DNA of 64,000 nt from Siphonodentalium dalli (taxonomy: Eukaryota > Mollusca > Scaphopoda > Gadilida > Siphonodentaliidae): the NCBI GenBank assembly GCA_032622095.1, contig CP136069.1:129065123-129129122 (forward strand), read 5' to 3'. Below, piece after piece: positions 1 to 64,000 of this stretch (its first letter is position 1; each line of letters opens with the position of its first letter). The position numbers were made by a program, and so were the translations under genes. The notes under the pieces are model-generated. The model saw only the letters and a list, made by a program, of their open reading frames with translations. It was not told where the DNA came from and did not search any database.

Positions 1-163
1 AGGGATGGGTTAACATCTGCTTATCGTGATCGGCCTCTCGTTTTAGATTTCCGCTGCTTGGCCTTTATCAGAATTTATGGAAAAGATAAATCTAGAGGCA
101 GAATAGGCTCATTGGGAAAGACTACGAGGCCTGTAGGGCCGAAATGGCATGGTCTGTCCCAAT

Positions 164-518
164 CATGCCTGAGTTTAGTGTGCCTCTCATTCTGCTTAGG
201 TCTCAACTGCTATGGGAGACCTAGGCCAGATTGAATTTCCCCAGTTGAAGTTGGTGATGTTCACCCATTAGTCATATTGATGCATTTTATCTTCTGCAAA
301 TTAGGAGATATAGAAACTTCCCAGAACTAAAAACAATGTTAATTTGATATTATAGATACTTCCCAGAAGATGAGGCCTAAGCAGAATGAGCTCCCAGCGG
401 GTGAATTTGGTGATGCTGGCCCGCTGTGCGGGATAGGGTCACTAAATTCACGCTCTGAGGACCTCATTCTGCAAATTGTATTGACACTAATATTTTAATG
501 ACACTAAACTCAGGCATG
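164..518. repeat. MITE family A, internally deleted copy
   Basis: Ends are inverted (CATGCCTGAGTTTAGTGTG at left, its complement at right). The right half holds the family's subterminal hairpin around GGTGAATTTGGTGATGCT. One of the two hairpins of the full element (see 15234, 27891 and 31547) is missing. A 16-bp direct repeat, GGCATGGTCTGTCCCA, lies at each edge (146-161, 513-528). Confidence 0.7.
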
Positions 519-860
519 GTCTGTCCCAGTCTGGAGTAAACTACATACCCACATATAAAAATAATGTCAGTATCAGTATGAATCTGAGTGTATGTTTACA
601 TAGACTGGGTCTGTCCCCATGAGTCAATTTAGCTGAGTGTTTTATCTTGCTTAAATAATTTACACCACAATGGCACTTGAATTGTGATCAATGAACGATA
701 CAATAAGCCCATGAGCACTGTATGAGTGTTTAAATTGCACAGGCTTTGTTAAATATTGTCTATCTCTTCCTACAAAAATTGAATATAGTTTCCTGGGGAT
801 AAAATAATAAATATGAATCGAAGACCACTGTCCGTAATGCTTCTTATCAATTAATATTTA

Positions 861-1375
861 TTGTCCCCCGAAAACTTTATTTTCGGGGGACTAGAGAAAC
901 GGGCTCCGTCCGTCCGTCCATCCGTCCGTTCGTCCGCCCGTCACACTTTTGAGTACCTTCCTGGTGTAATCACCTCCTCCTACAGATTTCATCCCAAAGA
1001 TTTGAAACTTCAGAATATTGTTGCCCATATTTTGAAGATGTGCAACATGTATATAGATGACGGAAAAATTATTTTTTGACAGAGTTATTAACCCTTTTCA
1101 ACATTTTTTATAATTTTCTGTATGAGGGTACCTTCATGGTGTAATCAACTCCTCCTACAGTTTTGATTGTAGATATTTGAAACTTCAGAGTATTGTTACC
1201 CACTTATTGGAGATGTGCAAAATGTATATAGATGACGGCAAAATTATTTTTTTACGGAATTATTAACCCTTTCAACATTTTGTTTAATTTCTTTAACAAA
1301 GCGGCATCGACTTGCCACATTGTCGGGGGACACTGTGGACTTGCCACATTGTCGGGGGACACTGTGGTCGGCTGA
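861..1375. repeat. (CCGT)n-bearing dispersed repeat with internal tandem copies
   Basis: Starts with a small hairpin (TGTCCCCCGAAAA...TTTTCGGGGGA), then a (CCGT)n tract at about 906-941, then two degenerate copies of a roughly 175-bp unit (from about 950 and 1125), then a 31-bp duplication ending GGGGGACACTGTGG. No coding content. Confidence 0.65.
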
Positions 1376-1621
1376 CCTTAAATTTTATTTATAATTTTCT
1401 GGCATGATACATAATGATAAATTTGGACACTTTACCGCTCGCAGAATGTGGCAAGCAGGAGAACTATATCTCTATCTGAGATCGCCTGAACGTTTCATGG
1501 CGGTCTGTTCTAAAAATAGTAATGAAAAATTGTCCCATTTGATTATTGCATTATGTAAGAAAATATCTATATAAAATCAATATTAATTTATAGATGCTTT
1601 TTCGGACAGGTGTCGTCGACT

Positions 1622-2506
1622 CATGTTTATTATTATATACCCCGGAAACTATATAAAGTGTATTTAGGAAGAGATAATCCATATTTAAATGCTCGTTAAT
1701 TATTAAGTGTTGGCGCACATAATCCCGATTGTCCCCAATTAACCCGACTGCAGGATAAATCGGGGACAATCGGGACTGTGTGCGCCTAATGGAGCGAATT
1801 TTGTTGGATCCGATTTAATCGGACGGATCAAACTAAGTTTGATTTCATCAGGAGAATCTTGCTCATGACGATAGCAACGTGCGCATTTTGCTTGTCACAT
1901 GACTCATCATCACATGACCAAAACCTCATTCAAATCAAAATGTCGGAATACATGTAATTAGCGGCGACCGCTATTTAAAATTAAATCAAAAATTTTGATC
2001 GATCGACAAGGAACAACGGTTGGTAGACCTGTGGGCAGAAAATGAGTGCCTGTATAATAATCGCAACAAGAGGGCGGCATCTGTGGAAAGGTCTATTACA
2101 CCAATTTACGGCTATTGCTCGTGACCTCAATATATTATTAATATTATTTAATTTATTATTAATAAATATTCGTCTTTAGAAATACTTATTAATATAAACC
2201 ACCATTACTTGCTTTTGTTACTGGCTAGATGGGCTGACCACACCAGTTGGCTACATACTGGAGACTACAGTGACCATAGCATGATTATATGACCGGAGTG
2301 AAAATCCTGACTCGTGTGCGCTGACTCCCCGATTTATTGGGCAGCCGGATTTAACCGGACACAATCGGGATCGGGTGCGCCGACACTAATACTGCTCGTC
2401 AGTGTCCATTGAATTTCTATCACTGTCCTGTTTATTATTTTATACCCCAGAAACTATACAAAATGTATTTTAGGATGAGATAATCCATATTTAAATACTC
2501 GTTAAT
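1622..2506. repeat. Tandem duplication with one copy interrupted
   Basis: A segment beginning GTTTATTATTATATACCCC (1625) recurs at about 2430, with its downstream part (GTGTCCATTGAATT) also repeated. The first copy is interrupted by the TIR element at 1707-2390; the second is uninterrupted. Confidence 0.65.
1707..2390. mobile_element. Non-autonomous DNA transposon, about 60-bp TIRs
   Basis: Ends are imperfect inverted repeats of about 60 bp: AGTGTTGGCGCACATAATCC at left against the complement of the segment ending GGTGCGCCGACACT at right, both continuing to TAAATCGGGGA. About 0.68 kb, no transposase. Inserted in one unit of a local duplication, so an empty paralogous site exists. Confidence 0.65.
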
Positions 2507-3689
2507 ACCGCTCACTGTCATCGAGTGTCCATTGAATTCTATCACTGTCAACCGGCTCATATCATATAGGAAAGAATCTGATAAAATTGCACAGAACCCT
2601 GAAAAAACCAGTGGTATAGTTTCTTTAATGGAATTTTATCCAGAAAATAGTGAGATTGAACCTATTAGTCAATTCAGGAGTGTTCTGATGGCATGATATG
2701 GACAACTATATGTATTTTTACCACTTTTGAATTTTGGAACATACATATGTACATGATAAAAAGCGTTCATGGTTTCATTGCCCATTTTAGGTGAATATTA
2801 AAGAGCATTTTGAAAACATGCTGTATGCTTTTTCTCATCACTTGGTGTCAAATCGGATTTGACATCTTTAGTCTGAGAAAGGGGTGATCTATTTCAGGGA
2901 CATGACCAAATGTAATGGTAGGGAGGGCAAATTTTGACCCCCTTTAACCAACCATTTTGTCAACTCTCAACTCTTGCTGAAGTTTATGATTGCTTGTTTT
3001 CGACTGAATACTTCGCGTTGCTTCACGTTTATTTGATCATGTAATAAAAGGTATCTCAAACTCGTACTATTGTTTACGTAATTTATCAATCTCGTCCACT
3101 AAATTCTATTTCAGCCTCGGTAAACCTCGACTCAAATCGAATTTAGTGAACTCGGTTGATAAATTCCGTATAAAATAGAAACTCATGTGAGATCATCTAT
3201 ATATATTTTTTCAAAATCTGCCGAGAATATGATACTAGCCCATGCAGCGCATTAAGTTGGCCCAATATAAGATTTCCAAGCAATTAGCAATGATAACATG
3301 ATCGATACAAAAAACTGGCTTCAGATACAATTCGGCTGTACTTTGAAAAGCAAGCCCAATTATTCTGCTGACCTCTTTTAGCGATTACCGTGTAGGTCAG
3401 ATTAGGTCAACAATATGTGTTATAATAACGTGTGTAATTATATGGAGAGAGGGGCTATCTAAGTTGTATAACTTGTGCCCCAATCCCATTTGTACATAAA
3501 TGATACAATAAAATATGTTTAAACTAACAATATGTGACGTTGTGTTCATGTTACACTCTATGTGTTATTGGGATATAAAATGAGTGACCCAATTGGCAGT
3601 TGACGAATCACCAAACAGGATTTAGTGTAACACAGACAGGCTACATGTATGTAAATATTATACCTTATACATGTAAGTTCTTTTTGCAG
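2507..3689. other. Upstream region without a recognised gene
   Basis: Searched for the missing N-terminal exon(s) of RABGGTB; none recognised. The only clear structure is a 27-bp imperfect inverted repeat at about 3079-3168 (AATTTATCAATCTCG facing its complement), probably a small MITE. Confidence 0.4.
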
Positions 3690-3887
3690 GAGTATGTGAT
3701 GACAGAGTTTCTGAGAATGAGTGGTATTTACTGGGGATTAACTACAATGGACCTCCTTGACCAGTTAGACCGAATGAACAAACAGGAAGTGCTTGAGTTT
3801 GTTCAGAGCTGCCAGCATGAGTGCGGAGGATTATCAGCCAGTCCAGGACATGATCCACATCTACTATATACTCTCAGCGCTATTCAG
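3690..3887 (+). CDS. RABGGTB: RABGGTB exon a (first recognised)
   Basis: Acceptor TTTTTGCAG, then 66 codons starting [16 protein letters not shown] and including SCQHECGG and [10 protein letters not shown], then donor GTAAAA. The exon is phase 0 at both ends. In vertebrates this segment follows about 40 residues coded upstream, so it is probably exon 2 or 3 rather than the start. Confidence 0.93.
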
Positions 3888-6800
3888 GTAAAATGGAGAT
3901 TGTCAATAATTATAATAAATGGAAAAAAATTTGAAAGAAGTTGATAACCCTTGAGCTAGTTTAACCCTTACATGATATGAGCATCCTGAAATTTTGCGAA
4001 AACCCTGTACCTATGCATTCTCTTATATATGTGAGTCTCCCATAGGGAGCCTCACATATATTTATAAGAGAATACATTGGCCTAACAGTATTTACCTTCA
4101 CCTTGTAAACCAGTGCATTCTCTTATATATGCAAGGCTCCCTATGGGAGACTCGCATATAAAAATTTATTTTATGGAAGTTTTAAAAAGAGTGATCGGAG
4201 TGTGTGTTCTTTCTGTCTTGCAGATTTAAATTAATTATTAATTGCACTTAATTATGCTGCTGTCCATATTTACTTCATATATTTTATATTAAAAGGAGGG
4301 AAAAGACTAAAAGTCCTTCCTGTTCAAGCCAAGTGGGATCAGTGTTAAGAGGGTGAAGATCCAGTGGATCTTGCATGTTTTTCTGATTTGAAATCCCCTT
4401 ACGCTCTCTGGGTCGCTATTGATAATGTCAATGATACGATATGTTAAGCAAAGTGGGGTCAGTGTTAGGAGGGTGAAGATCCAGTGGATCTTGCATATTT
4501 GTTCTGAATTGAATTCAGTACCCTTACACTCTCTTGACCAGTCGGTGAAGGTTTAGTTGATTACAATGTACTGGTGTTTTCCCCAGAGAAACTTGTTTCT
4601 CTTTTACCTTACCATGTTCTATATTAACCTAATTTTAGTTACATGTTTCAGCAATAAGGCTCAGTATAGAATGTTCTTGTACATTAGTTTTCTTGTATAT
4701 CTTTACTGTTTGAAATATTTGTTATGGGTTGTCTTTCAGATACTAGTCTTACACGAATCCTTAGATGCTATAAATGTGTCCAAAGTCATCTCATTCATCA
4801 AAGGGCTACAACAGGAAGATGGAAGTTTCATAGGTGATAAATGGGGTGAGATATCTGTAGATTATTTACTTCATGGGTTAATAGGCCAAATCAAATAAAA
4901 ATTCAGTTTTCTCAGGCACCTCCCTTGTCACTGAAATATTTTTTTAAGGGTGACTTGCAACGGTTTTTAAATTGGTCTGTGCCCCTCATATCAATGTTCC
5001 ATGATTGGCCCTGATCCCAACACGTGGAAACGCGAAGTCTCTAGACAGCCGGGAAGCCTAGACATCGCTGTTACGCCAACTCCCCACAGTTTGCGCAAAG
5101 CCAAAATGTCATGACTTACATGTATCTCCCATGAATTCTGATGTCACGGATTGATGTAACAGTAATGGCATCCAGAAATGAGTGTCTTGTGTTACACAGT
5201 ACACCATTAGCTTCTGTCCAGATGTCATTGAGTTATTTTAGTACTATACTTTCTCTACTTTCTCTTGTCAATCCGTGATGTCACAAACTATGGGGAGATA
5301 AGTCATGACGTTTTCACTGAAACGAGAAAGCTATCTCTAAACGCTGAAATGTTAATGCTGCATATTGGCAGATAGGCGCACCGGTAAAATATCGCGTTTG
5401 CGGAATATATCTTCTGAACAAACCGGCGACCAACTAAGGTGACGTTTATACATAGCCGGTGAAGCCGTTACCCGGCGAACCCGTTAGCCGGCGAAGGTTG
5501 GGCAGAGTGTTTACACATCGCCGGCGAAGATACGCATATATTCATGTGTCTCCTTTACTTGTTAATAGTTTTCGTTTTAGTTCTCACTGAACTGCAATAT
5601 GATATTGCTGTACACCTGTAAACATCTAGCCGCTTCCTGTTAGAGATATGGTTGGGCAGTATAGTGAAATGAAACTTTTTAGAAATGGAAACTCAAACTT
5701 TCAGGTATTGCTATTGGTAATTTTATAGATATTTAAAAAACATTGTTAATGGTTTGTTTGGGTTCACATACAGCCTGTGAAGTGAGTGTCGCACCAAAAG
5801 CATGGCCATTGTCAGTTTTGAGATCTTTTCGTCGCATACATCTACAAATTGGTGTCTAATCATTCGGATTGGATTTTATATTATATATATAAGTTTCAAC
5901 ATCGCGAATCAAATGTGACACATTTTCCGTTTGCACATTATACAATAAAATATGTTTTTCATTTTACTCGGGCGTTCACCATGTCCATGTATATAGGGCC
6001 GTGGCGATGGGGGTGTCTCATCTCAACTTTAATCAAAATATTCAAAAGCTGGAAATATTATACCTGACACGGCAATAGTTGGACATTTGACATCAGCAAT
6101 ATGATGAAATTGTTCTCGTAGTTTTATTTTCAACAATTTGTTATTGGTGATTTCTTCAGGCAACATTTGCTTATTTTTTGACCAAATTGTTGGACTGAAA
6201 TGACCATCAGTTGGAAATGATCCAACCTTATTAGAGGTGCGTCAAGTTTGGAAAATGTCCAACAATTGGAAATCTTAAGGCTGGATGCTAGGATTTTGCA
6301 ATTTTCAGGGTTCAGATTAAAATAAATTCTCACACCCGGCCATAACCACGGTCGGTCGATAAATTCCAAAGATGAACAGTCCCACACCTCCAAATCAGGC
6401 CCTCTAGACCCGTCCCTGTGTAAATATGTCCACGGCGCACTCAGATTTAGATTATTGAACTAATTGTCCATTAAGTTTGAATCCACAGAAACGTGCCATC
6501 CCATTTCTTCCATATATATATATATGGACATACATGTACATGAATTAATTCCCTCGAATGCGCAACAAATGTAAAATGCACATGCAGAGTACGTGTACCA
6601 TCATCGGTTAGTATTTATAATAATAGCTTATAACCAAGGTGCGTGACCACCGACCTGACAGCTGATTAGAGACAATCAAACTGGCACACTGACCAATATA
6701 TACACAGGTGAAAAGCGGACTGGTCTATCAGCGATTGCACAATAATATTGTTCGAGTTAATTGTTGAAAGGAAATCACCCATGACGGCATGACCCCAGAT

Positions 6801-9800
6801 AAACATCTAACTTAACCGCAGAGCGAATTAGAATCCATACGACAATCAGGTGCTTGTACTAAATCATTTTATCCAAAAGTTGAAAACCGTATAGCTGAGT
6901 ATCCGGATAGCTGTAATTCTTATCCGGCGAAGTATAAACACTCTATTGTTATCGCTGCCGGCTAAAGCGAATGCGATCTTCGCCGGGTAATGTATAAACA
7001 CCCCCTAAATTCATTTTTAGCCAAATGATGAAAACCATTGCATGTCACCTTTAAAGAGCCTTGTCAAATATGTTTTCCAATATATTCTGTTAGAAATATT
7101 GGATTTGAATAATGAAATTGAAATTTTGTTTGTTTCTCGAGTATGATTTCTAGATTTTGAGAAAAAATAAAACTAAATTTCTTCCCACCCTCATCTCCAA
7201 ATTGAGATCCAATTGCCTGAGTACACAGATATCGGTATTTGATTTTATTGGCAGGATTAATGCTCCATGTTTAATAATATTGATTACTACCTTAAATGTG
7301 CTATACTCACATACAATGGAACCATAGGCCATAAAGCTCACCCCTGACTTTCATATCGATACACGAACGTCACCTTCGCCTCTATGTTCTCAGACCTCCT
7401 CCAGTATTGGGGGCATAATGTGATACTAGTATATGTTCACACGGAGGAACCGATCCCGGGAAGACAAGGATATCCCGGGAAAACAAGGATGGCCAACGCG
7501 GCAACAAGTAAAATTTGTGTTTTCCGTGGCGGTGAAATTGAGTTTTCGCCGCCAAAGTCCCTTTGTTAGGACAATGGAACGGTACGTATCACCTATCATT
7601 GATTTATCCCAGTGAACTGGTTATTGTGAATAGTGTTGGCAGTGGTTAAATGTCGAAGAAAACGATACACGCTGCTGTAGTGGTGCCACAAACTGGATAC
7701 CCTTGGCCAAAATACCGGCATTGTTGACAAAACATCCATAATTTTTTCAAAAATATACACTTATCGGTGGGTGTGATTGAGCCGATTCGAAGCCAAACAT
7801 CTCCCAAGCATTTCCACAAAATTTCAGTGCAAATGTCCCACAAATAAGCATTTTATTGAGCATAACGTGAAGGTGGTGCAACGATTATTTGACAACGCGG
7901 GTGACGAGGAAGTGCCAACGCGGAACACAAGATACGAATGTATTCAAATGTGATGTTCGAAAATATGTCTGTGCAGCTATGTGGTACATATATCACTATT
8001 GTTGTTGATATATATGCCGTAAGATGCAAATCAAGTATCATAGGATTATTCAGCTATGGAAATGTAGTAGTTATATAGCTATGTGGTATATATATATACA
8101 ACACGTGTACGCTTTGTCAATAACCCCTATATATGCGACCAAGTTAAATATGTTAACTACTTTTATATTTGCAGAACGAGATCGAATAGTGCCGATATGT
8201 CCGATATGGATATGCTCGCATGCCATCATTTTCCCCGAATGTTTTTTCGTGTGTCGATTTAATCGAATCGCCGATTTGAATGATTTCTCACATATCCGCA
8301 TGTTAACGCACTCTCAAGCTCAGGCTCAGACTCAGAGGTTGACTTTTTTGACGACTTTGGTGTTGATGTCATAACAACTTCATCCTCAAACGGAATGGTT
8401 TGATCAAGGAATATTCCCTCGACATCTATCCCGTCTATATGTCTTGAAGTGGAGCGACTCCATCCATATCGGACATATATATCGACACTATTCTATCTCG
8501 TTCTGTAAATATAAAAGTAGTTAACATATTTAACTTGGTCGCATATATATGGGTTATTGACAAAGCGTACACGTGTTGTATATACCACATATAGCTATAT
8601 AACTACTACATTTCCATAGCTGAATAATCCTATGATACTTGATATGCATCTTACGGCATATATATCAACAACAATAGTGATATATGTACCACATAGCTGC
8701 ACAGACCTATTTTCGAACATCACATTTGAATACATTCGTATCTTGTGTTCCGCGTTGGCACTTCCTCGTCACCCGCGTTGTCAAATAATCGTTGCACCAC
8801 CTTCACGTTATGCTCATTTGTGGGACATTTGCACTGAAATTTTGTGGAAATGCTTGGGAGATGTTTGGCTTCGAATCGGCTCAATCACACCCACCGATAA
8901 GTGTATATTTTTGAAAAAATGATGGATGTTTTGTCAACAATGCCGGTATTTTGGCCAAGGGTACCCAGTTGGTGGCACCACTACAGCAGCGTGTATCGTT
9001 TTCTCCGACATTTAACCACTGCCAGCACTCTTCACAATAACCAGTTCACTGGGATAAATCAATGATAGGTGATACGTACCGTTCCATTGTCCTAACAAAC
9101 GGACTTTGGCGGCGAAAACTCAATTTCACCGCCACGGAAAACACAAATTTTACTTGTTGCCGCGTTGGCCATCCTTGTTTTCCCGGGATATCCTTGTTTT
9201 CCCGGGATCGGTTCCTCCGTGTGATGTTGCTATTTTTGCAAACATTGCTTGCCATTGGTTGTTTGGTTGTAATAATTTCCTCCATTGTCTGCAGAGAACT
9301 CTGTAGGAACAGGTATGTTGTGATCTTCTATTGAAGCGCCAATCAGCTTCTGGTATATATCAGTAGTGTCTAACACAGTAGAAGAAGCACACGTAGTATG
9401 AATGTCACAATTACAGTTGTCAGTCAGTCTAACCAAATTGTTGGATTATGAGAAATTGAATTTGACACATAGTCATGATTATTTAAAAAAATAATTAGGG
9501 TCCTGCGAATCAGGAGTTTTTCGAATTAGGGTGAGATTCGCGAATTAAAATGAATCTCAAATTCGAAATATACATGAGCCAAACCTGGGTATCAAAATAC
9601 CAGTTTCAACAAACTAGGGTAACATAATACCCGTGTTGTGAATCTGGGAAATATAGTACCCAAAACCAAGGGATAAAAACCAACTTAGCAGTATTACTAT
9701 GTCTACTGACTACTGGGGCAAAACGAGGGCTTCACATGGATGATGGAGTGTCTTACAATGTATAAGACCCACTGGCGAAATGCTGGAAGTTTCAGTCGCA

Positions 9801-12800
9801 AAGATATCGTCTCCTTCAAATTAATCAAGTTGGTACAGTTTGTTTAGAAAATCATGAACATTGTAATGACTCCCAGGCCTCCCTACATTTGTTTGATTGG
9901 ATGAGAAATATACTGTATTACTGTCTCGTTGTTAATTTGGAGATACAGATACAGTATGATACTAATCAATACAGCAAGGCAAAACAGTGAGTTAGGCTAT
10001 AAATTCAGGCATTATTCTACTAGAACTATAGTTAAAAATGAAATTTAGATTAAAGGCCACTTAATTTTTTAACCCCCGGATCACATTTACACACTATATA
10101 AAATATAGGCCATATTATATACCATTTGAAGGAGGAAGCTCCAAAACATTGTATTATCAACTTATCCGGTGTAATAAACTGTGAACATGTTGTTTGTGTT
10201 GAGGTACCGACATGTTTTTTTGCTTAAGTTTGGTTTGTACTGCAAAGTCTATAATTTTCAATGGAAGGTCAATAACTCTATATCTTAGTTTGAATTCTGT
10301 AGTATTGTGGGAGCGAGAAGGGGGAAATGTTTCTATGATTTCAGATATTTTCTATTACTCTGTGGGCACCTTCTGAGACATAGACACTCCAAATGGTGAT
10401 GAACTAGAGAATTTTAATCATATTTTATGTCATAGATTGTTTTTAAAAACGTATATCAAGGCACTATAAAAAAATAATCGGTGACTCGAAAATTAAGTGG
10501 GCCTTTAAGGTATCTTCAACCTCGTGTTCTTTTTCAACCACAAGAATGACAACGAGGATGATTTGAAAATATTTTAATCCTGCAAACAACTCGAATCGAA
10601 GCTAATTTGTAGCATTGTGTGCTGTTACAGCCTCAGCAATTTAATTGCTTGGTTTACGAAACCCACTGACAACTTTTTAAGGAAAATCGCAAAAAAAAAA
10701 AAAATCTGTTAGATAAGTGACATTGGATTCTCATTCCGGCGCATGTGCAATGTATTTTATGTATCGTGTAGCAAATGGCGACATCTGCAGAGTCCGGATT
10801 CCTACTTTTTGAATGGTGCGAAGGGGAATAATTCACTTCCGTAGTTAATTACTGAAATCGAAACTGAAACCGTGAAAGCATGTCTGCTGATCGAAAGAAT
10901 GTACTTTAGTGTCAAAATTGCACCTTATTAAGGACGTGGGTGATGAATATGTTATTAAAAGCCTATCAGCCAAAACATCGTCTGCTGACAATGACATTGG
11001 ACACGAATGATCTAATGATTTCCGATGCATGTTGTCTCCGGGTTCCAAGAAAAATACTTTGTCATTGAAGTCGACAAAGTTAATAGGCCTATGGACAAAA
11101 TCCCTGTTCGGTCCCCCATGCCCAGCGCGTTCGATGTGCTGATGACTGCACAGAGGTGCAACCAGAATGCAGAATGATGTTTAGTTCACCAGTGATCATG
11201 CGGGGAAAGTCGTCAAACAATATGCCCAAGATTGTTTTTTGTGTTTTTTTCCCTCCTCCATCTAGGGAATTTTTCCACACATGTTCGTAAACCAAGTCAT
11301 TAAATTGCGGTGGCCTAATCCATCCATTATGTTACAGAGCTATGTTATATTTTTCACAGGTGAAGTTGATACAAGATTTTCATTTTGTGCTGTTGCATGT
11401 CTTTCATTACTGGTAAGTTGCATATGAAATCATTGCACTTTGGTACTCTACTTCATTCCTTCAATTTTGAGAGACACAATAGCGCTTGCATGCATTCGCT
11501 CACTTGAAATTGTAAAGTACGGCACCAAAAGGCATGCGCCTCATGATTTGGTTGAGTTGACACAATACTTGACAGAGAAAATACAGCATAGAATTGACAG
11601 CTTAAACAATGATCCACTGTGATGGACCATCAGTGTCAAAGGTTATTTACCAACCTGTTTATCTGAGTCTGTCAATCAAGGAGCTCAGTGCTCACTACAA
11701 TGTGTCTCAGACACATCATGGTTATAAAATTGAATGAGACAATGTTGTCAAGGCCATTCTTGAAATTGTGACATCAGCACTCATTAAATGCACGTGCATG
11801 ATGTGAAATGGCGTCATCGTTTGATGTATTTTTTGTGCTCAACACTGTGTTTGGTATTTCTGTTAATAGCTAACTGGGTATCAATTAGATTGTTATTGCC
11901 TGCATCAACACATGGATAAAATTAGGTGGAATAAAATCGTTTATTAATATGTCAGAGAGTGATACAGAGTATACAGACGACATCTGTGATGCCGATGTAC
12001 ATAGCTCGCAAATCACATGCGCACTTTCCGAGTCTGACCTGATGTGCATAAAGGGAAATGGTAACCCGTTCTTGTTTCTGGTTAGAAAAAATACACATGT
12101 AGTTTATATATCTTTAATAGTGCACCTGGGTAAAAAATCAGATGCACTATTTAATATGCACCTACATTTTTTTTTTCAAATTTGAAGGATTGCACGTCCT
12201 AACGGTTGTACTACACAGGTCATATTTAACCTCCTAAAATAGAAGTGGGTCACTAGTATTAACTGGGCAGTTTCCTAATTCCTAATTACTAACCTTGGCT
12301 GGCGGAAATTTATGTAAAAAGGCAGTTACTTTTATTCTTGTTAGGTCCCAGATCTTTGTACCATCTTACATATATTAAAAATGTATTTTGGCTAACTCAA
12401 GTTAGTCATTATTGGAAGACAAGTTAGATTTCTCAATATTAAAGCTTTACAAAGTACATCCTCCTATTTATAATGACTATCCATATAGTGTAATTTTGAG
12501 AGAGAGCAAATTCTTTTGGGGATTAGGTGGAATTTGAACCCCAACCCATGATGGCGAGCGCGCCTTGCTACTCAAAGTCCGATGTCAATACTACACAGCC
12601 ACCAAAGCGAAGTGTAATGTGGGGTCACTTTGTTGGCTGTGTGGTATTGATGCCGGACTTTGAGTCGCATTGCAACTGCGACAATAAAGAATCTGCTTTG
12701 CACAGGGGCCAAGGGCCCTCTCTCTATTCCTTTCCGTGCATAGAAACATTACACAACTCAGAGGCATTCAGAGATAAATAAAAATGAGCCGCACTGACAT

Positions 12801-15800
12801 CTGGCTCATATTATATAGATACTTTATATGCCTTACATCCAGATAGACATCATTAAATTCAGCCCTCTAAATTAGCTATGGCAAAAGGCAGTGCCATAGA
12901 AAAAGCCATAGATTCATGAAATTTTAAAGATATGGATGGCCTTCCCAATGAGTATTGCTGTCAAAATACATGTAGTCACATCTGTTAATACTGCCATAAA
13001 CATAAAGACTATTGAAATGTAGAGAGATTGTGTTCTTATACCAATCATAAATATTGCATAAATAGCTTGTTATTGTCAAGATCGTACGCTGTGTTAATAA
13101 ACAAAAGCCATATTATGACGCAGTACAATAGGCAAAGAGTGTGCGATAAGAAAAACACTGAATACCGGGGACCCCACTGGGTGAACTTTGGTTAAAATCT
13201 CCACCATGCATACCAGCATACTGGTATAGCTCACGCTAATCCTTGCCACACAAGATTTCGGTGTCGAATGGGTCACTGTGAATCACTCTCCCAAAACATT
13301 TGCCACTGTGTTGAGTATTTTGATTATTGCACACTCTTTACGTGCTGTATATAAATAAATTCTCGCTCACACAAAGTGTGTTTTGTAGATAATATTACAT
13401 TCATATTACATTATACTATATACTCTTACTTAGTATATTCTTGGGGAAATTATGATAATTTGGTAATTTTATTTCTAAATTATAACATACAACCGAGGCC
13501 ATCAAATGTGCCTTTGAAGCAATGCCGTAGAAAAAAATACTAATTTCAAGGGTTGAAAATTATCTACATCTTACCATACTCAAGTCCTCAATGAGAAGAG
13601 GCCATTGAGAATATAGCCATATAGATTATGGATCTTTAGTATCATGTTATGAAAAATATATTTTGGTCATAACAGTTTTATTTCCTGTTATTTTTTCTGT
13701 GATTTGACATGATTTTTATTGTAATATATACCATTCCGTCATCGAAGTATTGATTTTTTCAGAATAAACTTGATGTTATTGACCTAGATAAGGCAGTGAA
13801 ATTTGTGTTGTCCTGCAAAAATTATGATGGTGGATTTGGATGCCGACCTGGCAGTGAGTCTCATTCTGGACAGGTAAGGCAGACTAATAGGCTTTTCCTG
13901 AAATTTTGTGAAAACCCTGTGCCAATTCTCATATATGCGAGTCTCCCATTGGCCTTATAATATTTACTTTGACATTGCAAGCCAGTGCATTCTATTATAT
14001 GGGAGACTCACATATATAATAGAATTCACTGGCACAGGATCTTTAATGCTTCATCGTGCAGCTCCGGTCGTGAAAGGGTTAAATAGCATCGTTTCAAGTT
14101 GAGCAGTGACACAAAGAAAGTCTTTATGCAATTTTTTAGCTGAGGCAAATTCCAGTAGACTGCCAATATTCACAACTCAATTCAATATATTCAAGTTGGT
14201 TGCAAATAATGTAACAAGATATTTGTTTTAATGAAATCTGCTATTTACTACGAAGAACTTCATGAAATCATCATGAAAATAATTTTACTAGAGAAAAATA
14301 AAATCTGTCATGCTATGGGCCAATTTAAAACTGTTAATTTAATTTTTAGGCCACATTCTTCATCCGGTCATTCATATGAATCTTTGGGGTGACCTCTAGA
14401 ATGGAGCTATAAAATTTGTCTTGAATTTTGTCATCAGACATTTTGAATTTCACATATGAATCCTTTGGCACCCCCTACAGCCTTATTGGAGAAATGTTTG
14501 AAAATTTACAGGCATGTTTAGGATCACCTCTAGATGGGCGATATCAAATTTAAATGATTTTTGATCAAAAACATGGTCGCCGGCCACTATCTTCCAATTT
14601 GTTTTTACTCTTTACATGACTAAATCCTTCGGCAGGCCCTACAACCACCACATTTTCCTTCTGATTGATACCAAACTTCATTTTGAAATTTGGGTGACCT
14701 TTAGAAGAGAGCTATTGAATTTGAAAGATTTTCGGTTCAAAACATGGCCGCCAGCAGCCATCTTGGATTTTACTCTTTGCATGAACATTTTTTTTTTTGG
14801 CATGCCCTACAACCAACATTTTTCATCTGATTCATCCCAAACTTCATATGAATCTTAGGGGTGACCTCTAGTCAGAATTTATTTATATACTAGTATAGTT
14901 AATTTTTCAATTTTTTTTCCTTAAAAATTGCAAAAATATTAGCGATTACTTTAACAGTTGACCGAAGATTTTTCTTGCCAGCATAATAATCCCAGGTGGT
15001 AAAGATTATTGTGCATTATTTTTACTCTCTGAACACATATGTCAATATGTATTATTCACAGATATACTGCTGTGTTGGGATGCTGTCTATAGCCAAGAGA
15101 TTAGATGAAGTAAACGCTGATCTACTGGGTTGGTGGTTATGTGAGAGGCAGCTTCCATCAGGAGGGCTGAATGGTAAGGCTACAAAAGCTTATAATCGTA
15201 GTGTTAGGTCTATAATAAAATTAGCTATCTTCCCAAGACTGATTATAGCGTGTCTGTCATTTGCAGAATGAGGTCCCCCTGGGTGTGAATTTAGTGAAGC
15301 TATCCCGCATAGCGGGCTAGCATCACTAAATTCACCCTCTGGGGACCTCATTCTGCTTAGGCCTCATCTTCTCTGGAATTATTTTTTTATTATCAAATTC
15401 CTATGGAAACTTAGATTCTATTTCTTTTTTAGTTTAGTTTTTCAAATTGGCAGAAGGCACATTGCATAATCGAGGTACACAATGGGTGTACATCACAATA
15501 TTCACCATTTGGGAACTTCAATCATAGTCTATGTCTCCCATAGCAGATGAGGCCATGCAGAATGAAGTCCCCAGAGGGGGAATTTGGTGATGCTAGCCCA
15601 CTGTACGGGATAGGGTCACTAAATTCACCCTCTGGGGACCTCATTCTGCAAATGACAGGCACATTAAACTCAGGCTTGTATCTGCCTAACTTTGATTTGA
15701 AATTCAGTGTAAAACAATGACATTTTTGGAGGCCCATAATAATTAGATGAAGTAAATCAGCATTTACTTCATCTAATCTCTTGGCTATAGACAGCATCCC

Positions 15801-18800
15801 AACACAGCAGTATATCTGTGAATAATACATATTATTACCACTTTATAGGGCGTTCTCTAGGCCATTGATAATGTTTTTCGGGGCGTTCCAAATAGCGTAT
15901 TGTTACCAAAACAGCGGGCCGCGGGCCGATAATGAGAAGCCTAGTTCAATATCGGCCCGCCGCCCGGAAACTATAGATCTCGTTTATTATCGAGAGTTAG
16001 GTCCCTTCAACTTCCGATCTGGCGTGTTTATTTCAAGAAAATAATGGGAAGATGTATCCGATTTCCTCGACACTATAGTGGTTTTATGATTGGAATTCAC
16101 TCTATATGATTGAATTATTGTATCAAGCGTAAGTATGCATTGATCATTTTAGCTGTCAACCTCTCATTGGTTGTTACTCGTCTCCAATGCTGGTTTTTCC
16201 CCTGTCCTATTTTCGAGACTCTGTCAGTCCGTGTCAGCTGACAAGTCAAATGATATCAAATTTAAATGTTCTTGAAAATATTTCTCTCTTAATCTACTTC
16301 ATTATTCCACTAAATCCTCAAATGGGTCAAATGTCCAAAACTGTGGTAATAATAGTAATAACATGATTTCATCGGGCATTATGGTTTATTAACGGCCCTC
16401 TGGAATGATTAACAGCCCTCGGGCCTATTAGCGTCCCTCGACTTCGTCTCGGGCCGCTAATAGGCCCTTGGGCTGTTAATCATTCCAGCCGGGCCGTTAA
16501 TAAACCATAACGCCCTAATAAATCATGTTATTGTTATATTGACATATGTGTTCAGAGAGTAATAATAATGCACAATAATCTTTACCACCTGGGATTATTA
16601 TGCTGGCAAGAAAAATCTTCGGTCAAGGCACTATCAATATCAAAATAAAAAGTGCTTAAATTTCGACCTACTCCTTTAAAAAATGGCTTACCCATGTTAA
16701 TAGATTTCTTCCTTTTAAAGTACGCAAAAATCAACCACTATCCTTGAACAGTCCATAAATTCCACATAAATTGGTTCGCCTCAGTCAATTTATTGGAAAT
16801 CTCATGCAAAAACTCGATCTCGCGAAGTCGTTCAGCCAATATTAAAACTATAAATAACAATCCGGAATCCCTACCTCCGTAAAATGTGTCACCAGTGTAT
16901 ATTGCCATGCGCGTAGTCTCAACAAATAGTGCAGCTTAACACATTCACTACCGACTATGAGTTATCTCATACTTATTGTGTGTAATTGAATGGGCGTTGG
17001 TAGTGAACGTGTTAACACATTTCCTTTGTGAAAATGCCTGCCGGAGAATGCGTTTTTAATAACATTTGGGGAAAAAAGTATGAATGAGTAAGAATGGTAT
17101 ACAGAATACGTGTTCACTGAGCAAGAAGGAGATAGACACGAGTTCCGGAGTTCATTTCACCAATTTGAACATTGTAAACTGATGTAGAGTGATGTGTTTG
17201 TTGCAGGTTACAATAGTAAAATAGTCCTAAAAAAACTATTTACTCGGCAGGGATGTGCCAATCCCCAAAATAGTCCCGGGCGGGAGGGTCATCGGTTTGA
17301 TTGGGTGACCATGGTTCACCTAATCGGAAGAAAATTTGGATTATTAGCGCCCGCAAACGCGTTTTCCTTGCATTTCAGGTGTAAAATACACCACAAGGTC
17401 TCTGACAAATTATCATAAAATAGGGACATTTCATATTTTAAATTTGGGCGAACATAATTTGAAAGTCAGTGTAACTCACCCGGTATAAGTATCCTCTGCA
17501 TATTCTTTATATAAATCCAACTATTTAACAAGTTAATCCGGTACAGTAAACTGAACCGGCGGCATTATATCAAAGGCTTTCTGGGAGAGAACTAACAACA
17601 GCGTCACACGAACACGTGCCAATCATCGCCTGAGTACTAATCGCGTCATGTCATATTTCCCACGTGATTTCCTTCTTTTTTCTATACACAGCAGTACACA
17701 GTGATGTATATTTACAATGTATATACAACTTCTGTTACGTCACACTTTCATGGAATGGACTTTTAATCGCCTATTCTTTCCGTCTGCTCACAGTTTAACC
17801 GCGCCATGGAAGGGGCGGTCCTTCAATTACTATACGCATGACCGCGTCTAACGTTTCCTCCGCCATGCGGTTTCTGAGACATGATTTGAGCTTTTTACTT
17901 TTCGAAGTTTGAGTGAAAAATTTCAATAACGACATCGTTTTGGCTTAGGATCATTGAAACTGAACGTTCCAAATTCAACCCGGGACTTTTAACTCCAGCG
18001 CGTGACTTCAGGTCAGCACGCGCGGAAAGTATTTGATTATGTCGGCTCTTTGTAATAAAATTCACCAGTCATCGCAGACCTTTTGACACCTCATTAATCA
18101 AGGCTCCCCACGTACTTTATAGGAGGCATTAAAATGCCACAGACGGCAACATGTCGTCGCTATCAGACATGCAAGATGTCGTTTTCATCAAGAGAACTCG
18201 GCACAATTTACAATGCGAGTACAGTTGTGATCGTAAAAATGTGCCGGGCGCACCGGTTTGAAAACGTAGTGACTCCCGGGCGATCGTTTTGAGTGGTGGG
18301 CGCCCCCACCCGGCGCCGCCCTGCGTGAGCACATCCCTGACTCAGTCCACAAAAAGTGCACTGGCACCGGATCTTTAACCCTTCCATGACTGGAGCTTCC
18401 TGAAATTTTGCAAAAACCCTGTGCAAATGCATTCTCTTACATACGCGAGTTGCCCATGGGGCATCTCGCATACATAATAGAATGCATTGGCCTAACAATA
18501 TTTACCTTGATCTTGTAAGCCAGTGCAATCTCTTATATATGCAAGGCAGACTATGGGAGACTCACCTATATGAGAATGCACTGGCACATCTTTAATTCTG
18601 CACCAGTGCAGCTCCAGTCACAAAAGGATCAACCAAACACAATAAATCTGTGCCAATTATGTGTGATCTAATATCCATATGAAATCAGGGAGCTAATTGT
18701 GTTCCAGAGTTGGTGAGCGAGTGCACCATGGAATTCTAGAGGTGAAGGTAACTGAAGAATGACCTTCACTTGATGCATGTGACACATTATTAAAGTATGA

Positions 18801-21800
18801 AATCTTGATTTGTACATCACTTCTAAATAATTTAAAATGGCCAATTAATGGGGGAATGGATTTTTGCGAGTGGGAAATTTATTTAACTAGCTGCTGTAGT
18901 TCTGGGTTTTTCCAGGAAAAATTTGGCTGCGGGATAGCCCTGTCGTACACTTGGGGATTTATTTTAAAAAGTAAACACATGACCTATGATTTTTCTTGCA
19001 TTTACGTGATTAGCTGGTGTCAATCTAGCTGGGTAAACATCACTGGAGTGGCCTACAGGCTTCAATTCAGTGACTTTGTCTGAATACTGTCATCTATGAG
19101 AAACCATTTAGTTCAGTGATTCCATATGTAACTACTTTATTCCAGGGCGACCAGAGAAACTCCCAGATGTTTGCTACTCCTGGTGGGTTTTAGCTTCACT
19201 GAAAATCATAGGCCGACTCCACTGGATAGACAAGGTGAGATCCTCAACTACTCAACTCTATCTGTGTTTATTTTTATACGCCTGTTCTAATAATTTCTAT
19301 AGTAAATGGATTCTCCCAAACAGTTATAAAAGTATACATTGGCATGGTCTATTGATGTAAACATATTTTTGTATTCCAAATAAATAGACGTCCAGAACAT
19401 GTAACAATGGTTTGTCAGAATTTGGTGAAATATGTGGTTTTGAACATAGTTTGGCTTGGATAATAAGTTTTCGTTAAATTTAGTTTTGAATTAACTTAAG
19501 GAGTCCATATTTTGAATGTTTTGTGACACACTGTCCCATAGGTTAATTGACGATGGTAAGAATGATTTCTTGTAAATGACGTTGTTCCAAGTCGGGGCCA
19601 ACAAAGCATCTGCTCTTGTGTCATGCGAATGAGTACAACTTGTCTTGGGGGGAACGTAAAGTGACAGATAAGGAGGTGATAAATGTTTTATGGTCATGCT
19701 CTATTGTTTACCTGGAGGTGTTTTCAGGAAACATAAGCGGACGACAGATAATCAAGGTGCTGAATGAGTCCAATATATTTGAGGGAAATGTTCAGATATA
19801 TTCAACAAACGACATGACCTATGGTATTTGTTGAACTTGTTATCTGAAAATTTCCTGTCGGAACTACTCATTGATGAATATTTAGTAAAGAAAGGGTTCA
19901 AATGTGGCATTTTATGTTTTTTAACTATGCATCTGTTCGTTTTTCATTTCCAGTCGATAATTTAGTTCTACATGTATTGAAATTAATGGAATGAATTTAT
20001 CCCAGAAATAACTATTCATATGATTTTAAATACAGGTCAAATTCAATTCCGTATACATGTTCAAGTCTGGCACTTTCATGAGTACCAGAGTTGTAAATGG
20101 ACATATGTTGGAATTTGGACTTAATTTTCGTTTCCAGATGATAACTTCAGTTAATGTTGACTTAAAGGGACCTAAGGTACTTGCAGTGTATAATTGTGCA
20201 AAAATGATAAAAGCCTGTAAAAATATCACCACCAAAAAGAACTTGGAGCAATAGATAAACTTTCTTCTTATTTAAATTTTTGATAGGTCTTCAATAATGA
20301 AATTTTCTGAAACCATTGTGATGTAAACAATATTGTTACAGTGATTTGTCAACATCAGTTATAGCGTAGTAAAATCTAAATTTTAGTCTCAATATGATTT
20401 TCAGAATATTTTTCAATGCTTTGACCTTTTCCAATGTTTACCGTTAAGTTTTGAATAAACTTTGGTACGTAATTGGACTTGATTGTTAATGCCACTATAA
20501 CAGTAATATTTAGATAACAATTGTTTCAATATGCAAAATCTCATTATTGGAGAGTTATTAATAATGAAAATAAGAACAAAATCGATCTGTATTTACATGT
20601 ACTTGTTGATGATAGTTATTTCACAGACTTTTATAAAATTTATGTTGTTTTGCATGAATCCATTTTGAAGGCCTGGAGTCCCTTTAATGAAATTAAAATT
20701 GGTGAATTAAGGCCAAGAAAAATAAATGATCGAGAGACAATTTTTTTTCGGAATCGATGAAGGAGGGAGGACTTTATTTTTATTTATAATTTTTTGTGCA
20801 CTTGATAAGCATGGATTATGATAGCTTCCCTTGTCTATAAATTGACACTTCCCCATTATAACATGTGATCCTAAATTTCCTCCAGTGCCTTTCAATTGTT
20901 CTGGAGTTACAATTAGTACACCAGACTAAGATGATCAGCTAATCATTTTCTTCAATGTAGTCATCTGCTTAATATTCTATGTCACTATATGTATGCATGA
21001 TAGTCAATCTTCACACATTACACAGAGATATGTTAAGACCTCATGTTTTTTGCAATTAATGCTCAATATGTATGGACGTTTTGGTAAAAACATACCAAAA
21101 TAATATTCGTTATTTAGCCTAACTACTGAATCTTTTATTTTCAGGACAAGCTGACTAAGTTCATGTTGGCATGTCAAGATGATGAGACGGGAGGATTTGC
21201 TGATAGACCTGGTGATATTGTAAGTTATGTTCAGTCTAATTCACGATCCACACTCACTGCAAACTGGCATAATGTTCACACTGTCACATTTTGAAGATAT
21301 TCAGTCATGCAAAGTAAATTTTCCATTTTTCAGGTCAAACAATTTGAAAAGCATGCATGCGCTTTTTAATTAAATAATTTAGCTCAACTTGACAAAGTCA
21401 AGTTTGAGCTGTTGCCATGGGTTGGTGTCTATATATTCATCTGTCTGTTCATCAACAATTTCCTTTGGCACACCTGACAGGCCACATCCCTCATCTGATC
21501 ATTACCAAACTTCATTATGGATCCTCAGGGTGACCTCTAGATGGGACCTTACCATTTTTTGTTCAAATTTCATTAAGAAACATAAACATGCCCTCCAGCC
21601 ATCTTTGATTTCACATTGGAATCCATTGGCACACTCTGTGGCCAACTATTATGGCGTAATGTTTTAAAACTCTACATGCATATTTGGGATCACATCTCGA
21701 TGCGAGCTACTGAATATTAATAATTATCGATAAAAAATATAACCACTGACAGTCATCTTGGATTTTTCTCTTTGCATGACTAAATCCTTTGGGACACCCT

Positions 21801-24800
21801 GCATCCATCATCTGAACGCCACCAAATTTCATATGATCATTGGAGTGAATTTCAAAGAGAAACATGGCTGCCATCTTTGAATTTAATCTTGCATGACTAA
21901 ATCCCAAATATTTTTCATCCAATTGATCCCAAACTTTATATGGCTCTCCCGGTTGACCTCCAGTATTTGTTAAACATTTAAACTTTCCTCATTCTTACTC
22001 CATTAACTTTTATGTATGACATTATCCCCTCCAAATTGAGCTACAGTGTCATTGACACTTTAATTTATCTCTGGGCACACGCCAACGAAGCATTCCATTT
22101 TTCCGCCAAGGAGAAGCCCTCAACTGAACTATATGGATTACGTCTCCGGCCTTGTGTCAATCAGGAGGGTTAACATTTTATTGCTGTGCCGACCCCACTC
22201 ACACCCGTGTCCAGATTAGTCTCGCATGAATACACCCGCATTCTATCTATTGTCTAGTCAGTTTTTATTCCTCCTCGCCAGGACAGGATCGTTTCTATTT
22301 TCTCAAGGTTGTATCTTTCTGTGTTGCGAGTTTATCGACTCAATATTTATTGTTGATATTACAAACTTGCAATTTATTGTACCCGATAGTTAATTAATAT
22401 TTCTCACATCCGAAACGGGAACTTTTTTCGTTTCACTGTATCCGTAATTTGTTTCCGTGTTTTCTGTTTTCCTCAAGACGGCTTTATCTTCCAACAATTG
22501 GAATTAAGATGGCCATCTTGACAATGACTAAAGAAGCACATAGCTTACTTGTGGCAAAACCACATAGTGCATATTGTGCCACACATACGGCGTGATGACT
22601 ATCATGACTTACAATTGAGGACGCAATGTAGTACGGTATGCGATATCTCCTAATTTCGTGCTACACGTGTTTCACTTTACATAAGTTTCCGTCGACTCGC
22701 TTCGGTTATTTCGTAAGTTCCGTTGCTTTGTATCCTAATGTATACTGCCAAATCATACATGGCACTGCTCTGTTAATTCGCAGAAAGTTGCACAGGACAG
22801 CCATATCCTCCTTTGTAATAATTTACATGAATAAATACGAAAGATAGTACTTGTTATCACTATCAGATGACAATTCACATTTCTTTCGACTGAGCGATCT
22901 GTAACATTGTTTTAACGATCAATACCTGCGAATCTACGCCCGCCAGTATGTATGAGCGCGTGGTCTTGTTAGACACATGGCAAATGTAATAACACATTAC
23001 ATCGACTTCAAGGTATTTAGAAAATTCTGCCTTGTCTATCACGATTAAATATCATATAACTCATTGTATCATCAGTACAATAGTTACTAACACTCCGTAA
23101 CAGGGGGATGGTATTCGTTATCACATATATAACCACACTTCAAATTGATGTGTTGTCTGACGTTCTAAATATTGTGTTGCATTCTTTACATCCATGTATG
23201 TACAGTTTGGGTTCCTACGAACTATTGTTCACCAACTGCAATGAAGTGAAAACTTTGTAGCCTGACACTAAGCCATCTTACCGTAGTCTCTAATATGCCT
23301 CGGCATGGGCGAGCTTGCAATAATGTATTGCACACCGTAATAGTTCCATACATTGTACATGACAATCATATGGTATCAGGGCCTCATGTATGCTGTCAGA
23401 ACTGACTACTAGTATGCTTACATATGGTGAACAGTATTCATCCCAATACTGACATACTTTGCAGTTTCATCAGTGAATGATAACGGCAAACAGCGAAATA
23501 GAAAGAATACATATTGTCACGTGCTCCAGATTCACTGCCAATAGTCTTTCCAGTAGAGACCATCACTTGGCTCACTAACTTCTATTTCCACATATATCAA
23601 AACGATATTCTGCCAAATAGCTTTCACTCGTGTATGATGCGCAGTTACATGCAACACATTTATATTGCGCAGAATATCAGAAAGGACTGCATTTGTATTG
23701 TTACATGTCTAAAGCGAGCTTACATGCGCAGCGTTTATATTGCGCACATCTACTGCCAATATATTTCCGAAACCGGCCAAGACATGGCTCTTCGTCTATT
23801 GTCACATATCCACTGATTATGTGACAAAACGATTCGATACAATCATGCCGAAAATGAAGGCATTCGTATCTTCACGTCCGCTGTAAGCGCACTTTCCTAA
23901 CGGAAACCGCCTAGTTCTTGCCTATGTGCATTCGGAACTCATCGTCCTCATATACGAGAAAAGACAGTATCTTACCTGTCATAGCAGGTACGATCACGTG
24001 GCCAGGGGTATAACGTGATTTTATATTAACCTTACTTTATACTCAATAACCTAGGTTGTATTGTGTTATGTATATTAACCTTGCTTTGTTATAACTAACA
24101 GCATGTCTTGCAGTCGAACATGATTCGAATTTGATGGCCACACACCGTGCAGGTTGCTCATTCACGGGTGTATTACTTGTTATAGTTGGGTAAGGGCATA
24201 TTAGTCAATGATTACCTACTTTGAGCAACCGTACCAGTCTTTACCTCGGGCAGGACCAGTTCTGGCCCCCCAGGTCCTGCTACGGCAGTGTGAACCAATG
24301 GTAGGCGGGTGCTGCAAGTGGTTGATTCGGGAAACCAATCTTCACGGGCGATTGCTCCGGCACCTTTCTCTCAGGTGCCTAATGGTAGTGGCAATACGAT
24401 TATTAAATTTCGAAAAAAATTCACATCGATATACTATTATTCCACATAGAGTGAAATTTCCATCAGTATTTTGATTTCGGCCTGGATTCCTGCCACGAAG
24501 ATCTGTTTATAGGCCACCACAATTATTGGGCACCTGGAGTAGCCTTTGGCGGCTGTTCTGGGTGGGGAAGACTCGTTGTCACGTGACGCTCTTGCTCTCA
24601 TAGACATAGCGCACCAGCCAAATGGCCTTCTGACTCTTCCCCATGGTGCAGTGGCCCACATCATTACAAGATGGGGTCCAGTCGATCCCCTGGAATCGTA
24701 ATACCTTCGGGATACATCCGGGCCTGCTCCTCCGCCGTCATGTGATCATAGTGGTATGTCATCGACATTTATTCCAGTTTGGTCAGGACCACCTGCATTT

Positions 24801-27800
24801 GGGGGATTCCATGGAAGGGGCTTCCTCTGATCAAATGGCTCATCAGAACTTATTCCCTCTGGCCTTGGGGGCGCAGCTTGATGATGCCCCAGAATTTGAG
24901 GGGGTGACCTTGGACAGGACATAGCTACTTATCCCAAATGCAAGAGCATTTGTCTTGCGTCGAACCATTTCAGAGTAGGCCTCTTCCACAGTCTGGTATC
25001 CCAACCTGATGCAGCCAATTCTGTTGGCTGGCGTCGATCTTGACATGCTTCTCTGCATCACGTGGCGTCGGCAGGTTTGACGACGATGAGCAAGAATCGC
25101 GGGTCGACAGTGGGTCGCCAGGCACACTGTCGGACGAGGATTCTGATGTTCCGCTGGTAAGTGATTTTGTACAGGATGAGGATACAGGTTGATATCTTAT
25201 ATTGCTTCATTTAATTCAACAATCTGCGATAAGTACAAGTATTTATCTCAGTCTGGAAAGATCCAGCACTGTAGCCTTTGGAGGATGTTCTGGGTGGGGA
25301 AGTGAAGAGTTGTTGCGTGCCTCCAAGAGCTGCTCCAGCCTTCTGCCTCTTCCCCACGGTGCAGTGGCCCACATCTCCACAGATGGGGTCCAGCCACTCC
25401 CCTGGAATCGTACACCTTCGGGATACCTCTAGGCCACTCCTCCACCGGTAGGCTGAATGTTCTGGGTGGGGAAGACTTGTTATTGCGTGCCTCCAAGTGC
25501 TGCACCAACCAACCTTCTAACTCTTCCCCATGGTGCAGTGGCCCACATCTCCACAAGATGGGGTCCAATCCCCTGGAATCGTAATACCTTAGGGATACCT
25601 CCAGGCCACTCCTTCACCGGTAGGAAAGAAAGGCTGAATGATCTGGGTGGGGAAGACTTGTTGCGTGCCTCCAAGAGCTGCACCAACCAGCCTTCTATCT
25701 CTTCCCCACGGTGCAGTGGCCCACATCTCCACACGATGGGGTCCAATCTCCTGGAATCGTAATACCTTCGGGATACCTCCAGGCCACTCCTTCACCGGTC
25801 ATTTTGCAATTTTGATCATTCTGCTACATTTGATCATTTCGAAATGTACCCGACACTCGTTATGTGCGCCATCATAGATCACTGATGCTTCTATGCTTGT
25901 TCATCAAGTCCTCAGTGGTGTTCTCTAATCCCATATATACTGGTATGCAATGATACCTTGGATCATGATGGCGTTCCCTGCTCTCTACATTATACGAGGC
26001 TGGAGTACAGATGTGTGGCATGATATAATGAAACCTCCTACCTCGCTATGATATCTGCAGCATATCATTTTTATATCTGGTTTGTGTATCACAGGGAGCA
26101 ATTTACTTTCGATATCTGATTAGCAAATAATCTCACATTGACATGATTAGATAGCATTTTTATAACATCATACATGTATAAAAAATTCCTCGCTATTACC
26201 GGTATCCACATTTCAGTGGGAAATCGCGATGCGATTCCAGTTAATTTGCTCCCTGATGTGACATCAGTTCATAATGTGAACTGTCGAGAGAGCGAAGAAG
26301 ATAACAAAGAGCATAGGATGCAGCAAAGTTATACTTGCTCGGTTGTCTCGCTAGCATGAATTATATGGCACTACCTGGGATGTTTATTCCAAAAACAAGG
26401 GGGGCGGGCGGTACACATTTGAGCAATGTCGTAATCTGAATTGGGAGCTCTTTCACGTAACATAATCATATCTGATTCATGACTAAATCACATTTACATG
26501 AATCCTGTTTCGGAAGAGTACATTCCCATCGAATTTGGATATTAATTAACTTAATTGCTCGTGCCTCCTCCTGGGCTTGCATTCTAATCCATATAGTTCA
26601 GTTGAGGGCTTCTCCTTGGCGGAAAAATATAATATTTATAAATAATATTACTTTTTCCTTAAGGGAAGCCCGAAACTGAACTATCATAGATCCCTCCCAT
26701 GGTGGTGCCATTCCCAACCCCGCGACTCGCAAATCTCATGATTAAGTCGGAAATAAAAAACTGACTAGACAATAGATAGAATGCGGGTGTATTCATGCGA
26801 GACTAATCTGGAGTGAGTGAGTGGGGTCGGCACAGCAATAAAATTTTAACCCTCCTGATTGACACAAGGCCGGAGACGTAATCCATATAGTTCAGTTTCG
26901 GGCTTCCCTTAAGGAAAAAGTAATATTATTTATAAATATTATATTTCTTCATTGGCTTTGTCTGGGTTTAATAATAAAATTAATTTCAGTTATCCGTGAG
27001 TTATTACCTGAACATGTGTCCATAAAAGTTAGTTGATAGACTCCATGTGTTTATTTCATAAAAATCACCCAATAAATATCATTGACAGTTTTTTTTACTG
27101 AGTTTGCAGACGCAATACAACATATGTTTAACCAATTACAGTAATAAATGGGAAATTTGAATCGGGAAATAGGTCTATTCGATGTCACCTATATAAAAAA
27201 AAGTACCACAATTATTTGTACTGATTGAAAAAAATTTCCCCAACAGATTGATTGCAAATTTAATCAAATGGTTGTTGTGGGCCATTTCGGGACCATTCAT
27301 GCAGGCTTGAGAAATGGGAATTTGACTTTATGTGGCCTGAGGGTCATATATTATTTGGGTTGAAAACAATGATGGATTTATTTAAGCCAAAATAAATAAA
27401 AATAAAATTTTCTCAGGCACCCGTAGAGGGGCTCATCGAATATGGCCCAGAATTTCCAAGAGCTCGAAAGTCAATCTTTTATTAATCAAATTAGGTATAT
27501 ATTTAATTTTGTTAGTGGCCTTCTATTGCATATTCAGCATTGAATTACCTCCTGGTAGGATCTCAAGAGACAAAGCCATTGTGTTTCTACCCATGTAGAT
27601 TGTAAGAATCCTTATGAAAACATTAGAGATCAGATTACACCAATTCAAGATGATGTTTGCCTACTTATCATTGCATCTGTATACATACATTTATCTCAGG
27701 TTCACTCAATGTACTTTAATATTTTCCCAGGTTGACCCATTCCACACTTTGTTCGGCATCGCAGGGTTGTCATTGCTTGGAGATGAAAGAATAAAGCCTG

Positions 27801-27868
27801 TCAACCCAGTATTTTGTATGCCAGATTCAGTGATCCGATCAGTTGGAGTACAACTTGATTACAATTGA
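3690..27868 (+). CDS. RABGGTB: Rab geranylgeranyltransferase subunit beta (8 exons, 5' end missing)
   Basis: Catalytic beta subunit of Rab geranylgeranyltransferase, which with the alpha subunit and Rab escort protein attaches geranylgeranyl groups to C-terminal cysteines of Rab GTPases in the cytosol. Eight exons joined at GT/AG sites give 293 in-frame residues: 3690-3887, 4740-4845, 11360-11412, 13763-13873, 15062-15173, 19146-19234, 21145-21219 and 27731-27868 (stop TGA). The order and spacing of prenyltransferase repeat motifs follow the vertebrate protein (about 331 residues), so about 40 N-terminal residues are missing; I could not find their exon(s) in 1-3689. The family's zinc ligands are visible: Asp and Cys of the PDVCYSWW motif in exon 19146-19234, and His of DPFHTLFG in the last exon. 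Introns reach 6.5 kb and are full of transposons. The protein looks functional; no in-frame stop or lost motif was seen. The gene symbol is certain at family level. Confidence 0.95.
3961..4163. repeat. MITE family B copy 1
   Basis: Contains the family's palindromic pieces around ATTCTCTTATATATG and GTCTCCCATAGGGAG; shares its left end (TTAACCCTT then CCTGAAATTTTGCG) with copies at 13891-14082 and 18375-18634. In RABGGTB intron b. Confidence 0.65.
4326..4545. repeat. Two-copy tandem repeat, period about 116 bp
   Basis: Two copies of a segment containing GGGTGAAGATCCAGTGGATC, starting near 4326 and 4442, followed by a similar CCTTACxCTCTCT tail. Intronic, just upstream of exon b. Confidence 0.6.
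4740..4845 (+). CDS. RABGGTB: RABGGTB exon b
   Basis: Acceptor TCTTTCAG, coding [13 protein letters not shown] and [12 protein letters not shown], ending GDKWG with the last Gly codon split after its first base at donor GTGAGA. Reading through gives GEISVD and a stop, but the family motif resumes in the next exon as [11 protein letters not shown], which places the donor at 4846. Confidence 0.92.
5103..5314. repeat. Small inverted-repeat element (MITE)
   Basis: Two arms of about 45-50 bp: AAAATGTCATGACTTACATG... with ATGTCACGGATTGA at left and their complements ending AAGTCATGACGTTTT at right, around a 110-bp centre. Confidence 0.6.
5438..7005. mobile_element. Harbinger-like DNA transposon, non-autonomous, 1.57 kb
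   Basis: Left end GGTGACGTTTATACATAGCC and right end, read inward, GGGGGTGTTTATACATTACC, both followed by CGG-GAAG. Flanked by the trinucleotide TAA on both sides, as expected for PIF/Harbinger target duplications. Several internal CCGGCGAA motifs cluster near both ends. No transposase seen; the open frames inside match nothing I know. Confidence 0.6.
7437..9224. mobile_element. 1.8-kb palindromic (foldback) element
   Basis: Two near-identical inverted arms of about 0.75 kb meet around a unique loop at about 8215-8465. Outer ends read TCACACGGAGGAACCGATCC at left and its exact complement at right. The arms are not coding in any convincing frame. Located in RABGGTB intron b, about 2 kb before exon c. 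Confidence 0.8.
8150..8465 (-). pseudogene. C2H2 zinc-finger gene fragment in the palindrome loop
   Basis: The loop on the - strand is open for about 80 codons. It starts with an acidic, Ser/Thr-rich stretch ([14 protein letters not shown]), reaches LTC, then needs a one-base shift to continue as [19 protein letters not shown], then SGK. The second part fits the Cys-x12-His-x3-His core of a C2H2 finger, and the shift would restore Cys-x2-Cys. This looks like a captured, degenerate host or transposon zinc-finger exon. Gene of origin unknown. Confidence 0.5.
10050..10508. mobile_element. TTAA-flanked MITE, family D copy 1
   Basis: Begins TTAAAGGCCACTTAATTTT and ends with the complementary form AATTAAGTGGGCCTTTAA, so TTAA bounds both ends as in piggyBac-type elements. 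About 65-70% similar by eye, in opposite orientation, to 38551-38993. Confidence 0.65.
10509..11359. other. Intron stretch, nothing recognised
   Basis: Unique-looking AT-rich sequence ahead of exon c. The - strand open frames here (about 60-68 codons) match no known family and lack splice partners. Confidence 0.4.
11360..11412 (+). CDS. RABGGTB: RABGGTB exon c (53-bp microexon)
   Basis: A short exon between TTTTCACAG and GTAAGT. Two bases complete the Gly codon of the previous exon, then 17 codons read [17 protein letters not shown], matching the [10 protein letters not shown] stretch of prenyltransferase beta subunits. It lies 6.5 kb from exon b and is too short to stand out as an ORF, so it is easily missed by gene finders. 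Confidence 0.92.
12566..12671. repeat. tRNA-like hairpin
   Basis: Two 40-bp inverted arms (CTACTCAAAGTCCGATGTC... and its near complement ...GCCGGACTTTGAGTCGC) around a 20-bp loop. Just upstream, GGAATTTGAACCCC on the + strand is the complement of a tRNA B-box-like GGTTCAAATTCC. This may be a tRNA-derived SINE fragment; it cannot be folded into a full tRNA. Confidence 0.4.
13763..13873 (+). CDS. RABGGTB: RABGGTB exon d
   Basis: Acceptor TTTTTTCAG, 37 codons in phase 0 from [14 protein letters not shown] through [17 protein letters not shown], donor GTAAGG. The [12 protein letters not shown] block is a hallmark of the beta-subunit repeat that lines the lipid pocket. Confidence 0.94.
13891..14082. 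repeat. MITE family B copy 2
   Basis: Starts 18 bp after exon d with the family's CCTGAAATTTTGTGAAAACC and ends GGTCGTGAAAGGGTTAA, with internal hairpin pieces GAGTCTCCCATTGG and TATGGGAGACTC. Its closeness to a donor site makes it part of the spliced intron edge. Confidence 0.65.
14345..14880. repeat. Degenerate tandem array, about 190-bp unit
   Basis: About three units sharing GTGACCTCTAGA, AAACATGGCCGCC, CATCTTGGATTTTACTCTTT and CATATGAATCTT. The same family recurs at 21400-21960, and motifs of this style appear near 48770-49100. Confidence 0.65.
15062..15173 (+). CDS. RABGGTB: RABGGTB exon e
   Basis: Acceptor TATTCACAG, coding [20 protein letters not shown], then [16 protein letters not shown], donor GTAAGG after the first base of a Gly codon. 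The first 60 bases and the preceding intron are present again as an inverted copy about 0.65-1.5 kb downstream (15755-16626). Confidence 0.95.
15234..15678. mobile_element. MITE family A, full copy
   Basis: Inverted ends (CAAGACTGATTATAGCGTG and GGCACATTAAACTCAGGCTTG) each followed by a hairpin of about 100 bp containing GGTGAATTTxGTGATGCTAG. Middle has GCCTCATCTTCTCTGG and TCCCATAGCAGATGAGGCC. Lies 60 bp after RABGGTB exon e. Confidence 0.8.
15755..16626 (-). pseudogene. Inverted partial copy of RABGGTB exon e, split by an insertion
   Basis: The complement of 14958-15121 (intron edge, acceptor and the first 60 coding bases of exon e) is found in two pieces, 15755-15833 and 16536-16626. On the - strand it still reads [20 protein letters not shown], then diverges. 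The pieces are separated by a 702-bp insert flanked by ATATT on both sides. Confidence 0.85.
15834..16535. mobile_element. Hairpin-rich insertion in the exon e copy
   Basis: 702 bp flanked by a 5-bp ATATT duplication. Its right part (about 16352-16535) folds into a near-complete palindrome with arms of about 85 bp (AACATGATTTCATCGGGCAT against its complement), rich in GGGCCGTTAAT motifs. The left part has a second GC-rich palindrome (GCGGGCCGCGGGCCGATA). No coding content. Confidence 0.65.
16627..17247. other. Intron stretch, nothing recognised
   Basis: No repeat, RNA gene or coding exon recognised between the inverted exon copy and the hAT-like element. Confidence 0.4.
17248..18339. mobile_element. 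hAT-like non-autonomous element, 1.09 kb
   Basis: Ends CAGGGATGTGC at left and the complement GCACATCCCTG at right, typical of hAT termini, followed on both sides by GC-rich CCCGGGCG blocks. Flanks TTACTCGG and ACTCAGTC are only partly alike, so the target duplication has decayed or is shifted. No transposase. Confidence 0.55.
18375..18634. mobile_element. MITE family B copy 3 (most complete)
   Basis: Ends are inverted: TTAACCCTTCCATGACTGG and the complement of CCAGTCACAAAAGGATC. Internal hairpins around TATATGCAAG and CCCATGGGGCATCTCGCATA. Sits directly after the hAT-like element. Confidence 0.7.
19146..19234 (+). CDS. RABGGTB: RABGGTB exon f (zinc ligands Asp and Cys)
   Basis: Acceptor TATTCCAG, two bases finishing the Gly codon, then [18 protein letters not shown] and [11 protein letters not shown], donor GTGAGA. 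The Asp and Cys of PDVC are two of the three zinc ligands of the family's active site. Confidence 0.95.
19491..19697 (-). pseudogene. LINE ORF2 C-terminal relic
   Basis: 68 codons including [27 protein letters not shown] and [15 protein letters not shown]. This is the pattern after the reverse transcriptase domain of CR1/RTE-like non-LTR elements (YxxR...SFLPSxxxLWN). The fragment at 32051 carries the same SFLPSSxxLW motif. Truncated at both ends. Confidence 0.65.
19810..20520. other. Intron stretch with degenerate dispersed repeat
   Basis: A TTCGTTTCCAGATGATAACTT-type repeat (about 20040-20180) resembles sequence near 31120 and 31310. Otherwise nothing recognised. Confidence 0.35.
20521..20830 (+). 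pseudogene. Possible LINE ORF2 tail, frameshifted
   Basis: An open stretch including [20 protein letters not shown], then after a one-base shift EGGRTLFLF and DKHGL. The spacing resembles the W-x-N/GGKTLFxxxxxxxGI tail of L1/Tx1-type reverse transcriptases. No catalytic motif is present, so this is a weak call. Confidence 0.3.
21145..21219 (+). CDS. RABGGTB: RABGGTB exon g
   Basis: Acceptor TTATTTTCAG, 25 codons [20 protein letters not shown] then RPGDI, donor [17 protein letters not shown] is strongly conserved in RabGGTase beta. Confidence 0.95.
21400..21960. repeat. Degenerate tandem array, about 190-bp unit
   Basis: Three to four units with GGTGACCTCTAGATGGGA, CATCTTTGATTTCACATTGG and CTTTGCATGACTAAATCC, the same family as 14345-14880. 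Follows RABGGTB exon g. Confidence 0.65.
22105..26928. mobile_element. 4.8-kb non-autonomous DNA element with about 170-bp TIRs
   Basis: Left 22105-22270 and right about 26756-26928 are inverted copies (AACTGAACTATATGGATTAC followed by GTCTCCGGCCTTGTGTCAAT). Outer edges read CCGCCAAGGAGAAGCCC and CCTTAAGGGAAGCCC. A second, inverted fragment of each edge lies at 26588-26684, so the right end is rearranged. No transposase or other protein recognised inside; the main content is the minisatellite at 24551-25800. Confidence 0.65.
24551..25800. repeat. Minisatellite, about 180-bp unit, four copies
   Basis: Units start TGTTCTGGGTGGGGAAG near 24552, 25285, 25458 and 25641 and share GTGCAGTGGCCCACATC, ATGGGGTCCA, CTGGAATCGTAATACC and GGGATACCTCCAGGCCACTCC. 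The first unit is separated from the rest by 0.55 kb. Units stay open in several frames on both strands, but no protein family is recognisable. Confidence 0.7.
26929..27730. other. Intron stretch, nothing recognised
   Basis: AT-rich sequence before the last RABGGTB exon with no structure I could support. Confidence 0.4.
27731..27868 (+). CDS. RABGGTB: RABGGTB last exon (zinc ligand His, stop)
   Basis: Acceptor ATTTTCCCAG, 45 codons from [20 protein letters not shown] to a TGA stop. It holds the third zinc ligand (His of DPFH) and the conserved VNPVFCMP segment. A hairpin MITE begins only 22 bp after the stop, so it is very likely transcribed as 3' UTR. Confidence 0.95.
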
Positions 27869-27890
27869 AATCCTAAAGAAAGTTCCAAGA

Positions 27891-28343
27891 CAAGCCTGAG
27901 TTTAGTGTGCCTGTCATTTGCAGAATGAGGTCCCCAGAGGGTGAATTTAGTGGTGCTATACTGCATAGCAGGCTAGCATCACCAAATTCACCCTTTGGGG
28001 ACCTCATTCAGCATGGCCTCATCTGCTATGGGAGACATAGACTCAGATTGAAGTTCCCAAATGGTGAATTTTGTGATGTACACCCATTGGGAACCTCGAT
28101 TATGCAATGTGTCATCTGCCAATTTTGGAATATAGAAAAACGAAACTAAAAAAGAAATATAATCTATGTGAAGAAGTTTCTATAGAAATTTGATGTTAAA
28201 GAAACTTTCCAGAGAAGATGAGGCCTAAGCAGAATGATGTCCCCAGAGGGTGAATTTAGTTATGCTAGCCCGGGATAGTGTCACTAAATTCACACTCAGG
28301 GGACCTCATTCTGCAAATGACAGACACGCTATAATCAGACTTG
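27891..28343. mobile_element. MITE family A in the RABGGTB 3' UTR region
   Basis: Full copy: CAAGCCTGAGTTTAGTGTGCC at left and the complementary type AGACACGCTATAATCAGACTTG at right, each with a hairpin around GGTGAATTTAGTxxTGCTA. Begins 22 bp past the stop codon. Confidence 0.8.
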
Positions 28344-30222
28344 GCCCAAGAGGAGCAATGTTTTCTCAGATGGTGTCAGAGTTTGAACAGCAGCCAACTT
28401 CAGCCCGAGAAAAAATTGTAGCAATATTGCTGACTCCAATCTGCAGGGCCAGGTTTATTAGCATCATTAACCCTTTGAACCCTGACATCCTGAATGTTAA
28501 ATGCTCCCCACCCGAGGCGCCTGACGTTAAATAGTGTTTCGGACGACGAAACTCGTACTGCCCTTTAACTGGGTCATATATACATGTATAGACGCTCAAA
28601 TATACGGCATTTTGCTATGCTAACCGAACTAGTGTGTGATGAAATATGGCACAATGTATTTCAACGAGTCATTCTATTCCACGTTCAATATACATGAAGA
28701 TTATATTGCGGCTTCGCTCTATATATCTATAATGAAATTCTTATCCTTTGCCTGCGATAAAATGCGTTTCTCAAAATGCAACTCTGTGCATGTGCGACGA
28801 AACAGACCGCCTGTCACCAATTTGGCTGCTAAAGTCAGAGATATGAACATGTGACTCATTCGTGCAAAGTTTATAGATGCACAATTCTAGTTAATTTGCA
28901 CTTTGATCGTGAAATATCTGACTGAAATGTTCATCTGAACAAGAAATAAATTGATTTCCTATAGAAACATGACTCAAAATTTTTGTATTTGAGGCATCAA
29001 AGTTGTGTATAACATTAACAAAGGTATAACATTAGCACAGATGCACATTTTAAGAGCTGAGAACGCAGCACATGAATGCCCTTTATTTGTAATTGTCCCA
29101 CTTTTTCCTTCACAACTTCCTCACAAATGAGTTTGTTTGTGCATAACATGATTGCAGGCGACAAATTTAAGAATTTGACATGATTTTTCAACTAAAACAT
29201 TTCGGAATTAATATACATGTAAATCACATCACCAGGGAGTAGGGTGGCGATGTCAGATCACGTCAACGGGTGTTAGGCGACATTTGATATTAAGTGTTAA
29301 AGAGTTAAAAAGGGAGACTGTACCTAAATCCAGCCATTGTATAAGCCATATCCTACTCTATTCAACAGAAAATATGCAACATATGAATGAATGTGAGTCA
29401 GTGATGAGTGCAAAATACACTAATTTACTTTATGAACAATGTAAGAAAACATTGTAATTATAATGAAAATGAATAAATGGCTAAGGCTTTTACTCATTTT
29501 CGTTATAGTTATCAGGTTGTTATATGTGGTTCTTTGTGTGTGTGAGTTGGGTATATAGTAGGAGTTAGCCCCATAAGTGGCTAGATTACGTAAAGATGAA
29601 AAAAAGCATCATGATCATGATTCATATTTATTACATCGTTCCATAAACATTTACACTGTTTTGTTATGTTATTTACAAATAAATTATCACAAAAAATTTG
29701 CAAACCTGATTCTAGCCATTCTTTCCTCCAACCATTTACACATGACAAGCTTTCATACATCATTCATACATGCAGTGGGCTCTTAATATTATAAAATCAT
29801 ACCCCTTAATAACTCCATATTCCATTAGTTTTTCATTCCGATGTCAATACAAAATACTTTGATAATATTGTGCAATTGTTGCTTGCAATTTAAAGTCCAA
29901 AAACTACCTATGAAACATTGGATGATAGAAAACATAATTGATGCCACTGCTGTAAATATTCCTACTCTTGCTGCACTGAAGTCTTTATATAATGGTTTCA
30001 TTTTATTGAGTTAGCAGTTAGTGTGCATTGTCTGAAAATGTTTCTCTTAAATAGCTGTGATAGGTATCATGATTATTTTATTATGTCATATGAAATGGAA
30101 GTACAATTTTCCCCATTTCATATAACGAATAGAAGCATGTAAGAGCCAAGTCACTCTGTAGCTGAATAGCCATCTAGCTGCCGTATTTCCACTGCCATAC
30201 TTTATCCGGATAAAAGATTACA
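28344..30222. other. Intergenic space between RABGGTB and MORN5 3' ends
   Basis: No coding exon recognised. TTAACCCTTTGAACCC near 28468 and AAAGAGTTAA near 29300 may be ends of one degraded inverted-repeat element of about 0.84 kb. Polyadenylation signals for the two genes could not be assigned with confidence; AATAAA occurs at several places. Confidence 0.35.
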
Positions 30223-38233
<8,011 letters not shown>

Positions 38234-38550
38234 TTTGAATGCTTTGGTTGCTGTCATAGAAACTAGCGAACTTCCGGTTTATAAATTACGAAACGGAACT
38301 GTTTACGAAACGAATCACAATTATGTTCGCGGACAACTCATTCAGCAAGCTCACGGTTGAGATAACTTGAGAACTTAAGATAAGATCGATTGGTATCACA
38401 GAGAAATGGTTACATGATTCCGAAATCGATTCATGACTGATATGTCTGTTTCTAACTAAGTCCTATTCGTTATGCAGGAATGGTCGTAAGAGATCTGGTG
38501 GGGGCACCTGTTCATATACACAGTACATGTATACCGCAGTGGTATTGTGT

Positions 38551-38993
38551 TTAAAGGCCCATTTAATATTTGAGTCACCGATTTTTTATAGTGCCTGGAT
38601 ATATGGTTTTAATAACAATATATGACATAAAATATGATTAAAATACTATAATTCATCACCATTTGGAACATCTGTCTCAGAAGGTGCCCATAGAGTAATA
38701 TAAAATGGCTGAAATTACAGAAACATTTCCCCGTGTCGCTCCCAGAATGCAACAGAATTCAAACTAAGATATAGTTATTCCCCTTCCATTAAAAATTATA
38801 GACTTTGCAGTACAGTTCAGATGAAACTTAAGCACAGAAAACATGGGTATCTCAACAAATACAACATGTTCACAGTTTATAATACAATGTTTTGGAGCTT
38901 CCTCTTTCAAATGGTAGGCCTCTAGGCCTATATAATATGGCATATATTTTAAATATTGTGATCACGGGGTTCGAAAATTAATTGGGCCTTTAA
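38551..38993. mobile_element. TTAA-flanked MITE, family D copy 2
   Basis: Ends TTAAAGGCCCATTTAATATT and AATTAATTGGGCCTTTAA, inverted relative to 10050-10508. Lies 0.3 kb upstream of the MORN5 start codon. Confidence 0.7.
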
Positions 38994-39139
38994 TGTTAGA
39001 TCTGACTTGATACATAACGATTTGGAGATGTGTTGTGTTGATTTAAATACTTCTACCTAAAAAAAAACTAAACCCATCTTACTATTATACTATGTGTAGC
39101 GGCCGCGTTGTAAATATAGAAGGCCGATGACTTCTCTGA

Positions 39140-39245
39140 TCGAGAGGTCTAGATATCTTGGTCACGGTCGTTAGACGCTTTGTGTGATCACCGAAGTTAC
39201 TACCTGGATGGGTGACCGATGGCCTGAGATTTCGGGTGCTGCCAA
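39140..39245 (+). repeat. 5S rRNA-like segment (possible SINE head)
   Basis: CCGAAGTTA is followed by CTACCTGGATGGGTGACCG, GGCCTGAGA and TTCGGGTGCTG, matching in order the 3' half of 5S rRNA including its box C promoter region (TACTTGGATGGGTGACCGCC...CCGGGTGCTG), with an internal gap. The preceding GATCGAGAGGTCTAGATATC resembles a tRNA box A. It is not an intact 5S gene; probably a 5S/tRNA-derived SINE. Confidence 0.55.
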
Positions 39246-39299
39246 CTTTCGGTGCTACTCCTGCACTTCTCTCTCTCGTTCTGTTACACTATGCATTGA

Positions 39300-39662
39300 C
39301 TATCGACATCCAAAGCATGCAGTACGAATTCTTTAGAAAATTGGAATCAGTTTGTACGGAAAAGGAATTAATCGGAGAAGAGACGCTTATCATCCATGGT
39401 GATTTTAATTCTGACATATCTCCTGACAGAACATACTCCTTGATATAATAGCCTTAAATCTATGAAGGACATGTATGAGCTATCTCCGCTAATAGCACGA
39501 CTCGACGAGGGTAAGCTAACTAGCACGTCTGCTGCTAACATCGATTTGGTGTTTCAACTGACCCAGTTAATTATAGAGAGAGTGCATGGGGTGATCAATT
39601 TTGGTTTGAGTTATCACAGTTTGATTTATATACTGTTCCCAAAAGAAAACGTCAATTTATAG
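39300..39662 (+). pseudogene. LINE endonuclease domain relic
   Basis: Two pieces in different frames. The first has EFFRKLESVCTEKEL and the catalytic-type motif IIHGDFNSDI. The second has MKDMYELSPLIARLDEG, TSTSAANIDLVF and VINFGLSYHSLIY. This is the C-terminal half of an APE-type endonuclease of a CR1/RTE-like element. The usual Ser-Asp-His triplet reads Ser-Tyr-His, so a catalytic Asp is lost. Confidence 0.8.
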
Positions 39663-39714
39663 GCAGCCATAACAGGAAGTAACTGTTACCTATACCTAAA
39701 CACCCACAAATGAC

Positions 39715-40275
39715 AATGCAGCCACGACAGGAATGCATATACTTCCCATATACACCCATGGCTACAAGGAAACTTCATCTATATCAGCTAACGACCATCC
39801 AGATACACTCCAGGTGTGTATATACAATTCAGCATTCATGACCATAGTCATTATATGTACACAACGCACTACCCATAAGCACTTCCTATTTATTCATATA
39901 TACCCCACACCATGACCATACAGCCAACACATGTATATATACATATACACCCATCCATGATAGAAAAAAGTCACCCAATGTACACTTGTATATCCAGATA
40001 TGACCACACAGTGACGTCACTCCATATATACACAATCACAACTATGGCTATGTAACTACTCTCTTTGTAGCTGTACGCCACTTCAATGACCGTACAGCTA
40101 CTACATGTATACCTATTCACGTCATATATGACCATATACACTTCCTATGAATTTCACCACATACAACCACTATGACCATATAGGGATCCATTGTATAAAT
40201 ATTTATGATCATGCAACTCCAGGTATACCTATTCATCACATATGACCACAGTCACTCCATGGCTGCCAATTTGAC
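39715..40275. repeat. Degenerate short tandem array
   Basis: Recurring TATATACACCCATGACCAT-like and ACCATACAGCTACTACATG motifs at about 40-60-bp intervals. Low complexity, no coding. Confidence 0.5.
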
Positions 40276-41589
40276 ACATAATATGGTCCATATCAATTCC
40301 GCTTCAAAGTTCTGCCCATTGCCGTTCAAAAACATGGCCAGAATCCCAAAAGACTTTTCTGGCAAAATTCCATAAATATCTATCACTCATATACCATATG
40401 CTTCGAAATTCTTATAAATCCACTTAGTTCGGGCGAATTATATCGCATGCTTATGAAGAAATCTCAGGAGCCATCATTGACGCCCTCATGTTCAAAACAC
40501 CACGAGTGGGACGAGGAAGGTGACACAAAATGGATATCATACCTTTCCCCCGACGACATATCGGCGTTAACTATCGATAAAATTTCCCCGGCGACATAAC
40601 AGGTTGCGATGATGTTACATGTACCTTCGATGCTGATTGCAGTGACAATTATTACGAGTCAGACGAAGATATCAACCAGAGTGACAAATTTTCATACGAT
40701 AATCGGCAGCGGTTCATAATTATATGTGTTTCATTGAATATTAAATAATGTACCCAATATTCATGGAAAATTGTATTTTATTTTCAAATATGGAACCCAT
40801 TTTCGCGGCCATCATATATCATAAGTGGCAAATACTTCTCTCATATACAGTACAGTCTTTGGTGAGCGATTAATTGATATTTTCTCACGTATATAACTTA
40901 ATAACCATCTTCATATATATAGTGAAAATGTGATTATATACTCAACACCTCAATTTCCTTCAGAGGTTTTAGCCGAAATATGTAGCGTGAAATATAAGCG
41001 CATTACTTACTATACACGTTGTTGGTTTTGAACCATACTGTTTTTTTTTTCTCGCAAGGTTTCGACTATATTTACACAGAACTAGCATGAAGATCTATGG
41101 AGTTTGAGTCTTCATCAGAGGCACGCGCGGCCTTATATATGCCTATGAATTGGTATTTACACTATATGTGTATGTACTCATTTTTTCTACAATTTAACTC
41201 TCTATTAGAAGAGTGTTTACAGGATATTTGGTTCAGATCAGTTTGCCCACGGTGTGTGCGTAAAACTGTGTTTATTTATCGTTATTCACCCATATGGGAC
41301 CTCCCATGCATTTACCGAGAACAACCGAGAACAAGTCTAAAATTAATAATTAAGTCAATTATATAGTGTATATATCAATCTTAAGTGAATATTATACCAT
41401 ATTTGACATTTTAAATGACATATATGTAGTTATTATGGGTATATACCGAGAAGATGAAACATCGCGAAGCCGCCGTGCTTGTTCTCGGTTGGCGGTAACA
41501 CAAAGGCACAAGCCGTGCCTCTAGATGTGTTAATTAACTAAGTACTTTCTGCATCATGACGGTCGTCCATTTGCACAAAAAAAAACAAA
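40276..41589. other. Intergenic stretch, nothing recognised
   Basis: AT-rich sequence with no supportable exon, repeat boundary or RNA gene. Confidence 0.4.
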
Positions 41590-42310
41590 CAAACAAAGTC
41601 CAATAACTCTGCTGAAAATATCCGGCCGGACCTGGTTTGCGAACTCGTTCTAGATACTGGTCATGTGAACTCATATACCAAAAATCTTTGAATTCAGTTG
41701 ACATTTGTGGAAATTAGCCCTGTGGCGTCGTCTATTTGATATTTGGAAAATTCGACAAAAATAATAAACAATGTCCAATAACTCCGGTAAAATATCCGGC
41801 CGGACCTGGCTTGCGAACCCTTTCTAGGTAATGGTTAGGTGAACTCATATTCCAAATATCATTTAAATCCGTTGAGATGTGTGGAAATGAGCCCTGTGGT
41901 GTCGTCTATTTGCTATTTGGTAAATTCGACAAAAATAATAAACCAAGTCCAATAACTCCGGTAGAAATATCCGGCCGGACCTGGCTTGCGAACACATTCT
42001 AGGTAATGGTCAGGTGAACTCATAAACCACAAATCTTTGAAATACGTGTACATTTGTTCAAGTTATGACTCTTACAAATTCGGGGCGGACGGACGGACGT
42101 CATGATCTAGGGCATGGTAATTCCAATAAAGGTCCATAACTCTGGTAAAACTTGGCGGGCGAAACCAAAATTCGAACTAAACCTGTATTTTGGCTATAGT
42201 AAACTCATATACCAAATTTCATTCCAATCAGTTCAGACCAATTACTTAAGTGATCATCCGGAAACGAAAACATAGAGCGAATTCCAACAAAAAGGGCCGT
42301 AACAAGTTGA
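41590..42310. repeat. Tandem repeat, about 175-bp unit, 3 clear plus 1-2 diverged copies
   Basis: Units begin GTCCAATAACTC at 41598, 41773 and 41947, with diverged copies near 42132 and 42290. Shared blocks: ATATCCGGCCGGACCTGG, GTGAACTCATA, GTGGAAATxAGCCCTGTGG and AATTCGACAAAAATAATAAA. Confidence 0.8.
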
Positions 42311-42792
42311 AAATTGGCGGGCGGAACCCAAATTGGACCTATACATGTATGTTGGGTTAGTATAGTGGTATATGACCATTACCGTTTTGTGAATTTGATA
42401 AAAGAGGGATATATATATTCCAAAATCATATTTTACACAAATTATTGAAAATCAGTGTGTCGCACTAATTCTGTATTATACATATAATTTATCCAGGAGA
42501 ATGATTAATCATGACAAATTATATCTATTTCCCATGTTCTTCTTCTTGGTGATGGATTTGCAAACTTTTTTGATTTTTTCACATTTACCTTATGTCCCTT
42601 TAAAAGATAGAATTTGTATGAAAAACAGACAAAATAAACTATGTAACATATTCTAAAATGTCAACGTTTTCTAGTCCAGTTCGTTGAACATAAATATTCC
42701 ATCCTTCTGTCTATAGTACATAGGAGGTTGATGGAAAAGATGTATCACATTAAACATTAGCTAAATAATGTACCATGCAGGAGAGTGTTGTA

Positions 42793-43281
42793 TTAAAGGT
42801 ACTCAATCCGATAAAACTCCTCTCAATTACTATTTCAATGGCTTCGGGGGTCAAAAATATTTGATTCGAGTCGAGGAAGCCACCCATCAAAGCTCAGATT
42901 TTTTAGATATCGATTTTAGAAATCTATTATTTTTCATTATCGGGAATACTTTCTGGCCCAGAACACAGTCAAAATTGCGTTATTATTACCACTTTATTTT
43001 AGAGTTATCCATCCTTGTCTGTTTGAATAGTGTTTTTGGTGTACACATCTCGAGCATATTACGAAGCTGAATGCAATTATTAGTACTCATCTCGAGAAAA
43101 TAACAAATTTCAAAAATCAATATATAATAACTCTGAGCTTTGTTTGATGGGTTCCTCGACTCGAATCAAATATTTTTTACCCTAAAAGCCAAAGAAATAG
43201 TAATATAGGACCCTCTGATCGGATTGTTGTTGTTGGAATCTGTTGAGATGGGGACCCTCTGATCGGATTGAGTACCTTTAA
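42793..43281. mobile_element. TTAA-flanked MITE, family C copy 2
   Basis: Starts TTAAAGGTACTCAATCCGAT and ends ATCGGATTGAGTACCTTTAA, a near-perfect 20-bp inverted repeat with TTAA at both edges. Opposite orientation to 35264-35733. Confidence 0.8.
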
Positions 43282-44265
43282 TTGCGATATGTTGTCCCTA
43301 ACCTTTTACGCCCAAAGCTCGGTTTTTAATGAAATAAGTATGTTTCACTCAATACGCCTTCATTCTTAGGAAATGGTCAGATGGTCAGAGGATATCATGT
43401 GTACGTCCGTGTCACAGAGGGGAATCACGTCGTTTCGATGTTGGGGAGTATCACGCATTCAAATTGTGCAAACGCACAAAAACACATTATGTGAGGAACT
43501 GACACAAAACACAGCATTTTGACCGCTACCACTCATGCCAGTTTATTTTTAAAACAAGTTGATACCTTGTTTGTTCGGAAGTACTCAGCAGTTTTCTGTA
43601 ACATTCTGACAAAAGTTACCAGTCGGAGGTTGGTGGAATACACAAATCCATACTTCTGGGAGAATCCTTCGACTGACAACTTTGGTCAGATTAATGTTTG
43701 AGCGTGCAAATAACATTTCTGTGAGGTTGGACACAAATGGATTACATGTATCAGCTTGTTTGGAAAATGTATAGCATATGTTCGTAGCTGTCAAAATACT
43801 ATATATATATATATTGTATCTCACGTGACTTTGTTATTGAAATCAAGCTTTCCGATTGGTTGGCTACTCGACTCTATTAGTCGTAGTTGTATACTACGCC
43901 TTCAAGTCTCTCCCATCGTGCACTATGCATATGTAGTTTTGACTACTAAAAATAGTAACGAACACTACATCAAACTTTGTTCTGAAACTACTTGTTATTT
44001 GGCCGCTGATCCAAATTAAAGCTTCAGTAAGGCGAACATCAATTGTCTGAACTTAGTAAAAGTTGAAAATAGTAGTTTCCTACTGCTAAATCAAAATTAC
44101 AAAGAATTAATTAAAAAACAAAAAAACAAACAAACCTGAACAAAGAGGAATTAAATTTTTTTTTTTTTTTTTTTTACATATTATTTCTTTTTCTTTTAAA
44201 ACAAATGGTGTTTGCCCACTGGTTTGCCTTTAATTTCTGCATTTGTTCGATACAATATAATAATT
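43282..44265. other. Intergenic stretch, nothing recognised
   Basis: No gene or element recognised. Simple tracts only: (AT)n near 43800 and poly-T at about 44157-44175. Confidence 0.4.
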
Positions 44266-44396
44266 AGAGCATGACTTGTCGTGAAATACGCCGATATAGT
44301 GCATAGTGCGGTTGTGTAGTTCACTCCGCTTCGCGTCGTGAACTACACAACCTCACTATGCACTATATCGGCGTATTTCACTCCAAGCCATGCTCT
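44266..44396. repeat. Near-perfect 131-bp hairpin
   Basis: Arms of about 58 bp (AGAGCATGACTTG, GAAATACGCCGATATAGTGC, GTGTAGTTCAC) face their complements around a short CGCTTCGCG-type tip. MITE-like, no coding. Confidence 0.75.
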
Positions 44397-44848
44397 ATTT
44401 ATTAAATAATATATCATCCTAGTTTATTACCTTTTCCTCGTTTCTGATCGCGTTTGCGATCGCCTCGGCCATTTTGAATAGTGATACTCGTCAACAGGAA
44501 ACCACACAATTCTCCACTGTGTGTGTGCGGCCGGTTGGAATGTGTGAGTTGGGTAAATTGAGCATCACTGAGAAAACTGGAAAGCCTGTTCCAAGTACAC
44601 TCCAACCAACGGGTTAAGAAACACGTTTTGTGTCGGCGGATGCATTCATTTATTAAATACACCAACGAAAAAAACACTGATTATTTCAAAAATGTATTCA
44701 TGATTCTGAATTTGTTTTGTTTGTGAATATATTATGTAATGCACAAAAGAACATGTTTGAGTTAAGTCTACTATATATTTTGAGACTTCCGTATATATAT
44801 ATATATATATGTATAGACGCTATAGACTCGAAAACGGCTGGACCAATT

Positions 44849-45261
44849 GAGCCCAAACTCCCTATCTAAGGGTAAAAATCCACGGACAGTGTCGTCGGAC
44901 CGCTTCTGAGAATGTCCGATCACCCCTTCTCCATTGCCACTGCCGCCGTCCTTGGAATTGTGGGGTTAATCGCGTGATAGTTAATAAGCCCAAACTCCCA
45001 ATCTAAGGGTAAAAAACCACGGACAGTGTCGTCGGACCGCTTCTGAGAATGTCCGATCACTCCTTCTCCATTCCCACTGCCGCCGTCCTTGGAATTGTGG
45101 GGTTAATCGCGTGATAGTTAATGAGCCCAAACTCCCAATCTAAGGGTAAAAAACCACGGACAGTGTCGTTGGACCGCTTCTGAGAATGTCCGAGCACTCC
45201 TTCTCCATTCCCACTGTAGCCGTCCTTGGAATTGTGGGGTTAATCGCGTGATAGTTAAAGA
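44849..45261. repeat. 137-bp tandem repeat, three copies
   Basis: GAGCCCAAACTCCC begins each unit (44849, 44986, 45123), followed by CACGGACAGTGTCGT, CCGCTTCTGAGAATGTCCGA and TTAATCGCGTGATAGTTAA. Copies are nearly identical, so the array is young or homogenised. Confidence 0.85.
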
Positions 45262-45369
45262 GGGTTCGTATCCGCAGTGTCGTTGATAAAGAGCGTTTAT
45301 ATACACGACGAGTATAAATACGGCTCAATCGACCGTCTCGAGACGAAATTTCGTACTTAATTTCGTATT

Positions 45370-45524
45370 TAGGGGTTCCAAGGAACGGGGGAGATTTTTA
45401 TCGGGTCAGTTTTTCCGCGCGAGGTGACCATGACCTTGAAACGGCTACCCACAAATGATATATATGTGTGCGTGTGTGTCAAATCGGGTAAAACTGGCGG
45501 ATTTCGACGAATTTTTATACCTAG
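45370..45524 (+). repeat. Satellite-like repeat, left flank of the palindromic element
   Basis: Carries GTGACCATGACCTTGAAAC, then CAAATCGGGTAAAACTGGCG, GATTTCGACGAA and TACCTAG. The same blocks in the same orientation lie right of the element (62564-62875). The element starts immediately after TACCTAG. Confidence 0.75.
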
Positions 45525-47044
45525 CAGGGGGGGGGGGGGGGGGGGTCGGAAAAAAATTTCAGGCACGTATGGCATTTTTTCCCTTTCGATCATTTTTTGT
45601 ACCCACCCACCCCCACCGCCAAATTTTTTTCCGTTTTCGGCAGTTTTTTCCGACCATTTTTTGACACCCACCCCCCTTTTAACACTAAAACAGATATTTG
45701 CGGGGGGAAATTCACTGTAAACAGCTTGCTGCATACACGCCGGTTTGGCCGGTAAAGGTATATTATGGAAGTACATTGGAAGTATGGGTACATATTTCTA
45801 CTGCCCTATTGTCTTCCGACATCAAAGGAGATCAAAGGAAAGTACCCCGCCCCGCACCGTATGACGTAACGACGCCGTTTAAGTATGTAAACAAAGAAGA
45901 TCAAAGTACCACTGCCCCCGCACCGTATGACGTAGCGACGCGTGGGTGTTTGAGTATACACGAGTGGGTGTGGGTATTTGTATACGTCACGGGTGTGGGG
46001 GGGTCCTTCAGTATATGGATGTGTACTTCACGGGCGTGGGTGTGGCTATTTGAGAATGGTTGTATACGCTTTCGGGCCCTTGAGAACGGTACAATGGGCA
46101 ATCGAAGTACGCCGTGTATACTGTTCGTCAGGTACGAAGTATATTTAACAACGAAGGTGTAATGAGTCATTACAATCTAACGCAATCCCTTACTTCCGGC
46201 GCAACGCCTGAGTCATTGGAATCTGATGCAATACTTCCGGATGAACCCTACCGGCTGACTCCACGCTCATTGGCCCCGCAGTTCTGGAACCTTCTCCGAT
46301 ATCTCCAATTTTCTGGACCCTATTAAAAATCCCTTCATAATTGCAAAGGCATAGTACATGATCCCTTTACGTTTCATACCTGTGTCGTATGTGGTTCCTT
46401 TAATTTGATACCTGTAATCGAATTCTCAGGAATAAATCAAACTGTACCAGGGCTAAAACACATGTCAATATCCAATAAAGTAAATCACAGCGATATGTTT
46501 CCGTACACAACACAACAGGCAGACAGATTTTTCGAAGCTTCGTAATTAAACACACGTTTAAGTCATTAACTGCCACGATACAGATCAACATGTCTGTTAT
46601 TGAAAAATGCATGTTCCTAATGGCTTCTGTGCAAGGGGTTTGTGAATAGAGTGGTGAATGGGTGCATGAGACCATCACTTCATAGATTTTCCTAGCTATC
46701 CAACTTCAAGCATTTATGAAGTATGTAGGGACACCGATCATTATACATTTTCACAAACAGAGGCACACTAATCGGTCCAGACTGGTACACTATTCTCTTG
46801 AATTCCACATCTGTTAATAATATTTATTAAAATCTATCTCTTCTGGTGCTCTATATGCTTTCATTAATCGTTCTGCCTTACAAATCTTTACATATTACGT
46901 AACAACTCAACTCAATTATTGAATACTTCTCACAACTACCCCCTCTCCCAGCATCTCATCCCCTTTATCTCTCTCTCTCTCTTCTCTCTCTCTCGTCCTC
47001 TCTATGTCTCTCTCTCTCTCTGGTGTATCCCTGTAAACAAATTC

Positions 47045-47284
47045 TCAGAAATCGTTTAGTGCCTTGGCCATATATATTTCAACATATCCAATAATACATA
47101 TGCAGATTACCTCTAGGATGTGGAAAAACAATAACAGAGCGTATCTCCTATAATAGAATATTCTCAAAGTCATCACGTGACCTGACAGTTGGGCAGTAAA
47201 CTCATTAGAATCGACAACGCACTGTCTGTCTATCGAAAGCACTTGTATCACATGATCTGCCAGTGCATTTGGAATGTTCGCCAT
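47045..47284 (-). CDS. Small hypothetical ORF (79 aa), left arm
   Basis: ATG-started frame beginning MANIPNALADHVIQVL with a hydrophobic stretch LLLFFHILEVICICIIGYV near its end, a possible single membrane segment. The right-arm copy (61128-61367) differs by two residues (V/I and A/P). No family recognised. Conservation only reflects the recent arm duplication, so it may not be a gene. Confidence 0.25.
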   Translation of the reverse strand: MANIPNALADHVIQVLSIDRQCVVDSNEFTAQLSGHVMTLRIFYYRRYALLLFFHILEVICICIIGYVEIYMAKALNDF

Positions 47285-47629
47285 GCCATCATAATATAAG
47301 CTTCAGTTTGAATCGCCCCAGTCCATGGTCCCATAACATGTTCTCATTTGAAGACATTTGAAGAGCGTCTGGTTTAATTTCATTGGTAAAGTATTGCACA
47401 ATCATTCACAGAATAGATTAATGGAATCATTCTGCAATTTTCGAAGCTTAACATTCTCCAGCCATTAATTGCTCTGCTGTTTGAATCCACATTATTAAAA
47501 AGATTAAAATCTCTCGCCTGATGCGCTATAACCTTTATCACAAACACATGTCATTAAGTGTGCTGACAGAGGCAACAAAGCTAAGGTCTCGTCTTTCTTC
47601 CCTCGCAATATATTAAACCCTCAAGTTAT

Positions 47630-47908
47630 CTACCTTCTTGAATATTCCCCCTTTAGTAAAGTAAATGATCTGTATACAGGTAATATTACTTTCATGGTCG
47701 TATGTAACCAAACGAGGCCCATCTCATACTCTAGCAAACATAAAACACATGTGTTGAGAATATCAAGGAGTAGCGGAAGAAAGAGAGAGGGGCAGAGAGA
47801 GCGCCAGACGTAGATGTGTGTTGTTTTATGTCTATATATTTCATACACATACAGTAATGCCCTAATTAATCCACCCCTTATCCACAACAGAATTATTGGT
47901 ATTTTCAT
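47630..47908 (-). CDS. Small hypothetical ORF (92 aa), left arm
   Basis: ATG-started frame MKIPIILLWIRGGLIRALLY with further hydrophobic segments (LCPSLFLPLLLDILNTCVLC). Same protein in the right arm (60505-60783). In both arms it lies about 125 bp downstream of a promoter-like module carrying TGACTCA. No family recognised. Confidence 0.3.
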   Translation of the reverse strand: MKIPIILLWIRGGLIRALLYVYEIYRHKTTHIYVWRSLCPSLFLPLLLDILNTCVLCLLEYEMGLVWLHTTMKVILPVYRSFTLLKGEYSRR

Positions 47909-49338
47909 GATTTAGTCGGAAATATGGCTTGCTGCCATTAATCGGAAAGCTCTCACTGGGTTATGTGTGTTTTATAACCTTGGAGACGTTCGTACCGATG
48001 TTTGGTGCTGCTAGTAAATAACCAATACTTACTTCAGGTGCAACACCTGAGTCATTGGAATTTCAATGCAATCCCTGGGTGAACCCTAACGCTCACTCCC
48101 CGCTCATTGGACACATGTAATCTTCAACCACGCAATTTTTCTGGAACATGCTACATGTGGAAACATTCTATTTGACTAGTATTGAAAATTCCTTCATAAT
48201 TCCAATGGCATCGTATATGGTCCGTTTAAAATACCTGTATGTGGCCCCTTTAATATATGTATCCCGACTAATGGTACACTGTTATTTCAATGGCAAACTT
48301 GATTAAATCATCTCTAACAATCGTTAAGCTTTTTTCTCTAACTACAACTTTACAATATGGTGTATATAATCGAACTATCAGGAATCAATCAACGCCTTAT
48401 CCATAGATATTTGAACATACAACTGAACGCATTTTGGGTCACATACATTAAATGTACACATCACTTATGCATTTAAATCTAATTCGGCGTATCCATCAAT
48501 ACAAACGCTCTTTATTTCCAAAATTGTCTCAATACCCCCTCGTTTTAATATAGATTTTAGCTATATGCTTTAATTCATATAAAATTGACGCAAATCTATG
48601 TTAAACGACAGCAGCATTATAACAGAGTAGCCACTTACCTTCAAGTAAAAAAAAGTACCATTGTGTTCTCATTTTCTATCTTATCATAAAGAAATTTGTC
48701 ACGTGCGTGCCAGACGTCACTTAGAGGTAAGCACCATATTTTGGTTCGAATATTTTCAATAACATGGCCACCAGCCTATTTTGAATTTTAGATATTTAAA
48801 AATAAAAAATGTCATGTCAGGCTTATTTTCTCGTCGAACCACGGGGGTTGCTCTCCGTCACTTAGCGGACATCGTCACATATTGGGGACGAATCGGTTGA
48901 GAAATATGGCCTCCAGTGGTCATCTTTTATTTAAGTCATAAATGCACTTCGAATTTTAAAGTGTCATAGTTGGCTCATTTTCCCACCAATCGTTATGAAA
49001 TTTGGCGAGTACGTGCCCGACGTCACTCAGATGTTATCACGAGATTTTAGTTCGAATCATACGAAAAACATGGCCGCTATTTTGTTTTAAGTCATAAAAC
49101 TACAGAAGGAGGTGTAGAGTTTGGTCGTGGTATTTCTCAAGTCATTCTCATTCTGTAGTGTTATTACAAAATCACAAGATAATCGAGGAAGGTCATGCCA
49201 GAGAATAATTTCGACATGGTTTACTACACGTGGGTCGGCTTTTCCATAGCAGTAAAACTGAACGCATCTTTTAAAAATTCACACATTTTATTATTTATTA
49301 AACACAATCCATTTATTCCATTACATAATAATTACAGT

Positions 49339-49860
49339 TTAAAACGAATCAGGTGTATATATTTTGCATAATTCCGGTGAACAGAAACTACACATTAAAA
49401 AGCCAAGCTGATTTTTTTTATGATCCTCTTGCATGTAGCAGGGTACTAAAGTTTGTAGTTCCGGTACAGCCACAGTGACGTCATTAATTGTGGACATCAA
49501 CTGTTCAAATTCTGAGTGGCTAAGAGTTACACCTGTCTTCGTAGGGCAAAGTCTCTCACTGTCTTTCGGGTAAAAGAATTTTCTGATGTGTACAACACTG
49601 TGTTCATGATCATAAGTCACGTGTTCATTATGTCCGATATGTATCCTTTCCAAAAAAGATCTGCTTAGTAAATGTTCATACACTTTCTGCGCGTTATCAG
49701 CTAATTCCAGCCACTGTTGTAATCTCAGGCAGGCGCCGAATTTAGTAGGGAACTTCCCCTCGTTCCATATTCTGATGTCTATATTTTTTATGCTTTTATA
49801 TTCACCGACGATAAGGTATCTATCCCGTCCTAAGTGTTTGGTGAAAATTTTAGAATTCAT
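49339..49860 (-). CDS. Tandem PC4-like ssDNA-binding protein (173 aa), left copy
   Basis: Single-exon frame from ATG to TAA. Residues about 8-52 fit a PC4 (p15) C-terminal domain: RYLIVGEYKSIKNIDIRIW, then GKFPTKFGACLRLQQWLEL. Residues about 74-120 fit a second: YDHEHSVVHIRKFF, then PTKTGVTLSHSEFEQL. The C-terminal tail has CSFCSPELC. PC4 folds bind single-stranded or melted DNA and act in transcription or replication; two in tandem in a short intronless protein is unusual for host PC4. The right copy differs at three places (I/T, L/Q, F/S). Both frames are intact, unlike the neighbouring IAP. Function here is inferred from the fold only. Confidence 0.75.
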   Translation of the reverse strand: MNSKIFTKHLGRDRYLIVGEYKSIKNIDIRIWNEGKFPTKFGACLRLQQWLELADNAQKVYEHLLSRSFLERIHIGHNEHVTYDHEHSVVHIRKFFYPKDSERLCPTKTGVTLSHSEFEQLMSTINDVTVAVPELQTLVPCYMQEDHKKNQLGFLMCSFCSPELCKIYTPDSF

Positions 49861-49985
49861 GGTATCGTTTCGATGAACGCTGAACTGAAACTGTCGGAGA
49901 CACGTGGATGTATTACGTTTATACCCTATATGACGTCATTGGGCGGTCCCATCACAACCGTTTCAAAGTATATAAAACAATCAGA
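49861..49985 (-). promoter_or_regulatory. CRE/TATA promoter of the PC4-like gene, left
   Basis: Mirror of 58440-58562. The palindrome TGACGTCA lies at 49931-49938 next to GGGCGGTCCC and a TATACCC block (a TATA-like box on the - strand), about 70 bp before the ATG. Confidence 0.5.
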
Positions 49986-50185
49986 TTGCCCCCGGAATCG
50001 CATTAGCCAAATATGGAAGGGCCAATCATGTTTCGATCAGAGGGAACTCTCAGACAGTGGCTCGGAAGTACATTAGCTAAATACAGAATAAAGGGTTTTC
50101 GTGGTAAACTGTCTCGGCCTATAGGGAGGGCAGGAAATGACACGCAACTGTGATTCAGGGTATTCACAACGCAGGTATGAATCAT

Positions 50186-50973
50186 TTAACCAAAAGTTTT
50201 GGCATAGGCACGCACTACGCTTCTGCACAAGGGACAAGTCTCAGAACCGAGCGCACACATGCCACACATTGATACGTGTCCACGTGGTAAAAGCACACAG
50301 TTGTTATTATTCTCTAGACAAATGATACATTTGCATTTTTCAGAAACGTCTACTGTCGTATCAGGCCAGTCATCTTCATAGGAACCAGACAGTCTCTCAT
50401 CGTTTATTTCAGTCATTTCTTCGAAATTAACGGTAAAGTCATCTATTGAAAATGTATTCATTTCTTGAACAGAGGCACTATCCACGGGACGTTGCATCGA
50501 AAAAATTCCTGGTACATCGGGGATTTTCATTAAATATCTCGATCTGTTCCACTGTTTATATCTATCTTCAGGCAGGAAACGTTGCAACTAATTGAGATAG
50601 CTACAATTTGGAAAGAAACGGTAATGTTCATATATAGCTACAATTTGGAAAGTAATGTTCAGTTCGAGGATCATCTCTCTTTTCCCATTGCCACAACCTA
50701 CATCCCCAACTATAACATATGGTTTATAGCGGTCTTTGTGAAAAAGAAACCAGCTCCAGCTATTTTAGCAGCCTCCACGGACGAGGTCCAGTTTTCGAAA
50801 GAAGCTAATCTCGAGTGAAAATTTCGATACTCTGGGTATGACGGTTTCCAAGCCACAGTAAGACCATACAAATTTAAAAGTTCTGGTATCGTGCTTACAC
50901 TATTATCGCTCGAATCAGCTGCGTGCGGCGGGATATCCATCACCGGTTGTTTCTCCCCCACCCTGACAAGCAT
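50186..50973 (-). pseudogene. Broken BIR-RING inhibitor-of-apoptosis gene, left copy
   Basis: Same structure and same lesions as the right copy (57450-58237, described there). The BIR part starts MLVRVGEKQPVMDIPPHAAD; the RING part is open at 50186-50530 from an internal ATG. Residue differences from the right copy: R/M near the start, S/P before VEAAK, S/P before RYLMK and M/L in IFSxQRP. The shared lesions show that damage preceded, or was spread by, arm duplication. Confidence 0.75.
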
Positions 50974-51009
50974 TATGAACCTGTAAATGTTAGTTCAAGC
51001 CTTATAACA

Positions 51010-51237
51010 ATGGTAATGTATAGAAACGCGTTCATTGGTCGCTGTATTAACATTATTATTATTGTTTATATAGATATACTTGTTTTCTTTTTACAGATGG
51101 AAAATTTCCAGGCTGAACAGTTTCATCGCAATTTATTCGAAAGTAGTGACCTTATGATGGGAATTAATGCGGGAAGACAACGAATGACCCATTTAAATAG
51201 GACACTATACAACAGACTGGTTGAGTTGGAACCATAA
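51010..51237 (+). CDS. Divergent 75-aa ORF, left copy
   Basis: ATG at 51010. A hydrophobic segment (NIIIIVYIDILVFFLQ), then a polar half (MENFQAEQFHRNLFESSD, RQRMTHLNRTLYNRLVELEP), stop TAA. A TTTTTACAG acceptor-like site lies just before the internal ATG of MENFQ, so the real product may be the 46-residue second half joined to an unseen exon. Diverges from the IAP with 36 bp between start codons. No family recognised; same protein in the right arm. Confidence 0.4.
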   Translation: MVMYRNAFIGRCINIIIIVYIDILVFFLQMENFQAEQFHRNLFESSDLMMGINAGRQRMTHLNRTLYNRLVELEP

Positions 51238-53700
51238 TTTCTAATTTACAAAACCCTCTGTTTATTCGAGGAAATCCGCTAGCTCAAAGGTCCTTGGACA
51301 TTTGTTTCACTTCATGATGCAACATCACGCAATATGTGCCTCTAAATTTGCACGTACCTAGTGAGCATTTGATCTCTAATAGCGATCAGTGAAGTATTTA
51401 GTTCTTATCATAATATTTATAACAGCCAATCAAAACCCGTTGCTGGATTTAACTATATAATACACAGACAAACGGAATGAAAACATCCGTGCACCAACTT
51501 GTGCAAAACCAAAGGACCCAGCTGATGTAGACTAGTATATAAATACTTACTTCATGTATTCTTTTCATCAATGATATGCATTTAACACCTATAAATATAG
51601 TCTGTTATACAGATGAAACATTGCCCACAGTCTCATGCCACGAAAGGCCTACTATGTGAACACATGTGTATATTAATTCCATATTTTCTTGTCAAAACGC
51701 TCTATTATATAACGATGTATTCGTTAAGTTAATCGTTCCTTTATCTTTATTGTTGTTAATTTATAGCATTGTTAGTAGAAATTTAATCTAAACTCGATGG
51801 TATATTGAACATAATGCGTCAATACTGCTTCATTGGTGGTAACTGAACTTATCACATCATGTATCGCAACTAAAACAAGCGAGACAACTCATAAATTTGT
51901 AATAGTTCTCATGTCTATGGCGGTTCACACAGTGTACATTTTCATTGTTGTTACCATTTAATGCACACATTACTGATTTATGCATAAGAACGCGGGTCTA
52001 CATTGTTCTCAAGTAAATATATATTTATATATGTCCATATTTCTTAAAGCAAGTACAGTATCTGTATCTGCTATGACATATAACAAGTGCCATTTTCACA
52101 TGTAAATCACGTATTAAAGCTCTTTAATGTATAGTTAAACTGTTGAGATTTCAGACGCAGGTATATGTCCTTGTGGACTATATACGTGGTATACGTCAGT
52201 ATATACACGAAGGTAATGTGTTCTAAGTATGTGATTTATGTATATGTCCATGTTCCTTTAAGCAAAATCCATTACATATAAACGCGTTGTGACGTATATT
52301 AAGTGTCATTTTCATTGTTGAATCACGTACAATAATAGCAAACGTGGTATTTCTCACAAAGGTAAATCGAAACGGTCATTTATCAAACGAAATGAAATGT
52401 CTGGGATCAAACCTGCTAATCAGGCCTGTGTTTTCACCAACAAGGGAGTTTGATTATGGTTGTATATGATGGTTCAGTCATTATATGACACCTAATCGGT
52501 TGCACACGGTGCTGTCTAAGGTATATCCTGTGCATGTATAATAAATTCTCCATTGATGTTAGGAGTATGGCTCAGTGTCTGATCCATTGCCCATGTATTT
52601 CTTAATATTGCACTCTCTTTACTATGACTCAATTGTATTGTGTGCATATCATAACTGGTATTATATGTATTTTTTATTATTTAATGTAAAAATACCGTGT
52701 ATATGACAATACTTTACTATAGCTGATGTGTTTCTAGAAGCTTATTCATGCTATCATCACATACACTTGAATTAGACACTAACTATCGAGTTATGATTTT
52801 TCCCTGTATTTCCAGGCAATATTCGTGAATGGCAACAATCAGCAATTCTTTTCTGATGAATGGCAAACGAGATTTCTCACCCCCAATATGCCGCATCTAA
52901 CTGACATTTCGATAACCTTTATTGAATCTTAAACACTGTAATTTCTCTAATTTCTCCACGTTACTTCTCCTATACACGTAGTTCGATCAGCTGTCAATGT
53001 CATGTCTGGTGTTGCTGTTGTGTTCTTAATGGACCATCTGCTAACTAACGATGCGTGTCAGGTATGCATACTATTTGTTTTAATATGCCTGGTATACATG
53101 TATTCTCAGACACTCACTCTCAGGTGCATCTCTTCGGTAAAACACATAGATATGATATAGCTGTGCAGTAAGGTTCGTCCATGACATTACTTCATTACGA
53201 CATTCTGATACATAGACCAATCACATAAAAGTAATGAATGTACTCCCAATACGTTAGGCATATCTTTTAACCTGAGTGATGTCACCACGGTTCAAAAACT
53301 TCAAAAATAGTTAAAAGTACACATTTTTATTTCGAATATCATTATTTATGGTAAATTTCGTGTTATGAAATGGGCCATTTTACAAACGCGTAATATGTGA
53401 TTCAAAAAACGTCTATTTGATAAAAAAATTAAACGCTATTATCACTATATTTGGAATATAAAAAACGTTGTATTTGACGAAGTATGACAATGCAAAATGA
53501 CTACTTTTTTAAACGCGAATTTGAAAACACTAATATCGAAACGAATTTTAAACTAATTTCGGGTTATGAAATGACTCATTTTATAATCGCCGTCTAGTCA
53601 AGCGGGAAACTAGTATGTATGTGTAAGTCGACTTAACGCGGACCTCATTAAAGCCCCCCTAAACACCCCCCTGTCCGGATGAAACCCTGACCAAAAAAAA
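51238..53700. other. Non-coding inner part of the left arm
   Basis: 2.5 kb without a credible frame. Degenerate direct repeats at about 215-bp spacing: ATGTCCATATTTCTTAAAGCA (52030), ATGTCCATGTTCCTTTAAGCA (52245), and CATTTTCATTGTTG-type motifs followed by AATCACGTA. These could be binding or replication-type repeats, or simply degenerate satellite. Mirrored in the right arm. Confidence 0.4.
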
Positions 53701-53746
53701 GGGGGATGGGGGAGGGGCGCGCCGTTTTTTATGCCAAAAAAATATG

Positions 53747-54748
53747 ATGTAAGGGTGACTAAATATAATATTGTATACAATATGTATGAAAAATGGTAAA
53801 TATGGTATATTTGCCTATACCCAGGATGATAGTGGAACCATAACTATGGATGTAAAACTGACTAAGATATTGAATTATAGCTATATATTTATTCAGCCAT
53901 AGCACCGCAACATTTTGTACACTTGAAGTACGATTCTTGATACTCCTTATGTTTATAGAATTTTCCTATTCGTATTGTCCAATATGTATTACAGTAGCAC
54001 AGAAACCAGTCACTCCCAATATGCTATTTCACCGAACGTTTCTCTAATATCGCTTCTTTGATGTCATCACCATATGAAGACATATTGTACCATAAATCCT
54101 TGTCCATAGAAATTCCATATTTAATTGGCAAAATACCATCTTATAATTGCCATATGTTTATTTTTGTTTCACCCTTGCCTTCAGTAACTGTCAGTTATCT
54201 CTGTTGTCCATAAATTGACTTCACAATATTCTGGTGATATAGCTCCATGCTTCGCAATGGTTTCTCAGCAAGTGCCTGTGATGGGGGAGTATTGATTTGG
54301 TGGGGGCTACCCCCGGGATGGTCAAAAGAGCCGATTGGCCCTTTCCTTCACCCCCAGTGACTGTGATGTCAAATGCACCTCATTTATATATCTTAATATT
54401 AACCAATGGCAAACACTTATATGTGACATGTATGGACAAGTCCAGTAATACTTCTCTGACTTTTCCGGGAATATAAATACACCTTCTAATATTTTAGTAC
54501 AATGTTCCAAAGCATTAGTGTATAACTCATCTTAACCTTTGATATAAGGTAGTCCACATCCTCAAGTTGCTGTGTATTAATGTATATTCCAAAATATGCC
54601 GCTGCCATTACAGCAACTAATACAAGAAAAACAACGACAACAACCAAACTGACACCACCAACAGCATCAAAAAGGAACCACAACAACAACAATTACAACA
54701 ATACGGTGAACGATTTGGTATGAACCTTGTTGCATGAAAAATATCTGG
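53747..54748. other. Spacer between the arms
   Basis: 1.0 kb of single-copy sequence. Near 54600-54690 is a (CAA)n-rich tract which, on the - strand, gives a hydrophobic Val/Leu run followed by MAAAYFGIYINTQQLEDVDY; low complexity makes this an unreliable gene. Nothing else recognised. Confidence 0.5.
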
Positions 54749-54811
54749 CATATTTTTTTGGCATAAAAAACGGCGCGCCCCCTCACCCATCCCCCTTTTT
54801 TTTGGTCAGGG

Positions 54812-57185
54812 TTTCATCCGGACAGGGGGGTGTTTAGGGGGGGGGGCTTTAATGAGGTCCGCGTTAAGTCGACTTACACATACATACTAGTTTCCCGCTT
54901 GACTAGACGGCGATTATAAAATGAGTCATTTCATAACACGAAATTAGTTTAAAATTCGTTTCGATATTAGTGATAATAGCGTTTAAATTTTTTATCAAAT
55001 AGACGTTTTTTGAATCACATATTACGCGTTTGTAAAATGGCCCATTTCATAACACGAAATTGACCATAAATAATGATATTCGAAATAAAAATGTGTACTT
55101 TTAACTATTTTTGAAGTTTTTGAACCTTGCGTTTTGTGGTGACATCACTCAGGTTAAAAGATATGCCTAACGTATTGGGAGTACATTCATTACTTTTATG
55201 TGATTGGTCTATGTATCAGAATGTCGTAATGAAGTAATGTCATGGACGAACCTTACTGCACAGCTATATCATATCTATGTGTTTTACCGAAGAGATGCAC
55301 CTGAGAGTGAGTGTCTGAGAATACATGTATACCAGGCATATTAAAACAAATAGTATGCATACCTGACACGCATCGTTAGTTAGCAGATGGTCCATTAAGA
55401 ACACAACAGCAACACCAGACATGACATTGACAGCTGATCGAACTACGTGTATAGGAGAAGTAACGTGGAGAAATTAGAGAAATTACAGTGTTTAAGATTC
55501 AATAAAGGTTATCGAAATGTCAGTTAGAGGCGGCATATTGGGGGTGAGAAATCTCGTTTGCCATTCATCAGAAAAGAACTGCTGATTGTTGCCATTCACG
55601 AATATTGCCTGGAAATACAGGGAAAAATCATAACTCGATAGTTAGTGTCTAATTCAAGTGTATGTGATGATAGCATGAATAAGCTTCTAGACACACATCA
55701 GCTATAGTAAAGTATTGTCATATACACGGTATTTTTACATTAAATAATAAAAAATACATATAATACCAGTTATGATATGCACACAATACAATTGAGTCAT
55801 AGTAAAGAGAGTGCATAATTAAGAAATACATGGGCAATGGATCAGACACTGAGCCATACTCCTAACATCAATGGAGAATTTATTATACATGCACAGGATA
55901 TACCTTAGACAGCACCGTGTGCAACCGATTAGGTGTCATATAATGACTGAACCATCATATACAACCATAATCAAACTCCCTTGTTGGTGAAAACACAGGC
56001 CTGATTAGCAGGTTTGATCCCAGACATTTCATTCGTTTGATAAATGACCGTTTCGATTTACCTTTGTGAGAAATACCACGTTTGCTATTATTGTACGTGA
56101 TTCAACAATGAAAATGACACTTAATATACGTCACAACGCGTTTATATGTAATGGATTTTGCTTAAAGGAACATGGACATATACATAAATCACATACTTAG
56201 AACACATTACCTTCGTGTATATACTGACGTATACCACGTATATATTCCACAAGGACATATACCTGCGTCTGAAATCTCAACAGTTTAACTATACATTAAA
56301 GAGCTTTAATACGTGATTTACATGTGAAAATGGCACTTGTTATATGTCATAGCAGATACAGATACTGTACTTGCTTTAAGAAATATGGACATATATAAAT
56401 ATATATTTACTTGAGAACAATGTAGACCCGCGTTCTTATGCATAAATCAGTAATGTGTGCATTAAATGGTAACAACAATGAAAATGTACACTGTGTGAAC
56501 CGTCATAGACATGAGAACTATTACAAATTTATGAGTTGTCTCGCTTGTTTTAGTTGCGATACATGATGTGATAAGTTCAGTTACCACCAATGAAGCAGTA
56601 TTGACGCATTATGTTCAATATACCATCGAGTTTAGATTAAATTTCTACTAACAATGCTATAAATTAACAACAATAAAGATAAAGGAACGATTAACTTAAC
56701 GAATACATCGTTATATAATAGAGCGTTTTGACAAGAAAATATGGAATTAATATACACATGTGTTCACATAGTAGGCCTTTCGTGGCATGAGACTGTGGGC
56801 AATGTTTCATCTGTATAACAGACTATATTTATAGGTGTTAAATGCATATCATTGATGAAAAGAATACATGAAGTAAGTATTTATATACTAGTCTACATCA
56901 GCTGGGTCCCTTGGTTTTGCACAAGTTGGTGCACGGATGTTTTCATTCCGTTTGTCCGTGTATTATATAGTTAAATCCAGCAACGGGTTTTGATTGGCTG
57001 TTATAAATATTATGATAAGAACTAAATACTTCACTGATCGCTATTAGAGATCAAATGCTCACTAGGTACGTGCAAATTTAGAGCCACATATTGCGTGATG
57101 TTGCATCATGAAGTGAAACTCATGTCCAAGGACCTTTGAGCTAGCGGATTTCCTCGAATAAACAGAGGGTTTTGTAAATTAGAAA
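54812..57185. other. Non-coding inner part of the right arm
   Basis: Mirror of 51238-53700, without a credible frame and with the same degenerate direct repeats. Confidence 0.4.
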
Positions 57186-57413
57186 TTATGGTTCCAACTC
57201 AACCAGTCTGTTGTATAGTGTCCTATTTAAATGGGTCATTCGTTGTCTTCCCGCATTAATTCCCATCATAAGGTCACTACTTTCGAATAAATTGCGATGA
57301 AACTGTTCAGCCTGGAAATTTTCCATCTGTAAAAAGAAAACAAGTATATCTATATAAACAATAATAATAATGTTAATACAGCGACCAATGAACGCGTTTC
57401 TATACATTACCAT
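57186..57413 (-). CDS. Divergent 75-aa ORF, right copy
   Basis: Mirror of 51010-51237; the same 75 residues are predicted. Its ATG (57413) faces the IAP ATG (57450) across 36 bp, so the two would share a bidirectional promoter containing GCGACCAATGAACGCG (CCAAT box). Confidence 0.4.
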   Translation of the reverse strand: MVMYRNAFIGRCINIIIIVYIDILVFFLQMENFQAEQFHRNLFESSDLMMGINAGRQRMTHLNRTLYNRLVELEP

Positions 57414-57449
57414 TGTTATAAGGCTTGAACTAACATTTACAGGTTCATA

Positions 57450-58237
57450 ATGCTTGTCATGGTGGGGGAGAAACAACCGGTGATGGATATCCCGCCGCAC
57501 GCAGCTGATTCGAGCGATAATAGTGTAAGCACGATACCAGAACTTTTAAATTTGTATGGTCTTACTGTGGCTTGGAAACCGTCATACCCAGAGTATCGAA
57601 ATTTTCACTCGAGATTAGCTTCTTTCGAAAACTGGACCTCGCCCGTGGAGGCTGCTAAAATAGCTGGAGCTGGTTTCTTTTTCACAAAGACCGCTATAAA
57701 CCATATGTTATAGTTGCGGATGTAGGTTGTGGCAATGGGAAAAGAGAGATGATCCTCGAACTGAACATTACTTTCCAAATTGTAGCTATATATGAACATT
57801 ACCGTTTCTTTCCAAATTGTAGCTATCTCAATTAGTTGCAACGTTTCCTGCCTGAAGATAGATATAAACAGTGGAACAGACCGAGATATTTAATGAAAAT
57901 CCCCGATGTACCAGGAATTTTTTCATTGCAACGTCCCGTGGATAGTGCCTCTGTTCAAGAAATGAATACATTTTCAATAGATGACTTTACCGTTAATTTC
58001 GAAGAAATGACTGAAATAAACGATGAGAGACTGTCTGGTTCCTATGAAGATGACTGGCCTGATACGACAGTAGACGTTTCTGAAAAATGCAAATGTATCA
58101 TTTGTCTAGAGAATAATAACAACTGTGTGCTTTTACCACGTGGACACGTATCAATGTGTGGCATGTGTGCGCTCGGTTCTGAGACTTGTCCCTTGTGCAG
58201 AAGCGTAGTGCGTGCCTATGCCAAAACTTTTGGTTAA
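57450..58237 (+). pseudogene. Broken BIR-RING inhibitor-of-apoptosis gene, right copy
   Basis: IAP proteins use a BIR zinc domain to bind caspases or adaptors and a RING to ubiquitinate targets. Here the BIR begins in frame from ATG 57450 (YRNFHSRLASFENWT, then AAKIAGAGFFFTKT) and ends at TAG 57711. Its zinc half continues in the next frame (CYSCGCRLWQWEKRDDPRTE, HYFPNCSYI) to TGA 57793-57795. A near-copy of the HYFPNCSY segment follows in the third frame, reaches TAG 57833-57835, and the same frame runs on through a linker to a RING (KCKCIICLEN...CPLCRS), ending at 58237. So the gene has one shift in the BIR, a duplicated segment causing a second shift, and a nonsense codon. The RING's third ligand is also lost: LPRGH replaces the usual PCGH. 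No intron fits these breaks, since splicing them out would remove the BIR zinc ligands. Confidence 0.78.
57893..58237 (+). CDS. Residual RING ORF (114 aa) of the IAP relic, right
   Basis: First ATG in the surviving RING frame gives MKIPDVPGIFSLQRPVDS, an acidic linker (FEEMTEIND, SYEDDWPDTTVD) and a C-terminal IAP-type RING. It could be expressed alone as a BIR-less RING protein, but the third zinc ligand is Arg rather than Cys (one transition from TGT to CGT), so E3 activity is doubtful. The matching left ORF is 50530-50186. Confidence 0.45.
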   Translation: MKIPDVPGIFSLQRPVDSASVQEMNTFSIDDFTVNFEEMTEINDERLSGSYEDDWPDTTVDVSEKCKCIICLENNNNCVLLPRGHVSMCGMCALGSETCPLCRSVVRAYAKTFG

Positions 58238-58439
58238 ATGATTCATACCTGCGTTGTGAATACCCTGAATCACAGTTGCGTGTCATTTCCTGCCCTCCCT
58301 ATAGGCCGAGACAGTTTACCACGAAAACCCTTTATTCTGTATTTAGCTAATGTACTTCCGAGCCACTGTCTGAGAGTTCCCTCTGATCGAAACATGATTG
58401 GCCCTTCCATATTTGGCTAATGCGATTCCGGGGGCAATC

Positions 58440-58562
58440 TGATTGGATTATATACTTTGAAACGGTTGTGATGGGACCGCCCAATGACGTCATATAGGGT
58501 ATAAACGTAATACATCCACGTGTCTCCGACAGTTTCAGTTCAGCGTTCATCGAAACGATACC
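58440..58562 (+). promoter_or_regulatory. CRE/TATA promoter of the PC4-like gene, right
   Basis: GATTGG (inverted CCAAT) at about 58441, a GGGACCGCCCAA block, the full CREB/ATF palindrome TGACGTCA at 58485-58492, and GGTATAAACG about 15 bp later, then the ATG at 58563. Compact spacing typical of a strong inducible RNA polymerase II promoter. Assignment rests on motifs only. Confidence 0.5.
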
Positions 58563-59084
58563 ATGAATTCTAAAATTTTCACCAAACACTTAGGACGGGA
58601 TAGATACCTTACCGTCGGTGAATATAAAAGCATAAAAAATATAGACATCAGAATATGGAACGAGGGGAAGTTCCCTACTAAATTCGGCGCCTGCCTGAGA
58701 TTACAACAGTGGCTGGAATTAGCTGATAACGCGCAGAAAGTGTATGAACATTTACAAAGCAGATCTTCTTTGGAAAGGATACATATCGGACATAATGAAC
58801 ACGTGACTTATGATCATGAACACAGTGTTGTACACATCAGAAAATTCTTTTACCCGAAAGACAGTGAGAGACTTTGCCCTACGAAGACAGGTGTAACTCT
58901 TAGCCACTCAGAATTTGAACAGTTGATGTCCACAATTAATGACGTCACTGTGGCTGTACCGGAACTACAAACTTTAGTACCCTGCTACATGCAAGAGGAT
59001 CATAAAAAAAATCAGCTTGGCTTTTTAATGTGTAGTTTCTGTTCACCGGAATTATGCAAAATATATACACCTGATTCGTTTTAA
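58563..59084 (+). CDS. Tandem PC4-like ssDNA-binding protein (173 aa), right copy
   Basis: Intact single-exon copy of the protein at 49339-49860, with the family-like residue in RYLTVGEY where the left copy has Ile. Domain 1 spans about residues 8-52 and domain 2 about 74-120. AATAAA occurs at 59095-59100 shortly after the stop, a likely polyadenylation signal. It lies downstream of the IAP relic on the same strand. Confidence 0.75.
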   Translation: MNSKIFTKHLGRDRYLTVGEYKSIKNIDIRIWNEGKFPTKFGACLRLQQWLELADNAQKVYEHLQSRSSLERIHIGHNEHVTYDHEHSVVHIRKFFYPKDSERLCPTKTGVTLSHSEFEQLMSTINDVTVAVPELQTLVPCYMQEDHKKNQLGFLMCSFCSPELCKIYTPDSF

Positions 59085-60170
59085 ACTGTAATGGAATAAA
59101 TGGATTGTGTTTAATAAATAATAAAATGTGTGAATTTTTAAAAGATGCGTTCAGTTTTACTGCTATGGAAAAGCCGACCCACGTGTAGTAAACCATGTCG
59201 AAATTATTCTCTGGCATGACCTTCCTCGATTATCTTGTGATTTTGTAATAACACTACAGAATGAGAATGACTTGAGAAATACCATGACCAAACTCTACAC
59301 CTCCTTCTGTAGTTTTATGACTTAAAACAAAATAGCGGCCATGTTTTTCGTATGATTCGAACTAAAATCTCGTGATAACATCTGAGTGACGTCGGGCACG
59401 TACTCGCCAAATTTCATAACGATTGGTGGAAAAATGAGCCAACTATGACACTTTAAAATTCGAAGTGCATTTATGACTTAAATAAAAGTTGACCACTGGA
59501 GGCCATATTTCTCAACCGATTCGTCCCCAATATGTGACGATGTCCGCTAAGTGACGGAGAGCAACCCCCGTGGTTCGACGAGAAAATAAGCCTGACATGA
59601 CATTTTTTATTTTTAAATATCTAAAATTCAAAATAGGCTGGCGGCCATGTTATTGAAAATATTCGAACCAAAATATGGTGCTTACCTCTAAGTGACGTCT
59701 GGCACGCACGTGACAAATTTCTTTATGATAAGATAGAAAATGAGAACACAATGGTACTTTTTTTTACTTGAAGGTAAGTGGCTACTCTGTTATAATGCTG
59801 CTGTCGTTTAACATAGATTTGCGTCAATTTTATATGAATTAAAGCATATAGCTAAAATCTATATTAAAACGAGGGGGTATTGAGACAATTTTGGAAATAA
59901 AGAGCGTTTGTATTGATGGATACGCCGAATTAGATTTAAATGCATAAGTGATGTGTACATTTAATGTATGTGACCCAAAATGCGTTCAGTTGTATGTTCA
60001 AATATCTATGGGTAAGGCGTTGATTGATTCCTGATAGTTCGATTATATACACCATATTGTAAAGTGGTAGTTAGAGAAAAAAGCTTAACGATTGTTAGAG
60101 ATGATTTAATCAAGTTTGCCATTGAAATAACAGTGTACCATTAGTCGGGATACATATATTAAAGGGGCCA
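59085..60170. other. Non-coding arm segment between PC4-like gene and module
   Basis: Contains dispersed-repeat style units with GGCCATGTTTTTCG, AGTGACGTCGGGCACG and GGCACGCACGTGACAAATTTC (about 59330-59720). No ORF of note. Mirror of about 48240-49300. Confidence 0.4.
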
Positions 60171-60174
60171 CATA

Positions 60175-60385
60175 CAGGTATTTTAAACGGACCATATACG
60201 ATGCCATTGGAATTATGAAGGAATTTTCAATACTAGTCAAATAGAATGTTTCCACATGTAGCATGTTCCAGAAAAATTGCGTGGTTGAAGATTACATGTG
60301 TCCAATGAGCGGGGAGTGAGCCGTTAGGGTTCACCCAGGGATTGCATTGAAATTCCAATGACTCAGGTGTTGCACCTGAAGTAAG
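60175..60385. promoter_or_regulatory. Promoter-like module 1, right arm
   Basis: Contains CCAATGAGCGGGGAGTGAG and TTCCAATGACTCAGG, with the AP-1/MARE core TGACTCA at 60359-60365 and then TGCACCTGAAGTAAG. A related module lies at about 62000-62235. The 92-aa ORF starts 120 bp downstream. Mirror copy at about 48028-48270. Confidence 0.4.
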
Positions 60386-60504
60386 TATTGGTTATTTACT
60401 AGCAGCACCAAAAATCGGTACGAACGTCTTCAAGGTTATAAAACACACATAACCCAGTGAGAGCTTTCCGATTAATGGCAGCAAGCCATATTTCCGATTA
60501 AATC

Positions 60505-60783
60505 ATGAAAATACCAATAATTCTGTTGTGGATAAGGGGTGGATTAATTAGGGCATTACTGTATGTGTATGAAATATATAGACATAAAACAACACACATC
60601 TACGTCTGGCGCTCTCTCTGCCCCTCTCTCTTTCTTCCGCTACTCCTTGATATTCTCAACACATGTGTTTTATGTTTGCTAGAGTATGAGATGGGCCTCG
60701 TTTGGTTACATACGACCATGAAAGTAATATTACCTGTATACAGATCATTTACTTTACTAAAGGGGGAATATTCAAGAAGGTAG
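60505..60783 (+). CDS. Small hypothetical ORF (92 aa), right arm
   Basis: Same protein as 47630-47908, with no residue change. ATG-started, hydrophobic N-terminal third (IILLWIRGGLIRALLYVY) and a second hydrophobic region. No family recognised; retention of the frame is weak evidence because the arms are so similar. Confidence 0.3.
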   Translation: MKIPIILLWIRGGLIRALLYVYEIYRHKTTHIYVWRSLCPSLFLPLLLDILNTCVLCLLEYEMGLVWLHTTMKVILPVYRSFTLLKGEYSRR

Positions 60784-61127
60784 ATAACTCGAGGGTTTAA
60801 TATATTGCGAGGGAAGAAAGACGAGACCTTAGCTTTGTTGCCTCTGTCAGCACACTTAATGACATGTGTTTGTGATAAAGGTTATAGCGCATCAGGCGAG
60901 AGATTTTAATCTTTTTAATAATGTGGATTCAAACAGCAGAGCAATTCATGGCTGGAGAATGTTAAGCTTCGAAAATTGCAGAATGATTCCATTAATCTAT
61001 TCTGTGAATGATTGTGCAATACTTTACCATGAAATTAAACCAGACGCTCTTCAAATGTCTTCAAATGAGAACATGTTATGGGACCATGGACTGGGGCGAT
61101 TCAAACTGAAGCTTATATTATGATGGC

Positions 61128-61367
61128 ATGGCGAACATTCCAAATGCACTGGCAGATCATGTGATACAAGTGCTTTCGATAGACAGACAGTGCATTGTCG
61201 ATTCTAATGAGTTTACTGCCCAACTGTCAGGTCACGTGATGACTTTGAGAATATTCTATTATAGGAGATACCCTCTGTTATTGTTTTTCCACATCCTAGA
61301 GGTAATCTGCATATGTATTATTGGATATGTTGAAATATATATGGCCAAGGCACTAAACGATTTCTGA
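61128..61367 (+). CDS. Small hypothetical ORF (79 aa), right arm
   Basis: Right-arm copy of 47045-47284 with two residue differences. Hydrophobic C-terminal half ending YVEIYMAKALNDF. Followed by a (GA)n tract. No family recognised. Confidence 0.25.
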   Translation: MANIPNALADHVIQVLSIDRQCIVDSNEFTAQLSGHVMTLRIFYYRRYPLLLFFHILEVICICIIGYVEIYMAKALNDF

Positions 61368-61999
61368 GAATTTGTTTACAGGGATACACCAGAGAGATAG
61401 AGACATAGAGAGGACGAGAGAGAGAGAGAGAGAGGGAGAGAAGAGAGAGAGAGAGATAAAGGGGATGAGATGCTGGGAGAGGGGGTAGTTGTGAGAAGTA
61501 TTCAATAATTAAGTTGAGTTGTTACGTAATATGTAAAGATTTGTAAGGCAGAACGATTGAAGAAAGCATATAGAGCACCAGAAGAGATAGATTTTAATAA
61601 ATATTATTAACAGATGTGGAATTCAAGAGAATAGTGTACCAGTCTGGACCGATTAGTGTGCCTCTGTTTGTGAAAATGTTTAATGATCGACGTCCCTACA
61701 TACTTCATAAATGCTTGAAGTTGGATAGCTAGGAAAATCTATGAAGTGATGGTCTCATACACCCATTCACCACTCTATTCACAAACCCCTTGCACAGAAG
61801 CCGTTAGGAACATGCATTTTTCAATAACAGACATGTTGATCTGTATGGTGGCAGTTAATGACTTAAACGTGTGTTTAATTACGAAGCTTCGAGAATCTGT
61901 CTGCCTGTTGTGTTGTGTACGGAAACATATCGCTGTGATTTACTTTATTGGATATTGATATGTGTTTTAGCCCTAGTACAGTTTGATTTATTCCTGAGA

Positions 62000-62235
62000 A
62001 TTCGATTACAGGTATCAAATTAAAGGAACCACATACGACACAGGTATGAAACGTAAAGGGATCATGTACTATGCCTTTGCAATTATGAAGGGATTTTTAA
62101 TAGGGTCCAGAAAATTGGAGATATCGGAGAAGGTTCCAGAACTGCGGGGCCAATGAGCGTGGAGTCAGCCGGTAGGGTTCATCCGGAAGTATTGCATCAG
62201 ATTCCAATGACTCAGGCGTTGCGCCGGAAGTAAGG
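62000..62235. promoter_or_regulatory. Promoter-like module 2, right arm
   Basis: Second copy of the module: GGGCCAATGAGCGTGGAGTC, TTCCAATGACTCAGG (TGACTCA at 62208-62214) and CGCCGGAAGTAAGG, an ETS-type GGAAGT core. Mirror copy at about 46185-46440. Confidence 0.4.
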
Positions 62236-62254
62236 GATTGCGTTAGATTGTAAT

Positions 62255-62554
62255 TACTCATTACACCTTCGTTGTTAAATATACTTCGTACCTGACGAAC
62301 AGTATACACGGCGTACTTCGATGACGGAAGTATACGATTGCCCATTGTACCGTTCTCAAGGGCCCGAAAGCGTATACAACCATTCTCAAATAGCCACACC
62401 CACGCCCGTGAAGTACACATCCATATACTGAAGGACCCCCCACACCCGTGACGTATACAAATACCCACACCCACTCGTGTATACTCAAACACCCACGCGT
62501 CGCTACGTCATACGGTGCGGGGCGGTGGTACTTTGATCTTCTTTGTTTACATAC
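62255..62554. repeat. Subterminal short-motif region, right arm
   Basis: Repeated CACACCC / GTATAC / ACCCACAC motifs and ACGTATACAAATACCC blocks. The mirror at 45883-46160 adds a second copy of CGCACCGTATGACGTA. Such subterminal clusters often bind transposases. It keeps long spurious frames open. Confidence 0.45.
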
Positions 62555-62563
62555 CCCCCCCTG

Positions 62564-62875
62564 TACCTAGCGGTACTTTTGTCCGGGGGATGTTTTGGAC
62601 GGGTCAAATCTTTACCACGACATGACCTTGATCTTCAAAATTGTCAATGCAAGGTCAAATCGGGTAAAAATGGCGGATTTCGACGAAATTTGATACCTAG
62701 GTGCAACACACGTGTCTCGGAAGCTATTGCAATTGCTTTTTCAAACAAAGCCATGGGACGAACCACGCCAGGTGTACTTGTGTCCGGGGAGCGTATTGGA
62801 CGGGTCAAATCGTGACCAGGACCTGACCTTGACCTTAAAAATGGTAAATTCAAGGTCAAATCTGGTCCAATGTTG
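62564..62875 (+). repeat. Satellite-like repeat, right flank, about 202-bp unit
   Basis: Two units starting GTCCGGGGxxxGTxTTGGAC near 62580 and 62780, with CGGGTCAAATC, TGACCTTGATCTTCAAAAT, AAGGTCAAATCGGGTAAAAA and GATACCTAGGTG. Same orientation as 45370-45524. Confidence 0.75.
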
Positions 62876-63505
62876 CATGCGCCCGTGTTCTTGCTCATAT
62901 ACGCTCATATAGTCATGTTTCTGACAAAGCCGACAGTGGCGGGCTAATCTGCTAGTAACGTATAAAATGAACGAGAATACTTTAATTGAAAGTAAACCTT
63001 TATGATGCACGAGTCCAATGGTAGTAAAATAATTAAATTATGCTCCATATCACCAAAATACTGACCTAACAAACTTAAACCATTATTCTTAATAAATTAT
63101 ATCCCAAATCTATATATAATAATTGTTACCTATTATATGTTCCCTTGGAGTATATATATAAGCAAATGGTGACAAATACGTCGGAAAACGATACATGTGA
63201 GTCATGAAAAGTTATGAATATGCTTATGGTGAGAGAAAAGACCTCAAGTCCGCTCTTAATATTCAGATGTCAGCTAAAACATTTTGTCGCATTTAGGGGA
63301 TCAATTGTTTGATAACCTGAACACTTATATATGCCTGTATGCACTATATGTGTCTCGAAAAAGTGTTGAAAGACTCATTCTATATATTGCCATAGAAGCT
63401 ATCGTCTCAGAAAGAAATCAAGGATCACATTTTTCTTCGGAGTTGCATGAATAAAAGGCCTTTCTACACCAAATACTCATTGGTGAGTCGTTAGCCCACA
63501 GGAAG
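62876..63505. other. Flank stretch, nothing recognised
   Basis: No gene or repeat boundary identified. Confidence 0.4.
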
Positions 63506-63554
63506 TGTTCAGATAATAAGTTCAACAATGTCTGTTGAACTTATTATCTGAACA
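63506..63554. repeat. 22-bp perfect hairpin
   Basis: TGTTCAGATAATAAGTTCAA-CA faces its exact complement across a 5-base loop (ATGTC). A degenerate relative lies at about 63832-63890 (TGTTCATATAATAATTTCAA facing TTAAATTATTGAACA), and similar pieces occur near 19790-19850, so this is a dispersed family. Confidence 0.7.
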
Positions 63555-64000
63555 TTTCCCACCAATGCATCGGATTTCTTCTGCACTTGCAATATTGTGC
63601 CGATATGGTAAAATAAAAGAGTGGAACATATGTGCAGAATGTTGAACACATCAGATGACGATGGCTTCGACCTCCCCTTTTTTTATAATATGTAAAGTCT
63701 GAATATTAGTTTTTGGTGCATTTATCGAACTATACTTTGGTCGATGGAACGCGAAAGAGAAAGGAATGTCCATGTTAACCCTTTCTATGCTATCGCATCA
63801 TTGACGAGTAGTAATTCCACAGCAAATATGTTCATATAATAATTTCAACAAACCACCATTTATAGGTCGTTTGTTTAAATTATTGAACATTTCCCTCAAT
63901 AAATAGGGCTACTTCTGCAAATTTATTTATCTGTCGTCTTCTGCATTTATCACATTAAAGACACATTAAGTGCATATTTCAATAATTCATAGTGATAATT
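63555..64000. other. Window end, nothing further recognised
   Basis: AT-rich sequence with the second, degenerate hairpin of the family described at 63506; no gene. Confidence 0.4.

Follow-up and report, generated by a model that had tools for sequence, protein, structure and literature searches.

A dispersed family of palindromic mobile elements in Siphonodentalium dalli, probably satellites of the Maverick/Polinton-adintovirus kind

The stretch of Siphonodentalium dalli DNA analysed here (the window, 64,000 nucleotides of contig CP136069.1) contains a region of about 17 kb that is almost wholly palindromic and carries each of its genes twice. What kind of element is built as two mirror images, and where does it come from? 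A preliminary description, made from the letters of the window, proposed three possible origins: a non-autonomous cargo transposon, a virus-derived element integrated as an inverted dimer, or a host palindrome made by break-induced replication.

Architecture of the palindrome

Self-alignment of the window reveals two inverted arms, 45883-53450 and 54964-62554, that are 98.6% identical. The main alignment spans 7608 columns (98.55%), to which an inner block of 224 bp is added (96.9%). With gaps left out, 7705 of 7761 positions are the same in both arms, which also differ by 14 indel events; this likeness is far beyond chance. The two near-identical facing arms across a spacer of ~1.0 kb, seen by eye in the preliminary description, are thereby confirmed, and so are the tandem-PC4 gene (an open reading frame mirrored in both arms) and the repeated modules, which are present within one arm and mirrored in the other. 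Rfam and tRNA scans across the window gave no matches. From left to right, the following features were placed:

45518..45726, no strand: left flank, TACCTAG and a CAGGGG-led sequence, outside the family terminus
45727..45735, plus strand: family terminus TGCTGCATA, with the doubled trinucleotide TGC (comparison with sister ends)
45727..53746, plus strand: left arm, from family terminus to spacer (self-alignment; terminus set from sister ends)
46189..48228, plus strand: stretch with repeated modules (46189-46273 with 48028-48110; 46321-46369 with 48180-48228)
48652..49088, plus strand: repeated module (48652-48782 with 48958-49088, 71%)
49339..49860, minus strand: tandem-PC4 gene of the left arm, 173 aa (Pfam PF02229, two stretches)
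50186..50994, minus strand: BIR-RING IAP gene of the left arm, broken
53747..54748, no strand: spacer (loop), ~1.0 kb (self-alignment; kept in sister copies)
54749..62554, minus strand: right arm, outer tip short by ~150 bp (self-alignment; loss judged against sister ends)
57429..58237, plus strand: BIR-RING IAP gene of the right arm, broken
58563..59084, plus strand: tandem-PC4 gene of the right arm, 173 aa (Pfam; structure model with pLDDT 88.7)
62555..62570, no strand: right flank, CCCCCCCTG and a second TACCTAG, abutting the shortened right arm

Sister copies and family termini

One kilobase of arm was compared with the genome, and 40 of 1107 candidates were scored; the numbers of matches and pairs are lower bounds. 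At least 41 matches were found, and 30 of those listed form 15 inverted pairs. Besides the pair of the window, at least 14 are therefore present, on 7 of the 9 contigs (among the matches listed). Their dimensions are nearly constant: 13 of the 14 sister pairs listed measure 17,724-17,982 bp, the remaining one 13,465 bp, and a spacer of ~1.0 kb was found in all ten sister centres. All 32 ends fetched start with TGCTGCATA, and an exact 6-bp target-site duplication lies outside the arms in 13 of the 14 pairs listed. The window element is one old copy of a dispersed mobile family. The full element, of ~17.8 kb, consists of two mirror arms of ~8.4 kb and a 1-kb loop, with TGCTGC... at both tips.

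The sister copies decide on two of the conceivable explanations. A joining error in the assembly, for example of two haplotypes placed head to head, would be compatible with an arm identity of 98.6%, a value acceptable for alleles. However, at least 14 further sites, spread over 7 of the 9 contigs, show the same layout, and 13 of 14 have 6-bp duplications flanking the arms; these dispersed copies already refute such an artefact for the whole family, and it deserves practically no weight. Likewise refuted is a single host palindrome created by break-induced replication, because the 14 dispersed sister pairs share one end sequence, a near-constant length (13 of 14) and 6-bp duplications (13 of 14). 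The preliminary description had also considered that genome copies might prove to be ordinary segmental duplications with no fixed ends; the copies have fixed ends, an outcome that favours a mobile element.

The same comparison corrects the boundaries. CAGGGG had been taken as the end of the element, and direct repeats of 7 bp, TACCTAG, do bracket CAGGGG (45525) and CCCCTG (62563), outside the family ends. CAGGGG is not the family end, because all fetched ends begin with TGCTGCATA; CAGGG ends with a duplication were found in 0 of the 10 sister pairs tested, and no 7-bp repeat of the TACCTAG type, present around 45525-62563, was seen with the sister copies. The assignment to a P- or hAT-type foldback element, to which CAGGGG/TACCTAG ends would have pointed, was dropped, as the sisters show another end and 6-bp duplications. 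Measured against the sister ends, the window copy begins at 45727, and its right tip lacks ~150 bp beyond 62554. Positions 45609-45726 are similar to flanking DNA of another copy, and the left flank (45518..45726) is probably an older repeat that the palindrome entered. The most economical history, which is not proven, is an insertion of the palindrome into this older CAGGG-ended repeat, followed by the loss of the right tip.

Within single copies, the arms are often indistinguishable: no arm-versus-arm difference was counted over ~2.2 kb in 9 of 13 sister copies, and in one copy (C2:23.95) the arms differ from each other as much as from other copies. This evidence of homogenisation comes from few copies, and the between-copy mean of arm divergence is raised by one divergent stretch at the edge of the compared piece, where 88 of the first 252 positions differ. 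The contrast between coding and non-coding divergence of two sister copies (11/1242 vs. 130/1244) was not used as a signal of selection, because this same edge stretch accounts for most of it.

Genes of the element and resident Mavericks

Coding is sparse, with two recognised genes per 8-kb arm. The BIR-RING IAP gene had been called a relic, which holds for the broken gene of the window and not for the family: the PC4 and IAP frames are open in 26 of 26 sister arms. Between the window and a sister, PC4 carries 8 synonymous changes over 103 sites and 4 non-synonymous changes over 416 sites (p 0.0005); judged by these substitutions, the gene is under constraint. No transposase, integrase or polymerase had been seen at first reading, and Pfam searches of 16 ORFs from the window and 7 from sister pieces matched none. 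The small divergent ORFs had no Pfam match either. The best viral fold match of the tandem PC4 is the adintovirus MOSUB (E 9.7e-07, TM 0.61/0.52, 21% identity), the sole viral fold match with E < 0.001. IMG/VR scans yielded no viral relative of PC4, and phage, IMG/VR and protein-database searches for its kin gave no viral context.

Candidate sources of the missing functions reside in the same genome, where numerous PolB genes retain long open reading frames. One Maverick (A) combines PolB with an integrase of the rve-Chromo type and a tandem PC4, the latter homologous to that of the element (34% identity, E 6e-26). A second one (B) ends in AGTAGT and is flanked by a 6-bp duplication. The ends of A and B differ from the TGCTGC of the element, and no Maverick or other helper with TGCTGC ends was found; TGCTGCAT is not present at three further PolB loci, each read on one side only.

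Affinities and proposed origin

Vertebrate Mavericks, as summarised in PMC8097293, measure 16,862 +/- 1,678 bp and have 6-bp duplications and end motifs such as (AGT)2. The element resembles Mavericks/Polintons in its total near 17 kb, in its 6-bp duplications and in the short motif doubled at the tip. TGCTGC, present in all 32 ends, is alike in kind but built on another triplet, and TGC is absent from the vertebrate end motifs quoted in that source. The arms of ~8.4 kb, which make nearly the whole element palindromic, contrast with the vertebrate terminal repeats of 46-1,447 bp given there (PMC8097293). Furthermore, neither PolB nor an integrase or capsid gene was recognised in the element ORFs tested; without a match to PolB and RVE integrase in these ORFs, the element is therefore not filed as a Maverick proper. 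With adintoviruses it shares the tandem PC4 of MOSUB type, an accessory and not a defining trait, whereas the defining PolB, Hexon and chromodomain integrase were not found in it; such an integrase is present in Maverick A. According to PMC11071296, anti-apoptotic homologues and/or candidate oncogenes appear to be encoded by most mammal-associated adintoviruses, and an IAP gene is present in the element.

Very long inverted repeats are also known from foldback elements such as Galileo (P superfamily). A giant cut-and-paste transposon of this type, with overgrown terminal repeats and captured PC4 and IAP genes, moved by a GingerRoot- or IS3EU-like DDE transposase, is an unlikely explanation. 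The longest Galileo copy, 9,021 bp and devoid of a transposase, has repeats of 4,246/4,680 bp (PMC4168063), and the element agrees with GingerRoot in its 6-bp duplication and in its end type (TA..TA, occasionally TG..CA), the duplication also being that of IS3EU (PMC10045372). However, the longest Galileo repeats are about half as long, its duplications are of 7 or 8 bp (PMC4168063) and its genes are others, while IS3EU ends are TA..TA (PMC10045372). A foldback transposon also leaves unexplained the PC4 common to the resident Maverick, the doubled end trinucleotide and the constant near-Maverick length. The duplications of hAT elements, 8 bp long, differ as well from the 6 bp found here.

Far less probable still is that the palindrome is the integrated repeat region of some larger DNA virus that has since largely decayed; a herpesvirus, in which inverted repeats surround a short unique part, would be an example. 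The inverted repeats, the short unique segment and the IAP gene are herpesvirus-like, and malacoherpesvirus repeats are of similar size. An integrated malacoherpesvirus has been reported in lancelet, with a coding density of ~70% (PMC12373286), to be set against the two genes recognised in each 8-kb arm. Nor would such a viral fragment be expected to show exact 6-bp duplications and the same end sequence from copy to copy. This origin is ranked low on account of the sparse coding and the precision of the duplications.

The family probably consists of non-autonomous, palindromic satellites of the Maverick/Polinton-adintovirus kind whose replication and integration are provided in trans, because of its ends, 6-bp duplications, near-constant length, near-identical arms and open genes, together with the resident Mavericks with PolB and integrase, one of which has a homologous PC4. 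Thus, two of the origins first proposed are combined, the non-autonomous cargo element and, probably, the virus-derived, dimer-like one; the preliminary description is partly confirmed in its observation and partly supported in its interpretation. Several observations sit uneasily with a satellite: the lack of a TGCTGC-ended Maverick among those found, the arm length, the lack of a recognised integrase or polymerase and the single MOSUB match. Judged by titles and the openings of abstracts, none of the papers listed describes the element; an absence of palindromic Polintons from print is not claimed.

Palindromic defective adenovirus genomes (symmetric recombinants) offer a parallel: these linear DNAs have one viral end at both tips and use the protein-primed polymerase of a helper. 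They are products of the laboratory or of passage, whereas the element is a chromosomal family. A Maverick integrase would insert the element, and a protein-primed polymerase could start its replication at either tip. The single strand displaced in this way might then fold back as a long hairpin, whose arms would correct each other and therefore stay identical. Packaging would hold the length near Maverick size, PC4 may act on single-stranded DNA or transcription, and the IAP may delay the death of the host cell. More tentatively, Maverick/adinto-type viruses could have a whole class of heritable, palindromic satellites. Their linear genomes would snap back on themselves and bear the same viral-type end at each tip, protein-primed hairpin replication would keep the arms identical, the length would suit the capsid of the helper, and the cargo would include an anti-apoptotic gene.

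According to PMC8097293, no Maverick particles have been observed, although these elements encode capsid homologues. If the proposal is true, a young satellite of constant length, dependent on replication, integration and perhaps packaging, would be natural evidence of working machinery in an animal. The palindrome would also be a readable record: where copies drift apart but the two arms of each remain similar, some event that pairs the arms is indicated. Finally, hard clam and mussels have a gene type, the G3-type IAP genes, in which BIR and PC4 occur together (PMC7831173). The domain pair is common to these genes and the element, although the mobile element has BIR and PC4 in separate genes that lie side by side; it raises the idea that mobile elements are the source of part of the IAP expansion in bivalves, the BIR+PC4 type of gene included.

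A dispersed family of palindromic elements

The palindrome belongs to a family of palindromic elements that is real, dispersed and includes young members. Searching the genome (2.23 Gb, nine contigs) with 1 kb of the left arm gave at least 41 matches, 40 of the 1107 first-look candidates having been scored. Thirty of these 41 form 15 plus/minus pairs, the window included, which leaves 14 sister pairs. The other 11, among them three clustered on contig C3 and one 34-bp fragment, may have partners among the unscored candidates.

The ends compared, those of the 14 sister pairs and four single right ends, all start with TGCTGCATA (32/32). Exact 6-base direct repeats lie just outside both ends in 13 of the 14 sister pairs; the sole exception is C8:189.6, in whose end flanks such a repeat is absent. 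One duplication, TCGCGC, was read directly from the flank sequences, the automated comparison having picked other strings there. Length is nearly constant: 13 sister pairs measure 17,724-17,982 bp (mean 17,792, SD 68). In the single short pair (L085, C1 6.22 Mb, 13,465 bp), the loop is missing together with unequal portions of the two arms, and the outer duplication is preserved; this is what an unstable palindrome would be expected to show. In 10/10 other centres read, the ~1.0-kb loop lies between arm stretches that are 99.5-100% identical. On C3 (L004-L006, 43.86-43.89 Mb), three arms occur together, and directly before the middle end the outer duplication recurs in reverse complement, suggesting one insertion that was later rearranged.

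The copy in the window is an old member of this family and is damaged. Self-comparison confirmed the two facing, near-identical arms and 1.0-kb spacer of the preliminary description:

45883-53450 / 54964-62554: inverted arms, 98.55% over 7608 columns
53528-53746 / 54749-54972: inner inverted pair, 96.9%
53747-54748: spacer

With gaps excluded, 7705/7761 positions of the arms are identical, and 14 indel events separate them; diverged direct repeats are found inside the arm. The copy begins on the left at the family end, 45727, and on the right its alignment to the sister ends stops ~150 bp before the tip. The CAGGGG motifs earlier proposed as the ends, like the TACCTAG repeat, fall outside the family termini and are present with 0/10 sister pairs.

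Genes and agreement of the arms

The tandem-PC4 ORF and the broken BIR-RING gene are indeed duplicated, both being mirrored across the window arms, and a Pfam match above the cut-off was absent for ten other ORFs of the window. The BIR-RING gene had been regarded as a relic. This holds for the window, where the IAP frame is broken in the same way in the left and right arms, but not for the sisters: the longest frame with IAP motifs reaches 211-243 aa in 26/26 sister arms. It measures 242-243 aa in both arms of 7/13 copies, the remaining copies being shorter in at least one arm, and one sister frame matches the BIR (3.5e-17) and RING (3.7e-11) domains of Pfam. The longest PC4-motif frame, of 182-198 aa, is likewise found in 26/26 sister arms. 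In the gap between the two genes (49860-49990 and its mirror), a TGACGTCA site is flanked on both sides by TATA-like boxes, recognized by eye; this is a possible two-way promoter.

The PC4 gene shows constraint between window and sisters. Compared with the window right arm, the PC4 gene of sister L041 carries 8 synonymous changes over 103 sites and 4 non-synonymous changes over 416 (Fisher p 0.0005), and that of sister L039 carries 7 and 6, respectively (p 0.006). Between the window arms it differs by 3 changes, every one non-synonymous. For the RING piece, constraint was not seen between the window and three sisters (pS 0.024-0.048, pN 0.044-0.047), and the counts among sisters are too few to judge it.

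Within a copy, the two arms remain alike. Across ~2.2 kb of the gene region, compared in 13 sister copies and the window, left and right arms show 0 differences in nine of the 13 sisters and 3-9 in each of the remaining four; between the window arms, 11 of 1775 positions differ. Mean divergence is 0.10% within copies vs. 1.18% between them, the latter value being inflated by one divergent stretch. Few copies are informative, because many sisters are near-identical. C4:31.15 has 0 differences of 2214 between its own arms, 60 from the window right arm and 21 of 2195 from C8:40.43 outside the first 300 positions (bins summed). C4:164.4 and C4:223.6 each have 0 differences between their own arms, vs. 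5 from the copy closest to them. The opposite pattern is seen in C2:23.95 (9 between its own arms, 5-9 to other copies).

Mavericks as possible helpers

The palindrome is most likely a satellite of a Maverick/adintovirus. PolB genes (PF03175) are numerous in the genome and have long open frames (at least 149 matches, with 69 of 1596 candidates scored). Two families of Mavericks whose PolB frames are open are represented by pieces L088-L092 (C2 222.98 Mb; C9 149.52 Mb):

C2, ~222982878-222999110: Maverick A, 1.19-kb terminal repeats, 97.9%
C9, 149518309-149532964: Maverick B, 495-bp repeats, AGTAGT ends, GACAGA duplication, rve gene

Maverick B is nested inside one copy of Maverick A. Between the repeats of Maverick A lie a PolB match, an rve-Chromo integrase and a tandem PC4, 34% identical to that of the palindrome (E 6e-26). 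When the predicted model of the palindrome PC4 (pLDDT 88.7) was compared with viral folds, only one match fell below E 0.001, to MOSUB of a lancelet adintovirus (E 9.7e-07, TM 0.61/0.52, 21% identity). The MOSUB of another adintovirus follows at E 0.012. PDB matches comprise PUR-alpha, MoSub1 and PC4 folds, 0 of them below E 0.001. A protein database provided 14 relatives, and two C-terminal cysteines are invariant in the alignment of the 15 proteins. Song et al. 2021 describe genes combining BIR and PC4 as innovations of the hard clam and of mussels (PMC7831173).

Intact vertebrate Mavericks are reported to measure 16,862 +/- 1,678 bp, to have 6-bp duplications and to end in motifs like (AGT)2, which the authors tie to jumping-back during protein-primed replication (PMC8097293). 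The TGCTGC ends, 6-bp duplications and 17.8-kb length of the palindrome fit this pattern. Its ends are absent from Mavericks A and B, and TGCTGCAT was not seen at three further PolB loci, relatives of A (5 kb, one side each). The main rival is a GingerRoot-type element, for which 6-bp duplications and, now and then, TG..CA ends are described (PMC10045372). Foldback elements are like the palindrome in shape (Galileo copy 112: 9,021 bp, repeats 4,246/4,680; PMC4168063) but have 7- or 8-bp duplications instead of 6-bp ones.

For a Maverick satellite, a mechanism can be proposed beside the observed dispersal, common ends, duplications, constant length, mirrored genes and arm agreement. Insertion would be performed by a helper integrase and replication by a helper polymerase, starting at either tip. 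The displaced strand could fold into a hairpin, in which the arms would be equalised, and capsid capacity may set the constant length. PC4 would act as a single-strand DNA binder and the IAP as a death inhibitor. Symmetric defective adenovirus genomes are inverted duplications of one end; the palindrome may similarly have originated from one Maverick end duplicated in inverted form.

Sequence around the element

Exon-like ORFs at 3588-4898 and 34223-34591, which by eye we take to resemble Rab geranylgeranyltransferase beta and a MORN-repeat protein, place the palindrome within ordinary host sequence. A second inverted-repeat element is located at 7437-9224 (arms 7437-8211 / 8462-9224, 95.3%, ~250 bp between), its tips opening with TCACACGGAGG. 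A ~450-bp repeat family, 86-89% alike and with inverted symmetry inside, occupies 15233-15679, 27890-28344 and 31547-32006. Close to the left end of the palindrome, a 137-bp unit is repeated three times in tandem (44850-45258). The right flank (62573-62866) holds two copies of a short dispersed repeat, also found near or within other family copies (L022, L058; L049, L051, L052).
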